DNA of 64,000 bases. Source: Stella humosa. GTDB lineage: Bacteria; Pseudomonadota; Alphaproteobacteria; ATCC43930; Allostellaceae. The translations under genes and the position numbers were made by a program. The stretch covers positions 3,112,001 through 3,176,000 of the forward strand of contig NZ_AP019700.1 of assembly GCF_006738645.1 (NCBI RefSeq), written 5' to 3'. How positions within the stretch are numbered: the first letter of the stretch is position 1; each line of letters begins with the position of its first letter. Positions 1 through 64,000 of the stretch are shown here, one piece after another. The notes beneath the pieces were generated by a model, which was not told the origin of the DNA, did not search any database, and saw nothing but the letters and a program-made list of their open reading frames with translations.

Positions 1-112
1 CGGGCTTGCCGAACAGGCCCTTGCGGATCGGGAAGTGCTTGACGAGGTCGCGCACCTCCAGCAGGGGCTTGGCCCGCCCGGAGGCGGGTGCCGCGGTGTC
101 AGGCGTGGACAT
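1..112 (-). CDS. Peptide-type ABC transporter ATP-binding protein (DppF/OppF-like), N-terminal fragment
   Basis: Only the first 37 codons lie in the window; the gene continues past the left edge. The visible N-terminus has a short polar leader and then the opening beta-strand of an ABC ATPase ([13 protein letters not shown]), followed by the basic KGLFGKP stretch common in the second ATPase of dipeptide/oligopeptide transporters. Its ATG overlaps the 3' end of the upstream ATPase gene by 14 bases, so the two are translationally coupled. With the four genes upstream it completes a family-5 ABC importer: binding protein, two permeases and two ATPases. Walker motifs are outside the window. Confidence 0.85.
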
Positions 113-1136
113 GGATGGCCTCCTGCGCGCGCTCCCAGTGCCAGCAGGCGCTCCAATGGCGGGGTCGATGCTCTTCCAGCGGCGGCGGCTCGGTGCGGCA
201 GCGGTCGGTCGCGAGCGGGCAGCGCGGGGCGAAGCGGCAGCCGGGCGGCATCGCCCGCAGCGACGGCACGATGCCGGGAATCTCGGCCAGGCGGCGCGGC
301 CCCTTCCCTTCCACCAGCGACGAGCCCAGCTCGGGGATCGAGCCCATCAGGCCGACCGTATAGGGATGGCAGGGCCGCTCGAACAGGTCGCCGACCGACG
401 CCTCCTCGACCTTGCGGCCGGCATACATGACGACGACGCGATGGGCCATCTCGGCCACCACGCCCAGGTCGTGGGTGATGAGGACGATGGCGGTCCCGGT
501 CTCGTCCTGCAGCTCGCGCATCAGTTCCAGGATCTGGGCCTGGATGGTGACGTCGAGTGCCGTCGTCGGCTCGTCGGCCAGCAGCACGCGCGGCCGGCAG
601 GCGAGCGCCATGGCGATCATGACGCGCTGGCGCATGCCGCCCGAAAGCTGGTGGGGATATTCCTTCACCCGCCGCTCGGGCTCGGGGATGCGCACCAGGC
701 GCAGCATCTCGACCGCGCGCTCGAAGCCCTCGGCCCAGGATTTCCCCTCATGCTGGCGCACCGCCTCGGCGATCTGGTAGCCGACGGTGACGACCGGGTT
801 GAGCGAGGTCATCGGCTCCTGGAAGATCATCGACAGCGAGTTACCGCGGATGCGCCGCATCTCGCGCTCCGAGAGCGCGCCCAGGTCCTTGCCTTCCAGC
901 AGGATCTGGCCGTCGACGCGGGACGCCGGCGGCGGTGGCAACAGGCGCATGACCGACAGGGCCGACACGCTCTTGCCGCAGCCGGATTCGCCGACGATGC
1001 ACAGCGTCTCGCCGCGGGCGACGTCGAAGGACAGGCCGTCGACCGCCTTCAGCGCCGTGCCGTCGTCGAAGAAGCGCGTCTCCAGCCCGCGGACCGACAG
1101 CAGCGGCGGCGCGGCGGTTGGGTTCGTTGCGGCCAT
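99..1136 (-). CDS. Peptide-type ABC transporter ATP-binding protein (DppD/OppD-like)
   Basis: A cytoplasmic ATPase of 345 residues that powers uptake through the DppB/DppC-like pair encoded just upstream. Walker A (GESGCGKS), the ABC signature (LSGGMRQR) and Walker B ([11 protein letters not shown]) are all present. The C-terminal oligopeptide-ATPase extension carries the cysteine-rich [11 protein letters not shown] segment and further Cys typical of DppD/OppD, where a family [4Fe-4S]-like site is described. The ATG at 1136 is chosen because the domain starts soon after it; an 18-residue in-frame extension upstream is low-complexity and overlaps the preceding permease. Substrate is unknown: this family also moves nickel, opines and other small molecules. 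Confidence 0.93.
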
Positions 1137-1140
1137 CGGC

Positions 1141-2028
1141 TCAGCTCCGCCGCGACATCTTGGGGTCGAGCATGTCGCGCAGCCCGTCACCCAGGACGTT
1201 GATCGACAGCACCATCACCGCCAGCGCGATGCCGGGGAACAGCACCTGCCAGAAGGCGATCTGCACGTAGAGCCGGCCCTCGGCGATGATGTTGCCCCAG
1301 CTCGGAATCTCGGGCGGGGTGCCGACGCCAAGGAAGCTCAGATAGGCCTCCACCAGGACCGCGTGGGCGAAGATGTAGGTCGCCTGGACGACCAGCGGGG
1401 CCACCGTGTTGGGCAGGATGTGCTTGCGCATCAGCCGCGGGAAGCGCGTGCCGATGGCGATCGCCGCCTGGACATAGGTCTGCTCGCGAATGGACAGCAC
1501 GACCGCGCGCACCAGGCGCACGACGCGCGGCACCTCGGGGATGGTGATGGCGAGGATCACCACCTCGATGCTGGCGCGGGTGAGCGCCATCAGCGCGATC
1601 GCCAGCAGGATGCCGGGGATCGCCATCAGCCCGTCCATGATGCGCATGAGGATGGCGTCGGCCAGGCGGTAGTAGCCGGCGACGACACCGATCAGCAGCC
1701 CCAGCACGGTGCTGAGGATCGCGACGGACAGGCCCACGATCAGCGACACCCGGGCGCCGTAGAGCATGCGGCTCAGCATGTCGCGGCCATAGGCGTCGGT
1801 GCCAAGCAGGTAGTCCTCGTCGGGCGGCCGCAGCCGGTCGACGACGTTCAGCTCGATCGGGTCGTGCGGCGCCAGCAGGGGTGCGGCCGCGGCCACCACC
1901 GCCATGGTGACGAGGACGACGCCGCCCGCCACCATCATCGGATGGCGGCGCAGGATGCGCCCGAGGCGCGAGCGCCCCGCCGGTGCCGCTTCCGGCTGGC
2001 CTGCGGCTTCTGCCGTGATGTCGGTCAT
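1141..2028 (-). CDS. Peptide-type ABC transporter permease (DppC-like)
   Basis: An inner-membrane permease of 295 residues. A cytoplasmic N-terminus of about 35 residues leads into the first membrane helix and an OppC-type N-terminal domain. The DppC hallmark [14 protein letters not shown] follows, then five further helices with the EAA coupling loop ([19 protein letters not shown]). A strong GGAGG ribosome-binding site lies about nine bases before the ATG at 2028. It pairs with the DppB-like permease upstream to form the translocation channel. Gaps to both neighbours are under 20 bases, supporting one transcript. Confidence 0.93.
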
Positions 2029-2045
2029 CGGGGAACCTCCGGCCG

Positions 2046-2987
2046 TCAGTAGCGGATGCGCGGATCGAGGACCGTGTAGGTCAGGTCGATCGCCAGGTTG
2101 ATCATCACGTAGAAGCCAGACACCACCAGGATCACGCCCTGGATCACCGGATAGTCGCGATGCAGCACGGCATCGATGGTCAGGCGGCCGACGCCGGGGA
2201 TGGCGAACACGCTCTCGGTCACCACGACGCCGCCGATCAGCAGTGCGATGCCGACGCCGATGGTGGTGACGATCGGCACTGCCGCGTTCTTCAGCGCGTG
2301 GATGATCAGCACCCGGCCGTTCGCCAGCCCCTTGGCCCGCGCGGTGCGGATATAGTCCTCGTTCAGGATTTCCAGCACGGTGCTGCGCGTCATGCGCGCC
2401 AGCAGGGCGGTGTAGACCAGCCCGAGCGCGATGGTCGGCAGCACGAGGTGGGCCAGGAAGCGCACCGGGTCCTCCGATATGCTGACGAAGCCCTGCACCG
2501 GCAGCAGGTCGAGTTCGAGCGCCAGCCCCTGCACCAGGCCATAGCCGATCAGGAACACCGGGAAGGAGAAAGCCAGGACCGCGACCGCCATGATCACCTG
2601 GTCGATCCAGGTGCCGGCCTTCCACGCCGCCAGCACGCCCAGCGGGATCGCCAGCACGACCGAGAAGATCGTCGTGCTGATCGCCAGCGCCAGCGTCGGC
2701 TCCACCCGCTCCAGGATCAGGTGCAGTACCGGCCGCTCCAGGAAGATCGATGAGCCGAGGTCGCCACGGATCAGCCGTCCGACCCAGTCGACGAACTGGA
2801 TGTAGATCGGCCGGTCCAGGCCCAGCCGGCGGCGGATATCCTCGATGTCCTGGGCGGTCGCGTGGTCGCCCGCGATGATCGCCGCGGGGTCGTTCGGATT
2901 CAGGTGCAGGATCAGGAAGACGACGATCCCGACCACCGTCATGACGGGTATGACGGCCAGTATGCGTCGGATCAGGTAGGACCACAT
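2046..2987 (-). CDS. Peptide-type ABC transporter permease (DppB-like)
   Basis: An inner-membrane permease of 313 residues with the family start [14 protein letters not shown], a first transmembrane helix, the periplasmic PNDP region and a C-terminal BPD_transp_1 domain. The EAA-type loop reads [14 protein letters not shown]. The ATG at 2987 sits behind a GGAGG motif; an in-frame extension of 16 residues upstream is proline-rich and not membrane-like. It follows the binding-protein gene across a 103-base gap that contains a strong hairpin, the usual arrangement for making more binding protein than permease. Confidence 0.93.
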
Positions 2988-3044
2988 CGTCGGTGCCTCC
3001 GGGGGAACTGGGTGGTCCGGCGTGGCGACGGGCATGCGACCGCC

Positions 3045-3071
3045 CGGCGACCGGATCGGATCCGGTCGCCG
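3045..3071. terminator. Perfect inverted repeat between binding-protein and permease genes
   Basis: Thirteen-base arms (3045-3057 and 3059-3071) pair perfectly around one central base, giving about 11 usable pairs and a very tight loop. No T-run follows on the minus strand, so full termination is unlikely. Partial attenuation or 3'-end protection of the binding-protein mRNA is the likely role. Confidence 0.5.
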
Positions 3072-3090
3072 TCAGGTCGCTGCCGCCGCG

Positions 3091-4686
3091 CTACTTCTTC
3101 TCGATGTTCCAGTAGACCGGAACATTGGTGATCAGGACGCCCGAGATGTTCGAGCGGACGGCGATCGGCTGCGTGTACTGCCCGATCGGCACATACGGCA
3201 CCGTCTCGTAGGCGCGCGCCTGGATGCGGTCGAGAATGACCTTGCGCTTGGCCCGGTCGCTCTCGCGCGACCAGTCCTCGACCAGCTTGTCGAGTTCCAT
3301 GTCGCAGGCCCAGCCCGGGTTCGCCTTTTCGCAACGCGAATTGAACCAGGTATTGGAAACGGGATTGGCGGTGCTGGGGCCACCATGGGTCGTGTGGAAC
3401 AGATGGTAGCCGGTCTCGTAGGGGTTGCCCTTGTTCGCCCGCCGCGACAGCACGGTGCCCCAGTCCATCGCCTGCACGTCGACGTTGAGCCCCGCCTTGC
3501 GCAGCATCTGGATGGTGACCATCGTCATCGCATTGTACTGCGCGCGATCGGTCGGCTGCAGAACGACGATCTTCTCGCCGTTGTAGCCGGCCTCCTTCAT
3601 CAGGGCCTTGGCCTTCTCGAAGTCCTGCTTCATCAGCGGCTCCGACCCGACACTTGACTCATTGTCCGAGCCGCAGAGGAAGAAGGCGCCACAGAACTTC
3701 TTGTAGAGCTTGGGATTGCCGACCACGGCCCGCATGTAGTCTTCCTGCTTCACCATGTACAGCAGGGCCTGGCGCGCCTTGGGGTGGTTGAACGGCGGAT
3801 AGAGGAAGTTCGGGCGAAGGATGCCTTGCAGGCCCAGCGGCTCGATGTCGATGACCTTGATGCGGGGATTCTTTTCCAGCATCGGCACGAAGTCGAGCGG
3901 CGGCGCCTCGAAATAGTCGATCTCGCCCGCCTGCAATGCCGAGAGGCTGGTGTTGTGGTCGGGGATGTAGAGCCATTCGACGCGATCGACCTTGGCGATC
4001 TTGGCGCCGGCCATGGCGTCGGTCTTGTCCGACCGCGGCACGTAGTCCGGATTCTTGCGGTAGACGACCTTGTTGCCGGGCCGCCATTCGCTCTGCTCGA
4101 AGACGAACGGGCCGGAGCCGACATACTCCTTGATCTGCTGCTGCGGGTCGGTCTTGGCCACGCGCTCCGGCATGATGAACAGGCCGCCGGTCGACTTGCC
4201 CAGCGTCTCCAGCACCAGGCCGTACTTTTCCTTCAGAGTCAGGCGGAAGGTCTTGTCGTCGACCGCCTCCAGCGATGCGGTGAAGCTGGCCAGGCGCTGG
4301 CCCATGGGGTCGCGCTTGTTCCAGCGGTTCCACGAGGCGACGACGTCGGTCGACGTCACCGGCGCGCCGTCATGGAACTTCAGTCCGGGCCGCAGGGTGA
4401 AGGTGTAGACCAGCCCGTCGTCGCTGACGGCGTGCTTCTCGACCATCTGCGGCTGCGGCACCAGCTTGGAATCCAGGCCGTACAGCATGTCGTAGATCAG
4501 CAGCGCGTGACGGTTGCTGATGAAGGCCGTCGTCCAGACCGGGTCGAGGATCTTCAGGTCGGCGTGGACGACGACCTTCAGCGTCTTCTGCGCCGCGGCC
4601 GGGGCCGCCTGCGCGGCCATCAGCACGCCGGCCGCGACCAGCGCGTAGCGGACGGCCTGGCTGAACGTGCTTCGTGAATTCTTCAT
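3091..4686 (-). CDS. Peptide-type ABC transporter substrate-binding protein (SBP_bac_5)
   Basis: A periplasmic receptor of 531 residues, normal for family 5. The N-terminus is a Sec signal peptide with a hydrophobic core and an AAPAAAQ cleavage region near residue 33. The mature part begins TLKVVVHADLKILDP, and VTSTDVVASWNRW and EIDYFEAPPLDF are characteristic SBP_bac_5 segments. The start is fixed by AGGGAGGAAC just before the ATG. It lies downstream of CoA-transferase, thiolase and DUF35 genes on the same strand, so the ligand is more likely a carboxylic acid broken down as its CoA ester than a true peptide; that is inference. Confidence 0.93.
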   Translation of the reverse strand: MKNSRSTFSQAVRYALVAAGVLMAAQAAPAAAQKTLKVVVHADLKILDPVWTTAFISNRHALLIYDMLYGLDSKLVPQPQMVEKHAVSDDGLVYTFTLRPGLKFHDGAPVTSTDVVASWNRWNKRDPMGQRLASFTASLEAVDDKTFRLTLKEKYGLVLETLGKSTGGLFIMPERVAKTDPQQQIKEYVGSGPFVFEQSEWRPGNKVVYRKNPDYVPRSDKTDAMAGAKIAKVDRVEWLYIPDHNTSLSALQAGEIDYFEAPPLDFVPMLEKNPRIKVIDIEPLGLQGILRPNFLYPPFNHPKARQALLYMVKQEDYMRAVVGNPKLYKKFCGAFFLCGSDNESSVGSEPLMKQDFEKAKALMKEAGYNGEKIVVLQPTDRAQYNAMTMVTIQMLRKAGLNVDVQAMDWGTVLSRRANKGNPYETGYHLFHTTHGGPSTANPVSNTWFNSRCEKANPGWACDMELDKLVEDWSRESDRAKRKVILDRIQARAYETVPYVPIGQYTQPIAVRSNISGVLITNVPVYWNIEKK

Positions 4687-4724
4687 CTTTGTTCCTCCCT
4701 TTCTTGCGATTGGTCCGGCCGGCA

Positions 4725-5132
4725 TCACGTCGCCAGCTTGAACTTGGGCAGGGTGATTTCGTCGGTGATCGGCTCGAAGACCACTTCGACCCGAGCGCCG
4801 ACCGCCGCCTCGCCGCCGGCGTCGACCAGATTGCTGACGAAGAACGGGCCTTCATCCAGCTCGATCAGGCACACGTCGTAGGGCAGATCCTTGGCGAACC
4901 CGTTCCAATAGGCACGGTGGAAGGTGACCCACGAGAAGAGCGTGCCGCGGCCCGATACGACCTCCCACCCCTGGTCCTTGGACAGGCATTTCGGGCAGAC
5001 GGGACTGGCGGGGAAGTGACGGTCGCCGCAATCGTTGCAAAGCTGGACGGCCAGCTTCTCGTCCTTGGCCAGTTCCCAGAACGGGCGGGTCAGGGTGTCG
5101 ATCTTGGGCAGGGGCTTGTCGTAGGCGGTCAT
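4725..5132 (-). CDS. DUF35 OB-fold, zinc-ribbon protein (partner of the thiolase)
   Basis: A 135-residue protein with a rubredoxin-like zinc ribbon, C32-x2-C35 and C46-x2-C49, followed by an OB-fold (GRGTLFSWVTFHRAYW, then FFVSNLVD). DUF35 proteins bind acyl-CoA and act as obligate partners of SCP2-type thiolases; in steroid side-chain degradation the Ltp2-DUF35 complex is a retro-aldolase. The gene lies 15 bases after the thiolase stop codon, the arrangement expected for a two-subunit enzyme. The pairing is visible; the reaction is inferred from family. Confidence 0.88.
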   Translation of the reverse strand: MTAYDKPLPKIDTLTRPFWELAKDEKLAVQLCNDCGDRHFPASPVCPKCLSKDQGWEVVSGRGTLFSWVTFHRAYWNGFAKDLPYDVCLIELDEGPFFVSNLVDAGGEAAVGARVEVVFEPITDEITLPKFKLAT

Positions 5133-5147
5133 GTCTCAACCCTCCCC

Positions 5148-6278
5148 TCAGCCGCGGGTATAGATGATCGAGCGGGAGCAGGGCGTCGCGGCGATGAACT
5201 GCACGACCTCGCAGTCTGGCACCTGCCGCTCGCCGCATTCGCCGCGCAACTGCCGCACCGCCTCCACGTTCAGGGCCCAGCCCTGCATGTAGGAGTTGGA
5301 CAGGTGGCCGCCATCGGTGTTGGTCGGCAGCTTGCCGCCGACCTTCAGCGTGCCGCCCTCGACGAAGCTGCCGGACTCGCCCCGGCCACAGAAGCCCAGC
5401 CCCTCCAGGCTGAACAGCACGGTCGGCGAGAAATTGTCGTAGCACATGAAGGCGTCGATGTCGGACGGCCCGACCCCGGCCATGCCGTAGGTCTCGGCCG
5501 CTATCTCCTGGAGTTGGGGGTAGAAGAAGTCCCGCTCGAAGTTCGACAGCGAGGCATGGGCGAAAGCCTCGCGGCCGCCCAGGCCCGAGATCATCACCGG
5601 CGGCTTCTTCAGGTCCTTCGCACGCTCCTTGGTCGTCAGGATCATGCAGACCGCGCCGTCATTGATCAGGCAGTAGTCGAGCAGGCGGAGCGGCAGCACG
5701 ATCGGCCGGGCGTTCTCATGGTCCTCGATGGTGATCGGCTTGCGCATCACCGCGTCGGGGTTGAGGCCCGCATTGTGGCGGAAGGCGACCGAGACTTCGG
5801 CCAGTTGCTCGGTCGTGGTGCCGTAGAGCGCCATGTGGCGCTGGAACATCATGGCGTGGGCTGCCCCCGGCGAGGTGTAGCCCCAGGGGTCCCAGATGTT
5901 CGGGCTCTCTTCACCGCCGTAGTTGACCCGGCGCGACCGGCCGATATTGGCGTAGATCAGCGCCACATACTTGCACAGCCCGGCTTCAAGTGCGGCCACC
6001 GCCTCGATGATGCCCATCGACGCCATGCGGCCGTGCGGCGGCAGCGGAATGGTCCAGCGCGGCGAGATGCCAAGGATCTCGCCCATCCGGGCGTAGTACG
6101 GGATGCGGCAGACGAGCAGCCCGTCGATCTCGTTCTTGTCGATGCCGCAATCGGCGACGGCGTCACGGAAGGCATCCGCCCCCAGGCCGTAGTCGTCGGT
6201 TTCGGGGAAGTTGCCGTATCGGGTATTGCCGACACCGACGACGGCGACCTTGTCCTTGAGCGCTCGGAAGTCCGACAT
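5148..6278 (-). CDS. SCP2/Ltp2-like thiolase-fold protein
   Basis: A 376-residue thiolase-fold protein. It starts with the family signature KVAVVGVGNTRYG. Later it has the YDNFSP motif that matches the YDxF region of Ltp2-type lyases, and the C-terminal NTDGGHLSNSYMQG and EAVRQLRGECGERQV segments of SCP2-type thiolases. It lacks the nucleophilic Cys context of degradative thiolases, so C-C cleavage by retro-aldol chemistry with the neighbouring DUF35 subunit is more plausible than thiolysis. It probably acts on an acyl-CoA produced with the CoA-transferase encoded upstream. Substrate is unknown. Confidence 0.87.
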   Translation of the reverse strand: MSDFRALKDKVAVVGVGNTRYGNFPETDDYGLGADAFRDAVADCGIDKNEIDGLLVCRIPYYARMGEILGISPRWTIPLPPHGRMASMGIIEAVAALEAGLCKYVALIYANIGRSRRVNYGGEESPNIWDPWGYTSPGAAHAMMFQRHMALYGTTTEQLAEVSVAFRHNAGLNPDAVMRKPITIEDHENARPIVLPLRLLDYCLINDGAVCMILTTKERAKDLKKPPVMISGLGGREAFAHASLSNFERDFFYPQLQEIAAETYGMAGVGPSDIDAFMCYDNFSPTVLFSLEGLGFCGRGESGSFVEGGTLKVGGKLPTNTDGGHLSNSYMQGWALNVEAVRQLRGECGERQVPDCEVVQFIAATPCSRSIIYTRG

Positions 6279-6379
6279 GCGGCTCCTCTTGGGTATGGGC
6301 GGGGCGGCGTTGGTCGCCGTCCGTTCGTTTCCTCGGGCGTGTCCCGGCCAAGTCGGCCGGGACGATCTTCAGCGGTCGG

Positions 6380-8989
6380 TCAGATGATTCCTTCCTCGGC
6401 CAGGCGCAGGACCTCCTCGCGCGACAGTCCCAGCATCTCCATCAGGATCCGCTCGTTGTCCTCGCCATAGCCGGGGGCGCCGCGGTCGATCGGCCCACCG
6501 GCATAGGGCGGCGTGGCGGTCATCTTGGTCGGCACCTCGATCACCGGCCAGCGGCCGATCTTGGTGCCGGTCACCTCGGTCAGCCATTGCAGCTCGGCCA
6601 GTTGCGGGTCGCGGTCGTAGCGGTCGGCCGCCGTCTGGCTGACGCCAGCAGCCACGCCCGCCGCCTGGAGCTTCATCATCGTCTCGTAGGCGTCCTGGGT
6701 CTGGCTCCAGGCGGTGACCAGCGCGTCCAGCTCGTCCTGGTGGGCCAGCCGGCCCTGCAGGGTGGCGAAGCGGCCATCCGACAGCCATTCGGCGTGGCCG
6801 GCCACCTTGGCCAGCGCCCGCCACTCGGCGTCGTCGAAGCAGGCGATGGCCAGCCAGCGATCCTCGCCCTGGCAGCGATAGGCGCCGTGCGGGGCGGCCG
6901 GCTTGTAGGGCGACCGGTTGCCGTAGCGGCTGAAGGAGCGGCCGTTGGCCGACCAGTCCAGCACCGCCTTGCCGGCCAGATAGATGCCGGTCTCGGTCTG
7001 GGAGGCGTCGATCCACTGCCCCTCGCCCGTCCGCTCGCGGTGATGCAGGGCACCCAGGATGGCCAGCGCGAAGCTGTAGGCGCCCATCCAATCGAGGTAG
7101 GAATAGCCCCAGCCGACCGGCATCGCCGGCTCCGGCAAGCCCGACATGTCGGACGTGCCGGCAAAGGACGCCGCCACCGGCCCGACCGTGCGCAACCGGC
7201 CATAGGTGCCCTGGCTGCCCATGCCGGACTGCTGGATGTAGATGATGTCCGGGCGGATCTTCCGCAGCTCGTCATAGCCGAGGCCCAGGCGTTGCAGCAC
7301 GCCCGGCGAGAAACCCTCGGCCACGATGTCGGACTGGCGGATGAGGTCGCGGGCGATCTGCAGGCCCTTTGGGTGGCGGATGTTGAGCGACAGGCCGCGC
7401 TTGCCGGAATTCTTGTTGTTGAACTGCCCGCCCATGTCGGCGTCCTTGACCCCGACCAGCGGGGCGGTCGCCTTCTCGCGCGCCTCGCGGCCGCCGACCG
7501 GCGCCATCGCGGCCAGCCGCGTGTCGGGGTTGGCCTTCCATTCCACCTTGATCGATTCCGCGCCGAGTGCCGCCAAGTAGCGGGTGCCACCGGCCGACGC
7601 CAGGAACCACGAGAAATCGAAGATCCGGATGTTCTGCAGCGGGAACGGCTTGCCGCGCGGCGACAGGAGCGGCTTGGGGGCGTCCGGCCGTGGCGTCTTC
7701 GGTTGGGCCGGCACGCGCGCCGGTTCGGCCAGCACTTCCTGGGTGTGCTCGCCCAGCAGCGGCGCGCGGCGCCCAACCTGCCAGCTCGTGGCCGTGCTCA
7801 GCCACTTGCTGGTGACGTAGCGGAACGAGCGGCCGATCTCGGGATGCTCGACATCGGCGAAGGTGCCGCGCATCAGCCAGTGCGGGTCTTGCGCGTTCTC
7901 GTGCGGCTTGCGCAGGGGTGCCCACAAGAGGCCGGCCGCCTGGGCCTCCTGCCACGGCATCTCGTCGTAGCGGAAGGCGCGGATGAAGCGCTGCATCACC
8001 TCGAAGATGTGGGCACGGCGCTCGTCGCCGGTGGACGACCCGGGGATGGCGCGCGCGCTGAGGTTGGCCCCCTCGGGCGGGCGCTCCAGGTCCGCCTGCA
8101 TGCCGTACTTCTCGAGGAACCCCACCAGGGCCACCTCGTCCTTCGGCCCGCCCAGATAGGTCATGAACCAGCGGCCGTCCTTGGTGTGGCCGATGCTGGG
8201 CACACGGCTCGGCACCTCGCCGGCATGGCGGCAGGTCATGCGATAGAGCGGCGCTCGCCGCATCACCCAGGACATCAGGTCCAGCTCGGTGTTCTTGGCC
8301 ACCGCCTCGTGCACGGCGACCGACACCTCCTGGCCCTCGCCCGTGCGCAGCCGGTGCAGCAGGGCGGCCGAGATGCCGACCGCCAACTGGTCGCCCGCGA
8401 TATGGTAGGCATGCCAGACCTGCGGGGCGATCGGTGCCAGGTCGTAGCGGTCGCCGGGCGCCGGGTCGTAGCCGCAGTTCGACATGACCCCGCCCAGCGC
8501 CAGATGCACCAGGTCGGAGCCCTTGAAGTCCTTCCAGGGGCCGGTGTCGCCGAAAGGCGTGACGCGGCCAATGATCAGGGCCGGGAAACGCGCCTGCAAG
8601 GCCGCGCGATCGAGGCCCAGCGCCTGGTTCAGCTCGCCGCAGCTCGTATCGAGAAGGATATCTGCACCGGCCAGCAGGTCCAGCAGGGCTGCCCTGCCCG
8701 CCTCCGTCTCCAGGTCGAGCGCCACCGACCGCTTGCCGCGATTGTAGTTCCAGAAATATAGGGAGCGTTCGGCATCGGGCTTGTCGTCCAGGAACGGCCC
8801 CAGCGCTCTCGTGCGGCTGCCGCCCGGCAGCTCGACCTTGATGACGTCGGCGCCGAGCCCGGCCAGGACCAGGCCGGTATATTCGCCAAGCTCGTCGGCG
8901 AACTCGATCACCCGCGTCCCGGCCAGCATGCCGGGCTTGGCCGGCTCGCCCGCACCGGGAATCAACCGCTCGTCGTTCAAAGACGTCAT
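6380..8989 (-). CDS. Double-length CaiB/BaiF (family III) CoA-transferase
   Basis: An 869-residue protein made of two complete family III CoA-transferase units, each about the usual 400 residues. The first starts near residue 20 (GTRVIEFADELGEYTG); the second near residue 450 (NIRIFDFSWFLASAGG). Each half has its own RTGEGQ motif, and each has an Asp in the expected catalytic place (AGDQLAVG in the first, YLDWMGAYS in the second). Single-unit enzymes normally dimerise as interlocked rings, so this may be a covalent pseudo-dimer. The family moves CoA between carboxylic acids. It heads the run leading to thiolase, DUF35 and transporter, suggesting it activates the imported acid. The ATG at 8989 follows GGCGGAAG. 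Confidence 0.92.
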   Translation of the reverse strand: MTSLNDERLIPGAGEPAKPGMLAGTRVIEFADELGEYTGLVLAGLGADVIKVELPGGSRTRALGPFLDDKPDAERSLYFWNYNRGKRSVALDLETEAGRAALLDLLAGADILLDTSCGELNQALGLDRAALQARFPALIIGRVTPFGDTGPWKDFKGSDLVHLALGGVMSNCGYDPAPGDRYDLAPIAPQVWHAYHIAGDQLAVGISAALLHRLRTGEGQEVSVAVHEAVAKNTELDLMSWVMRRAPLYRMTCRHAGEVPSRVPSIGHTKDGRWFMTYLGGPKDEVALVGFLEKYGMQADLERPPEGANLSARAIPGSSTGDERRAHIFEVMQRFIRAFRYDEMPWQEAQAAGLLWAPLRKPHENAQDPHWLMRGTFADVEHPEIGRSFRYVTSKWLSTATSWQVGRRAPLLGEHTQEVLAEPARVPAQPKTPRPDAPKPLLSPRGKPFPLQNIRIFDFSWFLASAGGTRYLAALGAESIKVEWKANPDTRLAAMAPVGGREAREKATAPLVGVKDADMGGQFNNKNSGKRGLSLNIRHPKGLQIARDLIRQSDIVAEGFSPGVLQRLGLGYDELRKIRPDIIYIQQSGMGSQGTYGRLRTVGPVAASFAGTSDMSGLPEPAMPVGWGYSYLDWMGAYSFALAILGALHHRERTGEGQWIDASQTETGIYLAGKAVLDWSANGRSFSRYGNRSPYKPAAPHGAYRCQGEDRWLAIACFDDAEWRALAKVAGHAEWLSDGRFATLQGRLAHQDELDALVTAWSQTQDAYETMMKLQAAGVAAGVSQTAADRYDRDPQLAELQWLTEVTGTKIGRWPVIEVPTKMTATPPYAGGPIDRGAPGYGEDNERILMEMLGLSREEVLRLAEEGII

Positions 8990-9013
8990 CCGCCGCTTCC
9001 GCCCTTTGCCAGG

Positions 9014-9036
9014 GGCGCGCCTATCATTGGCGCGCC
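9014..9036. other. Inverted repeat in the leader of the CoA-transferase gene
   Basis: Two identical self-complementary 8-base arms (GGCGCGCC, at 9014-9021 and 9029-9036) flank a 7-base AT-rich loop. The element sits 25-47 bases before the start codon at 8989. It could form a very stable RNA hairpin just before the ribosome-binding region. Function is unknown. Confidence 0.4.
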
Positions 9037-9079
9037 GCACTATCGCGCCTTGTGCAAGCGCTTTCAGGTGAAGCTAGCG

Positions 9080-9091
9080 AGAATGCATTCT
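9080..9091. promoter_or_regulatory. Perfect 12-base palindrome, candidate operator upstream of the CoA-transferase operon
   Basis: AGAATGCATTCT is a perfect palindrome in the 158-base gap between the iclR-type gene and the CoA-transferase operon. IclR-family operators are short AT-containing palindromes of this size, so it is a reasonable target for the neighbouring regulator. Not proven. Confidence 0.35.
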
Positions 9092-9147
9092 ATACGACAA
9101 CCCGCATTCGACGCTGCGCCGCAGCAATTCGACGGGCCAGCGGCCGG

Positions 9148-9918
9148 CTATTCCGCGATCGCCTGGGCGGCTCCGGTCACTAATGGCGCCATCCGCCGCT
9201 CGAAATCCTCCGGCTCCCACTCGCCCAGCGAGGCCGCGATATGGACGGCGCCGATCGGTGCGCCGGTGCGATCGACGATGGCGGCCGCCACGACGAGTTC
9301 GGCCGGCCGCCATTCCCCCACCTGGAACCCGTAGCCCTGGCGGCGCGCCTTGCGGACCTCCGCCATGATTCGCGCGGGCTCCGTCCGGGTGCTGGCGGTG
9401 AAGGCCGGGCGCTCGGACCGCTCGACGATCGAGCGCGCCACCTCGTCGGTCATGCAGGCCAGCATCGCCCGGCCGCCGGCAGAGCAGAAGAGCGGCACAC
9501 GCCGGCCCACCAGGGCGGCGGAGAAGGTCTCCCGCTTGGACTGCAGGCGGAAGACGTAGAGGGTGTCGGTGCCGTCCAGCAGGCTCAGGTCCACCCGCTC
9601 GCGCGTCGTCCGCCGCAGGTCGGCCAGAATGGGTGCGGCGCGTTCGACGAGCGGATGGTTGCGCAGATAGCCATGGGCCAGATCCAGCACCCGCCGACCC
9701 AACGCGTAGCGGCGGGTGGCCGGATCCTGTTCCAGATAGCCGATGGCGCGCAGCGTGTGCGTGAAGCGCTGGACGGCGCTCTTGTCGAGGCCGGTGGCCG
9801 CCGCCAGCTCGCCGAGGCTCAGGTGCCGATCGCCGCCACGGAAGGCCTCCAGCACCTGGAACGCCTTGTGAAGCGACTTCACATTGAGCGGGCTGGTGCT
9901 GCCGTCGCTGGCGGTCAT
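9148..9918 (-). CDS. IclR-family transcriptional regulator
   Basis: A 256-residue regulator. The N-terminal winged helix-turn-helix covers roughly residues 15-75 (SLHKAFQVLEAF, then LSLGELAAATGLDKSAVQRFTHTL). The C-terminal IclR effector domain includes LLDGTDTLYVFRLQSK, PLFCSAGGRAMLA and VAAAIVDRTGAPIGAVHIA. The ATG at 9918 is preferred over a start 12 codons earlier because the extension carries no recognisable sequence. Effectors are usually small carboxylic or aromatic acids. It is divergent from the PhyH dioxygenase gene and upstream of the CoA-transferase operon on the same strand, so it could control either or both. Confidence 0.93.
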   Translation of the reverse strand: MTASDGSTSPLNVKSLHKAFQVLEAFRGGDRHLSLGELAAATGLDKSAVQRFTHTLRAIGYLEQDPATRRYALGRRVLDLAHGYLRNHPLVERAAPILADLRRTTRERVDLSLLDGTDTLYVFRLQSKRETFSAALVGRRVPLFCSAGGRAMLACMTDEVARSIVERSERPAFTASTRTEPARIMAEVRKARRQGYGFQVGEWRPAELVVAAAIVDRTGAPIGAVHIAASLGEWEPEDFERRMAPLVTGAAQAIAE

Positions 9919-9971
9919 CGATGAACACTGCCAACTGTTGACACAACCGGACACTCCATCGGATGATCGTT

Positions 9972-10000
9972 TGATCAGATACCAAATATCGTAATACGAT
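9972..10000 (+). promoter_or_regulatory. Candidate promoter for the PhyH dioxygenase gene
   Basis: A TTGATC box (9972-9977) and a TACGAT box (9995-10000) are separated by 17 bases; each matches four of six sigma-70 consensus positions. The expected transcript start would be near 10007, ahead of the GGAGGG ribosome-binding site. A second -35-like TTGACA lies at 9938-9943 without a good -10. Confidence 0.35.
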
Positions 10001-10001
10001 A
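9987..10001. promoter_or_regulatory. Perfect 15-base palindrome overlapping the dioxygenase promoter
   Basis: TATCGTAATACGATA is perfectly symmetric about 9994 and covers the candidate -10 box of the dioxygenase promoter, the classic position for a repressor. The adjacent divergent IclR-type regulator is the obvious candidate to bind it; a regulator encoded elsewhere is equally possible. Confidence 0.5.
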
Positions 10002-10028
10002 CACCGCTCGATGCCAGTGGAGGGTAGG

Positions 10029-10826
10029 ATGAAGCTGACCCAGGCCCAGCTCGACGAATACCGAACCAAGGGCTACCTCTACTTCCCCGGGCTGATCACG
10101 CCAGCGGAAGTGGCGGTGCTGCGCGGGGCCGTCCCCGCCCTGCTGACGCGCACCGGCCCCGAGATCAAGCGCGACGGCCCGGAAGCACCGCCCCGCCTCG
10201 TCTATGCCCCGCACGACTACTCGCCGCCCTTCCAGGCGCTGAGCCGGTTGCCGCGCATGCTGGGCGCCGTGCGCCAGTTGCTGGATGACGAGGTCTATGT
10301 CTATCAGAGCCGGATCAACCTGAAGCTGCCGTTTGCCGGCGACTCCTGGTCGTGGCACCAGGACTTCTCGGCCTGGCACCGCCGCGATGCGATGGCGCGG
10401 CCGCATGCGGTGATGGCAGCCGTGTTCCTGGACGACTGCACCGTTGCCAACGGACCGCTGCTGGTGATCCCGGAGAGCCAGACCGACGATGTCGATCTCG
10501 TCCTCAGCCGCGAATATGACGTGCAGGGCTACAAGGTCGAGCGCGTCAGCGGCGAGCTGATCGCCGATCTGGCCGGCCAGCACGGCATCGCCGACCTGCT
10601 GGGCCCGGCCGGGTCGGTCGCCTTCATCCATCCGACCCTGATGCACGGCTCGGCACCGAACATGACCCCCTGGTCGCGGTCGATCTACTACCTCAACTAC
10701 AACGCGGTCACCAACAAGACCCGCCAGAGCGAGCGGCCCTGGTTCATGAACAACCCGGACACCGCGGCCCTGGTGGAAGTCGACGACGGGGCGATCCTGG
10801 CCCAGGCACCGGCCGCCGCGGCCTGA
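10029..10826 (+). CDS. PhyH-family Fe(II)/2-oxoglutarate dioxygenase
   Basis: A 265-residue soluble dioxygenase of the phytanoyl-CoA/ectoine hydroxylase family. The iron triad is visible: H-x-D in SWHQDFSAWH and a distal His in IHPTLMHGS. An Arg in WSRSIYYLNYN is placed to bind 2-oxoglutarate. The Asp is kept, so this is a hydroxylase type rather than a halogenase, which has Ala or Gly there. The ATG at 10029 is chosen because GGAGGG lies a few bases before it; an in-frame GTG or ATG six codons earlier has no such site. Transcribed alone and divergently from the IclR gene. Substrate is unknown. Confidence 0.9.
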   Translation: MKLTQAQLDEYRTKGYLYFPGLITPAEVAVLRGAVPALLTRTGPEIKRDGPEAPPRLVYAPHDYSPPFQALSRLPRMLGAVRQLLDDEVYVYQSRINLKLPFAGDSWSWHQDFSAWHRRDAMARPHAVMAAVFLDDCTVANGPLLVIPESQTDDVDLVLSREYDVQGYKVERVSGELIADLAGQHGIADLLGPAGSVAFIHPTLMHGSAPNMTPWSRSIYYLNYNAVTNKTRQSERPWFMNNPDTAALVEVDDGAILAQAPAAAA

Positions 10827-10831
10827 CGAAC

Positions 10832-10864
10832 CGGCGGCGAAGGGCGCCCTGCCCCTCGCCGCCG
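10832..10864. terminator. Hairpin between convergent genes, probable bidirectional terminator
   Basis: Nine-base arms (10832-10840 and 10856-10864) pair perfectly; after one mismatch a further GGG/CCC pairs inside. The hairpin fills the 45-base gap between the convergent dioxygenase and SDR genes. There is no long T-tract. Confidence 0.5.
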
Positions 10865-10871
10865 CCCGGGC

Positions 10872-11672
10872 TCAGGCGCTGCGTGCCATCAGGCCGCCAT
10901 CCACCAGAAGTTCGGTGCCGGTGACGTACTTGGCCTCCTCCGACGCCAGGAACAGGGCGGCATAGGCGACATCCCAGGCATCGCCCCGCCGGCCGAGCGG
11001 CACCCGCGTCTTGGCCTCCTCGCGCAGCGTGGCCAGGTCGGCCCGGCCCTTCTGGCGCGACACGCGATGCTCCAGCAGCGGCGTGTCGATCATGCCCGGG
11101 ATGACGGTGTTGCAGCGGATGCCATCGCGGGCATAGCGCACCGCAATCTGCCTGGTGAACTGCACCAGGCCCGACTTGCTGGCCGAGTAACCGACGTGAT
11201 CGTGGCCGAGGTGGCGGAGGCCGCCGATCGACCCGACATTGATCACGGCCCCCGCACCCTGCCGCACCATCGCCGGCAGCACCGCCTTGCAGGTGATGAA
11301 GACGCTGGTCAAGTTGAGGTCGAGTTGGCCGCGGAAGTCGTCCACCGACATCTCGATCGGCCCGCCGGTGACAGAGCCGCCGACATTGTTGTGCAGCACG
11401 TCGATCCGCCCGAAGCGGGCCAGGACCGCGGCCACCATCGCCTCCACCGAATCGAGGTGGGTGACGTCGGCCTCGGCCACCATCGCTTCCCCGCCTTCCT
11501 CGACGACGAGGCGCTCGGTCTCGGCCGCCGCCGACAGGTCGCGGTCGGCCACGACCACGCGGGCCCCCTCCCGCGCGAAGAGCACCGCCGAGGCGCGGCC
11601 ATTGCCCCATCCTGGGCCGACCGACCCGGCGCCGGTAACCAGGGCGACCTTGCCCGCGAGACGACCCGACAT
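10872..11672 (-). CDS. Short-chain dehydrogenase/reductase
   Basis: A 266-residue classical-type SDR. It has a cofactor motif (VTGAGSVGPGWGNGRA, longer than the usual TGxxxGIG), NNVGG, the catalytic Ser in INVGSIGG and the YSASK catalytic Tyr-Lys pair. The C-terminus is VTGTELLVDGGL. Preference for NAD or NADP cannot be read safely, although VVADRD after strand 2 suggests NAD. It is the last gene of the minus-strand run that starts at 17948 and follows the deacetylase by 29 bases. Confidence 0.92.
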   Translation of the reverse strand: MSGRLAGKVALVTGAGSVGPGWGNGRASAVLFAREGARVVVADRDLSAAAETERLVVEEGGEAMVAEADVTHLDSVEAMVAAVLARFGRIDVLHNNVGGSVTGGPIEMSVDDFRGQLDLNLTSVFITCKAVLPAMVRQGAGAVINVGSIGGLRHLGHDHVGYSASKSGLVQFTRQIAVRYARDGIRCNTVIPGMIDTPLLEHRVSRQKGRADLATLREEAKTRVPLGRRGDAWDVAYAALFLASEEAKYVTGTELLVDGGLMARSA

Positions 11673-11701
11673 GCGCTTGCTCCGACCGATAGGTGTTGGA
11701 A

Positions 11702-12556
11702 TCAGGGATAGGGGACGATCTCGCCGCGGGCGAACTTGTCGCGGAACTCCAGGGCGGCGGCCTCCAGCGTGCAGAACACCGCGCCGCGCTTGGCCAGCGC
11801 CTCGATCAGCCCGGCCAGCGCCAGCATGCGGTGGCCGCGGCCGATCACGTAGGGGTGGAGCGTGTAGGAGAGCACCCCCCAGTCGCAGGTCTGTTGCATG
11901 TAGTCGAAGTCGGCGATCCAGTTCTCCAGCACGAGGCTGGCATTCATCAGGCCGGGCATGACGTGTTCCTTGGTCCGCATGAACTCGAAATGCGGGAAGT
12001 CGTCGAGCGACCAGGAGATCGGCATCTCGATCAGGCTGGTGTGCTGGCCGAAGACCGCCGGCTGGTCGGGCCGGATGATGTCGCCGCGGCGCACGAAGTA
12101 CGGGCAATGGTCGTTGCCCATCATGCTGCTCTCGTAGAGGAATCCGTGCTCGATCAGGAGATCGACGGTGTGGTCGCTGATGTCCCATGCCGGCGAGCGG
12201 TAGCCGGCCGGCCGGCGGCCAGTCAGCCGGACGATCGAATCGATGCCGCGGATCAGCCCGTCGGTCTCTTCCTCCGGCGACAGGTTGGCGGGCGAGACAT
12301 GGGTCCAGCCATGGTGACCGACCTCGTGCCCGGCCGCGACGATCTCCTCGCAGCGCGCCTTGTAGGTCTCGATAACGATGCCGGGGATGTACCAGGACGC
12401 CGGCACGTCGTGGCGCTTCAGCAGGTCGAGGATGCGGCCGGCAGCGAGCACGCCGAACTCTCCGCGCGAGACGGGCGAGGGCGTCGTCAGGCCACGGGCG
12501 GCAAAGCCCGACCAGGTGTCGAAGTCGAAGCCAAGGCAGACGATATGACGGGGCAT
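11702..12556 (-). CDS. NodB-fold polysaccharide deacetylase-family amidohydrolase
   Basis: A 284-residue protein with all five NodB catalytic motifs: the Asp pair in GFDFD, the metal His pair in GHHGWTH, RSPAW, a DD site in WSLDDF and LHP in SYTLHPY. There is no signal peptide, so it acts in the cytoplasm and is unlikely to be a cell-wall enzyme. Cytoplasmic members such as the PuuE allantoinase hydrolyse small cyclic or linear amides. Placement beside a tricarboxylate-type transporter, SDRs and a hydantoin-racemase-like protein favours amide hydrolysis of an imported small molecule. The exact reaction is unknown. Confidence 0.85.
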   Translation of the reverse strand: MPRHIVCLGFDFDTWSGFAARGLTTPSPVSRGEFGVLAAGRILDLLKRHDVPASWYIPGIVIETYKARCEEIVAAGHEVGHHGWTHVSPANLSPEEETDGLIRGIDSIVRLTGRRPAGYRSPAWDISDHTVDLLIEHGFLYESSMMGNDHCPYFVRRGDIIRPDQPAVFGQHTSLIEMPISWSLDDFPHFEFMRTKEHVMPGLMNASLVLENWIADFDYMQQTCDWGVLSYTLHPYVIGRGHRMLALAGLIEALAKRGAVFCTLEAAALEFRDKFARGEIVPYP

Positions 12557-12599
12557 GGCGGGGATTGTCCCTGTCCAGGATGGTTGGGCGGCGCGCGGC

Positions 12600-14102
12600 T
12601 CAGGTCTCTCGGAACGCTTCGGTCCGCACGCGGCGCAGTTTCGGCAGCAGCACCAGCACCAGCAGCACGGCCGAGGCCGCGAGCAGGCCCAGGCTGATCG
12701 GGCGCTCGACGAACGTCATCGCGTCGCCGCCTGAGATGCGCATGGCCCGGCGCAAGTTCTCTTCCATCATCGGGCCGAGGACGAAGCCCAGCAGCAGGGG
12801 TGCCGGCTCCGCCCCCACCTTGATGAAGAAGTACCCTACCAAGCCGAAGCCGGCGGTCAGGAAGACGTCGAAGACCGAGTTGTTGATGCTGTAGACGCCG
12901 ATGGCGCTGAACACGAGGATGGCGGTGTAGAGCAGCCGGTAGGGTACGCGCAGCAACGCCACCCACATGCCGATCAGCGGCAGGTTGATCACCAGCAGCA
13001 TCAGGTTGCCGATCCACATGCTGGCGATCAGGCCCCAGAACAGGCTGGGCTGGGACACCAGCACCTGGGGCCCGGGCTGGATCCCGTGCATGACGAGCGC
13101 GCCGATCATCAGCGCCATCAGTGCGTTCGACGGGATGCCCAGGGTCAGCATCGGGATGAACGAGGTCTGGGCGCCGGCATTGTTGGCTGCCTCCGGCCCC
13201 GCCACCCCTTCGATCGCCCCCTTGCCGAAGCGCGATGGATCGGCCGCCAGCTTCTTCTCGACCGTGTAGGCGGCGAACGCACTGAGGACGGCACCGCCGC
13301 CCGGAAGCACACCTAGCACCGACCCGATCGCCGTGCCGCGCAGGATCGGCTTCACGGCGCGCCGCATCTCGTCGCGGTCGGGCCACAGCGATCCCAGCTT
13401 GGAGGTGACGAGCGAGCGGTCCGTGCCCCGCTCCAGGTTGTGGATGATGTCGCCGATGCCGAAGAGGCCCAGCGCGATGGTGACGAAATTGATGCCCTCG
13501 GCCAGGTTGGGATTGCCGAAGGTGTAACGCTGGGCGCCGGAATTGACGTCGATCCCGACCATGCCCAGCAGGAGGCCGACGACGATCATCGCCAGCGCGT
13601 TCACGACCGATCCGCTGGCCAGCACGACCGCGCCGATCAGCCCGAAGACCATCAGGCTGAAATACTCGGCCGGGCCGAAGCGCAGCGCCAGCTCGGTCAT
13701 CGGCTCGGCCACGCCGACGATCAAGACGGTCGCGATCGTCCCGGCGAAGAACGAGCCCACCGCCGCCACCGCCAGTGCCGCGCCGGCACGGCCGCGCCGG
13801 GCCATCTGGTGGCCGTCGATGCAGGTGACAACCGAGGATGCCTCGCCCGGCAGGTTGACCAGGATGGCCGTGGTCGAGCCGCCATACTGGGCGCCGTAGT
13901 AGATGCCGGAAAGCATGATGAGCGCCGTCACCGGCGACATGGTGAAGGTGATCGGCAACAGCATGGCCACAGTGGCGAGCGGCCCCAGGCCCGGCAGCAC
14001 CCCCACCAGCGTGCCGACCAGCACCCCGATCAGGCAGAAGGCGAGATTGGTCAGCGACAGCGCTTCGCCGAAGCCGATCGCAAGATTGGAGAGGATGTCC
14101 AT
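12600..14102 (-). CDS. tctA: Tripartite tricarboxylate transporter, large membrane subunit TctA
   Basis: A 500-residue, highly hydrophobic protein with about eleven to twelve membrane helices and the TctA signatures GVLVGVLPGLGPLATVAMLLP, YGAQYGGSTTAILVN and PGEASSVVTCIDG. It drives substrate entry with an ion gradient after delivery by the periplasmic TctC. The start overlaps the tctB stop codon by one base (TGATG), showing translational coupling. The family takes citrate, terephthalate, propionate-type and other carboxylates; the specific substrate here is unknown. Confidence 0.95.
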   Translation of the reverse strand: MDILSNLAIGFGEALSLTNLAFCLIGVLVGTLVGVLPGLGPLATVAMLLPITFTMSPVTALIMLSGIYYGAQYGGSTTAILVNLPGEASSVVTCIDGHQMARRGRAGAALAVAAVGSFFAGTIATVLIVGVAEPMTELALRFGPAEYFSLMVFGLIGAVVLASGSVVNALAMIVVGLLLGMVGIDVNSGAQRYTFGNPNLAEGINFVTIALGLFGIGDIIHNLERGTDRSLVTSKLGSLWPDRDEMRRAVKPILRGTAIGSVLGVLPGGGAVLSAFAAYTVEKKLAADPSRFGKGAIEGVAGPEAANNAGAQTSFIPMLTLGIPSNALMALMIGALVMHGIQPGPQVLVSQPSLFWGLIASMWIGNLMLLVINLPLIGMWVALLRVPYRLLYTAILVFSAIGVYSINNSVFDVFLTAGFGLVGYFFIKVGAEPAPLLLGFVLGPMMEENLRRAMRISGGDAMTFVERPISLGLLAASAVLLVLVLLPKLRRVRTEAFRET

Positions 14103-14557
14103 CAGGGCAGGGCCGGAATGGGCAGGCCCAGCAGCAGCCGGAACACCACCGTGCAGAAGACGGCCATGACGACCGCGAAGATCGCCGCCTCGCGCCATCG
14201 GCGGTCGGGTGCGGCGGCGGTCGCGGCCAGGATCACCACCGCCGTGGTGACCAGCAGGCCGGCCCGTTCCACCAGTAGGCCGAACAGGCAGAGCGAGGCC
14301 AGGATGATCGCCAGCCCGCGCCATGCCCAGCGTTCCAGGCGCGGGCCCTCGACGGCCAGCGAGGCTGCCGCCAGCCCGACGCCGAAGGCGAGCAGGATGA
14401 CGCTCAGCACCTTGGGCATGTAGCCCGCCCCCATGCGCACGGCCGTGCCCATCGGCAGCTTCCAGCCGAACCACAGGCCGCAGAGGCCCATGGCCAGCAG
14501 GAAAGCGGCAAACAGGAGCCGCTGCGGGTCACGAACGCGCAGCATGGTCACGGGCAC
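14102..14557 (-). CDS. tctB: Tripartite tricarboxylate transporter, small membrane subunit TctB
   Basis: A 151-residue membrane protein with four predicted helices, typical of TctB. A GTG start at 14557 with a G-rich Shine-Dalgarno just upstream is preferred; an ATG four codons later is an alternative. The gene begins seven bases after the tctC stop and ends inside the tctA start codon. Confidence 0.9.
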   Translation of the reverse strand: MPVTMLRVRDPQRLLFAAFLLAMGLCGLWFGWKLPMGTAVRMGAGYMPKVLSVILLAFGVGLAAASLAVEGPRLERWAWRGLAIILASLCLFGLLVERAGLLVTTAVVILAATAAAPDRRWREAAIFAVVMAVFCTVVFRLLLGLPIPALP

Positions 14558-14564
14558 CGCCCCC

Positions 14565-15533
14565 CTACTCCTTGAGGTTCACCTTCTTGCCGACCTCCAG
14601 CCACTGGGCGACGATCGCTTCGGTCTGGGCCTGGTGTTCCTCGGGCGTGTTGGCGTTCACGTGATAGCCCCGCTCGGCCAGCTTGGCCGTCATCTCGGGC
14701 TCACGCATCACCGCAGAGATGGCGTCGCGCAGCGTGCGGCGCACGGCGATCGGTGTGCCGGCCGGGGCATGCACGCCCCACACGCTCATAACGTCGGCGC
14801 CCGTGACGCCGCTTTCCTGGAACGTGGGCACTTCCGGCATCGCGGGATCTCGGCGGTCGCCCGTGACCGCGATCGCCCGCACCTTGCCCTGCTCGACCAG
14901 CGGCTTGGAGGAATTGATGCCGCCGAACTGCATCGTGACATGGCCGCCCAGCAGTGCGTTCAGCGCGGGCCCGGACGACTTGAAGGGCACGTGCGTGATG
15001 TCGACCCCGGCCTTCAGATTCAGCATGACGCCGACCAGGTGGGTCGAGGCGCCGATGCCGCCATGGGCGAAGGTCAGCTTGCTCTTCTTGGCCAGCGCCA
15101 GCAGCTCCTGGAGGTTCTTGGCCGCGACCGACGGATGCACGATCAGCAGCACCGGCCCCTGCGCCAGCATGGTGACGGCGGTGAAGTCCTTGATCGTATC
15201 GTAGGGCAGCGAATCCAGGACCGCGGGGTTCTGGTAGAAGGAATTGTCCGAGAGATAGAGCGTGTAGCCGTCCGGCTTGGACTTGGCGACAAGTTCGGCA
15301 CCCAGGACCGCGGTCGCGTCCGGCCGGTTCTCGATGATGATCGAGACGCCCAGCTTCTTCTCCAGCGCCGGCGCCAGCATGCGGGTGAGGTTGTCCGACC
15401 CGCCGCCCGGCGCCCGCGGCACGACGATCTTGATCGGCCCGGCCGGGTAGGTCTGCGCCGTCGATGGGCCGGCGATGGCCGCGGCCAGGAACAGGCCCGC
15501 CGCGGACGCGAGAAGCTGACGTTTACCGATCAT
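14565..15533 (-). CDS. tctC: Tripartite tricarboxylate transporter, substrate-binding protein TctC
   Basis: A 322-residue periplasmic receptor. The Sec signal peptide spans about residues 1-27 and ends near GPSTAQ. The mature protein begins YPAGPIKIVVPRAPGGGSDNL, the family signature whose PGG-x-D region contacts the ligand carboxylate, and GHVTMQFGG and PEVPTFQESGV are further Bug/TctC landmarks. AGGGAGAAC precedes the ATG. It is encoded first of the three transporter genes, as usual. Confidence 0.94.
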   Translation of the reverse strand: MIGKRQLLASAAGLFLAAAIAGPSTAQTYPAGPIKIVVPRAPGGGSDNLTRMLAPALEKKLGVSIIIENRPDATAVLGAELVAKSKPDGYTLYLSDNSFYQNPAVLDSLPYDTIKDFTAVTMLAQGPVLLIVHPSVAAKNLQELLALAKKSKLTFAHGGIGASTHLVGVMLNLKAGVDITHVPFKSSGPALNALLGGHVTMQFGGINSSKPLVEQGKVRAIAVTGDRRDPAMPEVPTFQESGVTGADVMSVWGVHAPAGTPIAVRRTLRDAISAVMREPEMTAKLAERGYHVNANTPEEHQAQTEAIVAQWLEVGKKVNLKE

Positions 15534-15593
15534 GATCCCCGTTCTCCCTGTTTTCTGGTCGAAGCCGCTCTGCAAGTTCAGTTCCGGGCAAAA

Positions 15594-16334
15594 TCAGTTC
15601 CGGGGCGGCGGCGTCCCCAGCGAAAGCCCGCCGCACACGAAGAGCGTCTGGCCGGTGACGTAGCTGGACCGCTCGTCGAGGAAGAAGGCGACGGCCTGCG
15701 CCACCTCTTCCGGCCGGCCCAGCCGCTGCATCGGCACCGCCTGGCGCAGCCGCGTGACGTCGGGCGAGTTATGCGGATTGTTGCGGCGGAACAGCTCGGT
15801 GTCGATCATGCCGGGGCCGACCGCGTTGACCGTGATGCCGTCGCCCGCCATCTCCACCGCCCAGGCCCGCGTCATCGCCGCCAGGGCCGACTTCGTGGCC
15901 GCATATGCGCTGCGCGTTTCGCGCCCGAACACGGCCCGGCTGGTGATGTTGACGATCCGGCCGAATCCGGCCGACCGCATGGTCGGCAGGACTGCCTGCA
16001 CGGACAGCAGCACGCTGCCGAGGTTGAGACGGTTCAGCCAGCGCTGGGTATCGCCATTGCTCTCGGCCACATTCTCGCGCAGCGAAGAGCCGACATTGTT
16101 GACCAGCCGGGTGATCTGGTGTCGGCGCGCCAGATCGGACAGCACGGCAGCGGCCGCATCGGCGTCCGTCACATCGACCTGCGCGAAGGCCAGCAGGCCG
16201 GGCGGCGGGCTGTCGACCCGGTCGATGCCCAGCACCCCGTAGCCGTCGTCCACGAGGCGGACCGCGACGGCGCGGCCGATTCCATAGGCGACCCCAGTAA
16301 CCAGAACGACGGGCTTGGCGGCGGTATCGTCCAT
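15594..16334 (-). CDS. Short-chain dehydrogenase/reductase (catalytically complete partner)
   Basis: A 246-residue SDR with the cofactor motif TGVAYGIGRA, an NNVGS motif, the catalytic Ser in IVNITSRA and the YAATK Tyr-Lys pair. The Asp in GIDRVD at the end of strand 2 suggests NAD. The C-terminus VTGQTLFVCGGLSLG carries Cys-Gly-Gly where most family members have Asp-Gly-Gly. The next gene upstream encodes a related SDR without an active site and with the same unusual C-terminal motif, so the two probably form a hetero-oligomer. The upstream gene ends 12 bases before this ATG. Confidence 0.92.
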   Translation of the reverse strand: MDDTAAKPVVLVTGVAYGIGRAVAVRLVDDGYGVLGIDRVDSPPPGLLAFAQVDVTDADAAAAVLSDLARRHQITRLVNNVGSSLRENVAESNGDTQRWLNRLNLGSVLLSVQAVLPTMRSAGFGRIVNITSRAVFGRETRSAYAATKSALAAMTRAWAVEMAGDGITVNAVGPGMIDTELFRRNNPHNSPDVTRLRQAVPMQRLGRPEEVAQAVAFFLDERSSYVTGQTLFVCGGLSLGTPPPRN

Positions 16335-16346
16335 GATGCTGGGCCC

Positions 16347-17015
16347 TCAGATCGTCAGGCGGCCGGCGGTGCGCCCGCCGCACACCATCAGCACCTGGCC
16401 GGTGATCGCGGCCGAGCGGGGGTCGGCGAAGAACGAAACCGCGTGGGCGACATCGCCGGGCGTCGGCCGCCGCACGAGCCAGGACTCGTCGCCCGGTTCG
16501 TGGACGGGATCGTCGCCGGCATCAGGGCCGGCGACGACCGCGTTGGCGGTAACGCCGAGCGGCGCGAACTCCAGCGACCAGCTACGGGCCAAGCCCAACA
16601 AACCGCCGGAGACGGCACTGGCCGCCGTGCGGCTGGGCGTGCTGGTCACCGCCCAATCGAGGACCATGACCACCCGGCTCGGTCGTGGCGGCGGCGACTT
16701 GGTGAAGAGCGCCTTGGCGACCAGGCCCGCCGTCACCAGCGCCCGGTCGAGGGCGTCGATCATGGTGGCGACCGCCAGATCCGCCGGGCCGGCCGGGTCC
16801 GGCAGCGCGCAGAGGAAGACGACGACGGCCGGTCGCGCCTCGTCAGCCGCGGCTTCGAGGGCAGCCAGAATGTCGCCGTCATGGTCTTCCGACAGCACAG
16901 TGACGCGGTAGCCGTCTGCGGCCAGCCGCTGTTCGACGGCCGGCGAGGTCGCCCGACCAAGGCCGACGATCAGGGCGTCGTCGCGGTATTGTATTTCAAT
17001 ATCGTGCTTCGACAT
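16347..17015 (-). CDS. Degenerate SDR-fold protein, probable pseudoenzyme subunit
   Basis: A 222-residue protein with the SDR length and fold pattern but no catalytic apparatus. The cofactor loop reads IVGLGRATSP instead of TGxxxGIG, and the Tyr-x3-Lys position falls in SRTAASAVSG with neither residue. The C-terminus ITGQVLMVCGGRTAG matches the partner SDR downstream. Paired active and inactive SDR subunits are known, for example in BbsCD of anaerobic toluene degradation, so a structural partner is the best guess. The ATG at 17015 has no clear ribosome-binding site; a perfect TTGACA box lies at 17045-17050 on the same strand, so a very short leader is possible. Confidence 0.75.
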   Translation of the reverse strand: MSKHDIEIQYRDDALIVGLGRATSPAVEQRLAADGYRVTVLSEDHDGDILAALEAAADEARPAVVVFLCALPDPAGPADLAVATMIDALDRALVTAGLVAKALFTKSPPPRPSRVVMVLDWAVTSTPSRTAASAVSGGLLGLARSWSLEFAPLGVTANAVVAGPDAGDDPVHEPGDESWLVRRPTPGDVAHAVSFFADPRSAAITGQVLMVCGGRTAGRLTI

Positions 17016-17055
17016 GAGATACTGTGCCAATCGCCGTTCGACCTTGTCAAATCCT

Positions 17056-17068
17056 GATCGCCTGATCG
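17056..17068. promoter_or_regulatory. GATC-N4-GATC element upstream of the degenerate SDR gene
   Basis: GATCGCCTGATCG lies about 40 bases before the start at 17015. Close relatives occur at 9965-9977 and 17997-18009, also in upstream regions. It may be a shared regulator site or chance. Confidence 0.2.
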
Positions 17069-17087
17069 GAACACCGAATCGCGCGTC

Positions 17088-17948
17088 CTAGAAGACCTTC
17101 TTGCGGCGCCAGCGCGACGGCCGGCCGAGCGGGATGGCCAACCCGCTGGCATCGACGCCGAGGCTGACGAGCGTCTTGGCGGCCTCTATGGCGCAGCGGT
17201 AGCCCTCCAGGACCGGGACGTCCCAGCCCATCTCGCGCAGCCGCTTCTGCAGCAGCGGCTGGAGCCAGAAGGCGGCCGAGCAGCCGATCATCAGCACGTC
17301 GGCGCCATCCTCCTCGATCGCGGACACGGCCTCTTCCACGGCCGCGTCCAGCATCGCCGACGGCTCGCCGCGCAGCGCCCGATCGCGCTCGACCTGGATC
17401 GGCCGCTCGTCGCTGTATTGCGGCTTGGGCAGCGGGAAGTTGACGTTGCGGATCGAGGCGCACCGGTCGGCCATCCGATACTGCAACACCAGATTGTACA
17501 TCTGCATGTTGTGCGTCTCGGAGATGTCAATGATGCTGAACTTGTGGCCGAGCAGCCCCGCCATGTGCATCTGCGCGTGCGCACAGGTGGTGACCGGAAT
17601 GCCGAAGCTGCGGCCGATCTCGCGAGCCTCCAGGTATCCGGGATCGCCGCCGCCCAGCAGCACGATGGCGTTGTACTTGCCGCTCTCGCAGGCCTCCCGC
17701 ACCAATGGCAGGCGATTGATACCGACCGACATGAACTCGAACTTGGTCTCGACCGGCCAGTTGCCATGGGTCGAGCGCGCGCCCGGATGCAGGTCCCAGT
17801 CGACGTCGGCCAGGAAGGGTGCCACGTCGGCGTAGTTGTGCATCTGCTCTTCCTTCGGGCCGCTGAAGGCCCGCATCTGGAAGCCACTGCCGGGTTCCAG
17901 GCTGAAGGCGTTGATCAGCAGGAACCGGAACTTCGGCTGGGCGCTCAT
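17088..17948 (-). CDS. Asp/Glu/hydantoin racemase-superfamily protein
   Basis: A 286-residue protein of the racemase superfamily, which also includes maleate isomerase and arylmalonate decarboxylase. The second catalytic Cys is present in MIGCSAAFW. The usual first Cys position, in the loop before DPGYLEARE, is occupied by Gly around residue 99 (LLGGGDPG). A one-Cys site is found in arylmalonate decarboxylase-type enzymes, so a decarboxylase or isomerase role is as likely as racemisation. It is the first gene of the eight-gene minus-strand run; substrate is unknown. Alternative: a true racemase that uses another base. Confidence 0.82.
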   Translation of the reverse strand: MSAQPKFRFLLINAFSLEPGSGFQMRAFSGPKEEQMHNYADVAPFLADVDWDLHPGARSTHGNWPVETKFEFMSVGINRLPLVREACESGKYNAIVLLGGGDPGYLEAREIGRSFGIPVTTCAHAQMHMAGLLGHKFSIIDISETHNMQMYNLVLQYRMADRCASIRNVNFPLPKPQYSDERPIQVERDRALRGEPSAMLDAAVEEAVSAIEEDGADVLMIGCSAAFWLQPLLQKRLREMGWDVPVLEGYRCAIEAAKTLVSLGVDASGLAIPLGRPSRWRRKKVF

Positions 17949-17996
17949 GGCGGTGTCCTCTGTCGGCAGTTTGCAGTGATCATGGGAACCGCACCC

Positions 17997-18009
17997 GATC
18001 GTATGATCA
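17997..18009. promoter_or_regulatory. GATC-N4-GATC element upstream of the racemase-led operon
   Basis: GATCGTATGATCA lies about 50 bases before the start at 17948 and differs at one position from GATCGTTTGATCA at 9965-9977, next to the IclR-type regulator gene. Possible common operator; low certainty. Confidence 0.25.
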
Positions 18010-18067
18010 AGTGGAGATTGTCATCCACCGCAGAGAAAACTTGAGATCCGGGTCCGGGACGTCGATG

Positions 18068-18096
18068 TTGACAATCGTTCGCATTTGGAATGACAT
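18068..18096 (+). promoter_or_regulatory. Candidate sigma-70 promoter for the methyltransferase gene
   Basis: A perfect TTGACA (18068-18073) is followed after 17 bases by TGACAT (18091-18096), a weak -10. The predicted transcript start lies about 20 bases before the ATG at 18122. Confidence 0.35.
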
Positions 18097-18121
18097 AACA
18101 TCCGATAGTGCGGAGCCGTCC

Positions 18122-18805
18122 ATGACCGACGTGAAAGACACGATCTTCGACTACTGGAGCCGTTGGGCGCCGAATTTCAACAGCGCGGCCTCCCATGTGA
18201 AGCACCAGTCGGCGTGGCGCGACGTCTTCGCCGCGGCCATACCCTGCCCGCCACGCCGAAGCTGCCTCGACCTCGGCACGGGAACCGGGGCCTGCGCCCT
18301 GGCGCTGGCCGCCAACGGCCACGAGGTCACCGGTCTCGACGGCGCCGCCGGCATGCTGGCCGAAGCCCGCCGCGCGGCGGACAATCAGGGCATCACCGTC
18401 ACCTTCGTCGAGGGCGACGTGGACCAGCCGTCGTTCCCGGAAGCGGCCTTCGACGTGGTTTCGGCCCGCAACCTGTTCTGGACCCTGCCCGACCCCGACC
18501 GCACGATTCGGGAGATCACGCGCCTCCTGCGGCCGGGCGGGATTTTCCTCTTCTCGGACGGCCTGTGGCGCACCGACGCCGTGTCGCCGGCCTCGTCAAC
18601 GCACGACATGACCGACTATGCCGTGCTGCGGGATGAGCTGCCCTACTATCGTGGGCTAACGTCGGAGCATGCGCACGCCCTGCTGGGTTTCCACGGCTTC
18701 ACCGGCGTCGAGCATTGGGAGGGCCGCTTTCCCGAGCATCCCTACGCCCACCAGGCGGCCGGCGCCTGCCCATTCTTCGTCATCACCGCCTGCCGGCCAG
18801 CGTAA
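18122..18805 (+). CDS. Class I SAM-dependent methyltransferase
   Basis: A 227-residue methyltransferase with the SAM-binding glycine motif CLDLGTGTGACAL, the acidic residue in VTGLDGAAGM, motif II in FDVVSARNLFWTLPDPD and the post-motif LLRPGGIFLFSD. The layout is that of the UbiE/Methyltransf_11 group acting on small molecules. The ATG at 18122 follows GGAG at suitable spacing; an in-frame start 37 codons earlier lies in the promoter region. It is a single-gene unit between two minus-strand operons, convergent with hyuB. Substrate is unknown. Confidence 0.85.
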   Translation: MTDVKDTIFDYWSRWAPNFNSAASHVKHQSAWRDVFAAAIPCPPRRSCLDLGTGTGACALALAANGHEVTGLDGAAGMLAEARRAADNQGITVTFVEGDVDQPSFPEAAFDVVSARNLFWTLPDPDRTIREITRLLRPGGIFLFSDGLWRTDAVSPASSTHDMTDYAVLRDELPYYRGLTSEHAHALLGFHGFTGVEHWEGRFPEHPYAHQAAGACPFFVITACRPA

Positions 18806-18856
18806 AAGCGCCTCGGGGATCGCACGCTCCGCTGCGCCGCCCCGTGGGCCCGGCCG

Positions 18857-20578
18857 CTACGGCCTGAGCCGCGGCGGGTTGCCAGCGATCTCCAACCCGT
18901 ATTTGGCGCGGGCATGCTCCGGCGTGACCTTGCCCTCGCGCACATCCGCCAGCACCAGTTCCGGGTCGCGTTCCAGAGGCGACCCGTGCCCGCCGCCGCC
19001 GGCCAGGCGCACGCGCAGCACGTCGCCCGCATCGACCGTGGTCAGGAACTTCTGCGGGAAGGTGTCGACCCGGCCGTCGGCGCGGCGGATGTCGACCCAG
19101 GCGGGCGAGCCGGTTTCGCCACCCTCCAGCCCGTAGGGCGGATGGTCGCGGCGGTCGGAGCGGATCTGCAAGGTCGCGCCGTCCAGCTTGAAGCGCAGGT
19201 GGCGGTCGACGGCCAGCCCGCCGCGCCACTTGCCGGCGCCGCCCGTGTCGGGCACCAGGGCGTAGCGATCGACGGCAATCGGCAGCTCGGCCTCGATCAT
19301 CTCGGCCGGAGTGTTGGAATAGTTGACCAGCGTGCCGGTGCAGGCATCCATGCCGTCGCGCCACGGGCCGCCGCCCCATGAGCCGACCAGGAACTCCAGG
19401 AAGACGTGCGAGCGGCCGTCCGGGCCATAGCCGCCGAAGCTGACGCCGACGTCGGGCGCGTTGGCGCCACAGGCCGGGATGCGGTCCGGCACCGCCTGGG
19501 CGAGCGCGCCGAAGATGGTGTCGGCGATGCGGATGCCCGTGATGCCGCGGGCAGCGACGGCGGCGGGTGCCCGCGGGTTCACGATCGTGCCCTCGGGCGC
19601 GATCACCTTGATCGGGCGGAAGTAGCCGGCATTGTTGGGGATCGACAGGTCTACCATCGAGCGCACGCAGGCCAGCGCCGTCGACAGCGTGAAGGGATAG
19701 ACGCAGTTGATCGCCCCCTTCACCTGGGGTGCCGTGCCGGTGAAGTCGATCGTCACCTCGTCGCCCGCGATCGTCAGGGTCACCTCGAAGCGGATCGGGT
19801 CGGGCGAGATGCCGTCATTGTCGAGATGATCGACGAAGTTCCAGGTGCCCTTGGGCAGGCGCGCGATCTCGGCCCGGGTGAAGCGTTCGGTGTAGTCGAG
19901 CAGGTCGCGGCAGTGCCAGGCGAAGCGCTCGGCGCCATAGCGCGCGACGAGATCGAGGATGCCGCGCTCGCCCTGGCCGCAGGCGGCGATCAGCGAACGG
20001 ATGTCGCCCAGCACCTTGTCGGGCACGCGCACGTTGCGCTCGATCAGGCGGAACAGGTTCTCGTCCGGCACCCCGGCGCGATGGACGCGCGACGGCGGGA
20101 TGCGCAACCCTTCCTGGTAGATCTCGGTAGAATCGCTGGCGTTGCCGCCGGGGATGCGGCCGCCGATGTCGGTCATGTGGGCCAGCGCGGCAGAGAAGCC
20201 GACACGCACGCCGTCGGCATGGATCGGCTTCACCAGCACGATGTCCGGCAGGTGGGTGCTGCCGTCATAGGGATCGTTGGTCATGAAAAGGTCGCCCGGG
20301 CCGATGCGGTCGCCGAACTCCTTCATCACGGCGGCGACCGCGAACGGCATGGCGCCCAGGTGGAACGGCAGGCAGGTGCCCTGGGCGATCAGTTCGCCCT
20401 TGCCGTCGAAGAGCGCCGTCGAGAAGTCAAGCGCCTCCTTGACGACGAAGGAGCGCGCGGTGCGCGCCACCGTCAGCGCCATTTCGTCGGCGATGGTGGC
20501 GAGCGCGTTCTTCACCAGGTCGCGGGCGAAGGGGTCGTCGGCCACGGCACGGGTGCCGGCGGCGGGGATCTCGTTCAT
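18857..20578 (-). CDS. hyuB: Hydantoinase B / oxoprolinase-family subunit
   Basis: A 573-residue HyuB-type subunit. Landmarks include the opening DPFARDLVKNALATIADEMA, the metal and substrate region FMTNDPYDGSTHLPDIV, HMTDIGGRIPGG and the C-terminal GAGKWRGGL and LAGGGGHGSPLERDPE. It works with HyuA in ATP-dependent opening of hydantoins or 5-oxoproline, or in related carboxylases such as acetophenone carboxylase. The start overlaps the hyuA stop by four bases, as expected for stoichiometric subunits. Clustering with an amino-acid ABC transporter suggests an amino-acid-derived lactam or hydantoin. Confidence 0.94.
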   Translation of the reverse strand: MNEIPAAGTRAVADDPFARDLVKNALATIADEMALTVARTARSFVVKEALDFSTALFDGKGELIAQGTCLPFHLGAMPFAVAAVMKEFGDRIGPGDLFMTNDPYDGSTHLPDIVLVKPIHADGVRVGFSAALAHMTDIGGRIPGGNASDSTEIYQEGLRIPPSRVHRAGVPDENLFRLIERNVRVPDKVLGDIRSLIAACGQGERGILDLVARYGAERFAWHCRDLLDYTERFTRAEIARLPKGTWNFVDHLDNDGISPDPIRFEVTLTIAGDEVTIDFTGTAPQVKGAINCVYPFTLSTALACVRSMVDLSIPNNAGYFRPIKVIAPEGTIVNPRAPAAVAARGITGIRIADTIFGALAQAVPDRIPACGANAPDVGVSFGGYGPDGRSHVFLEFLVGSWGGGPWRDGMDACTGTLVNYSNTPAEMIEAELPIAVDRYALVPDTGGAGKWRGGLAVDRHLRFKLDGATLQIRSDRRDHPPYGLEGGETGSPAWVDIRRADGRVDTFPQKFLTTVDAGDVLRVRLAGGGGHGSPLERDPELVLADVREGKVTPEHARAKYGLEIAGNPPRLRP

Positions 20579-22674
20579 CGCGCACCTCGCGGGTCGGCAA
20601 GTTCGATTTCCAGCACGTCCCACAGGATGCGGCGCACGCGGGCACCGGGCGGGACGACGGTGGTGCTGTCATACTCCTCGATCAGCAGCGGCCCGTCCTC
20701 CCAGGCAGCCCCGATCGCCCGGCGGCCCACCACCTGGGCCTCCAGCGTGCCATGGTCCGGGCCGAAATGGACCCGGCGCTTGCCTTCCGGCGCCCGGGCA
20801 CCGAGAGCCGCCGACACCGCCAGACCGTCCGGCACGCGCGGCGCCGACGACAGGCCGCGGGCGACGACGCGCAGGTTGACGATCTCCACCACCTCGTCAG
20901 CGGAGTGGTAGCCGTAGGTGGCCTCGTGCGCGGCGTCGAAATCGACGCGCAGCACGTCCCGGGCCGGCCCGTCGCTGCGCAGGGCCAGCGTCAGCTCGGA
21001 GTTCTCGCCGAGGTAGCGCAGGTCGGCCAGCCGCTCGAAGCGCATGGCCGACGCGGCATAGGCATCGGCCGCCAGCGCGCGGGCGCCCTCGGCCTCCAGC
21101 ATGGCGAAGGCCGCCTCCAGCGCCGCCAGGTCGAGCGCGTCGAGCCGGTGCTTGAAGGTGCGGACATAGTGGTGCTCGGTATCCGGGAACAGCATGCCGA
21201 GCGCGCTGAACAGGCCCGGCACCGGCGGGATCAGGATGCGCCGCACGTCGAGCGACGCGGCGAGTGCGGCGGCATGGATCGGCCCGTTGCCGCCGAAGGC
21301 CAGCACCGAGAAGTCGCGCGGGTCACGGCCCCGCTCGGTCGAGACGGCGCGCAAGGCCCGCGCCATGGCCGCATTGGCGACGCGGTGGACGCCCCACGCC
21401 GCCGCCTCCAGCTCGAGGCCGAGCGGCCCCGCGACATGCTCGGCAATTGCCCGGCGCGACAGCTCGGCGTCGATCGGGATGCTGCCGCCGGCAAGATAGG
21501 CCGGGTTGACGAAGCCCAGCACGACGTTGGCGTCGGTCACGGTCGGCTGCGTGCCGCCGCGGCCGTAGCAGGCCGGCCCTGGCATGGCGCCCGCACTCTC
21601 CGGCCCGATGCGCAGGCCGCCGCCGCCGTCCAGGCGCACCAGGCTGCCGCCGCCCGCGCCCACCTCGGCGATGTCGATGGCGGGGGCCCGGACGTGATAG
21701 CCGCCGCCATTCAGCAGGCGCCCGGCGACGTTGATGCCGCCACCCACTTCCAGCGAGCCGACGCGGTCGAAGCGCCCCTGCGACACGAGTGCGGCCTTGG
21801 CCGTCGTGCCGCCCATGTCGAAGGCGATTAGCGGGCGCCCGTCCAGCCGGCGCGACAGCTCGGCCGCGCCGACGACGCCGGCCGCCGGGCCGGATTCGAT
21901 CAGGTGGATCGGCCGGGTCGAGGCAGCCTCGACGCCCATCGCCCCGCCGCTCGACTGCATCACCTGCAAGGGCGCGGTCACGCCCAGGTCGGCCAGGCCG
22001 CCGGTCAGCAGCCGCAGGTAGCGCGACACGACCGGTACGATATAGGCGTTCACCACCGTCGTGCTGGTGCGCTCGTATTCCTTGATCTCGGGCAGCAGCG
22101 CGCTCGACAGGCAGACGGGGATGCCGGGCGCGCGACGGGCGACGATCGCCGCCAGTTCCTCCTCATGGACGCCCGACGCATAGGCGTTCAGCAGGCAGAT
22201 GGCGATCGCCTCCACCCCCTCGGCCAGCAGCACGTCGATCGCAGCCTCGGCCGTGGCGATGTCGAGCGGGCGTTCGACCCGGCCCTCGGCGTCGATGCGC
22301 TCGCCCACCTCCTGCCGGCGGGCGCGGTCGACCAGGGGCTTCGGCTTCTGCCAGTTGATGTCGTAGAGGACGGGCATGCGCAGGCGGCGAATCTCCAGCA
22401 CGTCGCGGAAGCCCTCGGTCGTCAGCAGCCCGACGCGGGCGCCCTTGCCTTCCAGGATGGCGTTGGTCGCGACCGTGGTGCCGTGCACCACCTGCGTGAT
22501 GGCGTCGGCGGCCGCCTGGCCGGCCGCGAAGACCGCCGACAGCCCCTCGGCGATGCCGCGGCTGTAGTCGTCGGGGGTAGACAGAACCTTTGCGGTCAGC
22601 ACCTGCCCATCGGGTGCCAGGAAGACGAGGTCGGTGAAGGTGCCGCCGATGTCGATGCCGAGCCGATATCCCAT
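20575..22674 (-). CDS. hyuA: Hydantoinase A / oxoprolinase-family subunit
   Basis: A 699-residue HyuA-type subunit with the actin-like ATPase start YRLGIDIGGTFTDLVFL, then VVHGTTVATNAILEGKGA, and the second phosphate-binding region LIAFDMGGTTAKAALV. The conserved GPAAGVVGA and GAGGGSLVRLD segments are intact, and FGGNGPIHA marks the hydantoinase A core. It hydrolyses ATP to phosphorylate the ring carbonyl before ring opening in the characterised enzymes. The last gene of the permease set ends 18 bases upstream, so transporter and enzyme are one transcript. Confidence 0.94.
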   Translation of the reverse strand: MGYRLGIDIGGTFTDLVFLAPDGQVLTAKVLSTPDDYSRGIAEGLSAVFAAGQAAADAITQVVHGTTVATNAILEGKGARVGLLTTEGFRDVLEIRRLRMPVLYDINWQKPKPLVDRARRQEVGERIDAEGRVERPLDIATAEAAIDVLLAEGVEAIAICLLNAYASGVHEEELAAIVARRAPGIPVCLSSALLPEIKEYERTSTTVVNAYIVPVVSRYLRLLTGGLADLGVTAPLQVMQSSGGAMGVEAASTRPIHLIESGPAAGVVGAAELSRRLDGRPLIAFDMGGTTAKAALVSQGRFDRVGSLEVGGGINVAGRLLNGGGYHVRAPAIDIAEVGAGGGSLVRLDGGGGLRIGPESAGAMPGPACYGRGGTQPTVTDANVVLGFVNPAYLAGGSIPIDAELSRRAIAEHVAGPLGLELEAAAWGVHRVANAAMARALRAVSTERGRDPRDFSVLAFGGNGPIHAAALAASLDVRRILIPPVPGLFSALGMLFPDTEHHYVRTFKHRLDALDLAALEAAFAMLEAEGARALAADAYAASAMRFERLADLRYLGENSELTLALRSDGPARDVLRVDFDAAHEATYGYHSADEVVEIVNLRVVARGLSSAPRVPDGLAVSAALGARAPEGKRRVHFGPDHGTLEAQVVGRRAIGAAWEDGPLLIEEYDSTTVVPPGARVRRILWDVLEIELADPRGAR

Positions 22675-22692
22675 ATGCCTCAGATTCCAGTC

Positions 22693-23361
22693 TCAGGTGC
22701 CCAGGCCGTAGCGCAGCCGCAGGCGGTCGGCCAACGCCTTGCCCAGGGCCGATACGGCGAAGATGAAAAGGATGTAGAGCGCGGCCGTCGCCGTCAGGAT
22801 CTCGATCGGCTCGTACCACACGTTGACCAGCTTCTGGGACTGGAACATCAGGTCCTGCACCGTGATGACGGACACCAGCGTCGAGGATTTCACGATCACG
22901 GTGAACTGGGTGACGATGGTGGGCGCGATCATGACCAGCACCTGCGGCAGGACGATGCGCCGGAAGGCCAGCACCGGCGACATGCCGACGGCGGCCGCCG
23001 CCTCGCGCTGGCCCCGCCCGATATTCTCGATCCCGGCCCGGAAGGTCTCGGCCAGATAGCCGCTGGACTGCAAGGCGAGCGCCACCCAGCCGGCCGTATA
23101 GAACGAGGTCGGCCAGCCGATCAGCTCCGGCCAGACATAGTTCACCCACATGAGCTGCACGAAGATCGGCGTCGCCCGGCAGTACTCGATCCAGAAGCCG
23201 GCGATCCAGCGCAGCGGCCGGACATAGAGGCGGATCAGCGCCAGCCCCAGCCCCATGACGATGGCGACGGCAAACGCGATGGCGCAGATCTCGATGGTGA
23301 CCTGCAAGCCTTGCAGCAGCACGTCGCGCTGGTTCCAGACCAGCCTTTCCCAGTTGCCCAT
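22693..23361 (-). CDS. Polar amino-acid ABC transporter permease
   Basis: A 222-residue HisM/GlnP-type permease with about five helices. The N-terminal amphipathic entry (LLQGLQVTIEICAIAFAVAIV) and the EAA loop region (GQREAAAAVGMSPVLAFRRIVLPQ) are diagnostic. It forms a heterodimer with the next permease. No substrate can be assigned beyond a polar amino acid or analogue. Confidence 0.93.
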   Translation of the reverse strand: MGNWERLVWNQRDVLLQGLQVTIEICAIAFAVAIVMGLGLALIRLYVRPLRWIAGFWIEYCRATPIFVQLMWVNYVWPELIGWPTSFYTAGWVALALQSSGYLAETFRAGIENIGRGQREAAAAVGMSPVLAFRRIVLPQVLVMIAPTIVTQFTVIVKSSTLVSVITVQDLMFQSQKLVNVWYEPIEILTATAALYILFIFAVSALGKALADRLRLRYGLGT

Positions 23362-23366
23362 CGTCG

Positions 23367-24070
23367 TTAAGCCCAGATCTTCCGGCGCCAGCGCTCGCTG
23401 CCGGCCCGCGCCAGCGCCGCCACGACCCAGATCAGCAGGAAATAGGTGATGGCGGCCCCGGTATAGAGCGGCAACGGCCGCATCTCCTGCTGCGTCACCA
23501 TGGAAACGCGGTACATCAGGTCGGGCACCGTGATCAGCGAGACGATGGTCGTCGCCTTGAAGAGCGACACGAAATTGTTCATCGCCTCGGGCAGCATCAT
23601 GCGCACCGCCTGGGGCAGGATGATGCGCCGCATGATGAGGGCGCCACCCATGCCGCAGGCCCGCGCGGCCTCGACCTGCCCCTTCGGCACCGCCTGGATG
23701 CCGGTGCGGAAGGTCTCCGCCAGGTAGCCGCTATAGACCAGCCCGAGCGCGATCACGGCCGACACGAAGGGCGCGAAGGTGATGCGCTGGCCCAGCATCT
23801 GGCTCAGCAGCAGCGGCAGCACGAAATGCACCCAGACCAGCATGACGTAGTCGGGCGCGTTGCGGAACGTCTCCACATGGATGGCGCCCAGCCAGCGCAG
23901 CGGCCGCAGCGGGTTGACGCGCCCCAACGCCGCCAGGAACCCCAGCGACACCGCGACCAGGGCCGAGGCGGCAAAGACGTAGAAGTTGAAGGCGAGGCCC
24001 GCCAGCAGGATCTGCCGGTACTCCCAGAAGAGCGCGAGATCCAGCATCTCGCGGAGGTTCTGCGAGAACA

Positions 24071-24071
<1 letters not shown>
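23367..24071 (-). CDS. Polar amino-acid ABC transporter permease
   Basis: A 234-residue permease of the same His/Glu/Gln/Arg/opine family, with the EAA loop KGQVEAARACGMGGALIMRR. Its start codon overlaps the ATPase stop codon by one base (TGATG), and its stop is five bases before the next permease start. This tight packing indicates one coupled translation unit. Confidence 0.93.
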
Positions 24072-24856
<785 letters not shown>

Positions 24857-24960
24857 GGCGATCGGCGGCGGGCGGTGTCGGGCAGGGGCAAATAATCATC
24901 GCGGCTCGTTCTGTCTTGAAATACGCTACCGGCGATTTCACTCCTTGCAAAGGTCAAGCC

Positions 24961-26085
24961 TTGCCCCAGCGTCCCCCCGCCGACATCGGCATGCCGGTGA
25001 GCGAGATCGATACGCCCGCCCTCGTCATCGACCTCGACGCCCTCGAGCGCAACATCGCCAAGCTGGCCGAGGTTTCCCGCCGCACCGGCGTCCGCCTGCG
25101 GCCCCACACCAAGACCCACAAGTCGCCGATCATCGCCCTCAAGCAGATCGAGGCCGGCGCCATCGGCCAGTGCTGCCAGAAGGTCGGCGAGGCCGAGGTG
25201 CTGGTAGCCGGCGGCGTGCGCGACGTGCTCGTCAGCAACCAGGTGGTGGGCGACCGCAAGCTGGCTCGCCTGGCCGCGTTGGCCCAGAGCGCCCGGGTGG
25301 CGCTCTGCGTCGACGCGCCGGAGCACATCGAGGCCGCCGGCCGCGCCGCCCGCGAGTATGGCGTGGAACTGGGCGCCCTGGTCGAGATCGATGTCGGTAC
25401 GGCGCGCTGCGGCGTCGAGCCCGGCGAAGCGGCCGTCAAGCTGGCGCAGCAGATCGCGGCCACGCCCGGCCTGCGCTTCGGCGGGCTCCAGGCCTATCAC
25501 GGCACCGCCCAGCATCTCGCAACCTGGGACGAGCGCAAGGCCGCCATCGAGCTGGCTGTCGCCAAGACCAAGCTGACGGTCGATGCGCTGGCCGCGGTTG
25601 GCCTCTCCTGCGACATCGTCGGGGGTGCGGGCACCGGCACCTTCCAGTTCGAGTCCACCAGCGGCGTCTACAACGAGCTGCAGTGCGGCTCGTACCTGTT
25701 CATGGACACCGACTATGCCCGCATCGGCGGCAAGACCTCGAACCGCTATGACGAGTTCGAGCACAGCCTGTTCGTGCTGGCGACGGTGATGTCGGTGCCG
25801 ACGGCCGACCGCGCCATCTGCGACGCCGGCCTGAAGGCCTACACCATGGAAAAGGGCGCGCCCTGGGTCCATGGCCGCGACGACCTGGAGGTCACCGGCG
25901 TCTCGGACGAGCATGGCAAGGTGCGCACGACCGGGGCCAAGACGCCCCTCAAGCTGGGCGACAAGCTGTGGCTGATCCCCGGCCATTGCGACCCCACGAT
26001 CAATCTGCACGACTGGTATGTCGGCGTGCGCAAGGGCCGCGTCGAGGCGGTCTGGCCGATCGCCGCGCGCGGCGCCAGCCAATAG
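24961..26085 (+). CDS. DSD1-family PLP enzyme (D-threonine aldolase / 3-hydroxyaspartate aldolase-like)
   Basis: A 374-residue fold III PLP enzyme. The PLP lysine lies in the RPHTKTHKSP motif around residues 48-56. The C-terminal metal site H342-x-D344 (GHCDPT) matches D-threonine aldolase and the BhcC-type beta-hydroxyaspartate aldolases; D-serine dehydratases use His and Cys. The partner enzymes of the beta-hydroxyaspartate cycle are not beside it, so assignment to that cycle is not supported. The TTG at 24961 is chosen because AAAGG lies eight bases upstream; an ATG ten codons later is the alternative. Likely reaction: cleavage of a D-beta-hydroxy amino acid to glycine plus an aldehyde or oxoacid. 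Confidence 0.85.
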   Translation: MPQRPPADIGMPVSEIDTPALVIDLDALERNIAKLAEVSRRTGVRLRPHTKTHKSPIIALKQIEAGAIGQCCQKVGEAEVLVAGGVRDVLVSNQVVGDRKLARLAALAQSARVALCVDAPEHIEAAGRAAREYGVELGALVEIDVGTARCGVEPGEAAVKLAQQIAATPGLRFGGLQAYHGTAQHLATWDERKAAIELAVAKTKLTVDALAAVGLSCDIVGGAGTGTFQFESTSGVYNELQCGSYLFMDTDYARIGGKTSNRYDEFEHSLFVLATVMSVPTADRAICDAGLKAYTMEKGAPWVHGRDDLEVTGVSDEHGKVRTTGAKTPLKLGDKLWLIPGHCDPTINLHDWYVGVRKGRVEAVWPIAARGASQ

Positions 26086-26134
26086 GACAATAAACGACCG
26101 AAGAATCGGCAACCAACGGCAACAGGAGGCAGCA

Positions 26135-27001
26135 ATGAGCGATCAGATCGACAGCAGCCGGCGCGGGCTGCTGACCGGCGTGGCGATGGCGGGTGCGGCG
26201 GCCGGTGCCGCCGGCATCCTGGCCGGCGCCACGTCCATCCGCGAGGCCCACGCCCAGATGCTGGACACGGGCATCAGCGAGAACTCGGTCCTGTCCAAGA
26301 TCCGCAAGGCGGGCGTGCTGCGCGCGGGCTACGCCCAGACCGGTCCATGGTTCTACAAGGACGCCAAGACCGGCGAACTGGGCGGCATCTACAAGGACTG
26401 CGTCGAGAAGCTCGCGGCCGAGATGCAGATCAAGGTGGAATGGAGCGAGGTCACCTTCGCCAACGCCACCGTCGGCCTGCGCAAGGGCGACTTCGACCTG
26501 TTCGGGTCGTCGGCCGTCTACACCATGGCGCGCGCCATGACGGTGCAGTTCATCGGGCCGCTCTATTCCAAGGGCACGCTGTGCCTGGCCCACAAGGACA
26601 ATGCCGGCCGGTTCAAGACGGCCGCCGACTTCAACGACCCGTCGGTCACCATCTCGGTCACCGCCGGCGCCAGCGAGGAAGGCCGCATCGCCACCCTGTT
26701 CCCCAAGGCCAAGGTGATCACCACCACCGGCCAGGTGACTCTGGGCGCCGAGCCGGTGCGTGCCAAGCGCGCCGACCTGTGGATCTCGGGCGACAGCGAC
26801 GTCATCCTGTTCGCCAAGCGCAACGCGAGCTGGGCCTATGTCGTCGACCCGGAGAACCCGCTCGACCGCCGGCCCAACACCTGGATGGTCCGCTACGGCG
26901 ATCCGGAGTGGAAGGCGTTCCTCGACTTCTACGGCACCTTCCTCAGCGTCAATGGCGAGGTGCAGCGCCTGTTCGACCACCACATGGCCAAGCTGACCTA
27001 G
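26135..27001 (+). CDS. Amino-acid ABC transporter substrate-binding protein (family 3)
   Basis: A 288-residue periplasmic receptor with a twin-arginine signal (SSRRGLLTGVAMAG) and cleavage near AHAQ. The mature part has the SBP_bac_3 pattern: KIRKAGVLRAGYAQTGPWFY, then GELGGIYKDCVEKLAAEM, and later FDLFGSS. AGGAGG precedes the ATG at 26135. It is separated from its presumed permeases and ATPase by the divergent promoter region and lies 49 bases after the PLP-enzyme gene, linking ligand uptake with that enzyme. Confidence 0.92.
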   Translation: MSDQIDSSRRGLLTGVAMAGAAAGAAGILAGATSIREAHAQMLDTGISENSVLSKIRKAGVLRAGYAQTGPWFYKDAKTGELGGIYKDCVEKLAAEMQIKVEWSEVTFANATVGLRKGDFDLFGSSAVYTMARAMTVQFIGPLYSKGTLCLAHKDNAGRFKTAADFNDPSVTISVTAGASEEGRIATLFPKAKVITTTGQVTLGAEPVRAKRADLWISGDSDVILFAKRNASWAYVVDPENPLDRRPNTWMVRYGDPEWKAFLDFYGTFLSVNGEVQRLFDHHMAKLT

Positions 27002-27019
27002 ACCCTAGGTCGATCCCGC

Positions 27020-27057
27020 GCGGGGCGGTCCTGGCGGCCGCCCCGCCCCTTTCCTTC
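27020..27057 (+). terminator. Hairpin with pyrimidine tail after the binding-protein gene
   Basis: Nine-base arms (27020-27028 and 27038-27046) pair perfectly around a 9-base loop and are followed by a C/T-rich tail containing TTTCCTT. It lies 18 bases after the binding-protein stop and probably reduces read-through to the amidohydrolase gene. Confidence 0.55.
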
Positions 27058-27076
27058 CCCTGACGATCCGGCGGCC

Positions 27077-28171
27077 ATGATCATCGATTGCCACGCCCAT
27101 GTGTTCCAGCACTGGGACGGCCCCTGCGGGCACCCCTCGACCGAGATCCACCTGAAGTACCTGCAGAAGGTCGTGACCCGGCCGGCCGCGCGCACCTTCC
27201 GCGCCCGCGATGGCGCCGAGATCAAGCCGACCATGCTGTTCCGCCCGGGCGACAACACCTGGGCCGGGCTGACCGACGTGCGCTTTCGCGTGGGCCAGCA
27301 CGGCCAGCTCGTGTTCACCTGGGAGGGCGAGGACTATTTCGTCCAGTACATGCCGGTCGCCATGCAGGACATCGTCTGCCCGCCCGAGCAGATGATCGCC
27401 CAGATGATCAATGCCGGCGTCGACCACATCATCCTCCAGGCCGGCGGCGGCTATGGCGTGATGAACGACTACAACGCATTCGCCCAGAGCCAGTACCCGA
27501 CCCGCTTCACCGGCCTGTTGAACATCGACGAGGCCACCGCCGACCGGCCCGAGACGCTGGCAGAGGTCGACCGCGCGGTGACGAAGCTGGGCCTGAAGGG
27601 CCTCTACTACGCCCACGAGATGTCGCGCCACGGCTATGCCCGCAACGTCGACCATGCCGACTTCCGGCCGTTCTGGGACAAGATCGCGGGATATCGCCTG
27701 CCGGTCTTCATCGAGCTGTCGGGCACGCCCGACTATGACCGGGCGAGCTATGTCGCCAACCTGGCCGCCCTCGACCGCGTGATCGCGGCATATCCCGCCA
27801 CCCGCTTCCTACTGGTGATGGGGCCACCGGTCGGCCATTTCGCCGGGACGGGCGCCTGGGACTTCCCCGACGAGGTCGAGCGCACCTATCGCCGCGAGAA
27901 CGTGATGATCGAGGTCATGTTCCCGATCAGTTGGGGCGGGGTATGGGACTATCCCTTTACCGAGGCTCAGGCGCTGATCCGCGGCATGCGCGACCGATGG
28001 GGTGCCGGCAAGCTGGTCTGGGGCTCCGACATGCCCAACGTCGAGCGCTTCTGCACCTATAAGCAGTCGCTCGACTATGTCCGGCGCTACTGCGATTTCC
28101 TGTCCGCGGACGAGAAGGATCGCATCCTGGGCGGCAACGTCGCGGAGATGGCGGGGATCGGCGCCCGCTGA
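27077..28171 (+). CDS. Amidohydrolase-2 family metal-dependent hydrolase or decarboxylase
   Basis: A 364-residue TIM-barrel protein starting MIIDCHAHVF; H6 and H8 are the first metal ligands. A second conserved region ends with LVWGSDMPNVERF, where the Asp is the last metal ligand of this family. Members include ACMS decarboxylase-type enzymes and lactonases. It follows the binding protein and is probably co-transcribed through the intervening hairpin. Whether it hydrolyses or decarboxylates cannot be told from sequence. Confidence 0.88.
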   Translation: MIIDCHAHVFQHWDGPCGHPSTEIHLKYLQKVVTRPAARTFRARDGAEIKPTMLFRPGDNTWAGLTDVRFRVGQHGQLVFTWEGEDYFVQYMPVAMQDIVCPPEQMIAQMINAGVDHIILQAGGGYGVMNDYNAFAQSQYPTRFTGLLNIDEATADRPETLAEVDRAVTKLGLKGLYYAHEMSRHGYARNVDHADFRPFWDKIAGYRLPVFIELSGTPDYDRASYVANLAALDRVIAAYPATRFLLVMGPPVGHFAGTGAWDFPDEVERTYRRENVMIEVMFPISWGGVWDYPFTEAQALIRGMRDRWGAGKLVWGSDMPNVERFCTYKQSLDYVRRYCDFLSADEKDRILGGNVAEMAGIGAR

Positions 28172-28259
28172 TAGGCTGCCCGCCAGCCAGAACAGGACGC
28201 GCCTGAACCAGTTATCGTCCACGGACACAGGTTTCCACCCCGCCGCCCCCGCTGGGCCG

Positions 28260-30602
28260 GTGGCGCTGCGACCCGACGACCTGATCATTACCGACGCGCT
28301 GGCCCGCCGGCCGCGGAGAACTCCCGACCTGCGAGCCGAGGCCGCGGCCGCGCGCGAACTGTCGGCCCTGATGTGCGACGAACCCGGGCGGGCCATCGCG
28401 CGCTTCCTGGAACTGGCGATCGAACTTTGCGGGGCCGGCTCGGCCGGCCTCAGCCTCATCGGCAACGGCCCCGCTGGCGAGCGGCGCTTCGACTGGGATG
28501 CCGTGGCCGGGCCGCTGCATGGTCACACCGGCGGCCACTCGCCGATCGACTTCAGCCCCTGCGGCCTGTGCATGGCCAGCGGCCACACGATCCTGGTCGA
28601 CCGGCCATACCGGGTCTTCACCTACCTCGACGCGGCGGCCCGGCCGTTGCTGGAAGGGCTGATCGTCCCCCTTTACGACACCGGCGGGACGGAGCTTGGC
28701 ACCATCTGGATCGTGCACCACGACGCCGGCCGGCATTTCGACGCCGAGGATGCGCGCGTCATGGAGCAACTGGCGATCCAGCTCGTGCTCGCCCTCAAGC
28801 TCCGCGCAGAGAGCGAGCGGGCCGGCACCATCGCCCGGCAGGTGGAGAGGCTGAAGGCGCACAATGCCGAACTGATCGACGACGGCGCCTTCCTGCGTGG
28901 CATCCTGGCGGCATCGGCCGACTGCATCAAGGTACTGGACCTTGATGCGCGGGTCGTCTTCATGAGCGAGGGCGGCCAGCGGGTGATGGAGGTCGGTGAC
29001 TTCGAAAGCATCCGCGGCTGCCCTTGGCCGGACTTCTGGCAGGGCCAGGGACGGATCGAGGTCGAGGCGGGAATTGCGGCGGCCAGGGCTGGCTCCACCT
29101 GGAGCTTCCGGGGGGCCGCCCCGACCATGGCCGGCACGCCGCGCTGGTGGGACGTGCAGGTCACCCCCATCTTCGGGGCCGACGGCCGGCCGGAGAAGCT
29201 GCTGGCCGTCTCGCGCGATGTCACCGAGGGCCGCCTTGGCCAGATCGCGCTGGAGGAGGCGCTCGGCCTCAATACGCTCATCCTCAACTCCAGTCGCGAC
29301 TGCGTGGTCGTGCTCGACCTGGAAGGCCACACCCGCTTCGTCAGCCCCGGCGGCATCGCGTCGATGGAGATATCGGACGTCGAGGCCATCATCGGCCTAT
29401 CCTGGCTGCGTGTCTGGAAAGGCGACGACAACGCCGCGGCGCGCGCCGCCGTGGCCACGGCGGCTGCCGGCGGCATCGGGCGCTTCCAGGGCTTCTGCCC
29501 GACCCACCGGGGCACGCCCAAATGGTGGGACGTGATGATCTCGCCCCTGCCGGGGGCCGATGGCCGCATCGAGCGGCTGGTATCAATCGGCCGCGACATC
29601 ACCGACCTGAATGAGATCGAGCAGCGGCTGGCGCTGAGCGAGGCGACCCTGCGCCTGGCGATCGACGCGGCCGAGATCGGCACCTGGGACCTCGACCTGA
29701 CCACCGATACCCTTGTCTGGTCGGACCGCACCAAGCAGATGTTCGGCATCGCGCCGGACGTGCCGTGCAGCATGGCGGACTTCTATTCCGGCCTGCATCC
29801 CGACGACGCGATGGCCACCGCCGACGCCTTTGCCTCCGCCCTCGATCCGGTGCGCCGGGCCACCTACGACGTGGAGTATCGCACGATCGGGCGGGACGAC
29901 GGGGTCCTGCGCTGGGTGGCGGCCAAGGGCCGGGGCATCTTCGACGAGCAGGGCCGGTGCATCCGCGCGGTGGGCACGGCGATCGACATCTCCGGCCGCC
30001 GCCAGGCCGAGGAGCGCCAGCGCCTGCTGACCCACGAACTGAACCATCGCATGAAGAACACCCTGTCGATGGTGCAGGCGATCGCCAACCAGACCATGCG
30101 CGGGACGGTACCAATCCTGGAAGCCCGCGACGCCTTCAACGCACGGTTGAGTGCGCTCGGCAAGGCCCAGGACATCCTCACCAGCACGAGCTGGTCGCAG
30201 GCCGGGCTCGACGAGGTCATCCACGGCGCTCTTGGCGCCCATGGCGGCGAGACCGCACGCTTCCGCCATGCCGGCCCGCCGGTCCACCTGTCGGCCAAGT
30301 GCGCGCTGGCCATGTCGCTGGCGCTGCATGAACTGGCCACCAACGCGGCCAAGTATGGGGCGCTGTCGAACGAGACCGGCACGGTCGACATTCGCTGGAC
30401 GGTCGACGCGTCGAGATTCCGCTTCGTCTGGAGCGAGACCGGCGGCCCGCCGGTCGCTACACCGGCCAGCAAGGGCTTCGGCTCGCGGCTGATCGAACGC
30501 TCGCTTGCCAGCTATTTTTGTGGGACCGCAATCCTGTCCTTTGCCCCGGGCGGTCTCGCCTTTACGTTGGACGCGCCCCTGGCGGCGCTGACCGGCGAAT
30601 AA
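28260..30602 (+). CDS. GAF-PAS-PAS-PAS HWE-family sensor histidine kinase
   Basis: A soluble sensor of about 780 residues with no membrane segments. A GAF domain (LVDRPYRVFTYLDAAARP) comes first, then two closely similar PAS units that share the motif TPxWWDVxxxP, and a third PAS near residue 460 (LRLAIDAAEIGTWDLDL). The kinase core is the HWE type: ELNHRMKNTLSMVQAIA with H596, LHELATNAAKYGAL in the ATP lid region and VWSETGG giving the WxE signature. HWE kinases often serve light or general-stress pathways in alphaproteobacteria. The start is uncertain: GTG at 28260 is the first plausible codon after the upstream stop, and CTG at 28203 has a better AGGA site. Confidence 0.88.
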   Translation: MALRPDDLIITDALARRPRRTPDLRAEAAAARELSALMCDEPGRAIARFLELAIELCGAGSAGLSLIGNGPAGERRFDWDAVAGPLHGHTGGHSPIDFSPCGLCMASGHTILVDRPYRVFTYLDAAARPLLEGLIVPLYDTGGTELGTIWIVHHDAGRHFDAEDARVMEQLAIQLVLALKLRAESERAGTIARQVERLKAHNAELIDDGAFLRGILAASADCIKVLDLDARVVFMSEGGQRVMEVGDFESIRGCPWPDFWQGQGRIEVEAGIAAARAGSTWSFRGAAPTMAGTPRWWDVQVTPIFGADGRPEKLLAVSRDVTEGRLGQIALEEALGLNTLILNSSRDCVVVLDLEGHTRFVSPGGIASMEISDVEAIIGLSWLRVWKGDDNAAARAAVATAAAGGIGRFQGFCPTHRGTPKWWDVMISPLPGADGRIERLVSIGRDITDLNEIEQRLALSEATLRLAIDAAEIGTWDLDLTTDTLVWSDRTKQMFGIAPDVPCSMADFYSGLHPDDAMATADAFASALDPVRRATYDVEYRTIGRDDGVLRWVAAKGRGIFDEQGRCIRAVGTAIDISGRRQAEERQRLLTHELNHRMKNTLSMVQAIANQTMRGTVPILEARDAFNARLSALGKAQDILTSTSWSQAGLDEVIHGALGAHGGETARFRHAGPPVHLSAKCALAMSLALHELATNAAKYGALSNETGTVDIRWTVDASRFRFVWSETGGPPVATPASKGFGSRLIERSLASYFCGTAILSFAPGGLAFTLDAPLAALTGE

Positions 30603-30653
30603 AATAAACCTTGCCGAGCAACGATCTTCCTGCCGTCCTTGCGTTGAAGGAAC

Positions 30654-31049
30654 ATGGCAAGCTCTTCACCCCCACATAGCGTCCTGGTCGTGGACGACGA
30701 GGTCCTGGTCCGCATGGACCTGGCCGACACGATGCAGGAGGCCGGCTTTCACATCTACGAGGCCGGCTCGGCGGACGAGGCAATCCGCATCATGGAAGCC
30801 CACCCCGGCATCGGCGCCCTGTTCACCGACATCGCGATGCCGGGATCGATGGATGGGCTGAAGCTGGCGCACTATGTCCGCGACCGCTGGCCGCCGACGC
30901 GGATCGTCGTCGCGTCGGGCCACACCGAATGCGGCGCCGACGTCCTTCCCCGCGGCGCCCTGTTCATAGCCAAGCCCTTCCGGCAGTCCGACCTGACGCG
31001 CGCGATGCAGGCGATCGGTGCGGACACGGGGCCCGGCGGCCGCTCCTAG
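30654..31049 (+). CDS. Single-domain response regulator
   Basis: A 131-residue stand-alone receiver. The acidic pair is in VLVVDDEVLV, the phospho-acceptor is D59 in FTDIAMPG, the signalling Ser is in VVASGHT and the conserved Lys is in IAKPF. It lies 51 bases after the HWE kinase gene on the same strand, so it is the probable phosphate acceptor of that kinase. With no output domain it should act by protein-protein contact or as a phosphate sink. Confidence 0.92.
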   Translation: MASSSPPHSVLVVDDEVLVRMDLADTMQEAGFHIYEAGSADEAIRIMEAHPGIGALFTDIAMPGSMDGLKLAHYVRDRWPPTRIVVASGHTECGADVLPRGALFIAKPFRQSDLTRAMQAIGADTGPGGRS

Positions 31050-31133
31050 CCCGGCCGCCCCTAGCCCGATCCCGTCGGGGTGATATAGGCTGGATCTTCC
31101 CCGCCAGCCCCCGCCCCCGAGGTCATCCCCGCC

Positions 31134-31799
31134 ATGGCGAAGCAGCTCGCCTTCGTGCACACCGTGCCCGGCCTCGTGCCGACCTTCGCCGACCTCGCCC
31201 GCGCCAACATGCCGGGGTGGGAGACGTTCAACATCGTCGACGAGAGCCTGCTGCGGAACACCATCCGCAGCGGCCGCCTGACCGAGGCGACCATGCGCCG
31301 GGTCGCCGGCCATGTCTGGTCGGCCGTCGATGCCGGCGCCGATGCCGTTCTCGTCACCTGCTCGTCGATCGGGCCGGCGGTGGACGCCACCCGGGCGCTG
31401 TGCCCCGTGCCGCTCTTCCGCATCGACCAGGAGATGGCCGACCGCGCCGTCGCCACGGGCGCCCGCATCGGCGTGCTCGCCACCCTGAATTCCACGTTGC
31501 AGCCGACCCGCGATCTCGTCGCCCGCCGGGCGGAACAGGCCGGCCGGTCGGTCGAGATTCGCGACGACGTCTGCCAGGGCGCCTTCGAGGCGTTGCAGCG
31601 GGGCGACCGCGACGGCCATGACCGCGCGGTGGCAGACGCCTTGCTGCGCATGATCCCAACGGTCGACGTGATCGTGCTGGCGCAGGCGTCGATGGCGCGC
31701 GTCGTCGACACCCTGCCGGCGGGCACCGTCACCGTCCCGGTGCTGACCAGCCCCGGGTCTGCCATGGAGCGGCTGGCGGCCGAACTGCCGGCGGCCTGA
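31134..31799 (+). CDS. Aspartate/glutamate racemase-family protein
   Basis: A 221-residue member of the racemase superfamily. The first catalytic Cys is C76 in LVTCSSIGPAV. At the usual second Cys position it has Ala (A185 in VLAQASMARV), so it has one of the two acid-base thiols, the reverse of the homologue at 17088. LAQASM is common in this subfamily, so activity may be retained. It precedes an EamA exporter by three bases, forming a likely two-gene unit for handling an amino acid or dicarboxylate. Confidence 0.83.
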   Translation: MAKQLAFVHTVPGLVPTFADLARANMPGWETFNIVDESLLRNTIRSGRLTEATMRRVAGHVWSAVDAGADAVLVTCSSIGPAVDATRALCPVPLFRIDQEMADRAVATGARIGVLATLNSTLQPTRDLVARRAEQAGRSVEIRDDVCQGAFEALQRGDRDGHDRAVADALLRMIPTVDVIVLAQASMARVVDTLPAGTVTVPVLTSPGSAMERLAAELPAA

Positions 31800-31802
31800 G
31801 CG

Positions 31803-32717
31803 GTGGGCCGATCCGGATCGGCCGACGGGCAGGTCACGCTCTTCGGCTACGCCCTGCTGGCCGTGGTGTGGATGAGCTGGGGCCTCAGCTACCCGGTCAT
31901 GCGCATCGCGCTCGACTATATCGACCCGTGGGCCAGCCGCTGCCTCGTCATGCTGCTGGCCGGCACCTTCCTGCTGGCCGTCGCACGGGCGACCGGCCAC
32001 AGCCTGCGGGTGCCGCGCGACCACTGGCGCGACCTGGTGGTGGTCGCCATCATCAACATGTCGATCTTCCAGATCGGCATGACCTATGGCGTGCTGCTGC
32101 TGAGCCCCGGCCGCACCGCGCTCCTCATCTATACGATGCCGATCTGGACGGCGATCCTGGCCACCCTCTTCCTCAAGGAACGGCCGACGCCGCGCCACCT
32201 GGCCGCCCTGTGCCTGGGCATCGCCGGCATCGCCGTGCTGATGAGCCAGGACCTGTCCAAGCTCGCCAACGCCCCGGCGGGAGCAGCCCTGACGCTGATG
32301 GCCGCCTTTGCGTTTGCCGCCGGCACCATCCTGCTGAAGCGGCGCATCTGGCGGGTCGATGTCGGCGTGCTGGCCGGCTGGCAGCTTCTGGTCGGCGTGC
32401 TGCCGCTGCTGGCGATCTGGTCCGTGGCCGACGTCCATACCGACTGGGCCGCGATTCCGCTCGACGGCTGGCTGGCGGTCGCCTTCCTCGCCTACATCTC
32501 GAACGCGGCTGCCTACCTCGCCTGGTTCCGCGTCGTCGCCTCCCTGCCGGCGACCGTGTCGGGCATCGGCATATTGGCCGTGCCGGTCGTCGGGCTGGGC
32601 AGCAGCGCCATCGTGGTGGGCGAGGCGGTGGGGCCGCACGAGATTGCCGCTTTGCTGTGCATCGGCTCGGCCCTCGGCATCACACTGCTCCCAAAAAGAC
32701 GACTGAGACGCAACTGA
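31803..32717 (+). CDS. EamA/DMT-family transporter
   Basis: A 304-residue inner-membrane protein with ten predicted helices in two EamA repeats; the first repeat shows WMSWGLSYPVMRIAL, and the second starts around residue 155 (TLMAAFAFAAGTILL). GTG start three bases after the racemase stop. Family members usually export metabolites or amino acids. The direct genetic link to a racemase-like protein suggests export or uptake of a chiral acid; substrate is unknown. Confidence 0.88.
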   Translation: MGRSGSADGQVTLFGYALLAVVWMSWGLSYPVMRIALDYIDPWASRCLVMLLAGTFLLAVARATGHSLRVPRDHWRDLVVVAIINMSIFQIGMTYGVLLLSPGRTALLIYTMPIWTAILATLFLKERPTPRHLAALCLGIAGIAVLMSQDLSKLANAPAGAALTLMAAFAFAAGTILLKRRIWRVDVGVLAGWQLLVGVLPLLAIWSVADVHTDWAAIPLDGWLAVAFLAYISNAAAYLAWFRVVASLPATVSGIGILAVPVVGLGSSAIVVGEAVGPHEIAALLCIGSALGITLLPKRRLRRN

Positions 32718-32818
32718 TATATGTCCGGCCCTTCCATTGGGGCCACCTTCGGGACTAGGCTGTATACCAGCAACGTGATCGCGGCAGCATTGCCCCGTCC
32801 CCTCCCGGAGATGCACCG

Positions 32819-33700
32819 ATGTCCCTTACCGCCGAGCCGCTTTCGTCGCGCACGAGCGGCACTTCGCTGACCCCAGAGCAGGTCGCGCGCTACCGCCGCG
32901 ACGGCTATCTCTTTCCCATCCCGGTCCTGACGCCGGCAGAGGCCGCGCTCTATCGCGGTCGCCTCGAATCCTTCGAGGCGCGCGAAAAGCGCGCGCTACG
33001 CGGCGCGCTGCGCCACAAGTCGCACCTGCTGTTCCCGTGGCTGTGGGATCTCGTCCACCATCCGAAGATCCTGGATGCGGTCGAGGGAATCCTTGGGCCC
33101 AACTTCCACTGCTGGTCCAGTTCCTTCTTCATCAAGGAGGCGCAGGACCCGGGCTTCGTCTCCTGGCACCAGGACTCGACCTACTGGGGCCTGTCGGAGC
33201 CCGAGGTCATCACGGCCTGGGTCGCCCTCAGCCCCAGCACCATCGAGGCCGGCGCCATGAAGGTCATCCCCGGCAGCCAGGGCGAGCAGGTGGCGCACAC
33301 CGACACCTATGACGCCAACAACATGCTGACGCGCGGCCAGGAGCTGGCGGTCGAGGTCGACGAGTCGCAGGCGGTCGACCTGGTGCTGCAGCCGGGCGAG
33401 ATGTCGCTGCACCATGTGCGCATCTTCCACGGCTCGGAGCCCAACCGCGCCCAGGACCGCCGGATCGGCTTTGCCATCCGCTACATCCCGACCCATGTGC
33501 GCCAGGTCATCGGCCCCCGTGACGGCGCGGTGCTGGTGCGCGGCGTCGACGCCTTCAACAACTTCGAGCAGGAGCCGGCACCCGACGGCGAGATGTCCCC
33601 CGGCGCCCTGGCGGCCCACCAGGCCGCCGCCGAGCGTCAGGCCGCCATCCTCTATGCCGGCACCCAGACCACCAGCTTCGAGAACGTGGTCCGCAACTGA
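32819..33700 (+). CDS. PhyH-family Fe(II)/2-oxoglutarate dioxygenase (tandem copy 1)
   Basis: A 293-residue dioxygenase. Iron ligands are H117 and D119 (SWHQDSTYWG) with distal H204 (FHGSEPN); R221 (GFAIRYIPT) is placed for 2-oxoglutarate. It shares about half its residues with the next gene along the whole length, including YRRDG-LFPI near the N-terminus and RGVD-F-NF near the C-terminus, so the pair arose by tandem duplication. GGAG precedes the ATG at 32819. It is the first gene of a plus-strand run leading to a TRAP transporter and alcohol dehydrogenase, consistent with hydroxylation of an imported compound. Confidence 0.9.
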   Translation: MSLTAEPLSSRTSGTSLTPEQVARYRRDGYLFPIPVLTPAEAALYRGRLESFEAREKRALRGALRHKSHLLFPWLWDLVHHPKILDAVEGILGPNFHCWSSSFFIKEAQDPGFVSWHQDSTYWGLSEPEVITAWVALSPSTIEAGAMKVIPGSQGEQVAHTDTYDANNMLTRGQELAVEVDESQAVDLVLQPGEMSLHHVRIFHGSEPNRAQDRRIGFAIRYIPTHVRQVIGPRDGAVLVRGVDAFNNFEQEPAPDGEMSPGALAAHQAAAERQAAILYAGTQTTSFENVVRN

Positions 33701-33731
33701 CCGCGAACGATCGACCGTCGGAGGAACGCCC

Positions 33732-34583
33732 ATGACCAAGCGCCTGACCGAGCAGGAGGTCGCCGCCTATCGGCGCGACGGCATCCTGTTCCCGATCCGC
33801 GTCTTTCCCGAACACGAGATGGCGGGCTATCGCGGCCGCCTGGCCGAGTTGGAAGCCCGCGACGGCGGCACCATCTCGCGGCCGCACAACCAGAAGCCCC
33901 ATCTGCTGGTGCCATGGCTGGCAGACCTGGTCCGTCATCCGGCCATCCTGGACGCGGTCGAGGATGTGGTCGGTCCGGACATCCTTTGCTGGGGTTCCGG
34001 CTTCTTCAACAAACGCGGCGGCGACGGTACCTTCGTTTCCTGGCACCAGGACGCCACCTATTGGGGCCTGTCGGAATCCGACGTGGTGACGGCCTGGATC
34101 GCCTTCTCGGCCTCGACGCCGGCCAATGGGTGCATGCGGGTGATCCCCGGCACGCAGGATGCCGACCAGTTGCCGCACGCCGACACCTTCGCCACCGACA
34201 ACCTGCTGAGCCGCGGCCAGGAGATCGCGGTCCAGGTCGACGAGAAGGCCGCGGTCGACGTCGTCCTGGCGCCGGGCGAGATGTCGCTCCACCACGTCAA
34301 GATCGTGCACGGGTCCGAGCGCAACGACAGCGACGGGCCGCGCATCGGCTATGCCGTGCGCTACATCCCGACCCGCATCCGCCAGCTTTCCGGCATCCGC
34401 GACAGCGCCAGCCTGGTGCGCGGCGTCGACCGGTTCGACAATTTCGACCACGAGCCCACACCCAAGGGCGACTTCCACCCCGAGGCCGTCGCCTACCACA
34501 CGGCGATGCTCGAGCGGCAGGTCGCCATCCTCTACGCCGGCGCCGACCAGCGTCCGGCTTACGGCAAGGTCGTCGGCATGTAG
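33732..34583 (+). CDS. PhyH-family Fe(II)/2-oxoglutarate dioxygenase (tandem copy 2)
   Basis: A 283-residue paralogue of the upstream dioxygenase. The iron site is intact: H105 and D107 (SWHQDATYWG), distal H193 (VHGSERN), and the Arg in YAVRYIPT. Most differences fall in the substrate-facing stretch between the N-terminal helix and the HxD motif (RPHNQKPHLL against GALRHKSHLL), so the two copies may act on different substrates or positions. GGAGG precedes the ATG; 31 bases separate it from copy 1. Confidence 0.9.
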   Translation: MTKRLTEQEVAAYRRDGILFPIRVFPEHEMAGYRGRLAELEARDGGTISRPHNQKPHLLVPWLADLVRHPAILDAVEDVVGPDILCWGSGFFNKRGGDGTFVSWHQDATYWGLSESDVVTAWIAFSASTPANGCMRVIPGTQDADQLPHADTFATDNLLSRGQEIAVQVDEKAAVDVVLAPGEMSLHHVKIVHGSERNDSDGPRIGYAVRYIPTRIRQLSGIRDSASLVRGVDRFDNFDHEPTPKGDFHPEAVAYHTAMLERQVAILYAGADQRPAYGKVVGM

Positions 34584-34650
34584 GGCCTGCCGACGGCGAT
34601 CAAGGACGAAGGTCCGGGGCCAGGAACAATATCCGAGGGAGGAAACCACC

Positions 34651-35682
34651 ATGTTGAGCAGACGCAAGTTCGGCACGTTCGCCGGAGCCGCCGCCGTCAC
34701 CACCGCCGCTGCCGCCACGCCCGCCCGCGCCCAGCAGGCGACGAAGTGGAAGATGCAGTCCATGTGGCAGGCGGGGACCATCAACCAGAAGGTCTTCGAG
34801 GACTTCTGCGTCCGCGTGAAGGCGATGTCGAACAACCGCCTCGACATCGAGGCGCTGGCCGTCGGCACCATCGTCGCCTACACCGAGACTGTCGACGCGA
34901 TGCAGAACGGCATCCTCGACGCCCACCAGTCGGGCGGCCCCTACTTCTCGGGCAAGGAGCCGGCGCTGGCCCTGATCGGTGACCTCAACGGCGGCTACGA
35001 CAACCCCTACCAGATGCAGATGTGGTTCGAGTATGGCGGGGGCCTCGAACTGGCGCGGGAGATCTACAAGAAGTTCGACATCCACTATGTCGGCCCGGTG
35101 TGGTGGGGCGTGGAATCGGTACCGGCCAAGAAGCCGCTGCGAACCCTGGCAGACTTCAAGGGCATCAAGATGCGCGTGCCCGAGGGCCTGGGCGCCGAGG
35201 TCTGGCGCCGCGCCGGTGCCGGCGTCGTCACCCTGCCGGGCAGCGAGGTCTATACCGCGCTCGAGCGCGGCGTGATCGAGGCGGCCGACTGGGGCACGCT
35301 CGGCATGAACCAGGACCTGGGCTACCACAAGATCGCGGGCTTCCCGCTCTATCCCGGCTTCCACTCGATGCCGTCGGCCGAGGTGGCGGTCGCCCTGCCG
35401 AAATGGAACGCCCTGTCCAAGGACGTCCAGGTGATGCTGGAGGTGGCGACGCGCGACTTCGCCCGCGACATGATCCAGCGCGTTGCGGTCGAGGACTACA
35501 AGGCGGCCGAGGCGGCCAAGGCCCAGGGCGTCGAGCTGATCAACTGGTCGGCCGAGGAGCGCAAGAAGTTCCGCGCGCTGGCCCAGGCAGCCTGGGCCGA
35601 CTGGTCGAAGAAAAGCCCGATGGCCAAGCGCGTCTATGACAGCCAGCTCGCCTTCCTGAAGCGGCTGCAGCTGCTGGACTGA
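34651..35682 (+). CDS. TRAP transporter substrate-binding protein (DctP family)
   Basis: A 343-residue periplasmic receptor with a twin-arginine signal (SRRKFGTFAG) and cleavage near ARAQQA. The conserved ligand Arg is in IKMRVPEGLG, followed by LPGSEVYTALERGVIEAADW, the DctP hallmark. WWGVES and SGGPYFSGKEPA resemble the branch that binds 2-oxo or hydroxy carboxylates, but specificity is not certain. GAGGGAGG precedes the ATG. It lies just downstream of the two dioxygenase genes and upstream of the TRAP membrane genes. Confidence 0.93.
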   Translation: MLSRRKFGTFAGAAAVTTAAAATPARAQQATKWKMQSMWQAGTINQKVFEDFCVRVKAMSNNRLDIEALAVGTIVAYTETVDAMQNGILDAHQSGGPYFSGKEPALALIGDLNGGYDNPYQMQMWFEYGGGLELAREIYKKFDIHYVGPVWWGVESVPAKKPLRTLADFKGIKMRVPEGLGAEVWRRAGAGVVTLPGSEVYTALERGVIEAADWGTLGMNQDLGYHKIAGFPLYPGFHSMPSAEVAVALPKWNALSKDVQVMLEVATRDFARDMIQRVAVEDYKAAEAAKAQGVELINWSAEERKKFRALAQAAWADWSKKSPMAKRVYDSQLAFLKRLQLLD

Positions 35683-35707
35683 GCGACAGATCGAGCAAAC
35701 AGGACCA

Positions 35708-35742
35708 GGGGCGGACGGCCGATGCCGTCCGCCCCCTATTTT
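35708..35742 (+). terminator. Intrinsic-terminator-like hairpin after the TRAP binding-protein gene
   Basis: Twelve-base arms (35708-35719 and 35724-35735) pair perfectly around a 4-base loop and are followed by TATTTT. It is the best intrinsic terminator in the window. Because the TRAP membrane genes follow on the same strand, it most likely acts as an attenuator giving excess binding protein. Confidence 0.7.
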
Positions 35743-35755
35743 CGCCGAGGCAGGC

Positions 35756-36271
35756 ATGAGCGAATCCAATCCTGCGATCGGGGTCGAGCGCGACCCGATC
35801 GGACGCTTCACGACAGCCCTGAACCTGAAGCTGAGCTGGTTCTATGGCTTCGCCGTGCTGGTGACCGCGTATGAAGTGATCATGCGCTACGGGCTGAACC
35901 AGCCCACGATCTGGGTGCATGACATGGCGATCGCGCTGTGCGCCACGGCCTTCATCTTCGCCGGCGGCTACGCGATGGTGAACGACCAGCACATCCGCAT
36001 CACCAGCATCTACGACAACTTCTCGCCGCGCACGCGGGTGATGATGGACGTTCTGCATGCGGTGCTGACGCTGGGCTTTGTCGTGGCGCTCTCCTATGCG
36101 GCCGCCATCCAGGCATGGCGATCGGTGATGCTGATGGAAACCAGCGGCCGGGCCTGGGACGTGCCGATACCGGCCATCCTCAAGTCCATGCTGCTGCTGG
36201 GTTCGCTGCTGATGGTGGTGCTGTCGATCGACCGGCTGGTCCGCTCGATCCGCCGGCTGGCGCGGGGATAG
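35756..36271 (+). CDS. TRAP transporter small membrane subunit (DctQ family)
   Basis: A 171-residue membrane protein with four helices and the DctQ pattern YEVIMRYGLNQPTIWVHDMA. It links the binding protein to the large subunit. The next gene starts six bases after its stop. Confidence 0.92.
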   Translation: MSESNPAIGVERDPIGRFTTALNLKLSWFYGFAVLVTAYEVIMRYGLNQPTIWVHDMAIALCATAFIFAGGYAMVNDQHIRITSIYDNFSPRTRVMMDVLHAVLTLGFVVALSYAAAIQAWRSVMLMETSGRAWDVPIPAILKSMLLLGSLLMVVLSIDRLVRSIRRLARG

Positions 36272-36276
36272 GGCCA

Positions 36277-37587
36277 ATGTCGATCGAACTCATCACCTTC
36301 CTGATGTTCGGGGGGATGATTGCCCTCCTGTTGCTCGGCCTGCCGCTTGCCTTCGTCACCGGCATCATCGCCGTCATCTTCGGCCTTGGCCTGTTCGGCC
36401 TGCCCAGCCTGCTGCTGATCTCCAGCCGCATCTATTCGTTCATGAACGAGTACGTGCTGGTCTCCGTACCGATGTTCATTCTCATGGCATCCCTGATGGA
36501 GCGATCGGGAGTGGCCAGGGACCTGTTCCGGGCGATGCATGTCTGGTCGGGCAGCCTGCGCGGCGGGCTGGCGGTCCAGACGACCATCGCGGCCACCATC
36601 ATGGCGGCCATGACCGGCATCATCGGCGGCGAGATCGTGCTGCTGGGGCTGGTCGCCCTGCCCCAGATGCTGCGCCTGGGCTATGACCGCAAGCTGGCCA
36701 TCGGCACCATCTGCGCCGGCGGCTCGCTCGGCAGCATGATCCCGCCCAGCATCGTGCTGGTGATCTATGGCCTGACGGTGAACGTCTCCATCGGCGACCT
36801 GTTCTCGGCCGCCATCGTGCCCGGCCTGATCATGGCCGGCATGTACATCGCCTATATCCTGATCCGCTGCCACCTGAACCCCAGCCTCGGCCCGCCGGCA
36901 CCGGAGGAGGAGCGCAACATCCCGCTCGTCGAGAAGCTGCGGATGCTGAAGAGCATCGCGCTCCCGATGCTGATTGCGGCCAGCGTGCTGGGCACGATCT
37001 ACACCGGCGTCGCCTCGGTGACGGAGGCCGCCGGCATGGGCGTCGTCGGCACCGCGATTGCAGCCGCCCTGCGGCGCGAGCTGAACTGGAAGATGATCCA
37101 GGAAACGCTGGTCCAGACGATGACCGCCTGCGGCATCCTGCTGTGGGTGTCCTTCGGTGCGACCGCCATGATCGGCGTCTACAACCTGGCCGGCGGTCCG
37201 GCTTTCATCCGCAACATGATGATCGGCCTGCCGGTCGCCCCCATCGTCATCATCTTCATCATGATGGCGATCCTGTTCGTCCTCGGCTGCCTGATGGACT
37301 GGATCGGCATCTGCCTGCTGACCATGCCGATCTTCGTGCCGATCGTGAAGGCGCTCGGCTACGACCCGATCTGGTTCGGCATCCTGTTCTGCATGAACAT
37401 GCAGGTCTCCTACCTGTCGCCGCCGTTCGGCCCGGCCGCGTTCTACCTCAAGGGCGTGGCGCCGCCCGACATATCGCTGAACGAGATCTTCAGCTCCGTA
37501 TGGCCTTTCATCGGCCTGCAGGTGGTGGCGATCACGCTGCTGATCTTCTTCCCGGGCCTGGCGCTCTGGCTGCCGTCGCTCAACTGA
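36277..37587 (+). CDS. TRAP transporter large membrane subunit (DctM family)
   Basis: A 436-residue inner-membrane protein with about twelve helices. DctM landmarks are SVPMFILMASLMERSG, MTGIIGGEIVLLG, GGSLGSMIPPSIVLVIYG and, late in the protein, FGILFCMNMQVSYLSPPFG. It is the sodium-coupled transport subunit in this family. It completes a three-gene TRAP system and is followed after ten bases by the alcohol dehydrogenase gene. Confidence 0.94.
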   Translation: MSIELITFLMFGGMIALLLLGLPLAFVTGIIAVIFGLGLFGLPSLLLISSRIYSFMNEYVLVSVPMFILMASLMERSGVARDLFRAMHVWSGSLRGGLAVQTTIAATIMAAMTGIIGGEIVLLGLVALPQMLRLGYDRKLAIGTICAGGSLGSMIPPSIVLVIYGLTVNVSIGDLFSAAIVPGLIMAGMYIAYILIRCHLNPSLGPPAPEEERNIPLVEKLRMLKSIALPMLIAASVLGTIYTGVASVTEAAGMGVVGTAIAAALRRELNWKMIQETLVQTMTACGILLWVSFGATAMIGVYNLAGGPAFIRNMMIGLPVAPIVIIFIMMAILFVLGCLMDWIGICLLTMPIFVPIVKALGYDPIWFGILFCMNMQVSYLSPPFGPAAFYLKGVAPPDISLNEIFSSVWPFIGLQVVAITLLIFFPGLALWLPSLN

Positions 37588-37597
37588 GGTCGCGTCC

Positions 37598-38704
37598 ATG
37601 GAGTTCAATGCCGCCGTCCTGCACCGGACGAACGACCCCCTGTCGGTGGAGGTCGTCCGCGTGGGCGACCTCCGCCCGACCGACGTGCTGGTCCGCATCC
37701 GCGCGTCCGGCCTGTGCCACACCGACCTGGAGGTGATGCAGGGCCAACTCGCCTACCCGCTGCCCATCGTGCTGGGGCATGAAGGGGCGGGAATCGTCGA
37801 GCGGGTGGGGGCCGACGTGACGCTGGTGAAGCCCGGCGACCACGTCGTCTGCTCCTGGAACCCGTCCTGCGGCCATTGCTACTATTGCGACCGCGGCGAG
37901 CCGATCCTGTGCGAGCCCTACTCGCACCACCAGCCGCGGGGGCACCTGCTGGACGGCACCTCGCGCATGACGGTCGGGGGCCAGAAGCTGCATCATTTCT
38001 CGGTCGTCTCGTCCCACGCGGAATACTGCGTGGTGCCGGAGACCGGGGCGATCCCGGTGCCGAAGGAGATTCCGTTCGACCGGGCCTGCCTGATCGGCTG
38101 TGGCGTGATGACGGGCGTGGGCGGTGCCGCGCGCGTCGCCCGCATCCCGGCCGGATCGAACGTGGCCGTGCTGGGCTGCGGCGCGGTCGGGCTGAACGCC
38201 ATCCAGGGTGCGCGCCTGCAATCGGCCGAGCGCATCATCGCCATCGACCGCGATCCCGCCCGCCTCGCGCTGGCGACGGAGTTCGGCGCCACCGACCTCA
38301 TCCGCGCCGACGAACCGGACGTGGTGGCCCGCGTGAAGGCACTGACCGGCGGCCGGGGTGCGGACTGCGTGCTGGAGAGTGCGGGCCATGTCGACGCCTA
38401 TCGCCTGTCGTCGGAGATCACCCGCCCGGGCGGTGATCTGGTCTGGCTCGGCAAGGTGAACGTCGACCGCGACGTTGCCTTCCGCTGGGGCTCGCTGATG
38501 GGCGAGAAGCGGATCACCCGGTCGAGCTATGGCGGTGCCCGGCCGCGCCGAGACTTCCCGTGGCTCGCCCGCCTCTATCTCGACGGGCGGCTGAAGCTGG
38601 ACGAGTTGATCACGATGCGGCTCTCCTTGGCGGAGATCAACCTGGGCTTCGCCGCGATGATTCGCGGGGAGACCGTGCGCGCCGTCGTGGAGTTTCCCGA
38701 ATGA
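37598..38704 (+). CDS. Zinc-dependent alcohol dehydrogenase (MDR, class III-like)
   Basis: A 368-residue medium-chain dehydrogenase. Catalytic zinc ligands are in GLCHTD and GHEGAGIV, and the structural zinc site is the four-Cys CGHCYYCDRGEPILC. The nucleotide fold reads VAVLGCGAVGLNAIQGA, and the Asp in IAIDRD suggests NAD. It ends GETVRAVVEF. It overlaps the next gene by four bases and follows the TRAP genes, so it probably oxidises a hydroxylated product of the dioxygenases. That order of steps is inference. Confidence 0.92.
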   Translation: MEFNAAVLHRTNDPLSVEVVRVGDLRPTDVLVRIRASGLCHTDLEVMQGQLAYPLPIVLGHEGAGIVERVGADVTLVKPGDHVVCSWNPSCGHCYYCDRGEPILCEPYSHHQPRGHLLDGTSRMTVGGQKLHHFSVVSSHAEYCVVPETGAIPVPKEIPFDRACLIGCGVMTGVGGAARVARIPAGSNVAVLGCGAVGLNAIQGARLQSAERIIAIDRDPARLALATEFGATDLIRADEPDVVARVKALTGGRGADCVLESAGHVDAYRLSSEITRPGGDLVWLGKVNVDRDVAFRWGSLMGEKRITRSSYGGARPRRDFPWLARLYLDGRLKLDELITMRLSLAEINLGFAAMIRGETVRAVVEFPE

Positions 38705-39738
38705 TCGAGTTCCGCCATCCGCCCATGCAGCCCAACTGGGTGGATCGTCCGCACGAGATGCTGGAACTGGGCGAGTTCGGACTGGAATCGGGCGAGGTCA
38801 TCCGCGATTGCCGCCTGTCCTATGTCGTCCATGGCCGGCCCAACGCCGACCGCTCGAACGTGATCCTGGTGCTGTCGGCGATCGGCAGCACCCATCACCG
38901 CCTCGACGTCTGGATCGGCCCCGGCAAGGCGCTCGATCCCAACCGCGACTGCATCGTGGCGGTGGATGCGATCGGCAACGGCCTCACCACTTCGCCCAGC
39001 ACCAGCAGCAGCCAGCCGGGCCTGGCCTTTCCCCGCTTCACCATCCGCGACATGGTCGAGAGCCAGCGCCGCCTGGTCGAGCATCTGGGGGTGCGCCGGC
39101 TCTATGCCGTGGCCGGCGCCTCCATGGGCGGGATGCAGGCGCTGCAATGGGGCGTCAGCCACCCCGACATGATGGACCGCATCGTCGCCATGGTGCCGAT
39201 GGCCCGCACGACCGCCTGGTCGGTCGCGGTCAACGTCGCCTCGCGCGGCGCCCTGATGGCCGATCCGGCCTGGCCCGATGGCGAGGTCACGAGGGGATGG
39301 GACGGCTGGGTCGCCGTCATGCAGGTGCTGGCCGCCCGCACGCCGGCCGCCTTGGCGGCGGAGAACACCGACCCGGCCGGCATGCCGGCGATGTTGGCCG
39401 AGCGCGCCCAGGCGATGCGCGACAGCGGCGCCCAGGCGGTCGACTGGGTCTACCAGACCTATGCCTATGACGCCCACGACGTGGCGACGACGCCCGGCTG
39501 CGATGGCACATTGGCGGGCGCGCTGGCCCGCATTCGCGCCCGCACGCTGATCCTGGCGGCCGACAACGACCTCTACAACCCGATCGCCGCGGCGCGCGAG
39601 GCCGCCGCCGCCATTCCCGACTGCCGCTATGTGGAGATCCCGTCGCCCGAGGGTCACATGGCGGCATCCTTCCGCCGGCCGCGCGATGTCGCCTTCATCG
39701 ACCGGGCGATGCAGGAATTCTTCGCCGGGCCGCGATAG
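38701..39738 (+). CDS. MetX-like alpha/beta-hydrolase
   Basis: A 345-residue alpha/beta-hydrolase related to homoserine O-acetyltransferase. The nucleophile elbow is GASMGGMQAL, the acid is in LILAADNDLYNP and the His is in SPEGHMAASF. The MetX substrate-binding motif with its conserved Gly-Cys-Gly-Ser-Thr run is replaced by VLSAIGSTHHR, so true MetX activity is doubtful. It starts inside the alcohol dehydrogenase stop codon (ATGA). Its 3' end overlaps the convergent metA coding region by 85 bases. Acyl transfer to, or hydrolysis of, the product of the upstream pathway is plausible. Confidence 0.82.
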   Translation: MIEFRHPPMQPNWVDRPHEMLELGEFGLESGEVIRDCRLSYVVHGRPNADRSNVILVLSAIGSTHHRLDVWIGPGKALDPNRDCIVAVDAIGNGLTTSPSTSSSQPGLAFPRFTIRDMVESQRRLVEHLGVRRLYAVAGASMGGMQALQWGVSHPDMMDRIVAMVPMARTTAWSVAVNVASRGALMADPAWPDGEVTRGWDGWVAVMQVLAARTPAALAAENTDPAGMPAMLAERAQAMRDSGAQAVDWVYQTYAYDAHDVATTPGCDGTLAGALARIRARTLILAADNDLYNPIAAAREAAAAIPDCRYVEIPSPEGHMAASFRRPRDVAFIDRAMQEFFAGPR

Positions 39739-40619
39739 GGCCCATCGCGGCGCGCGGCCGCCACCCCTTCCAGCCAGTTCTGGAACAGCCGCACCGCCTG
39801 CGGCCGCCAGAACGCCACCGGCATGGCCGAAGCGTCCCCGCGCGGAAAGTAGCCGGACGGCAGCCGTGTCGGCCGCCCCGCCGCCAGGTCGCGGACGAAC
39901 TCCGACCGCAGGGTGTCGGCATCGTATTCGGGGTGGTTCAGCATGTAGTGGGCGCGCAAGCCCGCATCCTCGGCCAGGCACAGGCCAGTGGCGGCGCTGG
40001 CGGCCAGCACGCACAAGCCCCCCTGCCCCACCAGGTCAGCCGGATCCGTCGCGGTGTGCCGGGAAACCGGCGCCAGGAGGCAATCGCCGATGCCGGACAG
40101 GATCGGTGCCGCCGGCATACGGACCTCGTGGGCGAACACGCCGAATGCCTTCTCGGCCAGGTCGCGCTTGGCAATGCCGTGCCGGTGCCACAATCCGGCC
40201 TGGGCCGCCCAGCAGACGAGGTAGGCCGGAACCCGGCCGGCCGCCGCCCAGTCCAGGATGCGCACGATGCCCGGCCAGTACCGCACCTCGTCGAACGGCA
40301 GCCGCTCGACCGGGGCGCCGGTGACGATGATCGCGTCGGGCCCTGCCCGCTCCACCTCGGCCCATGGCCGGTAGAACCGGGCGAGATGCGTTCCAGCGGG
40401 CATCTCGACGCCATCGGGAACGGCCAGCGTGAGCCGGACCCGGTGGCGGGAGGAAGCCAGAAGGCGCGCGAACTGGGCCTCGGTCGACGGTCGGTCCGGC
40501 ATCAGGTTGACGAGGACGACCGACAGCTCGCGGGTACCGGCCGATGGCTGTTCGACGGCGGCCCCCTCGTCGCGCAGGAGGGCCGCGGCGGGCAGGTCCG
40601 CGGGCAGGACGATCGGCAT
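39654..40619 (-). CDS. metA: Homoserine O-acyltransferase (MetA family)
   Basis: A 321-residue cytoplasmic enzyme for the first committed step of methionine synthesis, acylating homoserine with succinyl- or acetyl-CoA. The acyl-enzyme Cys is C136 in LVCWAAQAG and the His-Glu pair is in MLNHPEYD. VNLMPDRPSTEAQFARLL and the later ITGAPVE-like VTGAPVERLPF are family signatures. GGAGG precedes the ATG. The C-terminal tail of about 30 residues overlaps the convergent MetX-like gene. It follows metY on the same strand across a gap with a stem-loop. Confidence 0.9.
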   Translation of the reverse strand: MPIVLPADLPAAALLRDEGAAVEQPSAGTRELSVVLVNLMPDRPSTEAQFARLLASSRHRVRLTLAVPDGVEMPAGTHLARFYRPWAEVERAGPDAIIVTGAPVERLPFDEVRYWPGIVRILDWAAAGRVPAYLVCWAAQAGLWHRHGIAKRDLAEKAFGVFAHEVRMPAAPILSGIGDCLLAPVSRHTATDPADLVGQGGLCVLAASAATGLCLAEDAGLRAHYMLNHPEYDADTLRSEFVRDLAAGRPTRLPSGYFPRGDASAMPVAFWRPQAVRLFQNWLEGVAAARRDGPYRGPAKNSCIARSMKATSRGRRKDAAM

Positions 40620-40647
40620 GATCCGCCTCCGTTTGGGATCGGTCGCG

Positions 40648-40680
40648 TGCCGGGGCAGCGGGCGCGCCGCCGCCCCGGCA
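40648..40680 (-). terminator. Stem-loop between metY and metA
   Basis: Nine-base arms (40648-40656 and 40672-40680) pair perfectly around a 15-base loop, filling half of the 66-base gap between metY and metA. No T-run follows on the minus strand. It could attenuate metA expression or stabilise metY mRNA. Confidence 0.45.
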
Positions 40681-40685
40681 GGCGA

Positions 40686-41996
40686 TCAGGCGGCCAGCGC
40701 CGGGCGGCCGGCCGCCGTCAGGGCGGCATCCAGGTCGGCCAGGATGTCGTCGATATGCTCGATGCCGATCGACAGGCGGACATAGCCATCCGTCACGCCC
40801 GTCTGCCGCTGCTCGTCCGGCGAGAGCTGCGAGTGGGTCGTGGATGCCGGATGGATCGCCAGCGAGCGCACGTCGCCGATGTTGGCGACATGGTAGAAGA
40901 GCCCGAGCGCGTCGATGAAGCGCCGGCCTGCCTCGTGCCCGCCGGCCAGTTCGAGCCCGACCAGCCCGCCCATGCCGCCCTGGAGATAGGCCTCGGCCCG
41001 GCGCTTCTGCTCGCCGCCCAGATGGGCCGGATGGATCACGCGCACCACCTCCGGCCGGGCCGCCAGCCAGTCGGCGACGCGGGCGGCGTTGGCGCAGTGT
41101 TCGCGCATGCGCAGGGCCAGGGTCTCCAGCCCCTGGATAAAGAGGAAGGCGTTGAACGGGCTCATGGCGCAACCAAGATCGCGCTGCAACGTGGTGCGCG
41201 CCTTGATGATGTAGGCGATAGGGCCGAGCGGCTTCACGGCCTCCGTCCAGATCGCCCCGTGATAGCTGGGGTCGGGCCGGGTCAGCATCGGGAAGCGGTC
41301 GCCATGCTTCTCCCAGTCGAAGCGACCGCCATCGACGATCATGCCGCCGATCGAGGTGCCGTGCCCGCCCACGTACTTGGTGGCCGAGTAGACGACGATA
41401 TGGGCGCCATGGTCGAGCGGCCGGCAGATCACCGGGGCGGCGGTGTTGTCGACGATCAGCGGCACGCCCAGCGCCTCGCCGATCCGGGCCACCTCGGCGA
41501 TCGGGAAGACCTGGAGCTTGGGGTTCGGCAGCGTCTCGGCATAGTAGGCGCGCGTGCGGGCGTCGGTGGCGCGGCGGAAGTTCTCCGGATCGGCCGGGTC
41601 GACGAACCGCACCTCGATCCCCATGGTGCGGAACGTGTTCGCCATCAGGTTCCACGAACCGCCATAGAGGTCGGTCGAGCTGACGATGTTGTCGCCGGCA
41701 TGGGCGATGTTCTGCAGCGCCATGGCGGTTGCCGCTTGGCCGGAGCTGACGGCCAGTGCCGCCACACCGCCCTCGAGTGCGGCCATGCGCTGCTCCAGCA
41801 CGTCGCAGGTGGGGTTGCCGATGCGGCTGTAGATGTTGCCGAACTTCTTCAATGCGAAGAGGTCCGCCGCATTGTCGGTCCCCTCGAGGTCGAAGGCGGT
41901 GGACTGGTAGATCGGCACGGCCACGGCGTTGGTCGCGAGATCCTTGCGGAAGGCGCCGTGGATGGCGACGGTGGCGGGGTTCTTCGAGAGGGTCAT
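40686..41996 (-). CDS. metY: O-acylhomoserine sulfhydrylase (MetY, Cys/Met-metabolism PLP family)
   Basis: A 436-residue fold I PLP enzyme that makes homocysteine from O-acylhomoserine and sulfide. The MetY-type start is PATVAIHGAF, followed by VPIYQSTAFDLEGTDNAADLF and NIYSRIGNPT. The PLP lysine is in YSATKYVGGHGTSIGGMIVDGG. The long form (over 420 residues) with the KYVGGHG insertion separates MetY from the shorter MetB/MetZ. With metA downstream it supports direct sulfhydrylation. I found no SAM riboswitch in the 44 bases before the start. Confidence 0.93.
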   Translation of the reverse strand: MTLSKNPATVAIHGAFRKDLATNAVAVPIYQSTAFDLEGTDNAADLFALKKFGNIYSRIGNPTCDVLEQRMAALEGGVAALAVSSGQAATAMALQNIAHAGDNIVSSTDLYGGSWNLMANTFRTMGIEVRFVDPADPENFRRATDARTRAYYAETLPNPKLQVFPIAEVARIGEALGVPLIVDNTAAPVICRPLDHGAHIVVYSATKYVGGHGTSIGGMIVDGGRFDWEKHGDRFPMLTRPDPSYHGAIWTEAVKPLGPIAYIIKARTTLQRDLGCAMSPFNAFLFIQGLETLALRMREHCANAARVADWLAARPEVVRVIHPAHLGGEQKRRAEAYLQGGMGGLVGLELAGGHEAGRRFIDALGLFYHVANIGDVRSLAIHPASTTHSQLSPDEQRQTGVTDGYVRLSIGIEHIDDILADLDAALTAAGRPALAA

Positions 41997-42040
41997 GGGT
42001 CGTCTCCTTGTTGGGTGGATCGGCGAAGTGGTCCGGGAAA

Positions 42041-42892
42041 TCAGGCAGCGGCCAGGCGATGGACCTTCGCCCGGCCGGTCATGGCGCGATCGAGATGGGC
42101 GGAAAGTGCTTCGAGGAAGGCGGCCGGGTGCGTGCGCGGCAGCATGTGCCCGGCGCCGGCGACGATCCGGCACTCGGCCCCGGGGATGGCCGTGGCCAGG
42201 CGGGCCGCGATGCGCGCGGCCGGCCGGGTCGTGAGCTCGCCCGCCATGATCAGCGTCGGCAGGCGGAGGCCGGCACAATCGGCCAGGCGCGCCGGGTCGC
42301 CCTCGGCGGCATCGAAGTTGTGGGCGACGGCCGGGGCCAGCCGGCACAACGCCTGCCGGCGCTCCGGCTTCACGGCGGCCCAGGTGCCGGCACCGTTCCA
42401 GTAGTCGACGAAGCGGCCGAGGCCGGCTTCATGGTCGCCCGTCGCAACCGCGCCGCGCACGGCATCGGCGACCGGCGCGATGTCGTCGAGCAGGCCGGCG
42501 TCAAACGCCGAGCCGTCGCGCAGCAAGTGGAAGGATACCGGCTCGACCAGGACGAGCGAGGCCAGCCGGTCGCTGCCGAGTGCCAGCCGGAGGGCGACCG
42601 CCCCGCCATAGGAATGGCCGACCAGGTGCACGCGGCCGGGAAGACGGTCGATGACACGGGCGACCACGGCTGCCTCGTCGGCCAGGGTGATGGGCCGGTG
42701 CCCGGGCCACGGATCGCTGTCGCCATGGCCGTAGGCGTCGACGGCGACCAGGGTGAAGCGCCCGCACAACGCCTCGCGCAGGCCTGCCCATTGCTGGCGG
42801 GACGAAGCGGTGCTGTGCAGCAGGACCAGTGCCGGGCCCTGGCCGGCCGCCTCGTAGACGATACGGGCGCCGTCGATCGCGATAGAGGGCAT
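42041..42892 (-). CDS. Alpha/beta-fold hydrolase
   Basis: A 283-residue hydrolase. The oxyanion region is VLLHSTASSRQQW, the nucleophile Ser is in LVGHSYGGAVAL, and the His is in AGAGHMLPRTHP. The ATG at 42892 is preferred, with GGGGAA just upstream; an ATG four codons earlier is possible. It lies 44 bases before metY on the same strand and may be co-transcribed. No substrate can be proposed. Confidence 0.85.
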   Translation of the reverse strand: MPSIAIDGARIVYEAAGQGPALVLLHSTASSRQQWAGLREALCGRFTLVAVDAYGHGDSDPWPGHRPITLADEAAVVARVIDRLPGRVHLVGHSYGGAVALRLALGSDRLASLVLVEPVSFHLLRDGSAFDAGLLDDIAPVADAVRGAVATGDHEAGLGRFVDYWNGAGTWAAVKPERRQALCRLAPAVAHNFDAAEGDPARLADCAGLRLPTLIMAGELTTRPAARIAARLATAIPGAECRIVAGAGHMLPRTHPAAFLEALSAHLDRAMTGRAKVHRLAAA

Positions 42893-43000
42893 GTCGTTCC
42901 CCATCCTTGCCGGCCGGGGCCAACGGGCCACGGCCTTCGATGGGGCGAGGAGATAGCGGCGGGAAGTTTCGGCCCGATCACGCGCCGCCGCGATCGCGTT

Positions 43001-43753
43001 TCAATCCGGTAACAGTTTCGCGCCTGCCTTGTGACCGACCGCCGCGGAATGCCCCTCGGTGACGAAGATGTAGCCGGCTCCCCGTACCGTGCGGATGATC
43101 TGCGGGCGGGCGGGGTCGACCTCGACCTTGCGGCGGATGCGGTTGATGCGCATGTCGATGCTGCGATCGAAGGGGTCGGCATCCTTGCCATGGGCCAAGT
43201 CGAGGAGCGCCTCGCGCGACAGCACGCGGTCGGGATTGGCGGCGAAGGCCGCCATCAGGTCCAGTTCCATCCGCGTCAGCCGCACCAGGCCGCCGTCCGG
43301 CCCCGACAGGCGCCGGCCTTCGGGATCGAAGCGGAACTGGCCGAAGCGGACGTCCGGGGCGGGACGCGGCGTGGCGGTCACGCCGCGGCGGCGCAGGACC
43401 GCCCGCACCCGGGCCAGCAGCTCGCGCAAGTCCAGCGGCTTGGCAAGATAGTCGTCGGCCCCCAGTTCAAGCCCGACGACGCGGTCGATGGTCTCAATGG
43501 CCGCCGTCGCCATGATGATGCCGACCGGATGGCTGCCACGCAGCTCGCGCGCCAGCGTCAGCCCGTCCTCGTCGGGCATGCGGATATCGAGCAGCACCAG
43601 GTCGACCCGATCGGCGGCCAGGATGGCGCGCATCGCCCGTCCGCCATCGGCGGTGCTGGCCCGCAAGCCGTGCAGGCGCAGATAGTCGGCAATCGTCGAG
43701 CGCACGTCCGCCTCGTCGTCGACGACGAGGATATGGGCCGGTCCGGCCGTCAC
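43001..43753 (-). CDS. OmpR-family response regulator
   Basis: A 250-residue regulator. The receiver has VVDDEADVRS, phospho-acceptor D56 (LLDIRMPDEDG) and Lys in YLAKPLD. The winged-helix DNA-binding domain starts around residue 135 (FRFDPEGRRLSGPDG) and ends IRTVRGAGYIF. The GTG start at 43753 overlaps the hybrid kinase stop codon by four bases, so they are made together and form a cognate pair. Target genes are unknown. Confidence 0.92.
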   Translation of the reverse strand: MTAGPAHILVVDDEADVRSTIADYLRLHGLRASTADGGRAMRAILAADRVDLVLLDIRMPDEDGLTLARELRGSHPVGIIMATAAIETIDRVVGLELGADDYLAKPLDLRELLARVRAVLRRRGVTATPRPAPDVRFGQFRFDPEGRRLSGPDGGLVRLTRMELDLMAAFAANPDRVLSREALLDLAHGKDADPFDRSIDMRINRIRRKVEVDPARPQIIRTVRGAGYIFVTEGHSAAVGHKAGAKLLPD

Positions 43754-46386
43754 GGCGGCGGGGCGATGGCCGCGACGAGCCGCGACAGGTCGGCCGGCGT
43801 GATCGGCTTTTCCAGGAACGGCCGGCCGCAGCGGGCCAGGAAGCGCTGGGCCTGGCCACCCATGGCATCGCCGGTGATGAAGCCGAGCCGGGCCAGCATA
43901 TGCGGCTGCTCGCGGGCCAGCAGGCCGAACAGCGCCTCGCCATCCAGGCCCGGCATGCGCAGGTCGCTCAGGATCAGGTCGAAGGGGGCGTCCCGCAGGC
44001 GGGCCAGCGCCTCGCCGCCGGACATGGCGATCTCGACCCGGTCGCCCGTGTGTCGCAGCATCGCCGCCACGACATCGGCGACGTCGCCCTCGTCGTCGAT
44101 CACCAGCACATGCCGGCCAGAGGCCACGGCGTCCGGCGGCGGGGCCGGCTCGGCCGCCGCTGCGACGGCACCGAAGACCGGCAGCTCGACCGTGAACTGC
44201 GCACCGCCACCCTTGGCGTCGGCGAGCGAGATGCAGCCGCCATGGCTCTCGATCACCCGATGGCAGAAGGCCAGGCCAATGCCGGTGCCGACGCCGATGC
44301 CACGGGTGGTGAAGAACGGTTCGAAAACCCGGGCGTGCAGTGCGCGCGGCACGCCCGGGCCGGTATCGCGGACACGCAGCACCACATGGCCTGCATGCCG
44401 GGCAAGGCTCGTCGAGATGGTCAGGGTCCGCTCGCCCGGGGCCTCGCGCATGGCGATCTCGGCATTGAAGATCAGGTTGGTCATCACCTGGGCAAGCTGG
44501 TCGATATCGCCCTCGACGGGCGGCAGGCCTGCCGCCAGCCGCAGCCGGACGCGGACCCCGCTCGACCGCAGCGCGTGGCCGGCCACCTCCACCGCGTCGT
44601 GGATCACCTGCTCCAGGCAGACCGGCTCCGAACGCTTGGGCCGGCGTCGCGCCATGGACAGGAAGGTCTTCACGATCCGCACGCAGCGATCGGCCGCCCG
44701 GCCGATGCGGTTCAGGCGGTCGGTGATGGCAGGGTCGAAGGTCGTCTCCTTCAACAGCAGCGCCTGCCCGACCACGACCGACAGCGGATTGTTCAGCTCG
44801 TGCGCCACCCCGGCCAGCAACTCGCCCAGTGCGGCCAGCTTCTCGCTCTGGTGCAAGGCCTCGCGCTGCTCGTCCAGCTTGGCCGCGACGGCGTTGCGCT
44901 CGGTCAGGTCGACCGTGCAGCCGACCACCATGGCTTCGCCATGAACCTCGACCGCACGGGCCGAGATCGCGGCGGGGAAGCTCCGGCCATCGCCCGACCG
45001 CATCGCCGCCTCGAAGCCGTCGACGCCACCATCGATCGCGATCAGCCCGGCCAGGCGATCGCAGTCGCCCGGATCGACGAAGGCATCGCGCGCATAGATC
45101 GGTCCGGCCTGCGGATCGGCGCCATAGAGGCTGCGCGAGGCCGGGCTCTGGTAGAAGATCCGCCCGTCGGACAGGCGCGTCATCCTGATGGCGACCGGGC
45201 AGGCTTCCAGCACCTGCTGCAGCAATTCGGCGCTGGCGCGCACCGCCCGCTCTGCGCGGCGGATCTCGGTCACGTCGGTGCGGACGCAGACGAGGCTGCC
45301 GTCGGACAGTTGCGACGAGCCGATGATGGTGACGTCGCCCGATACCAGCTCGAGTTCGATCGGCTTGCTGCCCGGCTGGCATAGCCGGCGGGTGATGCGC
45401 TCGGCCCCTTCGGGCGAGCCGTCGAAAGGCTGCCCGTCGACGCTGCGCAGCAGCCCCAGGCATTCCGCGATGAGTTCCCGCCGGAGCCGGCCGACCAGGG
45501 CATCCACCGGACGTCCCATCGCCTGGGCATAGGCGCTGTTGCACAGCAGGATGCGATCGTCGGGGCCGGTGATGGTGAAGCCAGCCGGCAGGTTCTCGAT
45601 CGCCTCGCGCAGGAGCCGCATGGTGCGGTCGCGCTCCGCCTCCGCCGCCAGGCGCCGGCTGATGTCGCGGATCTCGGCCACGAATATCGGCCGGCTGCCG
45701 GCGCGCGCACAGGCGATCGTCAACTCCGCCGGAAAATTCGAGCCGTCGCGGCGTCGCCCGGTCACCTGGATGCGCCGGCCGGCGCCATCGGCGCAGTCGC
45801 CGGAAAGATACTGCGCGATGCCGACGTCGCTGGCCTCGGCCGGCGGGATCAGGTCGCGCAGTGCCGTGCCCAGCGCCTCGGCCCGGCTGTAGCCGAACAT
45901 GCGCCCGGCTTCCGGATTGAAGTCCAGCACGCAGCCGTCGCCGGACATGGTGATCACGGCATCCATCGCCGACCCGGCCATGGCCGCCATCGTGGCGGTG
46001 GCGTCGCGGGCCCGATCCTCCGCCTGGCGCTCGCGCGAGATGTCGACGACGGTGCCAATAAGCTGCCCGTCGGCGACCCCCAGCGTGTCGCGGACCCAGC
46101 GCGCTCCGCCGTCGGTCATCAGCCGATACTCGGCTTCGGCCACCTCGCCATGGCGAAGTTGGCGAATCGCCTCGCGGTAGCCCGGGCGGTCGTCGACATG
46201 GATCAGGTCGGCCCAGCGGCGGCCGGCCCGTGCCCGCGTGCCCACGAAGCCGGGCGCGTTGGCGGAAACGAAGACGACCGGCGACGAGGTCGCGATCCCC
46301 GCCGCATAGCGAATGACGGGCCCATGCGACAGCATTGCCGCCAGCAATGCCGATGGGGGATTGGAAGCCGCGCCCAGAGATGCCAT
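43750..46386 (-). CDS. Four-PAS hybrid sensor histidine kinase with C-terminal receiver
   Basis: An 878-residue cytoplasmic sensor. At least four PAS or PAS-like units occupy residues 20 to 500, one with the textbook ITMSGDGCVLDFNPEAGRMFGYS. HisKA has phospho-accepting H529 (VAHELNNPLS). The ATPase shows NLIFNAEIAM, VRDTGPGVP and GTGIGLAFCHRVIESHGG. The C-terminal receiver has D808 (LSDLRMPGLDG). No membrane segments are seen, so an internal cue such as redox, a ligand or light is likely. The ATG at 46386 is preferred; an open frame continues upstream into the divergent promoter region without domain content. Confidence 0.9.
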   Translation of the reverse strand: MASLGAASNPPSALLAAMLSHGPVIRYAAGIATSSPVVFVSANAPGFVGTRARAGRRWADLIHVDDRPGYREAIRQLRHGEVAEAEYRLMTDGGARWVRDTLGVADGQLIGTVVDISRERQAEDRARDATATMAAMAGSAMDAVITMSGDGCVLDFNPEAGRMFGYSRAEALGTALRDLIPPAEASDVGIAQYLSGDCADGAGRRIQVTGRRRDGSNFPAELTIACARAGSRPIFVAEIRDISRRLAAEAERDRTMRLLREAIENLPAGFTITGPDDRILLCNSAYAQAMGRPVDALVGRLRRELIAECLGLLRSVDGQPFDGSPEGAERITRRLCQPGSKPIELELVSGDVTIIGSSQLSDGSLVCVRTDVTEIRRAERAVRASAELLQQVLEACPVAIRMTRLSDGRIFYQSPASRSLYGADPQAGPIYARDAFVDPGDCDRLAGLIAIDGGVDGFEAAMRSGDGRSFPAAISARAVEVHGEAMVVGCTVDLTERNAVAAKLDEQREALHQSEKLAALGELLAGVAHELNNPLSVVVGQALLLKETTFDPAITDRLNRIGRAADRCVRIVKTFLSMARRRPKRSEPVCLEQVIHDAVEVAGHALRSSGVRVRLRLAAGLPPVEGDIDQLAQVMTNLIFNAEIAMREAPGERTLTISTSLARHAGHVVLRVRDTGPGVPRALHARVFEPFFTTRGIGVGTGIGLAFCHRVIESHGGCISLADAKGGGAQFTVELPVFGAVAAAAEPAPPPDAVASGRHVLVIDDEGDVADVVAAMLRHTGDRVEIAMSGGEALARLRDAPFDLILSDLRMPGLDGEALFGLLAREQPHMLARLGFITGDAMGGQAQRFLARCGRPFLEKPITPADLSRLVAAIAPPP

Positions 46387-46483
46387 CCATCCACTCCGAA
46401 GGCCGTGAGCTGCTGTCGTCGCCACGAAGCGGAGAGCGGTTCTACCTTGGCTGGAAAAATCTCGGGACCAGGAGTGCGGGCGG

Positions 46484-47692
46484 ATGGCGGGAATTCTGTC
46501 GGGTATGCGGATCGTCGAAGGATCGGCCTTCGTCGCGGCCCCCCTGGGCGGCATGACGCTGGCGCAGCTCGGCGCCGACGTCATCCGCTTCGACCCGATC
46601 GGCGGCGGCATCGACTATCGCCGCTGGCCGCTGGCCGATTCCGGCGACAGCCTCTATTGGGTGGGCCTCAACAAGGGCAAGCGCTCGATCGCCATCGACG
46701 TGCGCTCGCCCGAGGGGCGCGAGTTGGCAACCGCGCTGATCACCGCCGATGGCCCCCAGGCTGGCCTGTTCCTGACCAATTTCCCCGGCACCGGCTGGCT
46801 CGACTACGAGCGGCTGCGGGCGGCCCGCGCCGACCTCATCATGCTGAACGTGCTGGGCAACCATGACGGCTCGTCGGCCGTCGACTACACCGTCAACTGC
46901 GCGGTGGGCTTTCCCGCCATGACCGGCCGCGACGGCGCGGCCAAGCCGGTAAACCATGTCATGCCGGGCTGGGACGTGGCGGCCGGCCTGACCGCCTGCG
47001 TCGGCCTGCTGGCGGCCGAGCGCCACCGCCGCGCGACCGGCGAGGGCCAGCTCATTCGCCTGCCGCTGTCGGACGTGGCGCTGGCGGTGGTGGGGGCGCT
47101 CGGCATGATCGCCGAGGTGGAGGTGAACGGCGCCCCTCGCCCGGCCTATGGCAACGACCTGTTCGGCGCCTTCGGCCGCGACTTCCCGACCCGCGACGGC
47201 CGCCGCGTGATGGTGGCCGCGATCAGCCCGCGGCAGTGGCAGGCGCTGGTCGCCACCACGGGCATGGCCGAGAAGTTCGCGCTGGTGGAAAAGCTCTACG
47301 AGGTCGACCTGCGCCAGGAGGGCGACCGCTTCACCGCGCGCGACGGCATCGCCGCCGTGCTGGGCCCGTGGATCGCCGCGCGCACGCTGGACGAGGTCCG
47401 CGCCCTGTTCGATGCCGGCGACGTGCTGTGGGGGCCCTACCAGGACATGGCCCAACTGCTGTCCGAGGACGCCCGCGCCTCCACCGCCAACCCGCTGTTC
47501 GGCGTCGTCGACCAGGCCGGGATCGGCCCCTACCGCGTGCCGCGCTCGACCCTGGACTTCGCGGCGGTCGAGCGCCTGCCGGCCCTGGCCGCACCGGCGC
47601 TGGGCCAGCATACCGACGAGGTGCTGTCGGGCGTGCTGGGCCTGCCCGACCACGCCATCGGCGATCTGCGGCAGCGGCGGGTGGTCGCCTAG
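46484..47692 (+). CDS. CaiB/BaiF CoA-transferase, mesaconyl-CoA C1-C4 transferase (Mct)-like
   Basis: A 402-residue family III CoA-transferase. The N-terminus VVEGSAFVAAPLGG-type sequence (here IVEGSAFVAAPLGGMTLAQLG) and LYWVGLNKGKRSIAIDV closely resemble my memory of 2-methylfumaryl-CoA isomerase (Mct) from the 3-hydroxypropionate bi-cycle. The catalytic Asp is probably that of VMPGWDVAAGL. No other bi-cycle genes are nearby, so the physiological role may differ. GGAG precedes the ATG. It is divergent from the hybrid kinase gene and 44 bases upstream of the murA homologue. Confidence 0.8.
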   Translation: MAGILSGMRIVEGSAFVAAPLGGMTLAQLGADVIRFDPIGGGIDYRRWPLADSGDSLYWVGLNKGKRSIAIDVRSPEGRELATALITADGPQAGLFLTNFPGTGWLDYERLRAARADLIMLNVLGNHDGSSAVDYTVNCAVGFPAMTGRDGAAKPVNHVMPGWDVAAGLTACVGLLAAERHRRATGEGQLIRLPLSDVALAVVGALGMIAEVEVNGAPRPAYGNDLFGAFGRDFPTRDGRRVMVAAISPRQWQALVATTGMAEKFALVEKLYEVDLRQEGDRFTARDGIAAVLGPWIAARTLDEVRALFDAGDVLWGPYQDMAQLLSEDARASTANPLFGVVDQAGIGPYRVPRSTLDFAAVERLPALAAPALGQHTDEVLSGVLGLPDHAIGDLRQRRVVA

Positions 47693-47736
47693 TCTATCCT
47701 GGCGGCAATGACGATTCGATCCAGGCGGGCGGCCCC

Positions 47737-49065
47737 ATGACGCATCCTTCGACGCAGGCATTGCGGGGGGCCGCCCCCTGGCATCGGCCGGACGCCGGTC
47801 GCCGGCTGGCGATCCGCGGCGGGCGGCCGCTGGTCGGCACCTATCCGATCAGCGGCGCCAAGAATGCGGTGCTGCCGCTGATGGTGTCGGCCCTGCTGAC
47901 GCCGCACCTCGTCACCCTGCACAACGTGCCGGCCAACCTCGATGTGGCGGTGCTGTCGGCGCTGCTGAAGCGTCTGGGGGCGGAGCTGCACTGGTCTTCG
48001 ACGGATGCCGGCCTGTCCCTGACGATCTGCGCCGACCGGCTGCATCCGCCGGAGATCGACCGCGCGCTCGTCGGCCGCATGCGCGCATCGGTGCTGCTAC
48101 TGGGCGCCCTCCTGGCCCGCTGCGGCGAAGCCAGCCTGCCGATGCCGGGCGGCGATGCCATCGGCCTGCGCGGCATCGACTTTCATGTCGACGGGCTGCG
48201 CGCCATGGGGGCGGTCATCGACCTCAGCGGCGGCATGATCCACGCGACCGCCCCCCGGGGTCTGCATGGCGCCGAGATCCGGCTGCCGATGCCGTCGGTG
48301 GGCGCGACCGAGAACCTGCTGCTGGCGGCGGTCGCGGCCAACGGCGCCACCGTCATCCGCAATGCCGCGCGCGAGCCGGAGATTGCCGACCTGGCCCAGT
48401 GCCTCGGCATGATGGGCGCCCGCATTGCGGGCGCCGGCACCGACGTGCTGACCATCGAGGGCGGCGGCAGCCTGGCCGGCGCGGTGCATACGGTCCTGCC
48501 CGACCGCATCGAGCTCGGCACCATGGCCTGCGCGGCGGCGATCACGGACGGCCAGCTATTTCTGCGCCACGGCCGGCGCGACCTGCTGGCCGCCGCCGTG
48601 CCGTTGCTGGAAGCGGCCGGCGTCGTGCTGCAACCCGTGGAAGGCGGGCTGATGGCACGGCGCGCCGCATCCGGGCTCGTCGGCACGGACTTCGTGACCC
48701 AGCCCTATCCCGGCTTTGCCACGGACCTGCAGTCGCCGGTGATGGCCATGCTGGCCACGGCTTCGGGCGCCAGCGCGGTGACCGAGACCATTTTCGAGCA
48801 ACGGCTGGGCCATGTCGACGAGCTGCGCAAGATGGGCGCGCGCATCCTGGTGCGCGGGTCGACCGCCCTGGTGCGCGGCGTGCCGCGGCTGCAAGGTGCC
48901 GCCGTGACGTGCCTGGACATCCGTGCCGCCGCCGCTATGGTCATCGCGGCGTTGGGCGCGGACGGCGAGACGGCGCTCGACGGCCTCGACCATATCGACC
49001 GCGGTTACGACGGCATGACCGGCAAGCTGGCCGCCTGCGGGGCCGATATCGTCCGCTCGGGATAG
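47737..49065 (+). CDS. murA: MurA-type UDP-GlcNAc enolpyruvyl transferase with Asp in place of the catalytic Cys
   Basis: A 442-residue EPSP-synthase-fold enzyme that, in the family, adds enolpyruvate to UDP-GlcNAc in peptidoglycan synthesis. K42 and N43 (SGAKNAVLPL), the Arg following the active loop (AIGLR) and the Asp of YPGFATD are conserved. The loop residue matching Cys115 of the E. coli enzyme is D140 (MPGGDAIG). Cys-to-Asp at this site is known in mycobacterial and chlamydial MurA and makes the enzyme insensitive to fosfomycin. A leader of about 20 residues precedes the usual start. The neighbours are not cell-wall genes, so this may be a second MurA. Confidence 0.85.
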   Translation: MTHPSTQALRGAAPWHRPDAGRRLAIRGGRPLVGTYPISGAKNAVLPLMVSALLTPHLVTLHNVPANLDVAVLSALLKRLGAELHWSSTDAGLSLTICADRLHPPEIDRALVGRMRASVLLLGALLARCGEASLPMPGGDAIGLRGIDFHVDGLRAMGAVIDLSGGMIHATAPRGLHGAEIRLPMPSVGATENLLLAAVAANGATVIRNAAREPEIADLAQCLGMMGARIAGAGTDVLTIEGGGSLAGAVHTVLPDRIELGTMACAAAITDGQLFLRHGRRDLLAAAVPLLEAAGVVLQPVEGGLMARRAASGLVGTDFVTQPYPGFATDLQSPVMAMLATASGASAVTETIFEQRLGHVDELRKMGARILVRGSTALVRGVPRLQGAAVTCLDIRAAAAMVIAALGADGETALDGLDHIDRGYDGMTGKLAACGADIVRSG

Positions 49066-49097
49066 CACGCCGATCGCGGCAATTTGTCGTTCGAGGC

Positions 49098-49122
49098 GGA
49101 ACCCTGGCCGCCGGCTCGCGTT
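49098..49122 (+). promoter_or_regulatory. EcfG-type general-stress promoter upstream of phyR
   Basis: GGAAC (49098-49102) and CGTT (49119-49122) are separated by 16 bases, matching the alphaproteobacterial EcfG consensus exactly. It faces the phyR gene, whose start is about 200 bases downstream with no convincing gene between. Autoregulation of phyR by EcfG is the known pattern in related bacteria. Confidence 0.6.
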
Positions 49123-49329
49123 ATCGCAGCGGGATGCGAGTATACCAAACCACGAGGAGGGGCGCGCGAACGCGGCGGTGGCCGGTCGCCAGCCCAGTCC
49201 ATCAAGCTATAAGCTGTTGTTTTTCAATAATAGCGCGCTTGCCGCCCCATGTGGACGGCCGACCTTCGACGGCTTCGCGCAGCCGCCAGGCCTGCAGTCA
49301 ACTGTCCAGCAGTTCAGGGATCTAGGACC

Positions 49330-50160
49330 ATGACCGACCACGGACGTGCCACCGTCGCCGCCCATCTGCCCTATCTGCGCCGCTATGCCCGCGCCCTGAC
49401 CGGGTCGCAGGCGGCTGGCGATGCCTGCGTCCGCGGCTGCCTGGAGGCGCTGCTGGCCGACCCGACGCGCGACCGCGCGCAGCTGATGAGCCGCACCGAC
49501 CTGTTCGTGCTGTTCCACAAGGTCCACGAGCGGCTGGTCTGGGCTCAGGACGAGGAGGATTTCGCGGACGAGGACCTGGACGATCCGCTCGACCGCGGCG
49601 TCGCCCAGCGCGTGCGCGGCCTGTCCGAGCGCAACCGCCAGGTCCTGCTGCTGACCCACACCGAAGGCTTCCCCATCCCCGAGGTCGCCCGCATCATCGG
49701 CGAATCCCAGGAGATGACGGTCGACCTGCTGAACCGTGCCTGGGAAGCGCTCCGCGCCCAGCCCAGCGCCCAGGTGCTGATCATCGAGGACGAGCCGATC
49801 ATCGCGCTCGACATCGCCGGCATCCTGAAGGACATGGGCCACGAGGTGATTGGCGTCGCTTCCACCTCCGACCAGGCGATCGCACTCGCCAAGGCGCGCA
49901 ACCCGAGCCTGGTCCTGGCCGACGTGCAGCTCGAAGACGGCAGCACGGGCATCGAGGCCGCGACCAAGATCCTGGAGCTGCTGTCCGTGCCGGTCGTCTT
50001 CGTCACCGCCTATCCCGAGCGACTGCTGACGGGCGAGCGCATCGAGCCGGCCTTCCTCGTCTCCAAGCCGTTCGAGCCGACGACGCTGGAAGTCGCCGTC
50101 TCCCAGGCGCTGCTGTGCGGCGCCCAGGCCAACATCCTGCGCCAGCCCAAGGTGGCGTAG
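49330..50160 (+). CDS. phyR: PhyR-type anti-anti-sigma response regulator
   Basis: A 276-residue regulator with the PhyR architecture: an N-terminal sigma-like domain (LPYLRRYARALTGSQAAGDA, later LSERNRQVLLLTHTEGFPIPEVARIIGES) followed by a C-terminal receiver. The phospho-acceptor is D198 (LADVQLEDGSTG) and the Lys is K246 (VSKPFEP). When phosphorylated, PhyR binds the anti-sigma factor NepR and frees EcfG to start the general stress response. The extra loop LEDGSTG is typical of PhyR receivers. Unlike in many relatives, no nepR or ecfG lies beside it. The ATG at 49330 fits the domain start. Confidence 0.94.
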   Translation: MTDHGRATVAAHLPYLRRYARALTGSQAAGDACVRGCLEALLADPTRDRAQLMSRTDLFVLFHKVHERLVWAQDEEDFADEDLDDPLDRGVAQRVRGLSERNRQVLLLTHTEGFPIPEVARIIGESQEMTVDLLNRAWEALRAQPSAQVLIIEDEPIIALDIAGILKDMGHEVIGVASTSDQAIALAKARNPSLVLADVQLEDGSTGIEAATKILELLSVPVVFVTAYPERLLTGERIEPAFLVSKPFEPTTLEVAVSQALLCGAQANILRQPKVA

Positions 50161-50167
50161 CTCCGGT

Positions 50168-50202
50168 TCGTGGCGGGGGTTCGATGGGGACTCCCGCCAC
50201 GA
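50168..50202. terminator. Stem-loop between convergent phyR and dehydrogenase genes
   Basis: Ten perfect pairs (50168-50177 with 50193-50202), extended by two more including one G-T, enclose an 11-base loop. It lies in the 92-base convergent gap, where a bidirectional terminator is expected. There is no T-tract. Confidence 0.5.
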
Positions 50203-50252
50203 CCATCAGAATGCCGCATCGCCATCAACTCGCGACGGGATGCTCGCTCCGC

Positions 50253-52703
50253 CTACCCCCGGATACGCGCCCCCGCCGGATCATAGAACGGCTTCAGTTG
50301 GGCCACGGCCTCATGCCGCTCCCAGGCCACCTCGATCTCGAAGCGGCCGGATGCCAGCCATTCGGCCGTCACCCCGTCCGGGTTGTGGACATAGCCCATG
50401 CCGAGCGAGGCGCCGATGCGGTGGCCGTACATGCCCGACGTGGTGCTGCCGACGATGACGCCGTCGCGCCATACCGGCTCCTCGTGGTGCAGCGACGGCC
50501 GGTCGTCGGCCAGGCGGAACTGCACCAGCCGGCGGGTGGGCGTGCCCTGCTCGCGCCGCCGCAGCAGCGCGTCGCGGCCGACGAAGCCGCCCGGCTTGTC
50601 CCACGCCACGGCAAAGCCGAGGCCGGCCGCCACCGGGTCGTCCTCGCCGCCGATGTCGTGGCCCCAGTGGCGATAGGCCTTCTCCATCCGGCAGGCGTTC
50701 ATTGCGTGGTAGCCGGCATGGCCCAGCCCGAATTCCGCCCCCGCTGCCACGATGCGGTCGAAGACGTGGACCGCGAACTCGGCCGGCACATAAAGCTCCC
50801 ATCCCAGTTCGCCGACATAGGTGATGCGGCTGGCGCGCACCGTCGCATAGCCGATCTCGACCTCGCGCGAGGTGGCGAAGGGGAAGGCGTCGTTTCCCAT
50901 GTCCTGTCCCGTCAGGCGGCCCATCAGTTCGCGCGAGCGCGGGCCCATCAGCCCCAGCATCGGCAGGCCGGACGTGATGTCGGTGATGGTGACGCGGGCG
51001 CCGTCCGGCACCTGCCCCTGCAGCCACGCGCGGTCGCGGGTCTGGGCCGACCCGCTGGTGACGACCAGGAAGCGCGTCTCGGCCAGGCGGGTGATGGTGA
51101 GGTCGGCCTCGATGCCGCCGCGCGCGTTCAGCCACTGGGTATAGACCACGCGGCCGGCGGCGACGTCGATCCGGTTGGCGCTGACCCGGTCGAGCAAGGC
51201 CAGGGCGTCCGCCCCCTCGACCAGGAACTTGGCGAAGGATGCCTGGTCGAACAGCGCCACCCGGTCGCGCACGGCCAGGCATTCGGCGGCCGTGTTGGCG
51301 AACCAGTTCTGGCGCTGCCAGCTATAGGCATAGGCGGGGGTCGAGGCCGGGGCGCCGAACCAGTTCGGCCGCTCCCACCCCGACATCTCGCCCATGCAGG
51401 CACCGGCCGCCACCAGCCGGTCGTGGAAGGGTGAGCGCCGCGCGCCGCGCGCGCTGGTCACCTGGTAGAAGGGCCAGTGCATGGCATAGAGCAGGCCCAG
51501 CGTCTCCGTCGTGCGGTCGCGCAGGTAGCCCGCATTGGACTGGAACGGCTGCATCCGGCGCACGTCGACGTCGGCCAGGTCCATCGGCGGGTGGCGGTCG
51601 CGGATCCATTCCGCCAGCACCTTGCCGACCCCGCCCGAGCTCTGGATGCCGATGGAGTTGAAGCCGCAGGCGACGAACAGGTCGCGCACCTCCGCCGTCT
51701 CGCCCAGGAGGTAGCGGTCGTCCGGCGTGAAGCTCTCCGGCCCGTTGAACCAGGTCTGGATGCCGGCGTCGGCCAGGATCGGCAGGCGGCCGATGGCGCG
51801 CTCCAGGATCGGCTCGAAATGGTCCATGTCGGGCGGCAGGCTGTCGAAGGCGAAGTCCTTCGGGATGCCCTTCATGCCCCACGGCTTGGCCACCGGCTCG
51901 AAGGCGCCGACCAGCATCTTGCCGGCGTCCTCCTTGTAGTAGGCGCACTCGTCGGGCACGCGCAGCACCGGCAGGTCGCGCGGCACGGCGGCGATCCCCT
52001 CGGTCACGATGTAGAAATGCTCGGCCGCGTGCAGCGGCAGCGACACGCCGGCCGCCTTGCCCAGCGTGCGCGACCACATGCCGGCCGCCAGCACGACCGT
52101 GTCGGCGCGCAGTTCCCCCTGCTCCGTCACGACGCCAACGGCGCGCCCGCCCTCGAGCAGGATGCGCTCGACCTCGATCCCCTCGACGACGCGGGCACCG
52201 CCCATGCGCGCACCCTTGGCATAGGCCTGGGTCACGTCGACCGGGTTGGCCTGGCCGTCCTTGGGCAGGAAAACACCGCCGACCACGCCGTCCAGCGACA
52301 GCAGCGGATACTTCGCCTTGATCTCGGCCGGGCCGATCACGTCGACCGACAGCCCGAACATCTTGGCCATCGAGGCGCCGCGCTTCATCTCGTGGAAGCG
52401 CTCCTCGTTCAGCGCGACCGAGACGGAGCCGTTCTGCTTGAAGCCGGTCGACTGCCCCGTCTCGCGCTCCAGCTCGTAGAGCAGTTCCGACGTGTACTTA
52501 GCCAACTCGGTCATGTTGCGGGACGCGCGCAACTGGCCGATCAGGCCGGCCGCGTGCCAGGTGGTGCCGCAGGTGAGCTGCCGGCGCTCCAGCAGCACCA
52601 CGTCGCGGATGCCGAGCTTGGTCAGGTGATAGGCGATCGAGCAGCCGATGATGCCGCCGCCGACGATGACGACATCGGCGCGGGCGGGAAGCGTAACGGA
52701 CAT
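50253..52703 (-). CDS. Dimethylglycine/sarcosine dehydrogenase-like FAD enzyme with GcvT domain
   Basis: An 816-residue two-part enzyme. The N-terminal DAO-type FAD domain has VVIVGGGIIGCSIAYHL and a TTWHAAG motif whose H50 matches the residue carrying covalent FAD in dimethylglycine dehydrogenase. From about residue 430 the sequence is a GcvT/aminomethyltransferase fold (YVGELGWELYVPAE, later MEKAYRHWG), which binds tetrahydrofolate in characterised relatives and captures the formaldehyde unit. It oxidatively demethylates an N-methylated amine or amino acid. It is the last gene of the polyamine-type transporter operon, eight bases after a permease gene. Confidence 0.92.
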   Translation of the reverse strand: MSVTLPARADVVIVGGGIIGCSIAYHLTKLGIRDVVLLERRQLTCGTTWHAAGLIGQLRASRNMTELAKYTSELLYELERETGQSTGFKQNGSVSVALNEERFHEMKRGASMAKMFGLSVDVIGPAEIKAKYPLLSLDGVVGGVFLPKDGQANPVDVTQAYAKGARMGGARVVEGIEVERILLEGGRAVGVVTEQGELRADTVVLAAGMWSRTLGKAAGVSLPLHAAEHFYIVTEGIAAVPRDLPVLRVPDECAYYKEDAGKMLVGAFEPVAKPWGMKGIPKDFAFDSLPPDMDHFEPILERAIGRLPILADAGIQTWFNGPESFTPDDRYLLGETAEVRDLFVACGFNSIGIQSSGGVGKVLAEWIRDRHPPMDLADVDVRRMQPFQSNAGYLRDRTTETLGLLYAMHWPFYQVTSARGARRSPFHDRLVAAGACMGEMSGWERPNWFGAPASTPAYAYSWQRQNWFANTAAECLAVRDRVALFDQASFAKFLVEGADALALLDRVSANRIDVAAGRVVYTQWLNARGGIEADLTITRLAETRFLVVTSGSAQTRDRAWLQGQVPDGARVTITDITSGLPMLGLMGPRSRELMGRLTGQDMGNDAFPFATSREVEIGYATVRASRITYVGELGWELYVPAEFAVHVFDRIVAAGAEFGLGHAGYHAMNACRMEKAYRHWGHDIGGEDDPVAAGLGFAVAWDKPGGFVGRDALLRRREQGTPTRRLVQFRLADDRPSLHHEEPVWRDGVIVGSTTSGMYGHRIGASLGMGYVHNPDGVTAEWLASGRFEIEVAWERHEAVAQLKPFYDPAGARIRG

Positions 52704-52711
52704 CGGATCTC

Positions 52712-53527
52712 CTATCGGGCGCCGGCGCGGCGGTCGCCGAATACCAGGCCCAGGGCCAGCAAGGTCAGGGTCAGCGCCACCAGCAGGGACGAGATGGCGG
52801 CAACGGTCGGGTCGATCTCGTCGCGCAGCGCGGTGAACATGCGCCGCGTCAGGGTCGCGTTCTCGCCGCCGCTGATGAAGAGGGCCACCACCACCTCGTC
52901 GAGCGAGGTGATGAAGGCGAGCAGAGCGCCCGAGAAGACCGAGAAGCGGATCTGCGGCAAGGTGACGGTGAAGAAGGCGGTCAGGCGCGAGGCACCCAGG
53001 CTGCGGGCGACCCGCTCCTGGTTCATGTCGTAGCCCTTCATGCCGGCCAGCACGGTGACGAACACGAACGGCATGGCCAGGCACGCATGGGCCAGCACCA
53101 GGCCCGACAGCGTGTTGTTCAGGCCGAGCCGGGCATAGAGGAAGAAGATCCCGATCGAGACCAGGATCAGCGGCAGGATCAGGGGCGCGATCAGCGCCGT
53201 CTCGACCGCCCGCGCCCATTTGGACCGGGTCGAATGCAGCCCGTAGGCGGCCATCACGCCGAGCGGCGTCGCCACCAGCATGGTCAGGACGGCTGCCTTC
53301 AGCGAGACCCAGGTGGCATCCCGCCACTCGATCGAATTGAAGTAGGTCATGTACCAGCGGACGGAGAGCTGGTCCGGCGGGAAGCGCAGGAAGCGGGTGC
53401 CGCTGAAGCTCATCGGCACTACGATGATCGTCGGCAGCACCAGGAAGAGCACGATGAGGAAGCCCAGCGCATAGAGCCAGAGGCGCCGGCCGCGCCCGAT
53501 CGGCACGCCCGAGACGGGATCGGCCAT
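52712..53527 (-). CDS. Polyamine-type ABC transporter permease (PotC-like)
   Basis: A 271-residue permease with six helices and the EAA loop ERVARSLGASRLTAFFTVTLPQ. SFITSLDE-like text (LAFITSLDEVVVALFISGG) is the PotC/YdcV signature. Its start overlaps the stop of the upstream permease gene by one base. It forms the channel with that protein. Confidence 0.93.
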   Translation of the reverse strand: MADPVSGVPIGRGRRLWLYALGFLIVLFLVLPTIIVVPMSFSGTRFLRFPPDQLSVRWYMTYFNSIEWRDATWVSLKAAVLTMLVATPLGVMAAYGLHSTRSKWARAVETALIAPLILPLILVSIGIFFLYARLGLNNTLSGLVLAHACLAMPFVFVTVLAGMKGYDMNQERVARSLGASRLTAFFTVTLPQIRFSVFSGALLAFITSLDEVVVALFISGGENATLTRRMFTALRDEIDPTVAAISSLLVALTLTLLALGLVFGDRRAGAR

Positions 53528-54402
53528 CACCGCCCCCCGATGATGCGGTCGACCCCGAAGAGCCGGTTCATCACCCACAGGATCGCCAGCGTCACCACCA
53601 GCAGGACGACGCCCAGCGCACTGGCAGCACCCCAGTCGGAATAGACCGCCACGCTGCGCTCGATCGACATGGACCACATCAGCACGCGACCGCCGCCCAG
53701 CACCGCCGGCGTGACGTAGAAGCCCAGGCACAGCACGAAGACCAGCACCGTGCCGGCAAGCAGGCCCGGCAGGGTCAGCGGGAAGAACACCTGCCAGAAG
53801 GACTTCAGCGGCGAGGCGCCGAGGCTGGCGGCCGCCTTCACATAGTCGCGGTCGACGGCCGCCATGGCGGCATAGAGCGGCAGCACCATGAAGGGCAGCA
53901 TGATGTGGGTCATGCCGATCGCCGTGCCGGTGAAGTTGTGCACCAGCCGCAGCGGATCGTCGATGATGCCCGAGCTCTGGAGCCACGTGTTCACCACGCC
54001 GCGGCGCTGCAGCAGCACAAGCCACGCATAGGTGCGCACCAGCAGCGAGGTCCAGAACGGAAAGAGCACCGAGACGAAGATGATCGCGCGCCAGACGGTC
54101 GACACCTGGCTCATCAGGTAGGCCAGCGGATAGCCCAGCGCCGCACAGATGGCGGTGACGAGGAAGCTCAGCTCGAATGTCGTCTGGAAGCTGCGGGTGT
54201 AGGCCGGGTGCAGCATCCGCGTGTAGTGGTCGAACGTGAAGGCGCCCTGCTCGTTCATGAACGACAGCGTGAACAGCCAGCCGATCGGCAGGAAGATGAC
54301 GAAGGCGATCATCAGGACTGCCGGCGAGCAGAGCAGGAAGAGCCCGCGGGCCTCCCGCCGCTCGGCCGCGGCCAGTTGGTCGGCGTTGGCGGCCTGGCTC
54401 AC
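53527..54402 (-). CDS. Polyamine-type ABC transporter permease (PotB-like)
   Basis: A 291-residue permease with an N-terminal helix (GLFLLCSPAVLMIAFVIFLP), periplasmic loop and C-terminal BPD_transp_1 domain. The EAA-type loop is VKAAASLGASPLKSFWQVFFP. The start overlaps the ATPase stop by four bases (ATGA). Confidence 0.93.
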   Translation of the reverse strand: MSQAANADQLAAAERREARGLFLLCSPAVLMIAFVIFLPIGWLFTLSFMNEQGAFTFDHYTRMLHPAYTRSFQTTFELSFLVTAICAALGYPLAYLMSQVSTVWRAIIFVSVLFPFWTSLLVRTYAWLVLLQRRGVVNTWLQSSGIIDDPLRLVHNFTGTAIGMTHIMLPFMVLPLYAAMAAVDRDYVKAAASLGASPLKSFWQVFFPLTLPGLLAGTVLVFVLCLGFYVTPAVLGGGRVLMWSMSIERSVAVYSDWGAASALGVVLLVVTLAILWVMNRLFGVDRIIGGR

Positions 54403-55490
54403 CGCGCGGCCTCGACGCCGACCAGGATCGTGTCCTCGGGATGCAGGCCGAGCGCGATCGGCTCGCCGGTGCGCGGCAGCCGGCTGAGTGCCTCGCGCCG
54501 GGTCGGCTGGCGCAGCGTGATGCGCTGGCCGCCGGCCACCCGCACCTGGAGCAGGAAGCTCTCGCCTTGATAGACCGAGCCCTCGACCACCCCGTCGATG
54601 CGATTGACGCCGCCGACCGACGCCTGGTCCAGGATGTCCAGCTTCTCGGGCCGCACCACCAGCAGGGCCGGGCCATCGCTCACCCCGGGCGGGCCGGCCA
54701 GGACCAGCGCCCGCTCGTCGAGCCGCGCGCCGCCGCCCGACACGGTGACCGGCAGGAAGTGCGATTCGCCGACGAAGTCGGCGACGAAGCGGTTGGCCGG
54801 GCGCTCGTAGAGCCGGCTCGGCGTGTCGATCTGGGCGAAGCGGCCCTGATCGATGACGGCGATGCGGTCCGACATGGTCAGCGCCTCGCGCTGGTCATGG
54901 GTGACATAGACGGTCGTGATGCCAAGCCGCTCGTGCAGTTGGCGGATCTCGATCTGCATCTGCTCGCGCAGCTTCTTGTCGAGCGCCGACAGGGGCTCGT
55001 CCATCAGGAGGATGCGCGGCTCGAATACCACGGCGCGGGCCAGCGCCACGCGCTGCTTCTGCCCGCCCGACAACTGGTCGACGCGGCGCTCGCCATAGCC
55101 CTGGAGCTGGACCAGCGCCAGGGCGGCCTCCACCCGGCGCGCGATGTCGGCCTTGGCGACACCGCGCAGGCGCAAGGGATAGCCGACATTGCCGGCCACG
55201 TTCATGTGCGGGAAAAGCGCATAGTTCTGGAAGACGATGCCGATGTCGCGCTGGTGCGGCGGCTTCAGGATCATCTCGACGTCGCCGAAGCGGATTGAGC
55301 CCGAATCCGGCCGCACGAAGCCCGCCAGCACCATCAGCAGCGTCGTCTTGCCGGAGCCGGACGGCCCCAGCAGCGTCACGAACTCGCCGGCCGCGATGTC
55401 GAGGCTGACGGCGTCCAGCGCCCGGAACTTGCCATAGGTCTTGGTCACCTCCCGGATGGTGACGGTGGGCGCGGTGCGGGAGACGGTCAT
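54399..55490 (-). CDS. Polyamine-type ABC transporter ATP-binding protein (PotA-like)
   Basis: A 363-residue ATPase with Walker A (GPSGSGKTT), Q-loop QRDIGIVFQNYALFPHM, signature LSGGQKQRVALARAV, Walker B LLMDEPLSALDKK and a C-terminal TOBE domain from about residue 280. The layout matches ATPases for spermidine/putrescine, 2-aminoethylphosphonate and similar cationic compounds. It sits between the binding protein and the permeases. Confidence 0.93.
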   Translation of the reverse strand: MTVSRTAPTVTIREVTKTYGKFRALDAVSLDIAAGEFVTLLGPSGSGKTTLLMVLAGFVRPDSGSIRFGDVEMILKPPHQRDIGIVFQNYALFPHMNVAGNVGYPLRLRGVAKADIARRVEAALALVQLQGYGERRVDQLSGGQKQRVALARAVVFEPRILLMDEPLSALDKKLREQMQIEIRQLHERLGITTVYVTHDQREALTMSDRIAVIDQGRFAQIDTPSRLYERPANRFVADFVGESHFLPVTVSGGGARLDERALVLAGPPGVSDGPALLVVRPEKLDILDQASVGGVNRIDGVVEGSVYQGESFLLQVRVAGGQRITLRQPTRREALSRLPRTGEPIALGLHPEDTILVGVEAAR

Positions 55491-55509
55491 GCCCGCCCCC
55501 CGCCCGCCG

Positions 55510-55524
55510 CCCGTCCGGGACGGG
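55510..55524 (-). terminator. Short hairpin between binding-protein and ATPase genes
   Basis: Six-base arms (55510-55515 and 55519-55524) with a 3-base loop lie in the 40-base gap after the binding-protein stop. A weak attenuator or mRNA-stabilising element is possible. Confidence 0.3.
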
Positions 55525-55530
55525 TCGAAC

Positions 55531-56559
55531 TCACTCCTGGATGAACTGGTCGAAGCGCTTGGTGACGGCGTCGAGATTGTCCGCCCACCACTTCACGTCC
55601 AGCGTGAAGGCGGTCTTCAGGTTATCCGGCGAGGACGGCAGCGCCTTGGCGAGGTCGGCCGAAATGATGCCGGTCTCGTAGGCCTTGGCGTTCGACGGGC
55701 CATAGTTGATGTGCAGCGGCAACTGGGCCTGGGCGGTCGGCGTCAGCATGTGCGCCATCGCCTTCATCGCGGCGTCCTTGTTGGGCGCGCCCTTGGGGAT
55801 CGCCCAGCAGTCGGCCAGGATCATCTGCTGGTTGAACGTCAGGTCCGCCTTGGCGCCCTCCTTCATCACCGACTGCACCCGGCCGTTCCACAGGCCGATC
55901 ATGTCGATCTCGCCATCGTTGATGAGCTGGGCGGAAGCCGCACCCGACGGCCACCAGGCGACGACATGCGGCTTCAGCTCGCGCATCTTCTTGAAGGCAC
56001 GGTCGACATCCAGCGGGTAGAGCTTCTGCGGGTCGACGCCATCGGCGATGAGGGCGGCCTCCAGGTTGTACATCGGGCTGCGCCGCATCGACCGGCCGCC
56101 CGGGAAGTCCTTGAAGTTGTACATGTCGGCCCAGCCCTGGGGCTTCTTGTCCTTGTACGTCTTCGTGTTCCAGGCGATCACGTTGGAATAGACGAGGTTG
56201 GCGACCCAATAGTCCGACTTCATGTCGGCCGGGATGCCGTCGGTCTTGACGATTGCGGGGTCCAGCTTCTCGAGGTTGCCCTCGCGCTCCAGCAGGATGC
56301 AGCCGTTGGTGCCCTGCTGCACCAGGTCCCAGGTCACGCGGCCGGACTTCACCTGGGCACGCACGTCGGCGATGCCGGAGGTGGTGTCCTCCTTGATCGT
56401 CAGGTTCAGCGCCTTGGCGGCCGGCTCGAACCATGCCTTGCGCTGGGCGTCCTGGTAGGCGCCGCCCCAGGACGCGATGGTAATCGTTTGCTGGGCCGCT
56501 GCGGGAATCGCCATCACGCCGATGGCCAGCACCGCCAATGCGCCTGTTCTTGCCGTCAT
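55531..56559 (-). CDS. Polyamine-type ABC transporter substrate-binding protein
   Basis: A 342-residue periplasmic receptor with a Sec signal ending near AIPAAAQ and the mature start TITIASWGGAYQDAQ, typical of the PotD/PotF-like group. WDLVQQGTNGCILLEREG, NLVYSNVIAWNTK and IDMIGLWNGR are further group landmarks. The start at 56559 is the only one followed by a signal peptide. It is the first gene of the operon that ends in the dimethylglycine-dehydrogenase-like enzyme, so its ligand is probably an N-methylated or cationic amine. Confidence 0.92.
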   Translation of the reverse strand: MTARTGALAVLAIGVMAIPAAAQQTITIASWGGAYQDAQRKAWFEPAAKALNLTIKEDTTSGIADVRAQVKSGRVTWDLVQQGTNGCILLEREGNLEKLDPAIVKTDGIPADMKSDYWVANLVYSNVIAWNTKTYKDKKPQGWADMYNFKDFPGGRSMRRSPMYNLEAALIADGVDPQKLYPLDVDRAFKKMRELKPHVVAWWPSGAASAQLINDGEIDMIGLWNGRVQSVMKEGAKADLTFNQQMILADCWAIPKGAPNKDAAMKAMAHMLTPTAQAQLPLHINYGPSNAKAYETGIISADLAKALPSSPDNLKTAFTLDVKWWADNLDAVTKRFDQFIQE

Positions 56560-56689
56560 GTCTCGCCCCCTGTCAGGCCGGATTTCTCGCCCGACGTTAG
56601 ACCCGGCGCCCGGCCGCGCGCAAGCGATGGCGAAGCCGGCCGTCCCGTGCCACCATCGCCGCTGATCAGGCAATCAAAGGTCACGCAAG

Positions 56690-57850
56690 ATGGCGCTGCA
56701 TTTCGATCGGTCGGAGTTCGCGGAGCGAATCGCACGAGCCCGCAAGCGGCTCGGCGAGGAGGATCTCGACGCGGTCGTGCTCTTCGCGCAGGAGAGCCTC
56801 TACTACCTCACCGGATTCGACACGAGCGGGTTCGTCTTCTTCCAGTGCGCGGTGCTGACCCGCGACGAGCGGCCGATCGTGCTGCTGACCCGGCGGCCCG
56901 ACCTGGAGCAGGCCCGCCGCACCTCGATCCTCGAGGACATCCGCCTGTGGTACGACGCCGAGGGTGCCGACCCGTCGCGCGAGCTGCAGGCGATCCTGGA
57001 AGAGCTGGGCCTGAAGGGCGGGCGCGTCGGCATCGAGACCACCACCTACGGCCTGACCGGCACCAACTGGGAACGGGTGCGGGTGCGGCTGTCGGAATGG
57101 TGCCGGCTGGTGCCGGGCTGCGATGTCGTGCGCTTCCTGCGCCTCGTGAAGTCGCCGAGCGAGATCGCCTATGTCCGGCGCGCGGCCGAACTGGCCGACC
57201 AGTCGCTGGAGGCGATGCTGGAGACGGCGAAGCCCAACGTCTTCGAGGGCAAGATCGCGGCCGCGGGCGTGGCCGCCATCCTGGCCGGCGGCGGCGACAT
57301 GCCCCCGTCGGGCCCAGTGCTGGGATCGGGCGACCGGGCGCTGCTGGTGCGCAGTGCGACTGGCTATCGCGACCTCGACGCCGTCGACCAGTTGACCATG
57401 GAGTTCGCCGGCAGCTATCGCCACTACTGCGCCTGCCTGATGCGAACGATCGCTGTCGGCCAGGGCAACGACCGCCAGCGCCGCATGTTCGAGGTGACGC
57501 GCGATGCCATGGCGGCGATGACCGCGGCCGCCCGGCCGGGCAACATCCTGGGCAACATCGACGATGCCCACCGGCGGGTCTATGACGAGGCGGGTTTCGG
57601 GGACTTCCGCATGTCGGCCTGCGGCTACTCGCTAGGCGCCAACTTCCGCCCAAGCTGGATGGACGTGCCGCCGATGCTCTACAGCGGCAACGTCATCCCG
57701 GTGCAGGCCGGCATGGTGCTGTTCCTGCACGCCATCCTGATCGACGCGCCGGCAAACCTCGCCATGTCGCTCGGCCACACCATCGTCGTCGGCGAGACCG
57801 GGGCCGAGGTGCTGAGCCGCCTGACGCCTGAATACCATATCGCCGTCTGA
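56690..57850 (+). CDS. M24-family creatinase-like hydrolase lacking the metallopeptidase ligands
   Basis: A 386-residue pita-bread protein with the creatinase N-terminal domain (ESLYYLTGFDTSGF) and an M24 catalytic domain. The metal ligands of aminopeptidase members are missing: the DxxxxxD segment reads MEFAGSYRHYC, the GHGIG-type His region reads GYSLGANFRP, and the late Glu segments read VQAGMVLFLHA and SLGHTIVV. This resembles creatinase and ectoine hydrolase (DoeA), which are metal-independent amidohydrolases in the same fold. Divergent from the amine transporter operon, it probably opens an amide or amidine bond of the imported amine. Confidence 0.85.
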   Translation: MALHFDRSEFAERIARARKRLGEEDLDAVVLFAQESLYYLTGFDTSGFVFFQCAVLTRDERPIVLLTRRPDLEQARRTSILEDIRLWYDAEGADPSRELQAILEELGLKGGRVGIETTTYGLTGTNWERVRVRLSEWCRLVPGCDVVRFLRLVKSPSEIAYVRRAAELADQSLEAMLETAKPNVFEGKIAAAGVAAILAGGGDMPPSGPVLGSGDRALLVRSATGYRDLDAVDQLTMEFAGSYRHYCACLMRTIAVGQGNDRQRRMFEVTRDAMAAMTAAARPGNILGNIDDAHRRVYDEAGFGDFRMSACGYSLGANFRPSWMDVPPMLYSGNVIPVQAGMVLFLHAILIDAPANLAMSLGHTIVVGETGAEVLSRLTPEYHIAV

Positions 57851-57869
57851 TCGAAGGTTCTGAGCCCCC

Positions 57870-59114
57870 ATGACCACCGATCGTGACCAGATCCTGCTCT
57901 GGATCGAGGAAGAGCGGGACGAGATCGTCGCGCTCCTCCAGCGCCTGGTGCGCGCCCGCAGCCCCAACCCGCCAGGGGATACCCTGGCGGCGGCGGCTAT
58001 CGTGCGCGAGCGCCTGGATGCCGAGGCCCTGCCCTACCGCATCATCGACCCCAACCCGGTGATGCCGAACTTCGTCGGCACCTTCGACGGCGGCTTGAAG
58101 GGCCGCCACCTGGTGCTGAACGGCCATATCGACGTCTTCCCCGTCGCCAGCGACCATGGCTGGAGCCGAGATCCCTGGAGCGGCGACATCGTCGACGGCA
58201 AGCTCTACGGCCGGGGTGCCGCCGACATGAAGCCGGGCACCACCGCCTCCATCGTCACCTATGCCCTGCTGCACCGCCTGCGCGACCGGCTGAAGGGCCG
58301 GCTGACCCTGACCGCCGTCTCGGACGAGGAGACGTTCGGGCCGTGGGGTGCGCGCTGGCTGATGGACCACGAGCCAGAGGTGCTGGGCGATTGCTGCCTG
58401 AACGGCGAGCCGTCCGGCCCCAATACCATCCGCTTCGGCGAAAAAGGCCCGCTCTGGCTGCGCTTCACCGTGCGGGCGCCGGGCGCGCATGGCGCCTACA
58501 CCCACACCGGCAGCGCCACCCTGACCGCGACCCGGCTGATCGGCGAGTTGGAGCGGCTGGAGGACCTGCCGGTCGACCTGCCGCACAACGTCATGGCGGC
58601 GATCGACGAGGCGTCGGCCGCGGCCGACGTCGCCATGGGCCAGGGGGCGGGCGCCATCGTCGGCAAGGTGACGCTGAATGTCGGCCTGCTGAACGGGGGC
58701 GTGAAGGTGAACATGATCCCCAGCGAATGCACCTTCGAGGCCGACATCCGCCTGCCGCCCGGCATGAGCCGGGAACGGGTGATGGCCGAGGTCGAGCGCA
58801 TGGTGGGGAACCATCCCGGAGTCGAGGTGGAGGAGACGGGCTGCAACCTGCCCTCCTACTGCGATCCCTATGGCGAGATGGTCGGCATCCTCCAGGCCAA
58901 CGTGCAGGCGTTGGCCGGGCACAAGCCGACGCCGATCGTGGGCCTGGGCGGCACCGACGCGCGGCTCTGGCGCTACCGGAACATCCCGGCCTACGTCTAT
59001 GGCGTCTATCCGCACGGCATGGGCTCGCACGACGAGCATGTCGACATCGAGGAATTCCTCCATGTCGTGCGCACGCATGCGCTGTCGGCCTACGACTACC
59101 TGATGGCGAGCTGA
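57870..59114 (+). CDS. M20-family metallopeptidase / deacylase (ArgE/DapE-like)
   Basis: A 414-residue dinuclear-zinc hydrolase. Metal ligands are visible: H86 and D88 (LNGHIDVFPV), D119 (GAADMKPG), and the catalytic Glu pair at 153-154 (SDEETFG). The dimerisation domain follows around residues 200-310, and the final metal His is in GSHDEHVDIEEF. The family removes N-acyl groups from amino acids or cleaves small amides. It lies 19 bases after the M24 gene and seven before the next, so it is part of a five-gene plus-strand operon. Confidence 0.92.
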   Translation: MTTDRDQILLWIEEERDEIVALLQRLVRARSPNPPGDTLAAAAIVRERLDAEALPYRIIDPNPVMPNFVGTFDGGLKGRHLVLNGHIDVFPVASDHGWSRDPWSGDIVDGKLYGRGAADMKPGTTASIVTYALLHRLRDRLKGRLTLTAVSDEETFGPWGARWLMDHEPEVLGDCCLNGEPSGPNTIRFGEKGPLWLRFTVRAPGAHGAYTHTGSATLTATRLIGELERLEDLPVDLPHNVMAAIDEASAAADVAMGQGAGAIVGKVTLNVGLLNGGVKVNMIPSECTFEADIRLPPGMSRERVMAEVERMVGNHPGVEVEETGCNLPSYCDPYGEMVGILQANVQALAGHKPTPIVGLGGTDARLWRYRNIPAYVYGVYPHGMGSHDEHVDIEEFLHVVRTHALSAYDYLMAS

Positions 59115-59121
59115 GGCGGCG

Positions 59122-60747
59122 ATGGCGCTCCATCCCGATCTGATCCTCCGCAACGGCCGCATCGCGACGCTCGATGCGACCGGCACCATCGTCCAGGCCC
59201 TGGCAGTCCATGGCGGCCGCATCGTCGCCCGCGGCCGCGACGACGAGATCGCCACCCTGGCCGGCCCGGGCACGCGGGTCGTCGACCTGGCCGGCCGCAC
59301 CGCCATCCCAGGCATCGTCGATTCGCACTGCCACCCCGACAGCTATGCCGCCCGCCTGGCGCGCTGGCACGATGTCGGGCCGGCCGCGGTCGATGGCCGC
59401 GAGGCGCTGCTGAAGACCATCGCGGCCGCCTGCCGAGACCTGCCGGCCGATGGCTGGTTTGCCGGCTATCGCTTCAACGACCACAAGAGCGGCGGCTTCC
59501 CGACGCGCGAGGAGCTGGACGCGGCGGCCGGCGGGCGGCGCGTCTTCATCCTGCGCACCGACGGCCATCTGGGCGTCGCCAACAGCGCCGCCTTCCAGGC
59601 CTGCGGCATCTCCGACAATGCGGAGGACCCGCCCTTCGGCCGCTTCGACCGCCACCCGGCGACCAACCGCTTCACCGGCCTGCTGCGCGAGACGGCGACC
59701 CACATCTTCCTGTCGGAGATCCATGCCGGCGACACCGAGCAGCAGATCGCGGGCGGACTGCAAAAGGTCTTCGCCGACTGGAACCGCTACGGCATCACGT
59801 CGGTCTACAACTCGCTGGCCGGCGCCCGCTCGATCCGCGCCTACCAGTTGATGGAGGCCGCGGGCGGCATGACCATGCGCGTCGGCATCATCGTCAGCGG
59901 GCGCGACGAGGGGCTGGTCGAAAGCTATATCGCGGCCGGCATCCGCTCGGGCTTCGGCAGCGACTGGGTGCGCGTGATCGGCGTCGAATGGTGCCCGGAC
60001 TGCTCGACCTCGGGCCGCACGGCCGCCTACTACGAGCCCTATGTCGGCCGGAAGATCGAGGGCGAGCCCGACAACAATTGCGGCATGCTGCTCTACGAGG
60101 GCGAAGACCTGAAGCGGCGCGCCATCCAGGCCCATGGCGCCGGGCTGCAGGTGATGATCGAGGGGCTGGGCGACCGCGGCATCGACTTCGCGCTGGACGC
60201 CATCGAGGCTGCACTGGAAGCCCATCCGATGCCGGACCACCGCATGCGGGTCGAGCATTGCTGCTACGTCACCCCGCCGATCCTGGAGCGCATCAAGCGG
60301 CTGGGCGTGGTCGATTCCTCGGCCACCGGCTTCATGTACGACCTGGGCGAAGGCTACATCGCCAACCGCGGCCAGGCGGCGATGCGCTGGATGTGGCCCC
60401 ATCGCAGCCTGATCGACGCCGGCATCCCCGCCCCCGGCCATTCGGACGCCATGGTGTGCCAGGCCAACCCCTTCGTTGCCATCTGGTCGATGGTGAACCG
60501 CAAGAGCGACAGCGGCGGCGACCTCGACATCCGCGAGGCGATCACCGTCGACGAGGCCTTGCGGGCCTACACCATCCTCGGCGCCTGGTCGGGCCGCGAG
60601 GAGACGATCAAGGGGTCGCTGGAGGTGGGCAAGCTGGCCGACATCGCCGTGCTGGACCGCGACCCCTATACCATCCCGCCCGACGAGTTGCGCGACCTCA
60701 GGGTGGACATGACCTTCGTCGGCGGAGCCCTGTGCCATGGCGGATAG
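59122..60747 (+). CDS. YtcJ-like metal-dependent amidohydrolase
   Basis: A 541-residue amidohydrolase with the N-terminal beta-sandwich (LILRNGRIATLDATGTI), first metal pair H69 and H71 (DSHCHPD), and a C-terminal return of the sandwich (GSLEVGKLADIAVLDRD). The YtcJ group has a long insertion and usually one metal. It hydrolyses amide or imine bonds of small molecules; the AtzF/NfdA-type formamide hydrolases are relatives. It overlaps the next gene by 11 bases. Confidence 0.88.
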   Translation: MALHPDLILRNGRIATLDATGTIVQALAVHGGRIVARGRDDEIATLAGPGTRVVDLAGRTAIPGIVDSHCHPDSYAARLARWHDVGPAAVDGREALLKTIAAACRDLPADGWFAGYRFNDHKSGGFPTREELDAAAGGRRVFILRTDGHLGVANSAAFQACGISDNAEDPPFGRFDRHPATNRFTGLLRETATHIFLSEIHAGDTEQQIAGGLQKVFADWNRYGITSVYNSLAGARSIRAYQLMEAAGGMTMRVGIIVSGRDEGLVESYIAAGIRSGFGSDWVRVIGVEWCPDCSTSGRTAAYYEPYVGRKIEGEPDNNCGMLLYEGEDLKRRAIQAHGAGLQVMIEGLGDRGIDFALDAIEAALEAHPMPDHRMRVEHCCYVTPPILERIKRLGVVDSSATGFMYDLGEGYIANRGQAAMRWMWPHRSLIDAGIPAPGHSDAMVCQANPFVAIWSMVNRKSDSGGDLDIREAITVDEALRAYTILGAWSGREETIKGSLEVGKLADIAVLDRDPYTIPPDELRDLRVDMTFVGGALCHGG

Positions 60748-62044
60748 CGACCGGATCGTCCTGTCGGGCAAGGCCCCCCTGCCCCGCTCGCTGTGGGCTG
60801 CCACCGCCCGGCCGCCGATCCCGGCCCTGCCGCTCGCCGGCGAGACCGAGGCCGACGTGGTCGTGGTCGGCGGCGGCTTCACCGGCCTGTCGGCGGCGCT
60901 CCACTTGGCCGAGCGCGGGTTGAAGCTGGTGCTGCTGGAAGCGGCCGAGCCCGGCTGGGGCGCGTCGGGGCGCAATGGCGGCCAGGTGATTGCCGGGCTG
61001 AAGGCGATGCCGGCCGAGATCATCGCCAAGCATGGGCGCGAGCGCGGAAAGCAGATCGTCGACCTGGTCGGCGGCACCGCCGATTTCCTGTTCGACCTGA
61101 TCCGACGCCACGGCATCGAGTGCGATGCCGAGCGCAAGGGCTGGGTGCAGGCCGCCCACTCCGACAAGGCGCTGGCCGCCGTGGCCGGCCGCGTCGCCGA
61201 CTGGCAGGCGCACGACGCCCCGGTGCGCATGGTGGACCGGGCCGAGATGGCCCGCATCCTGGGCACGGGCGACTATGTCGGCGGCATGGTCGACGCCCGC
61301 GACGGCGCGCTCAACCCACTGGGTTATGCCCGCGGCCTGGCCGATGCCGCCCAGCGGCTGGGTGCCCGCATCCATGGCGGCTCCCCCGTCACGCGCGTCA
61401 CGCAGCGCGGCGCGGGCTGGCAGGTGACGACGGCGGCGGGCTCCGTCACCGCGCCCAAGGTGTTGATCGGCACCAACGCCTACACGACGGACTTCTGGCC
61501 GGGGCTGGCCGCCAGCGTCGTACCGGTGTCGAGCTTCCAGGTCGCCACGGCACCGCTGACAGACAACCTGCGCCGCACGATCCTGCCGGAAGGACATGTC
61601 CTGTCGGACACGCGCCGCCTGCTGCGCTATTTCCGCCTGGACGCCCAGGGCCGGATGGTCATGGGCGGTCGCGGCACCTTCAAGAACGACATCGATTCCG
61701 GCGACACCGCCCGCCTGCGCCGCTGGGTGGGCGAGCTGTTCCCGGCCCTGTCCGACATCGCCTACGAGTATCACTGGTCGGGCAACGTGGCGGTCAACCT
61801 CGACCATTGGCCGCACCTGCACGCGCTGGCGCCAGGGGTCTGGGCCGCGCTCGGCTATAACGGCCGCGGCGTCGCCATGGCATCGCGCATGGGGGCGCTG
61901 CTGGCCGACCTCGCGGCCGGGGTCCCGGCCGCGAAAATCGCCTTCCCCATCACCCCCCTGCGGCCGATCCCGTTTCACGGCATGCGCCGGGCGGTGCTGC
62001 CGGTGATGACGGCATGGTACGGGGTGCTGGACCGGCTGCAGTGA
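60737..62044 (+). CDS. FAD-dependent amine oxidoreductase (DAO family, PuuB-like)
   Basis: A 435-residue flavoprotein. The dinucleotide motif is VVVVGGGFTGLSAALHL (Gly at 45, 47 and 50), followed by WGASGRNGGQVIAGLK, the hallmark of gamma-glutamylputrescine oxidase and related amine oxidases. The C-terminus shows ALGYNGRGVAMASRMG. It oxidises a C-N bond, releasing ammonia or an amine. Its position in the operon suggests it acts after hydrolysis of the imported compound; the exact substrate is unknown. Confidence 0.9.
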   Translation: MADSDRIVLSGKAPLPRSLWAATARPPIPALPLAGETEADVVVVGGGFTGLSAALHLAERGLKLVLLEAAEPGWGASGRNGGQVIAGLKAMPAEIIAKHGRERGKQIVDLVGGTADFLFDLIRRHGIECDAERKGWVQAAHSDKALAAVAGRVADWQAHDAPVRMVDRAEMARILGTGDYVGGMVDARDGALNPLGYARGLADAAQRLGARIHGGSPVTRVTQRGAGWQVTTAAGSVTAPKVLIGTNAYTTDFWPGLAASVVPVSSFQVATAPLTDNLRRTILPEGHVLSDTRRLLRYFRLDAQGRMVMGGRGTFKNDIDSGDTARLRRWVGELFPALSDIAYEYHWSGNVAVNLDHWPHLHALAPGVWAALGYNGRGVAMASRMGALLADLAAGVPAAKIAFPITPLRPIPFHGMRRAVLPVMTAWYGVLDRLQ

Positions 62045-62655
62045 CGCTGCGCGCCCTTCTGCTGGACGTCGACGGCGTCCTCGTCCGCGGCCGGCCGTCG
62101 GACGGTCGCTACTGGTCGAGTACGATCGACCAGGATCTGGGCCTGGATATCGCGGTGTTGCAGCGAGAGTTCTTTTCGACCCACTGGGACGACGTCCTGA
62201 CCGGCAGGGCCGCGCTCGACGAGCGCCTGGCCCCGGTGCTGGCCCGCATCGCGCCGCATCTGACCGTCGATCGGCTGACCGAATACTGGTTCGCCCAGGA
62301 TTCGCGCCTGGACCACCGGCTCCTGGAGCGGGTCGCCCGCGCGCGCCGGCACGGTATGACCGTCCATCTCGCCACCAACCAGGAGCACCGGCGGGCACGC
62401 CACCTGATGGAGGAGCTAGGCCTGTCGGCGCATGTCGACGGCATCTTCCATTCGGCCGCACTCGGTTGGCGCAAGCCCGAGCCCGCCTTCTTCGCCGCCA
62501 CTACGACGAAGCTGGGGCTTGAGCCGGCGGAACTCCTGCTGGTCGACGACCTGAAGGAGAACGTCCTGGCTGCCGCCGCTGCGGGCTGGGCCACGGTCCA
62601 CTGGACCGACAGCCCGGCCGCATGGGCAGCCCTTGAGGCCCGCCTGCCGGGCTGA
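62041..62655 (+). CDS. HAD-superfamily hydrolase
   Basis: A 204-residue HAD protein with motif I LLLDVDGVLV, motif II in HLATNQ, the Lys in GWRKPEP and motif III LLVDDLKENV. It has a helical cap of the subclass I type. The GTG start at 62041 overlaps the amine oxidase stop codon by four bases, placing it last in the five-gene operon. It may remove a phosphate or serve housekeeping dephosphorylation. Confidence 0.88.
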   Translation: MTLRALLLDVDGVLVRGRPSDGRYWSSTIDQDLGLDIAVLQREFFSTHWDDVLTGRAALDERLAPVLARIAPHLTVDRLTEYWFAQDSRLDHRLLERVARARRHGMTVHLATNQEHRRARHLMEELGLSAHVDGIFHSAALGWRKPEPAFFAATTTKLGLEPAELLLVDDLKENVLAAAAAGWATVHWTDSPAAWAALEARLPG

Positions 62656-62660
62656 CCCTG

Positions 62661-63827
62661 CTATCGCTTCTCGTGCTGCCGGAAGAAGCGCAGCATCTCG
62701 CGGCTGGCGTCGGGGCCGCGCGGATCGGTGTAGGAGCCGTCCTTGCTGCCCCCCGACCAGGCATGCCCGGCGCCATGCAGCACCCACTGCTCGAACATCG
62801 AGCGGCCATCCGGCGCGGCATGGACCGTGCGCGTGAAGCCCATGCCGCCGGACCCGACGCCCTTTTCCGTGCGGGTCGACAGGCCAGCGGCCGGCGCACC
62901 GCCCCGGGCATGGGCCAGCACCTGGTCGCCATTCACCGGCTTGACGGTGCGGTCGCGGTCGCCGTGGAAGACGATGGTCGGCACCGATCGGGCACCAGGC
63001 GCCGGGGGCACGCCGCCCTGGCGCATGGCCGCGAAGGCCGACGGCATGTCGCGGGCGGCCCCAGGCGCGAGGCCCGAATGCACGCCGACGGCAGCGAAGA
63101 GATCGGGATAGGTCGCCCCCATGATGGCCGCCGCCGCCCCGCCCGCCGACAGGCCGGCAACATAGACCTGGCCTTCCATCACCGCGAACTCGCCCATGAC
63201 CTGGCGGGCGATTCCGGCGATCAGCGCGGGCTCCCCCCGGCCGCGCTGCTGGTCGGCGACGCTGAACCAGTTCCAGCAGCGCGACGGGTTGGCGCTGCGC
63301 GGCTGGTCGGGATAGGCCACGAGGAAGGTCTCGGCCTCCGCCAGTTCGTTCATCCGCGTGCCGGCGGCGAAATCCTCCGGCGACTGGGTGCAGCCATGCA
63401 GCATGACGACCAGCGGCACCGGCTGGCCGCGATAGCCGGACGGGAGATAAAGGCGGTAGCCGCGGGCGCCGGCCGCGCTGACATGCGAGTGAGCCTCGAA
63501 GGTGCCGCCCGGCGGCGTGACCGGCCCGGCCGGCGGTGGCGACGCGGGCCGACTGCCGGCACCATCGTCGCGTCGCCGAAACTTGCGAAAGCGATCGAGC
63601 AATCCACTCCAAATACCGGACATCTCGGCATTATCCAGTTCCGAACGGGCCGCCCTTGCGGTCCATGCGCCATCGCTTCCGGGCGCCGGCGGCGCCGTGT
63701 CGATGACGCCGGGATCGGCGGAAGCTCCTGCGGGCGCGCCCTGCAGCAGCCGCATGGCCTCATCCAGCCTGCCCTCCCGCGTGAGGCGGGTTGCCTCCAT
63801 CATGTCGACGCCTGATCTGCCGCTCAT
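62661..63827 (-). CDS. PHB/PHA depolymerase-family esterase
   Basis: A 388-residue alpha/beta-hydrolase of the Esterase_phb group. The N-terminal segment (MMEATRLTREGRLDEAMRLLQG) is the helical leader seen in this group, followed by a proline-rich linker. The oxyanion region is VVMLHGCTQSPEDFAAGT, the nucleophile Ser is in GLSAGGAAAA, the Asp in FHGDRDRTV and the His in GAGHAWSGG. There is no clear signal peptide, so secretion is uncertain. The ATG at 63827 is chosen because the family leader starts there; an ATG 12 codons earlier is possible. Convergent with the HAD gene, five bases apart. Confidence 0.88.
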   Translation of the reverse strand: MSGRSGVDMMEATRLTREGRLDEAMRLLQGAPAGASADPGVIDTAPPAPGSDGAWTARAARSELDNAEMSGIWSGLLDRFRKFRRRDDGAGSRPASPPPAGPVTPPGGTFEAHSHVSAAGARGYRLYLPSGYRGQPVPLVVMLHGCTQSPEDFAAGTRMNELAEAETFLVAYPDQPRSANPSRCWNWFSVADQQRGRGEPALIAGIARQVMGEFAVMEGQVYVAGLSAGGAAAAIMGATYPDLFAAVGVHSGLAPGAARDMPSAFAAMRQGGVPPAPGARSVPTIVFHGDRDRTVKPVNGDQVLAHARGGAPAAGLSTRTEKGVGSGGMGFTRTVHAAPDGRSMFEQWVLHGAGHAWSGGSKDGSYTDPRGPDASREMLRFFRQHEKR

Positions 63828-63865
63828 ATCGAATGCGCTCCTGCGGGGGGATTTGGACGGCATGG

Positions 63866-64000
63866 CTAGCGGATACGGTCGGCCAGCGCGGCCTTGACCG
63901 CGGGCGGCGCTTGCAGCGCACCCAGGACCTGGATGGAAGCGATCGTGGCCATCGCCAGTTCCGCCGAAACGTCGGCAGCGATGATCGCCAGCCCCAGAAC
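63866..64000 (-). CDS. C-terminal fragment of an unidentified protein
   Basis: The last 44 codons of a gene that enters from the right edge. The sequence alternates hydrophobic and small residues (LGLAIIAADVSAELAMAT, later LADRIR at the end) and could be helical. Its stop lies 38 bases before the esterase start, so the two may be co-transcribed. I do not recognise the family. Confidence 0.55.
   Translation of the reverse strand, partial: VLGLAIIAADVSAELAMATIASIQVLGALQAPPAVKAALADRIR

Follow-up and report, generated by a model that had tools for sequence, protein, structure and literature searches.

A conserved gene set in Stella humosa joins two PhyH-family dioxygenases to a TRAP importer, an alcohol dehydrogenase and a MetX-like hydrolase in a putative catabolic operon

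The window analysed here, 64,000 nucleotides of the genome of the soil bacterium Stella humosa ATCC 43930, contains at positions 32819-39738 a run of seven genes, all on the + strand, that encode two PhyH-family proteins, a TRAP importer, a zinc-dependent alcohol dehydrogenase (ADH) and a MetX-like alpha/beta-hydrolase (ABH) (Table 1). The TRAP set is complete, with DctP, DctQ and DctM each scoring above the curated cut-off (PF03480, PF04290, PF06808 and, for the longer frame of DctM, TIGR00786 with 304.4 bits against 268.45); the Pfam scans of PhyH2, DctP, DctM and ABH were run on longer open frames that include upstream extensions. The gaps between the genes are, in gene order, 31, 67, 73, 5, 10 and -4 bases, and an ATGA overlap (38701-38704) couples ADH to ABH. 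The initial annotation of this DNA had named all of these parts and the overlap, but counted the genes as a set of six. The leader upstream of PhyH1 may contain a promoter; a scan of positions 30600-40300 for consensus sigma-70 promoters returned zero sites. A strong stem is found in the dctP-dctQ gap of the window and of four other loci, the shuffle z-score in Table 1 being that of the window only.

Table 1. Genes and candidate regulatory elements of the locus, with coordinates in the window.
Feature	Coordinates	Strand	Length and evidence
Candidate promoter region (leader upstream of PhyH1)	32718..32818	+	short blocks kept in four-genome Stella alignment
PhyH1	32819-33700	+	293 aa; PF05721 99 bits (cut-off 22)
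PhyH2	33732-34583	+	283 aa; PF05721 104.4 bits (cut-off 22; longer frame)
DctP, TRAP solute-binding protein	34651-35682	+	343 aa; PF03480 132.7 bits (cut-off 23.4; longer frame)
GC-rich hairpin, dctP-dctQ gap	35708..35735	+	12 pairs, T-rich tail; z-score -3.16
DctQ, TRAP small permease	35756-36271	+	171 aa; PF04290 74 bits (cut-off 28.3)
DctM, TRAP large permease	36277-37587	+	436 aa; PF06808 263.5 bits (cut-off 23.8; longer frame)
ADH, zinc medium-chain alcohol dehydrogenase	37598-38704	+	368 aa; PF08240 (ADH_N) 97.6 bits (cut-off 23.5); PF00107 87.5 bits
ABH, MetX-like alpha/beta-hydrolase	38701-39738	+	345 aa; PF00561 (Abhydrolase_1) 71.4 bits (cut-off 25.8; longer frame)

All seven genes, the two PhyH genes included, occur in the same order in Stella vacuolata and Stella sp. 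ATCC 35155, and an alphaproteobacterial metagenome-assembled genome (G168, locus L052) carries six of the seven, ADH being absent; in another locus (L033), the contig ends inside ADH. The order PhyH-DctP-DctQ-DctM-ADH-ABH, with one PhyH of the subfamily in the set, is found in four loci from the order of genome G554 in the window's phylum (L176, L190, L191 and L192), and locus L090 shows the same order with a non-orthologous TRAP system, the DctM of which is just 28% identical. In five further loci (L055, L074, L081, L084 and L185), PhyH, ADH and ABH accompany an ABC system of the branched-chain type, and in one (L181), a putative permease and HyuA. Because the order is kept in other genera, the arrangement is not a chance one, and the association of PhyH-ADH-ABH with a TRAP system, an ABC system or a permease suggests a single catabolic module whose importer can be exchanged. 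The initial annotation had named loss of synteny in all relatives as an outcome that would speak against a common function; synteny instead persists in congeners and in distant genomes, which supports the conclusion that the genes of the window behave as one set. Text searches of the open-licence literature for this gene set listed no paper on it.

The linkage can be followed from either end of the set. At E 1e-50, few genomes have ABH: three overlapping draws gave 7 of 289, 3 of 398 and 25 of 399. Of its 32 matches, 29 were taken, the weak ones in G1013, G776 and G808 (36-37%) being left out. At least 5 kb of upstream sequence is available for 21 of these 29 loci, among which PhyH lies within 8 kb in 11 and ADH within 3 kb in 12; PhyH is present in 10 of the 12 loci with ADH vs 1 of the 9 without it (Fisher p 0.0019, with kinship not corrected). 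In eight of the ABH loci that have 5 kb or more of upstream sequence, both ADH and PhyH are absent (L146, L147, L174, L178, L180, L182, L183 and L194), and at two loci (L177 and L179) no PhyH flanks the ADH-ABH pair over about 9 kb in either direction. An ADH-ABH pair on Bradyrhizobium plasmid p1, where PhyH is absent, lies beside a sterol-desaturase-like protein and a Rieske ferredoxin. An apparent ADH-ABH fusion of 632 aa in locus L104 was dropped as support for the pairing: from about residue 252 on, its ADH part no longer follows the family, and of ADH_zinc_N it matches positions 1-56 alone. It has the look of a deletion accompanied by a shift of frame.

The PhyH end is looser. A scan of the genome collection found at least 583 relatives of the PhyH subfamily, and the best 80 of their loci include 18 with ADH, 12 with ABH, 28 with any of the searched importers and 34 with no marker, so that the subfamily is not tied to the module; among the 45 of these 80 that are flanked by 5 kb or more on each side, the respective counts are 11, 9, 18 and 15. 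S. humosa itself has 13 PhyH-family matches, and the closest paralogue, near position 5335254 of the genome, has, like its S. vacuolata counterpart, no other query gene within about 7 kb on either side. The loci without markers would be expected if the genes of the window were adjacent yet functionally unrelated, but the order kept across genera with exchange of the importer, the ATGA overlap and the gaps of 5-10 bases make this improbable. Searches of plasmids yielded seven records with PhyH1 (E 1e-50), all below 60% identity, with dissimilar contexts in the five regions inspected, and one record with ABH; a DctP scan of viral contigs gave no match. Names of neighbour clusters come from a family search with a single representative per cluster.

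PhyH1 and PhyH2 are 57% identical, in agreement with their initial description as diverged paralogues, and the iron sites are intact, as had also been proposed: H117-x-D119, H204 and R215 (PhyH1 numbering) are invariant in all 42 rows of the PhyH alignment (A3), both window copies included, as are H198 and H199. We take H204 to be an iron ligand from its spacing to R215. From the first PhyH list, L077, L094, L103, L118 and L121 were omitted in this alignment, and the ends of L070, L072 and L073 were trimmed. The predicted structure of PhyH1 (pLDDT 90.8) has, among the Foldseek matches listed, its best fold match in ThoJ, which is also the nearest solved dioxygenase by sequence (6zyl; Z 33.7, 2.1 A over 252 aa, 36% identity), and the next relatives both by sequence and among those matches are SyrB2 and CytC3; the fold comparisons cover the best Foldseek matches only, so that a family absent there may still be related. 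Given these relatives, the PhyH proteins could be halogenases or enzymes of secondary metabolism, and on a Sphingobium plasmid, genes of the acyl-carrier-protein and acyl-AMP-ligase types accompany a relative 49% identical to PhyH1, so that the PhyH subfamily is found in biosynthesis-like contexts too. In halogenases, however, the iron-ligand Asp is replaced by a small residue, whereas D119 is invariant in 42 of 42 rows; PhyH1 and PhyH2 reach 94.1 and 91.8 bits with the chlorinating-enzyme model TIGR01762 (cut-off 226.3), and no carrier-protein or peptide-synthetase family was matched by the 20 window frames that were scanned. We regard a role of this kind for the window proteins as highly improbable.

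The two dioxygenase genes raise the question of whether one or two hydroxylations take place. In the PhyH tree, which was built without L032 (the same record as L051), PhyH1 and PhyH2 belong to two old lineages, both of which have further relatives of their own in other places, and nine differences are fixed between the lineages in the five genomes that have the pair (5+5 rows). The tandem pair is present in four Stella genomes and in G168/L052, and a similar pair in L104. Two hydroxylations, as proposed in the initial annotation, are not required because a single PhyH accompanies ADH and ABH in L090, L173 and L185; a second one is still compatible with the data, given that a cluster of distant PhyH proteins is represented in 7 of 44 loci. 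These proteins (25-28%) are encoded upstream in L176, L186, L191 and L192, with a second ADH (39-40%) beside them in the last three. The separate lineages and the loci with a single PhyH would suit an operon that works as a small funnel, not a linear pathway, with the two enzymes acting on different imported compounds or at alternative positions. Against this, both lineages share ADH-ABH partners (L062, L090 and L104 on the PhyH2 side, L173 and L190 on the other), their catalytic residues are identical, and the distant second PhyH near several single-PhyH operons would agree with two steps on a single compound; we consider the funnel a possible but distinctly less probable arrangement.

DctP has a signal-like N-terminus. 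Among the Foldseek matches listed, its nearest relatives by fold are 4pe3 (Z 41.6, 41% identity) and the lactate-binding TTHA0766 (Z 40.0, 34%), and, also among the matches listed, the solved proteins with a named ligand nearest to it by both sequence and fold are TTHA0766, followed by TakP and a ketovalerate binder. Judged by these relatives, DctP would be nearest to the lactate/2-oxoacid-type TRAP subfamily. R175, D213-W214 and N220 are invariant in 11 of 11 sequences of the alignment (A4), from which L121 was omitted because its translation has undefined letters. An osmolyte system, in which the TRAP importer takes up ectoine or a similar solute that is then hydroxylated by an EctD-like PhyH enzyme, has precedents in that EctD is described as a PhyH-family enzyme (PMC2871039) and TeaABC, going by the titles of its structures, is a TRAP importer. 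DctP is nonetheless closer to 4pe3 and to the lactate binder than to TeaA (Z 32.5, 18% identity), PhyH1 and PhyH2 score only 21.0 and 31.7 bits with the EctD model TIGR02408 (cut-off 336.5), and the presence of an ADH and a hydrolase gene speaks for breakdown. The earlier suggestion of a compatible solute is weakened accordingly where an ectoine-like compound is meant, and we regard the osmolyte reading as extremely improbable.

In ADH, C40, H61 and C168, presumably the ligands of the catalytic zinc, and C91, C94, C97 and C105, presumably those of the structural zinc, are invariant in 11 of 11 sequences (alignment A7, without L053, L118, L176 and L181 and with some ends trimmed). Phosphonate-named models all fell below their cut-offs (ADH against HpnZ, 121.3 of 328.1 bits; the GntR regulator of L074, 73 of 271.5). 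In ABH, S141 (within GASMGG), D290 and H319 are invariant in 14 of 14 sequences (alignment A6, without L118) and, from their motifs, would form a Ser-Asp-His triad. ABH could instead be the homoserine acyltransferase of the methionine pathway that follows ADH by chance, considering its MetX-like sequence and the genes directly downstream, a homoserine O-succinyltransferase (39657-40619, - strand) and a Cys/Met PLP enzyme (within 40689-42347, - strand). Its scores, however, are below the cut-offs of the MetX models (TIGR01392, 170 bits against 500; NF001209, 173.7 against 331), the downstream methionine-type genes are on the opposite strand, and the ADH-ABH pair recurs with PhyH in unrelated genomes, so we consider this identity very unlikely.

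From the genes present, their conserved active-site residues and their linkage across genera with exchange of the importer, we infer a common substrate, a substrate class, an order of steps and a bond to be cleaved. The reading that we favour, and hold to be moderately probable, is a single catabolic operon for import, hydroxylation, oxidation and hydrolysis. The TRAP system would take up a small carboxylate, probably akin to 2-hydroxy or 2-oxo acids; PhyH1, PhyH2 or both would use O2 and 2-oxoglutarate to hydroxylate an unactivated C-H position of it, with release of succinate and CO2; the alcohol so formed would be oxidised by the zinc ADH with NAD, giving a ketone or an aldehyde; and ABH would hydrolyse the product at an ester or lactone or at the C-C bond adjoining the new carbonyl. 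Cleavage of a C-C bond as the last step appears doubtful. Slightly more doubtful still, in our estimate, is the broader conjecture that PhyH-ADH-ABH is a transferable, CoA-independent module for chain cleavage, whereby O2-dependent hydroxylation beside the carboxylate, followed by oxidation, yields a keto acid that undergoes retro-Claisen C-C hydrolysis by the MetX-like hydrolase. Related PhyH genes have PanB-like, acetoacetate-decarboxylase-like and PEP-mutase/isocitrate-lyase-like neighbours, which under this conjecture would be alternative last steps, with C-C cleavage or formation beside the oxygenated carbon. Such a module would parallel beta-oxidation, but with soluble acids in place of acyl-CoA.

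PhyH-family genes often have no assigned role, and they are numerous in some environmental genomes. Given that the putative operon would tie PhyH to a specific importer, dehydrogenase and hydrolase, it offers a way to the substrate, starting from ligand screens of DctP and continuing along the enzymes, each of which can be used to check what the previous one has made.

Parts of the putative catabolic operon resemble known systems in some respects and differ from them in others. The window PhyH proteins have the fold and the HxD...H residues in common with ThoJ and TsaJ, PhyH-family enzymes of thioamitide biosynthesis (PDB 6zyk and 6zyl), but, according to PMC8153245, TsaJ, the homologue of ThoJ, beta-hydroxylates a histidine residue, and the substrate of these enzymes is a methylated histidine in a peptide, whereas the window genes lie in an operon with an importer. 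The likeness to the ectoine system (TeaABC and EctD) is that of a PhyH enzyme and a TRAP importer as kinds. Compared with the 2-oxoacid-binding TRAP protein TakP, DctP is 24% identical, and the Gln of the GPVQ motif of TTHA0766 is replaced by Trp at the aligned position of DctP, so that the ligand of DctP may differ from that of TTHA0766. ADH belongs to the same family as the class I/III and NDMA-dependent zinc alcohol dehydrogenases and has the zinc ligands in common with them; it scores below both the NDMA-dependent model (309.7 bits, cut-off 440) and the class III S-(hydroxymethyl)glutathione dehydrogenase model TIGR02818 (272.9 bits, cut-off 543.95). Finally, ABH is related to the MetX/E22-type hydrolases (NCBIfam PRK07581, MetX and E22) by the fold family and the putative Ser-Asp-His triad, but it falls under every NCBIfam cut-off listed, and its gene context looks catabolic.

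The seven genes encoding two tandem PhyH dioxygenases (PhyH1 and PhyH2), a TRAP importer (DctP, DctQ, and DctM), a zinc alcohol dehydrogenase (ADH), and a MetX-like alpha/beta-hydrolase (ABH), in that order and on the same strand, are a real, conserved operon of familiar parts. Successive genes are spaced by 31, 67, 73, 5, 10, and -4 bases, the last junction being indeed the ATGA overlap claimed for ADH and ABH in the initial annotation. In the profile scan, all seven products scored above their own Pfam cut-offs, which places them in the broad PhyH, TRAP, zinc ADH, and alpha/beta-hydrolase families; the curated cut-offs of EctD, the chlorinating enzymes, MetX, class III ADH, and NDMA-dependent ADH were not reached by the enzymes of the set. 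A search of open-licence papers aimed at the gene set found no description of it. We consider it fairly probable that these genes make up one catabolic operon, whose products would import a substrate, hydroxylate it, oxidise it, and finally hydrolyse it. Directly upstream, on the same strand, lie an Asp/Glu/hydantoin-racemase-family gene and an EamA transporter gene, counterparts of which also precede the operon of Stella sp. ATCC 35155. In total, the S. humosa genome contains 13 PhyH matches.

Features in and around the gene set (window coordinates)
Feature	Position	Strand	Remarks
Third PhyH-family gene	10011-10826	+	271 aa, 110.2 bits
Asp/Glu/hydantoin-racemase-family gene	31134-31799	+	
EamA transporter	31803-32717	+	
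GC-rich hairpin	35708-35735		between dctP and dctQ; z -3.16
Homoserine O-succinyltransferase	39657-40619	-	ends beside ABH
Cys/Met PLP enzyme	within 40689-42347	-	ends beside ABH

A PhyH1 homologue (E 1e-20 or better) was detected in 53 of the 192 genomes searched, its own genome counted. The complete seven-gene order is present in S. vacuolata and Stella sp. ATCC 35155; in another genome of the genus (G002), the contig ends inside ADH, and an alphaproteobacterial MAG (G168, locus L052) carries the whole set minus ADH, so that the order is retained in congeners and, in part, in farther genomes. Among the best 80 named loci of at least 583 PhyH-subfamily relatives, ADH was found within 7 kb of PhyH in 18, ABH in 12, both in 10, an importer of those looked for in 28, and no marker at all in 34. 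Given that 35 of these loci end less than 5 kb from the PhyH gene, the other 45 were tallied separately (ADH 11, ABH 9, both 7, importer 18, no marker 15).

Seen from the other end of the operon, few genomes have an ABH homologue at E 1e-50 (7/289, 3/398, and 25/399 genomes in three overlapping draws). We fetched loci for 29 of the 32 distinct matches, 21 of them with at least 5 kb upstream, and among these 21, PhyH lies within 8 kb in 11 and ADH within 3 kb in 12. PhyH accompanies 10 of the 12 ABH loci with ADH vs 1 of the 9 without it (Fisher p 0.0019, relatedness ignored; L190-L192 come from genomes sharing one genus code). The order PhyH-DctPQM-ADH-ABH recurs in L176, L190, L191, and L192, and also in L090, but the TRAP DctM of the latter is only 28% identical. 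Because PhyH-linked loci carry differing importers, one importer can stand in for another in the module: either of two TRAP types, a branched-chain-type ABC system in place of TRAP (L055, L074, L081, L084, and L185), or, in L181, a hydrophobic permease-like protein that has no family above the cut-off and adjoins a HyuA-like gene. On plasmid p1 of Bradyrhizobium sp. 62B (L131, 7671-13050), the ADH-ABH homologues occur with an oxygenase other than PhyH, being preceded by a sterol-desaturase-like protein, a Rieske ferredoxin, and an FAD reductase.

Within the TRAP genes, a strong stem is present in the gap corresponding to that between dctP and dctQ in 4 of the 4 other loci compared. In other importer operons, such a hairpin keeps more binding-protein than permease mRNA, and, by analogy, the hairpin here may favour the binding protein in the same way.

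The iron sites of both paralogues, described earlier as intact, are borne out by the alignment, in which all 42 sequences, both window copies among them, keep H117, D119, H204, and R215 of PhyH1; the His that we take to be the third iron ligand was chosen from familiar motifs. The catalytic and structural zinc ligands of ADH are kept in 11/11 aligned sequences, and Ser141, Asp290, and His319 of ABH in 14/14, these residues presumably having the roles that known motifs of the two families assign to them. The proximity of methionine genes, adjoining ABH on the other strand, makes the resemblance to MetX more tempting, but that ABH is a MetX-type methionine-pathway enzyme which merely happens to lie downstream of ADH appears very improbable, given that elsewhere the ADH-ABH pair travels with PhyH.

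The tandem pair was found in four Stella genomes and in G168. In a quick tree of 97 PhyH rows, the Stella PhyH2 genes sit in an 11-row set (97% SH-aLRT support) that excludes PhyH1 and also holds PhyH of L052, L087, L062, L058, L103, L104, and L115; because PhyH2 groups with non-Stella sequences and PhyH1 falls outside, the pair did not, as judged from this tree, arise by a recent duplication within Stella. L104 also has a PhyH pair, with a PhyH2-like second member, and at nine positions the PhyH1 and PhyH2 lineages are each fixed for a different residue (5 rows each). Two hydroxylations, as originally suggested, are not required since ADH and ABH have one PhyH beside them in each of L090, L173, and L185, but two oxygenation steps are possible because an extra, distant PhyH (25-28% identical to those of the window) lies upstream of the PhyH-ADH-ABH set in L176, L186, L191, and L192, accompanied in the last three by a second ADH (39-40%). 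This distant PhyH cluster is represented in 7 of the 44 loci compared.

The surroundings of related PhyH genes are diverse. An IclR-type regulator is located near PhyH in 13 of the best 80 loci (divergently oriented in L052), HyuA-like genes in 12, PanB-like genes in 5, and acetoacetate-decarboxylase-like genes in 4; an SMP-30/gluconolactonase-like gene lies close to PhyH on the upstream side in 6 of the 44 loci compared, and in L185 a PEP-mutase/isocitrate-lyase-like gene separates PhyH from ADH. Because bonds adjacent to an oxygenated carbon are the target of several of these families, PhyH-ADH-ABH might, purely from this pattern, be read as a CoA-independent oxidative chain-cleavage module. 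The PanB-like hydroxymethyltransferase adjoins PhyH in L066, L072, L082, and L108 (family search on L066). In the Bradyrhizobium loci L073, L095, L102, and L129, the genes behind a related PhyH encode an acetoacetate-decarboxylase-like protein, a family 6 binding protein, and an SDR dehydrogenase (families named from one representative of each), perhaps as a parallel pathway. Plasmids provide further contexts: that of Sphingobium sp. RAC03 (L132) has two PhyH genes among acyl-carrier-protein, acyl-AMP-ligase, P450, and glycosyltransferase genes, one of the two PhyH products sharing 49% identity with PhyH1, and those of Caballeronia (L133) and Paraburkholderia (L136) encode a PhyH of about 45% identity to PhyH1 that adjoins a xanthine-dehydrogenase-like and DUF1116 set and an amino acid ABC importer, in L133 additionally with an amidase.

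As judged by sequence and predicted fold, a small carboxylate would be the likeliest class of imported substrate. Among the matches listed, the nearest to DctP (model pLDDT 86.1) by both measures are 4pe3 (Z 41.6) and then the lactate-binding TTHA0766 (40.0), followed by a Bordetella binder (4yic/4yzz, 35.6), TakP (35.5), and a ketovalerate binder (34.8); as the Z values lie close together in a list made up of a single fold, the sequence ranking is weightier. TeaA, which binds ectoine, is farther away (Z 32.5, 18% identity), and, unlike in TTHA0766, the Gln of the 'GPVQ' stretch is replaced by Trp in the DctP of the window. For the PhyH dioxygenase model (pLDDT 90.8), the nearest among the matches listed is ThoJ (Z 33.7 over 252 residues, 2.1 A, 36% identity), with SyrB2 second (Z 26.2). 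A study dealing with TsaJ describes beta-hydroxylation of a bis-N-methylated histidine by this enzyme, a role presented there as agreeing with parallel work on ThoJ (PMC8153245).
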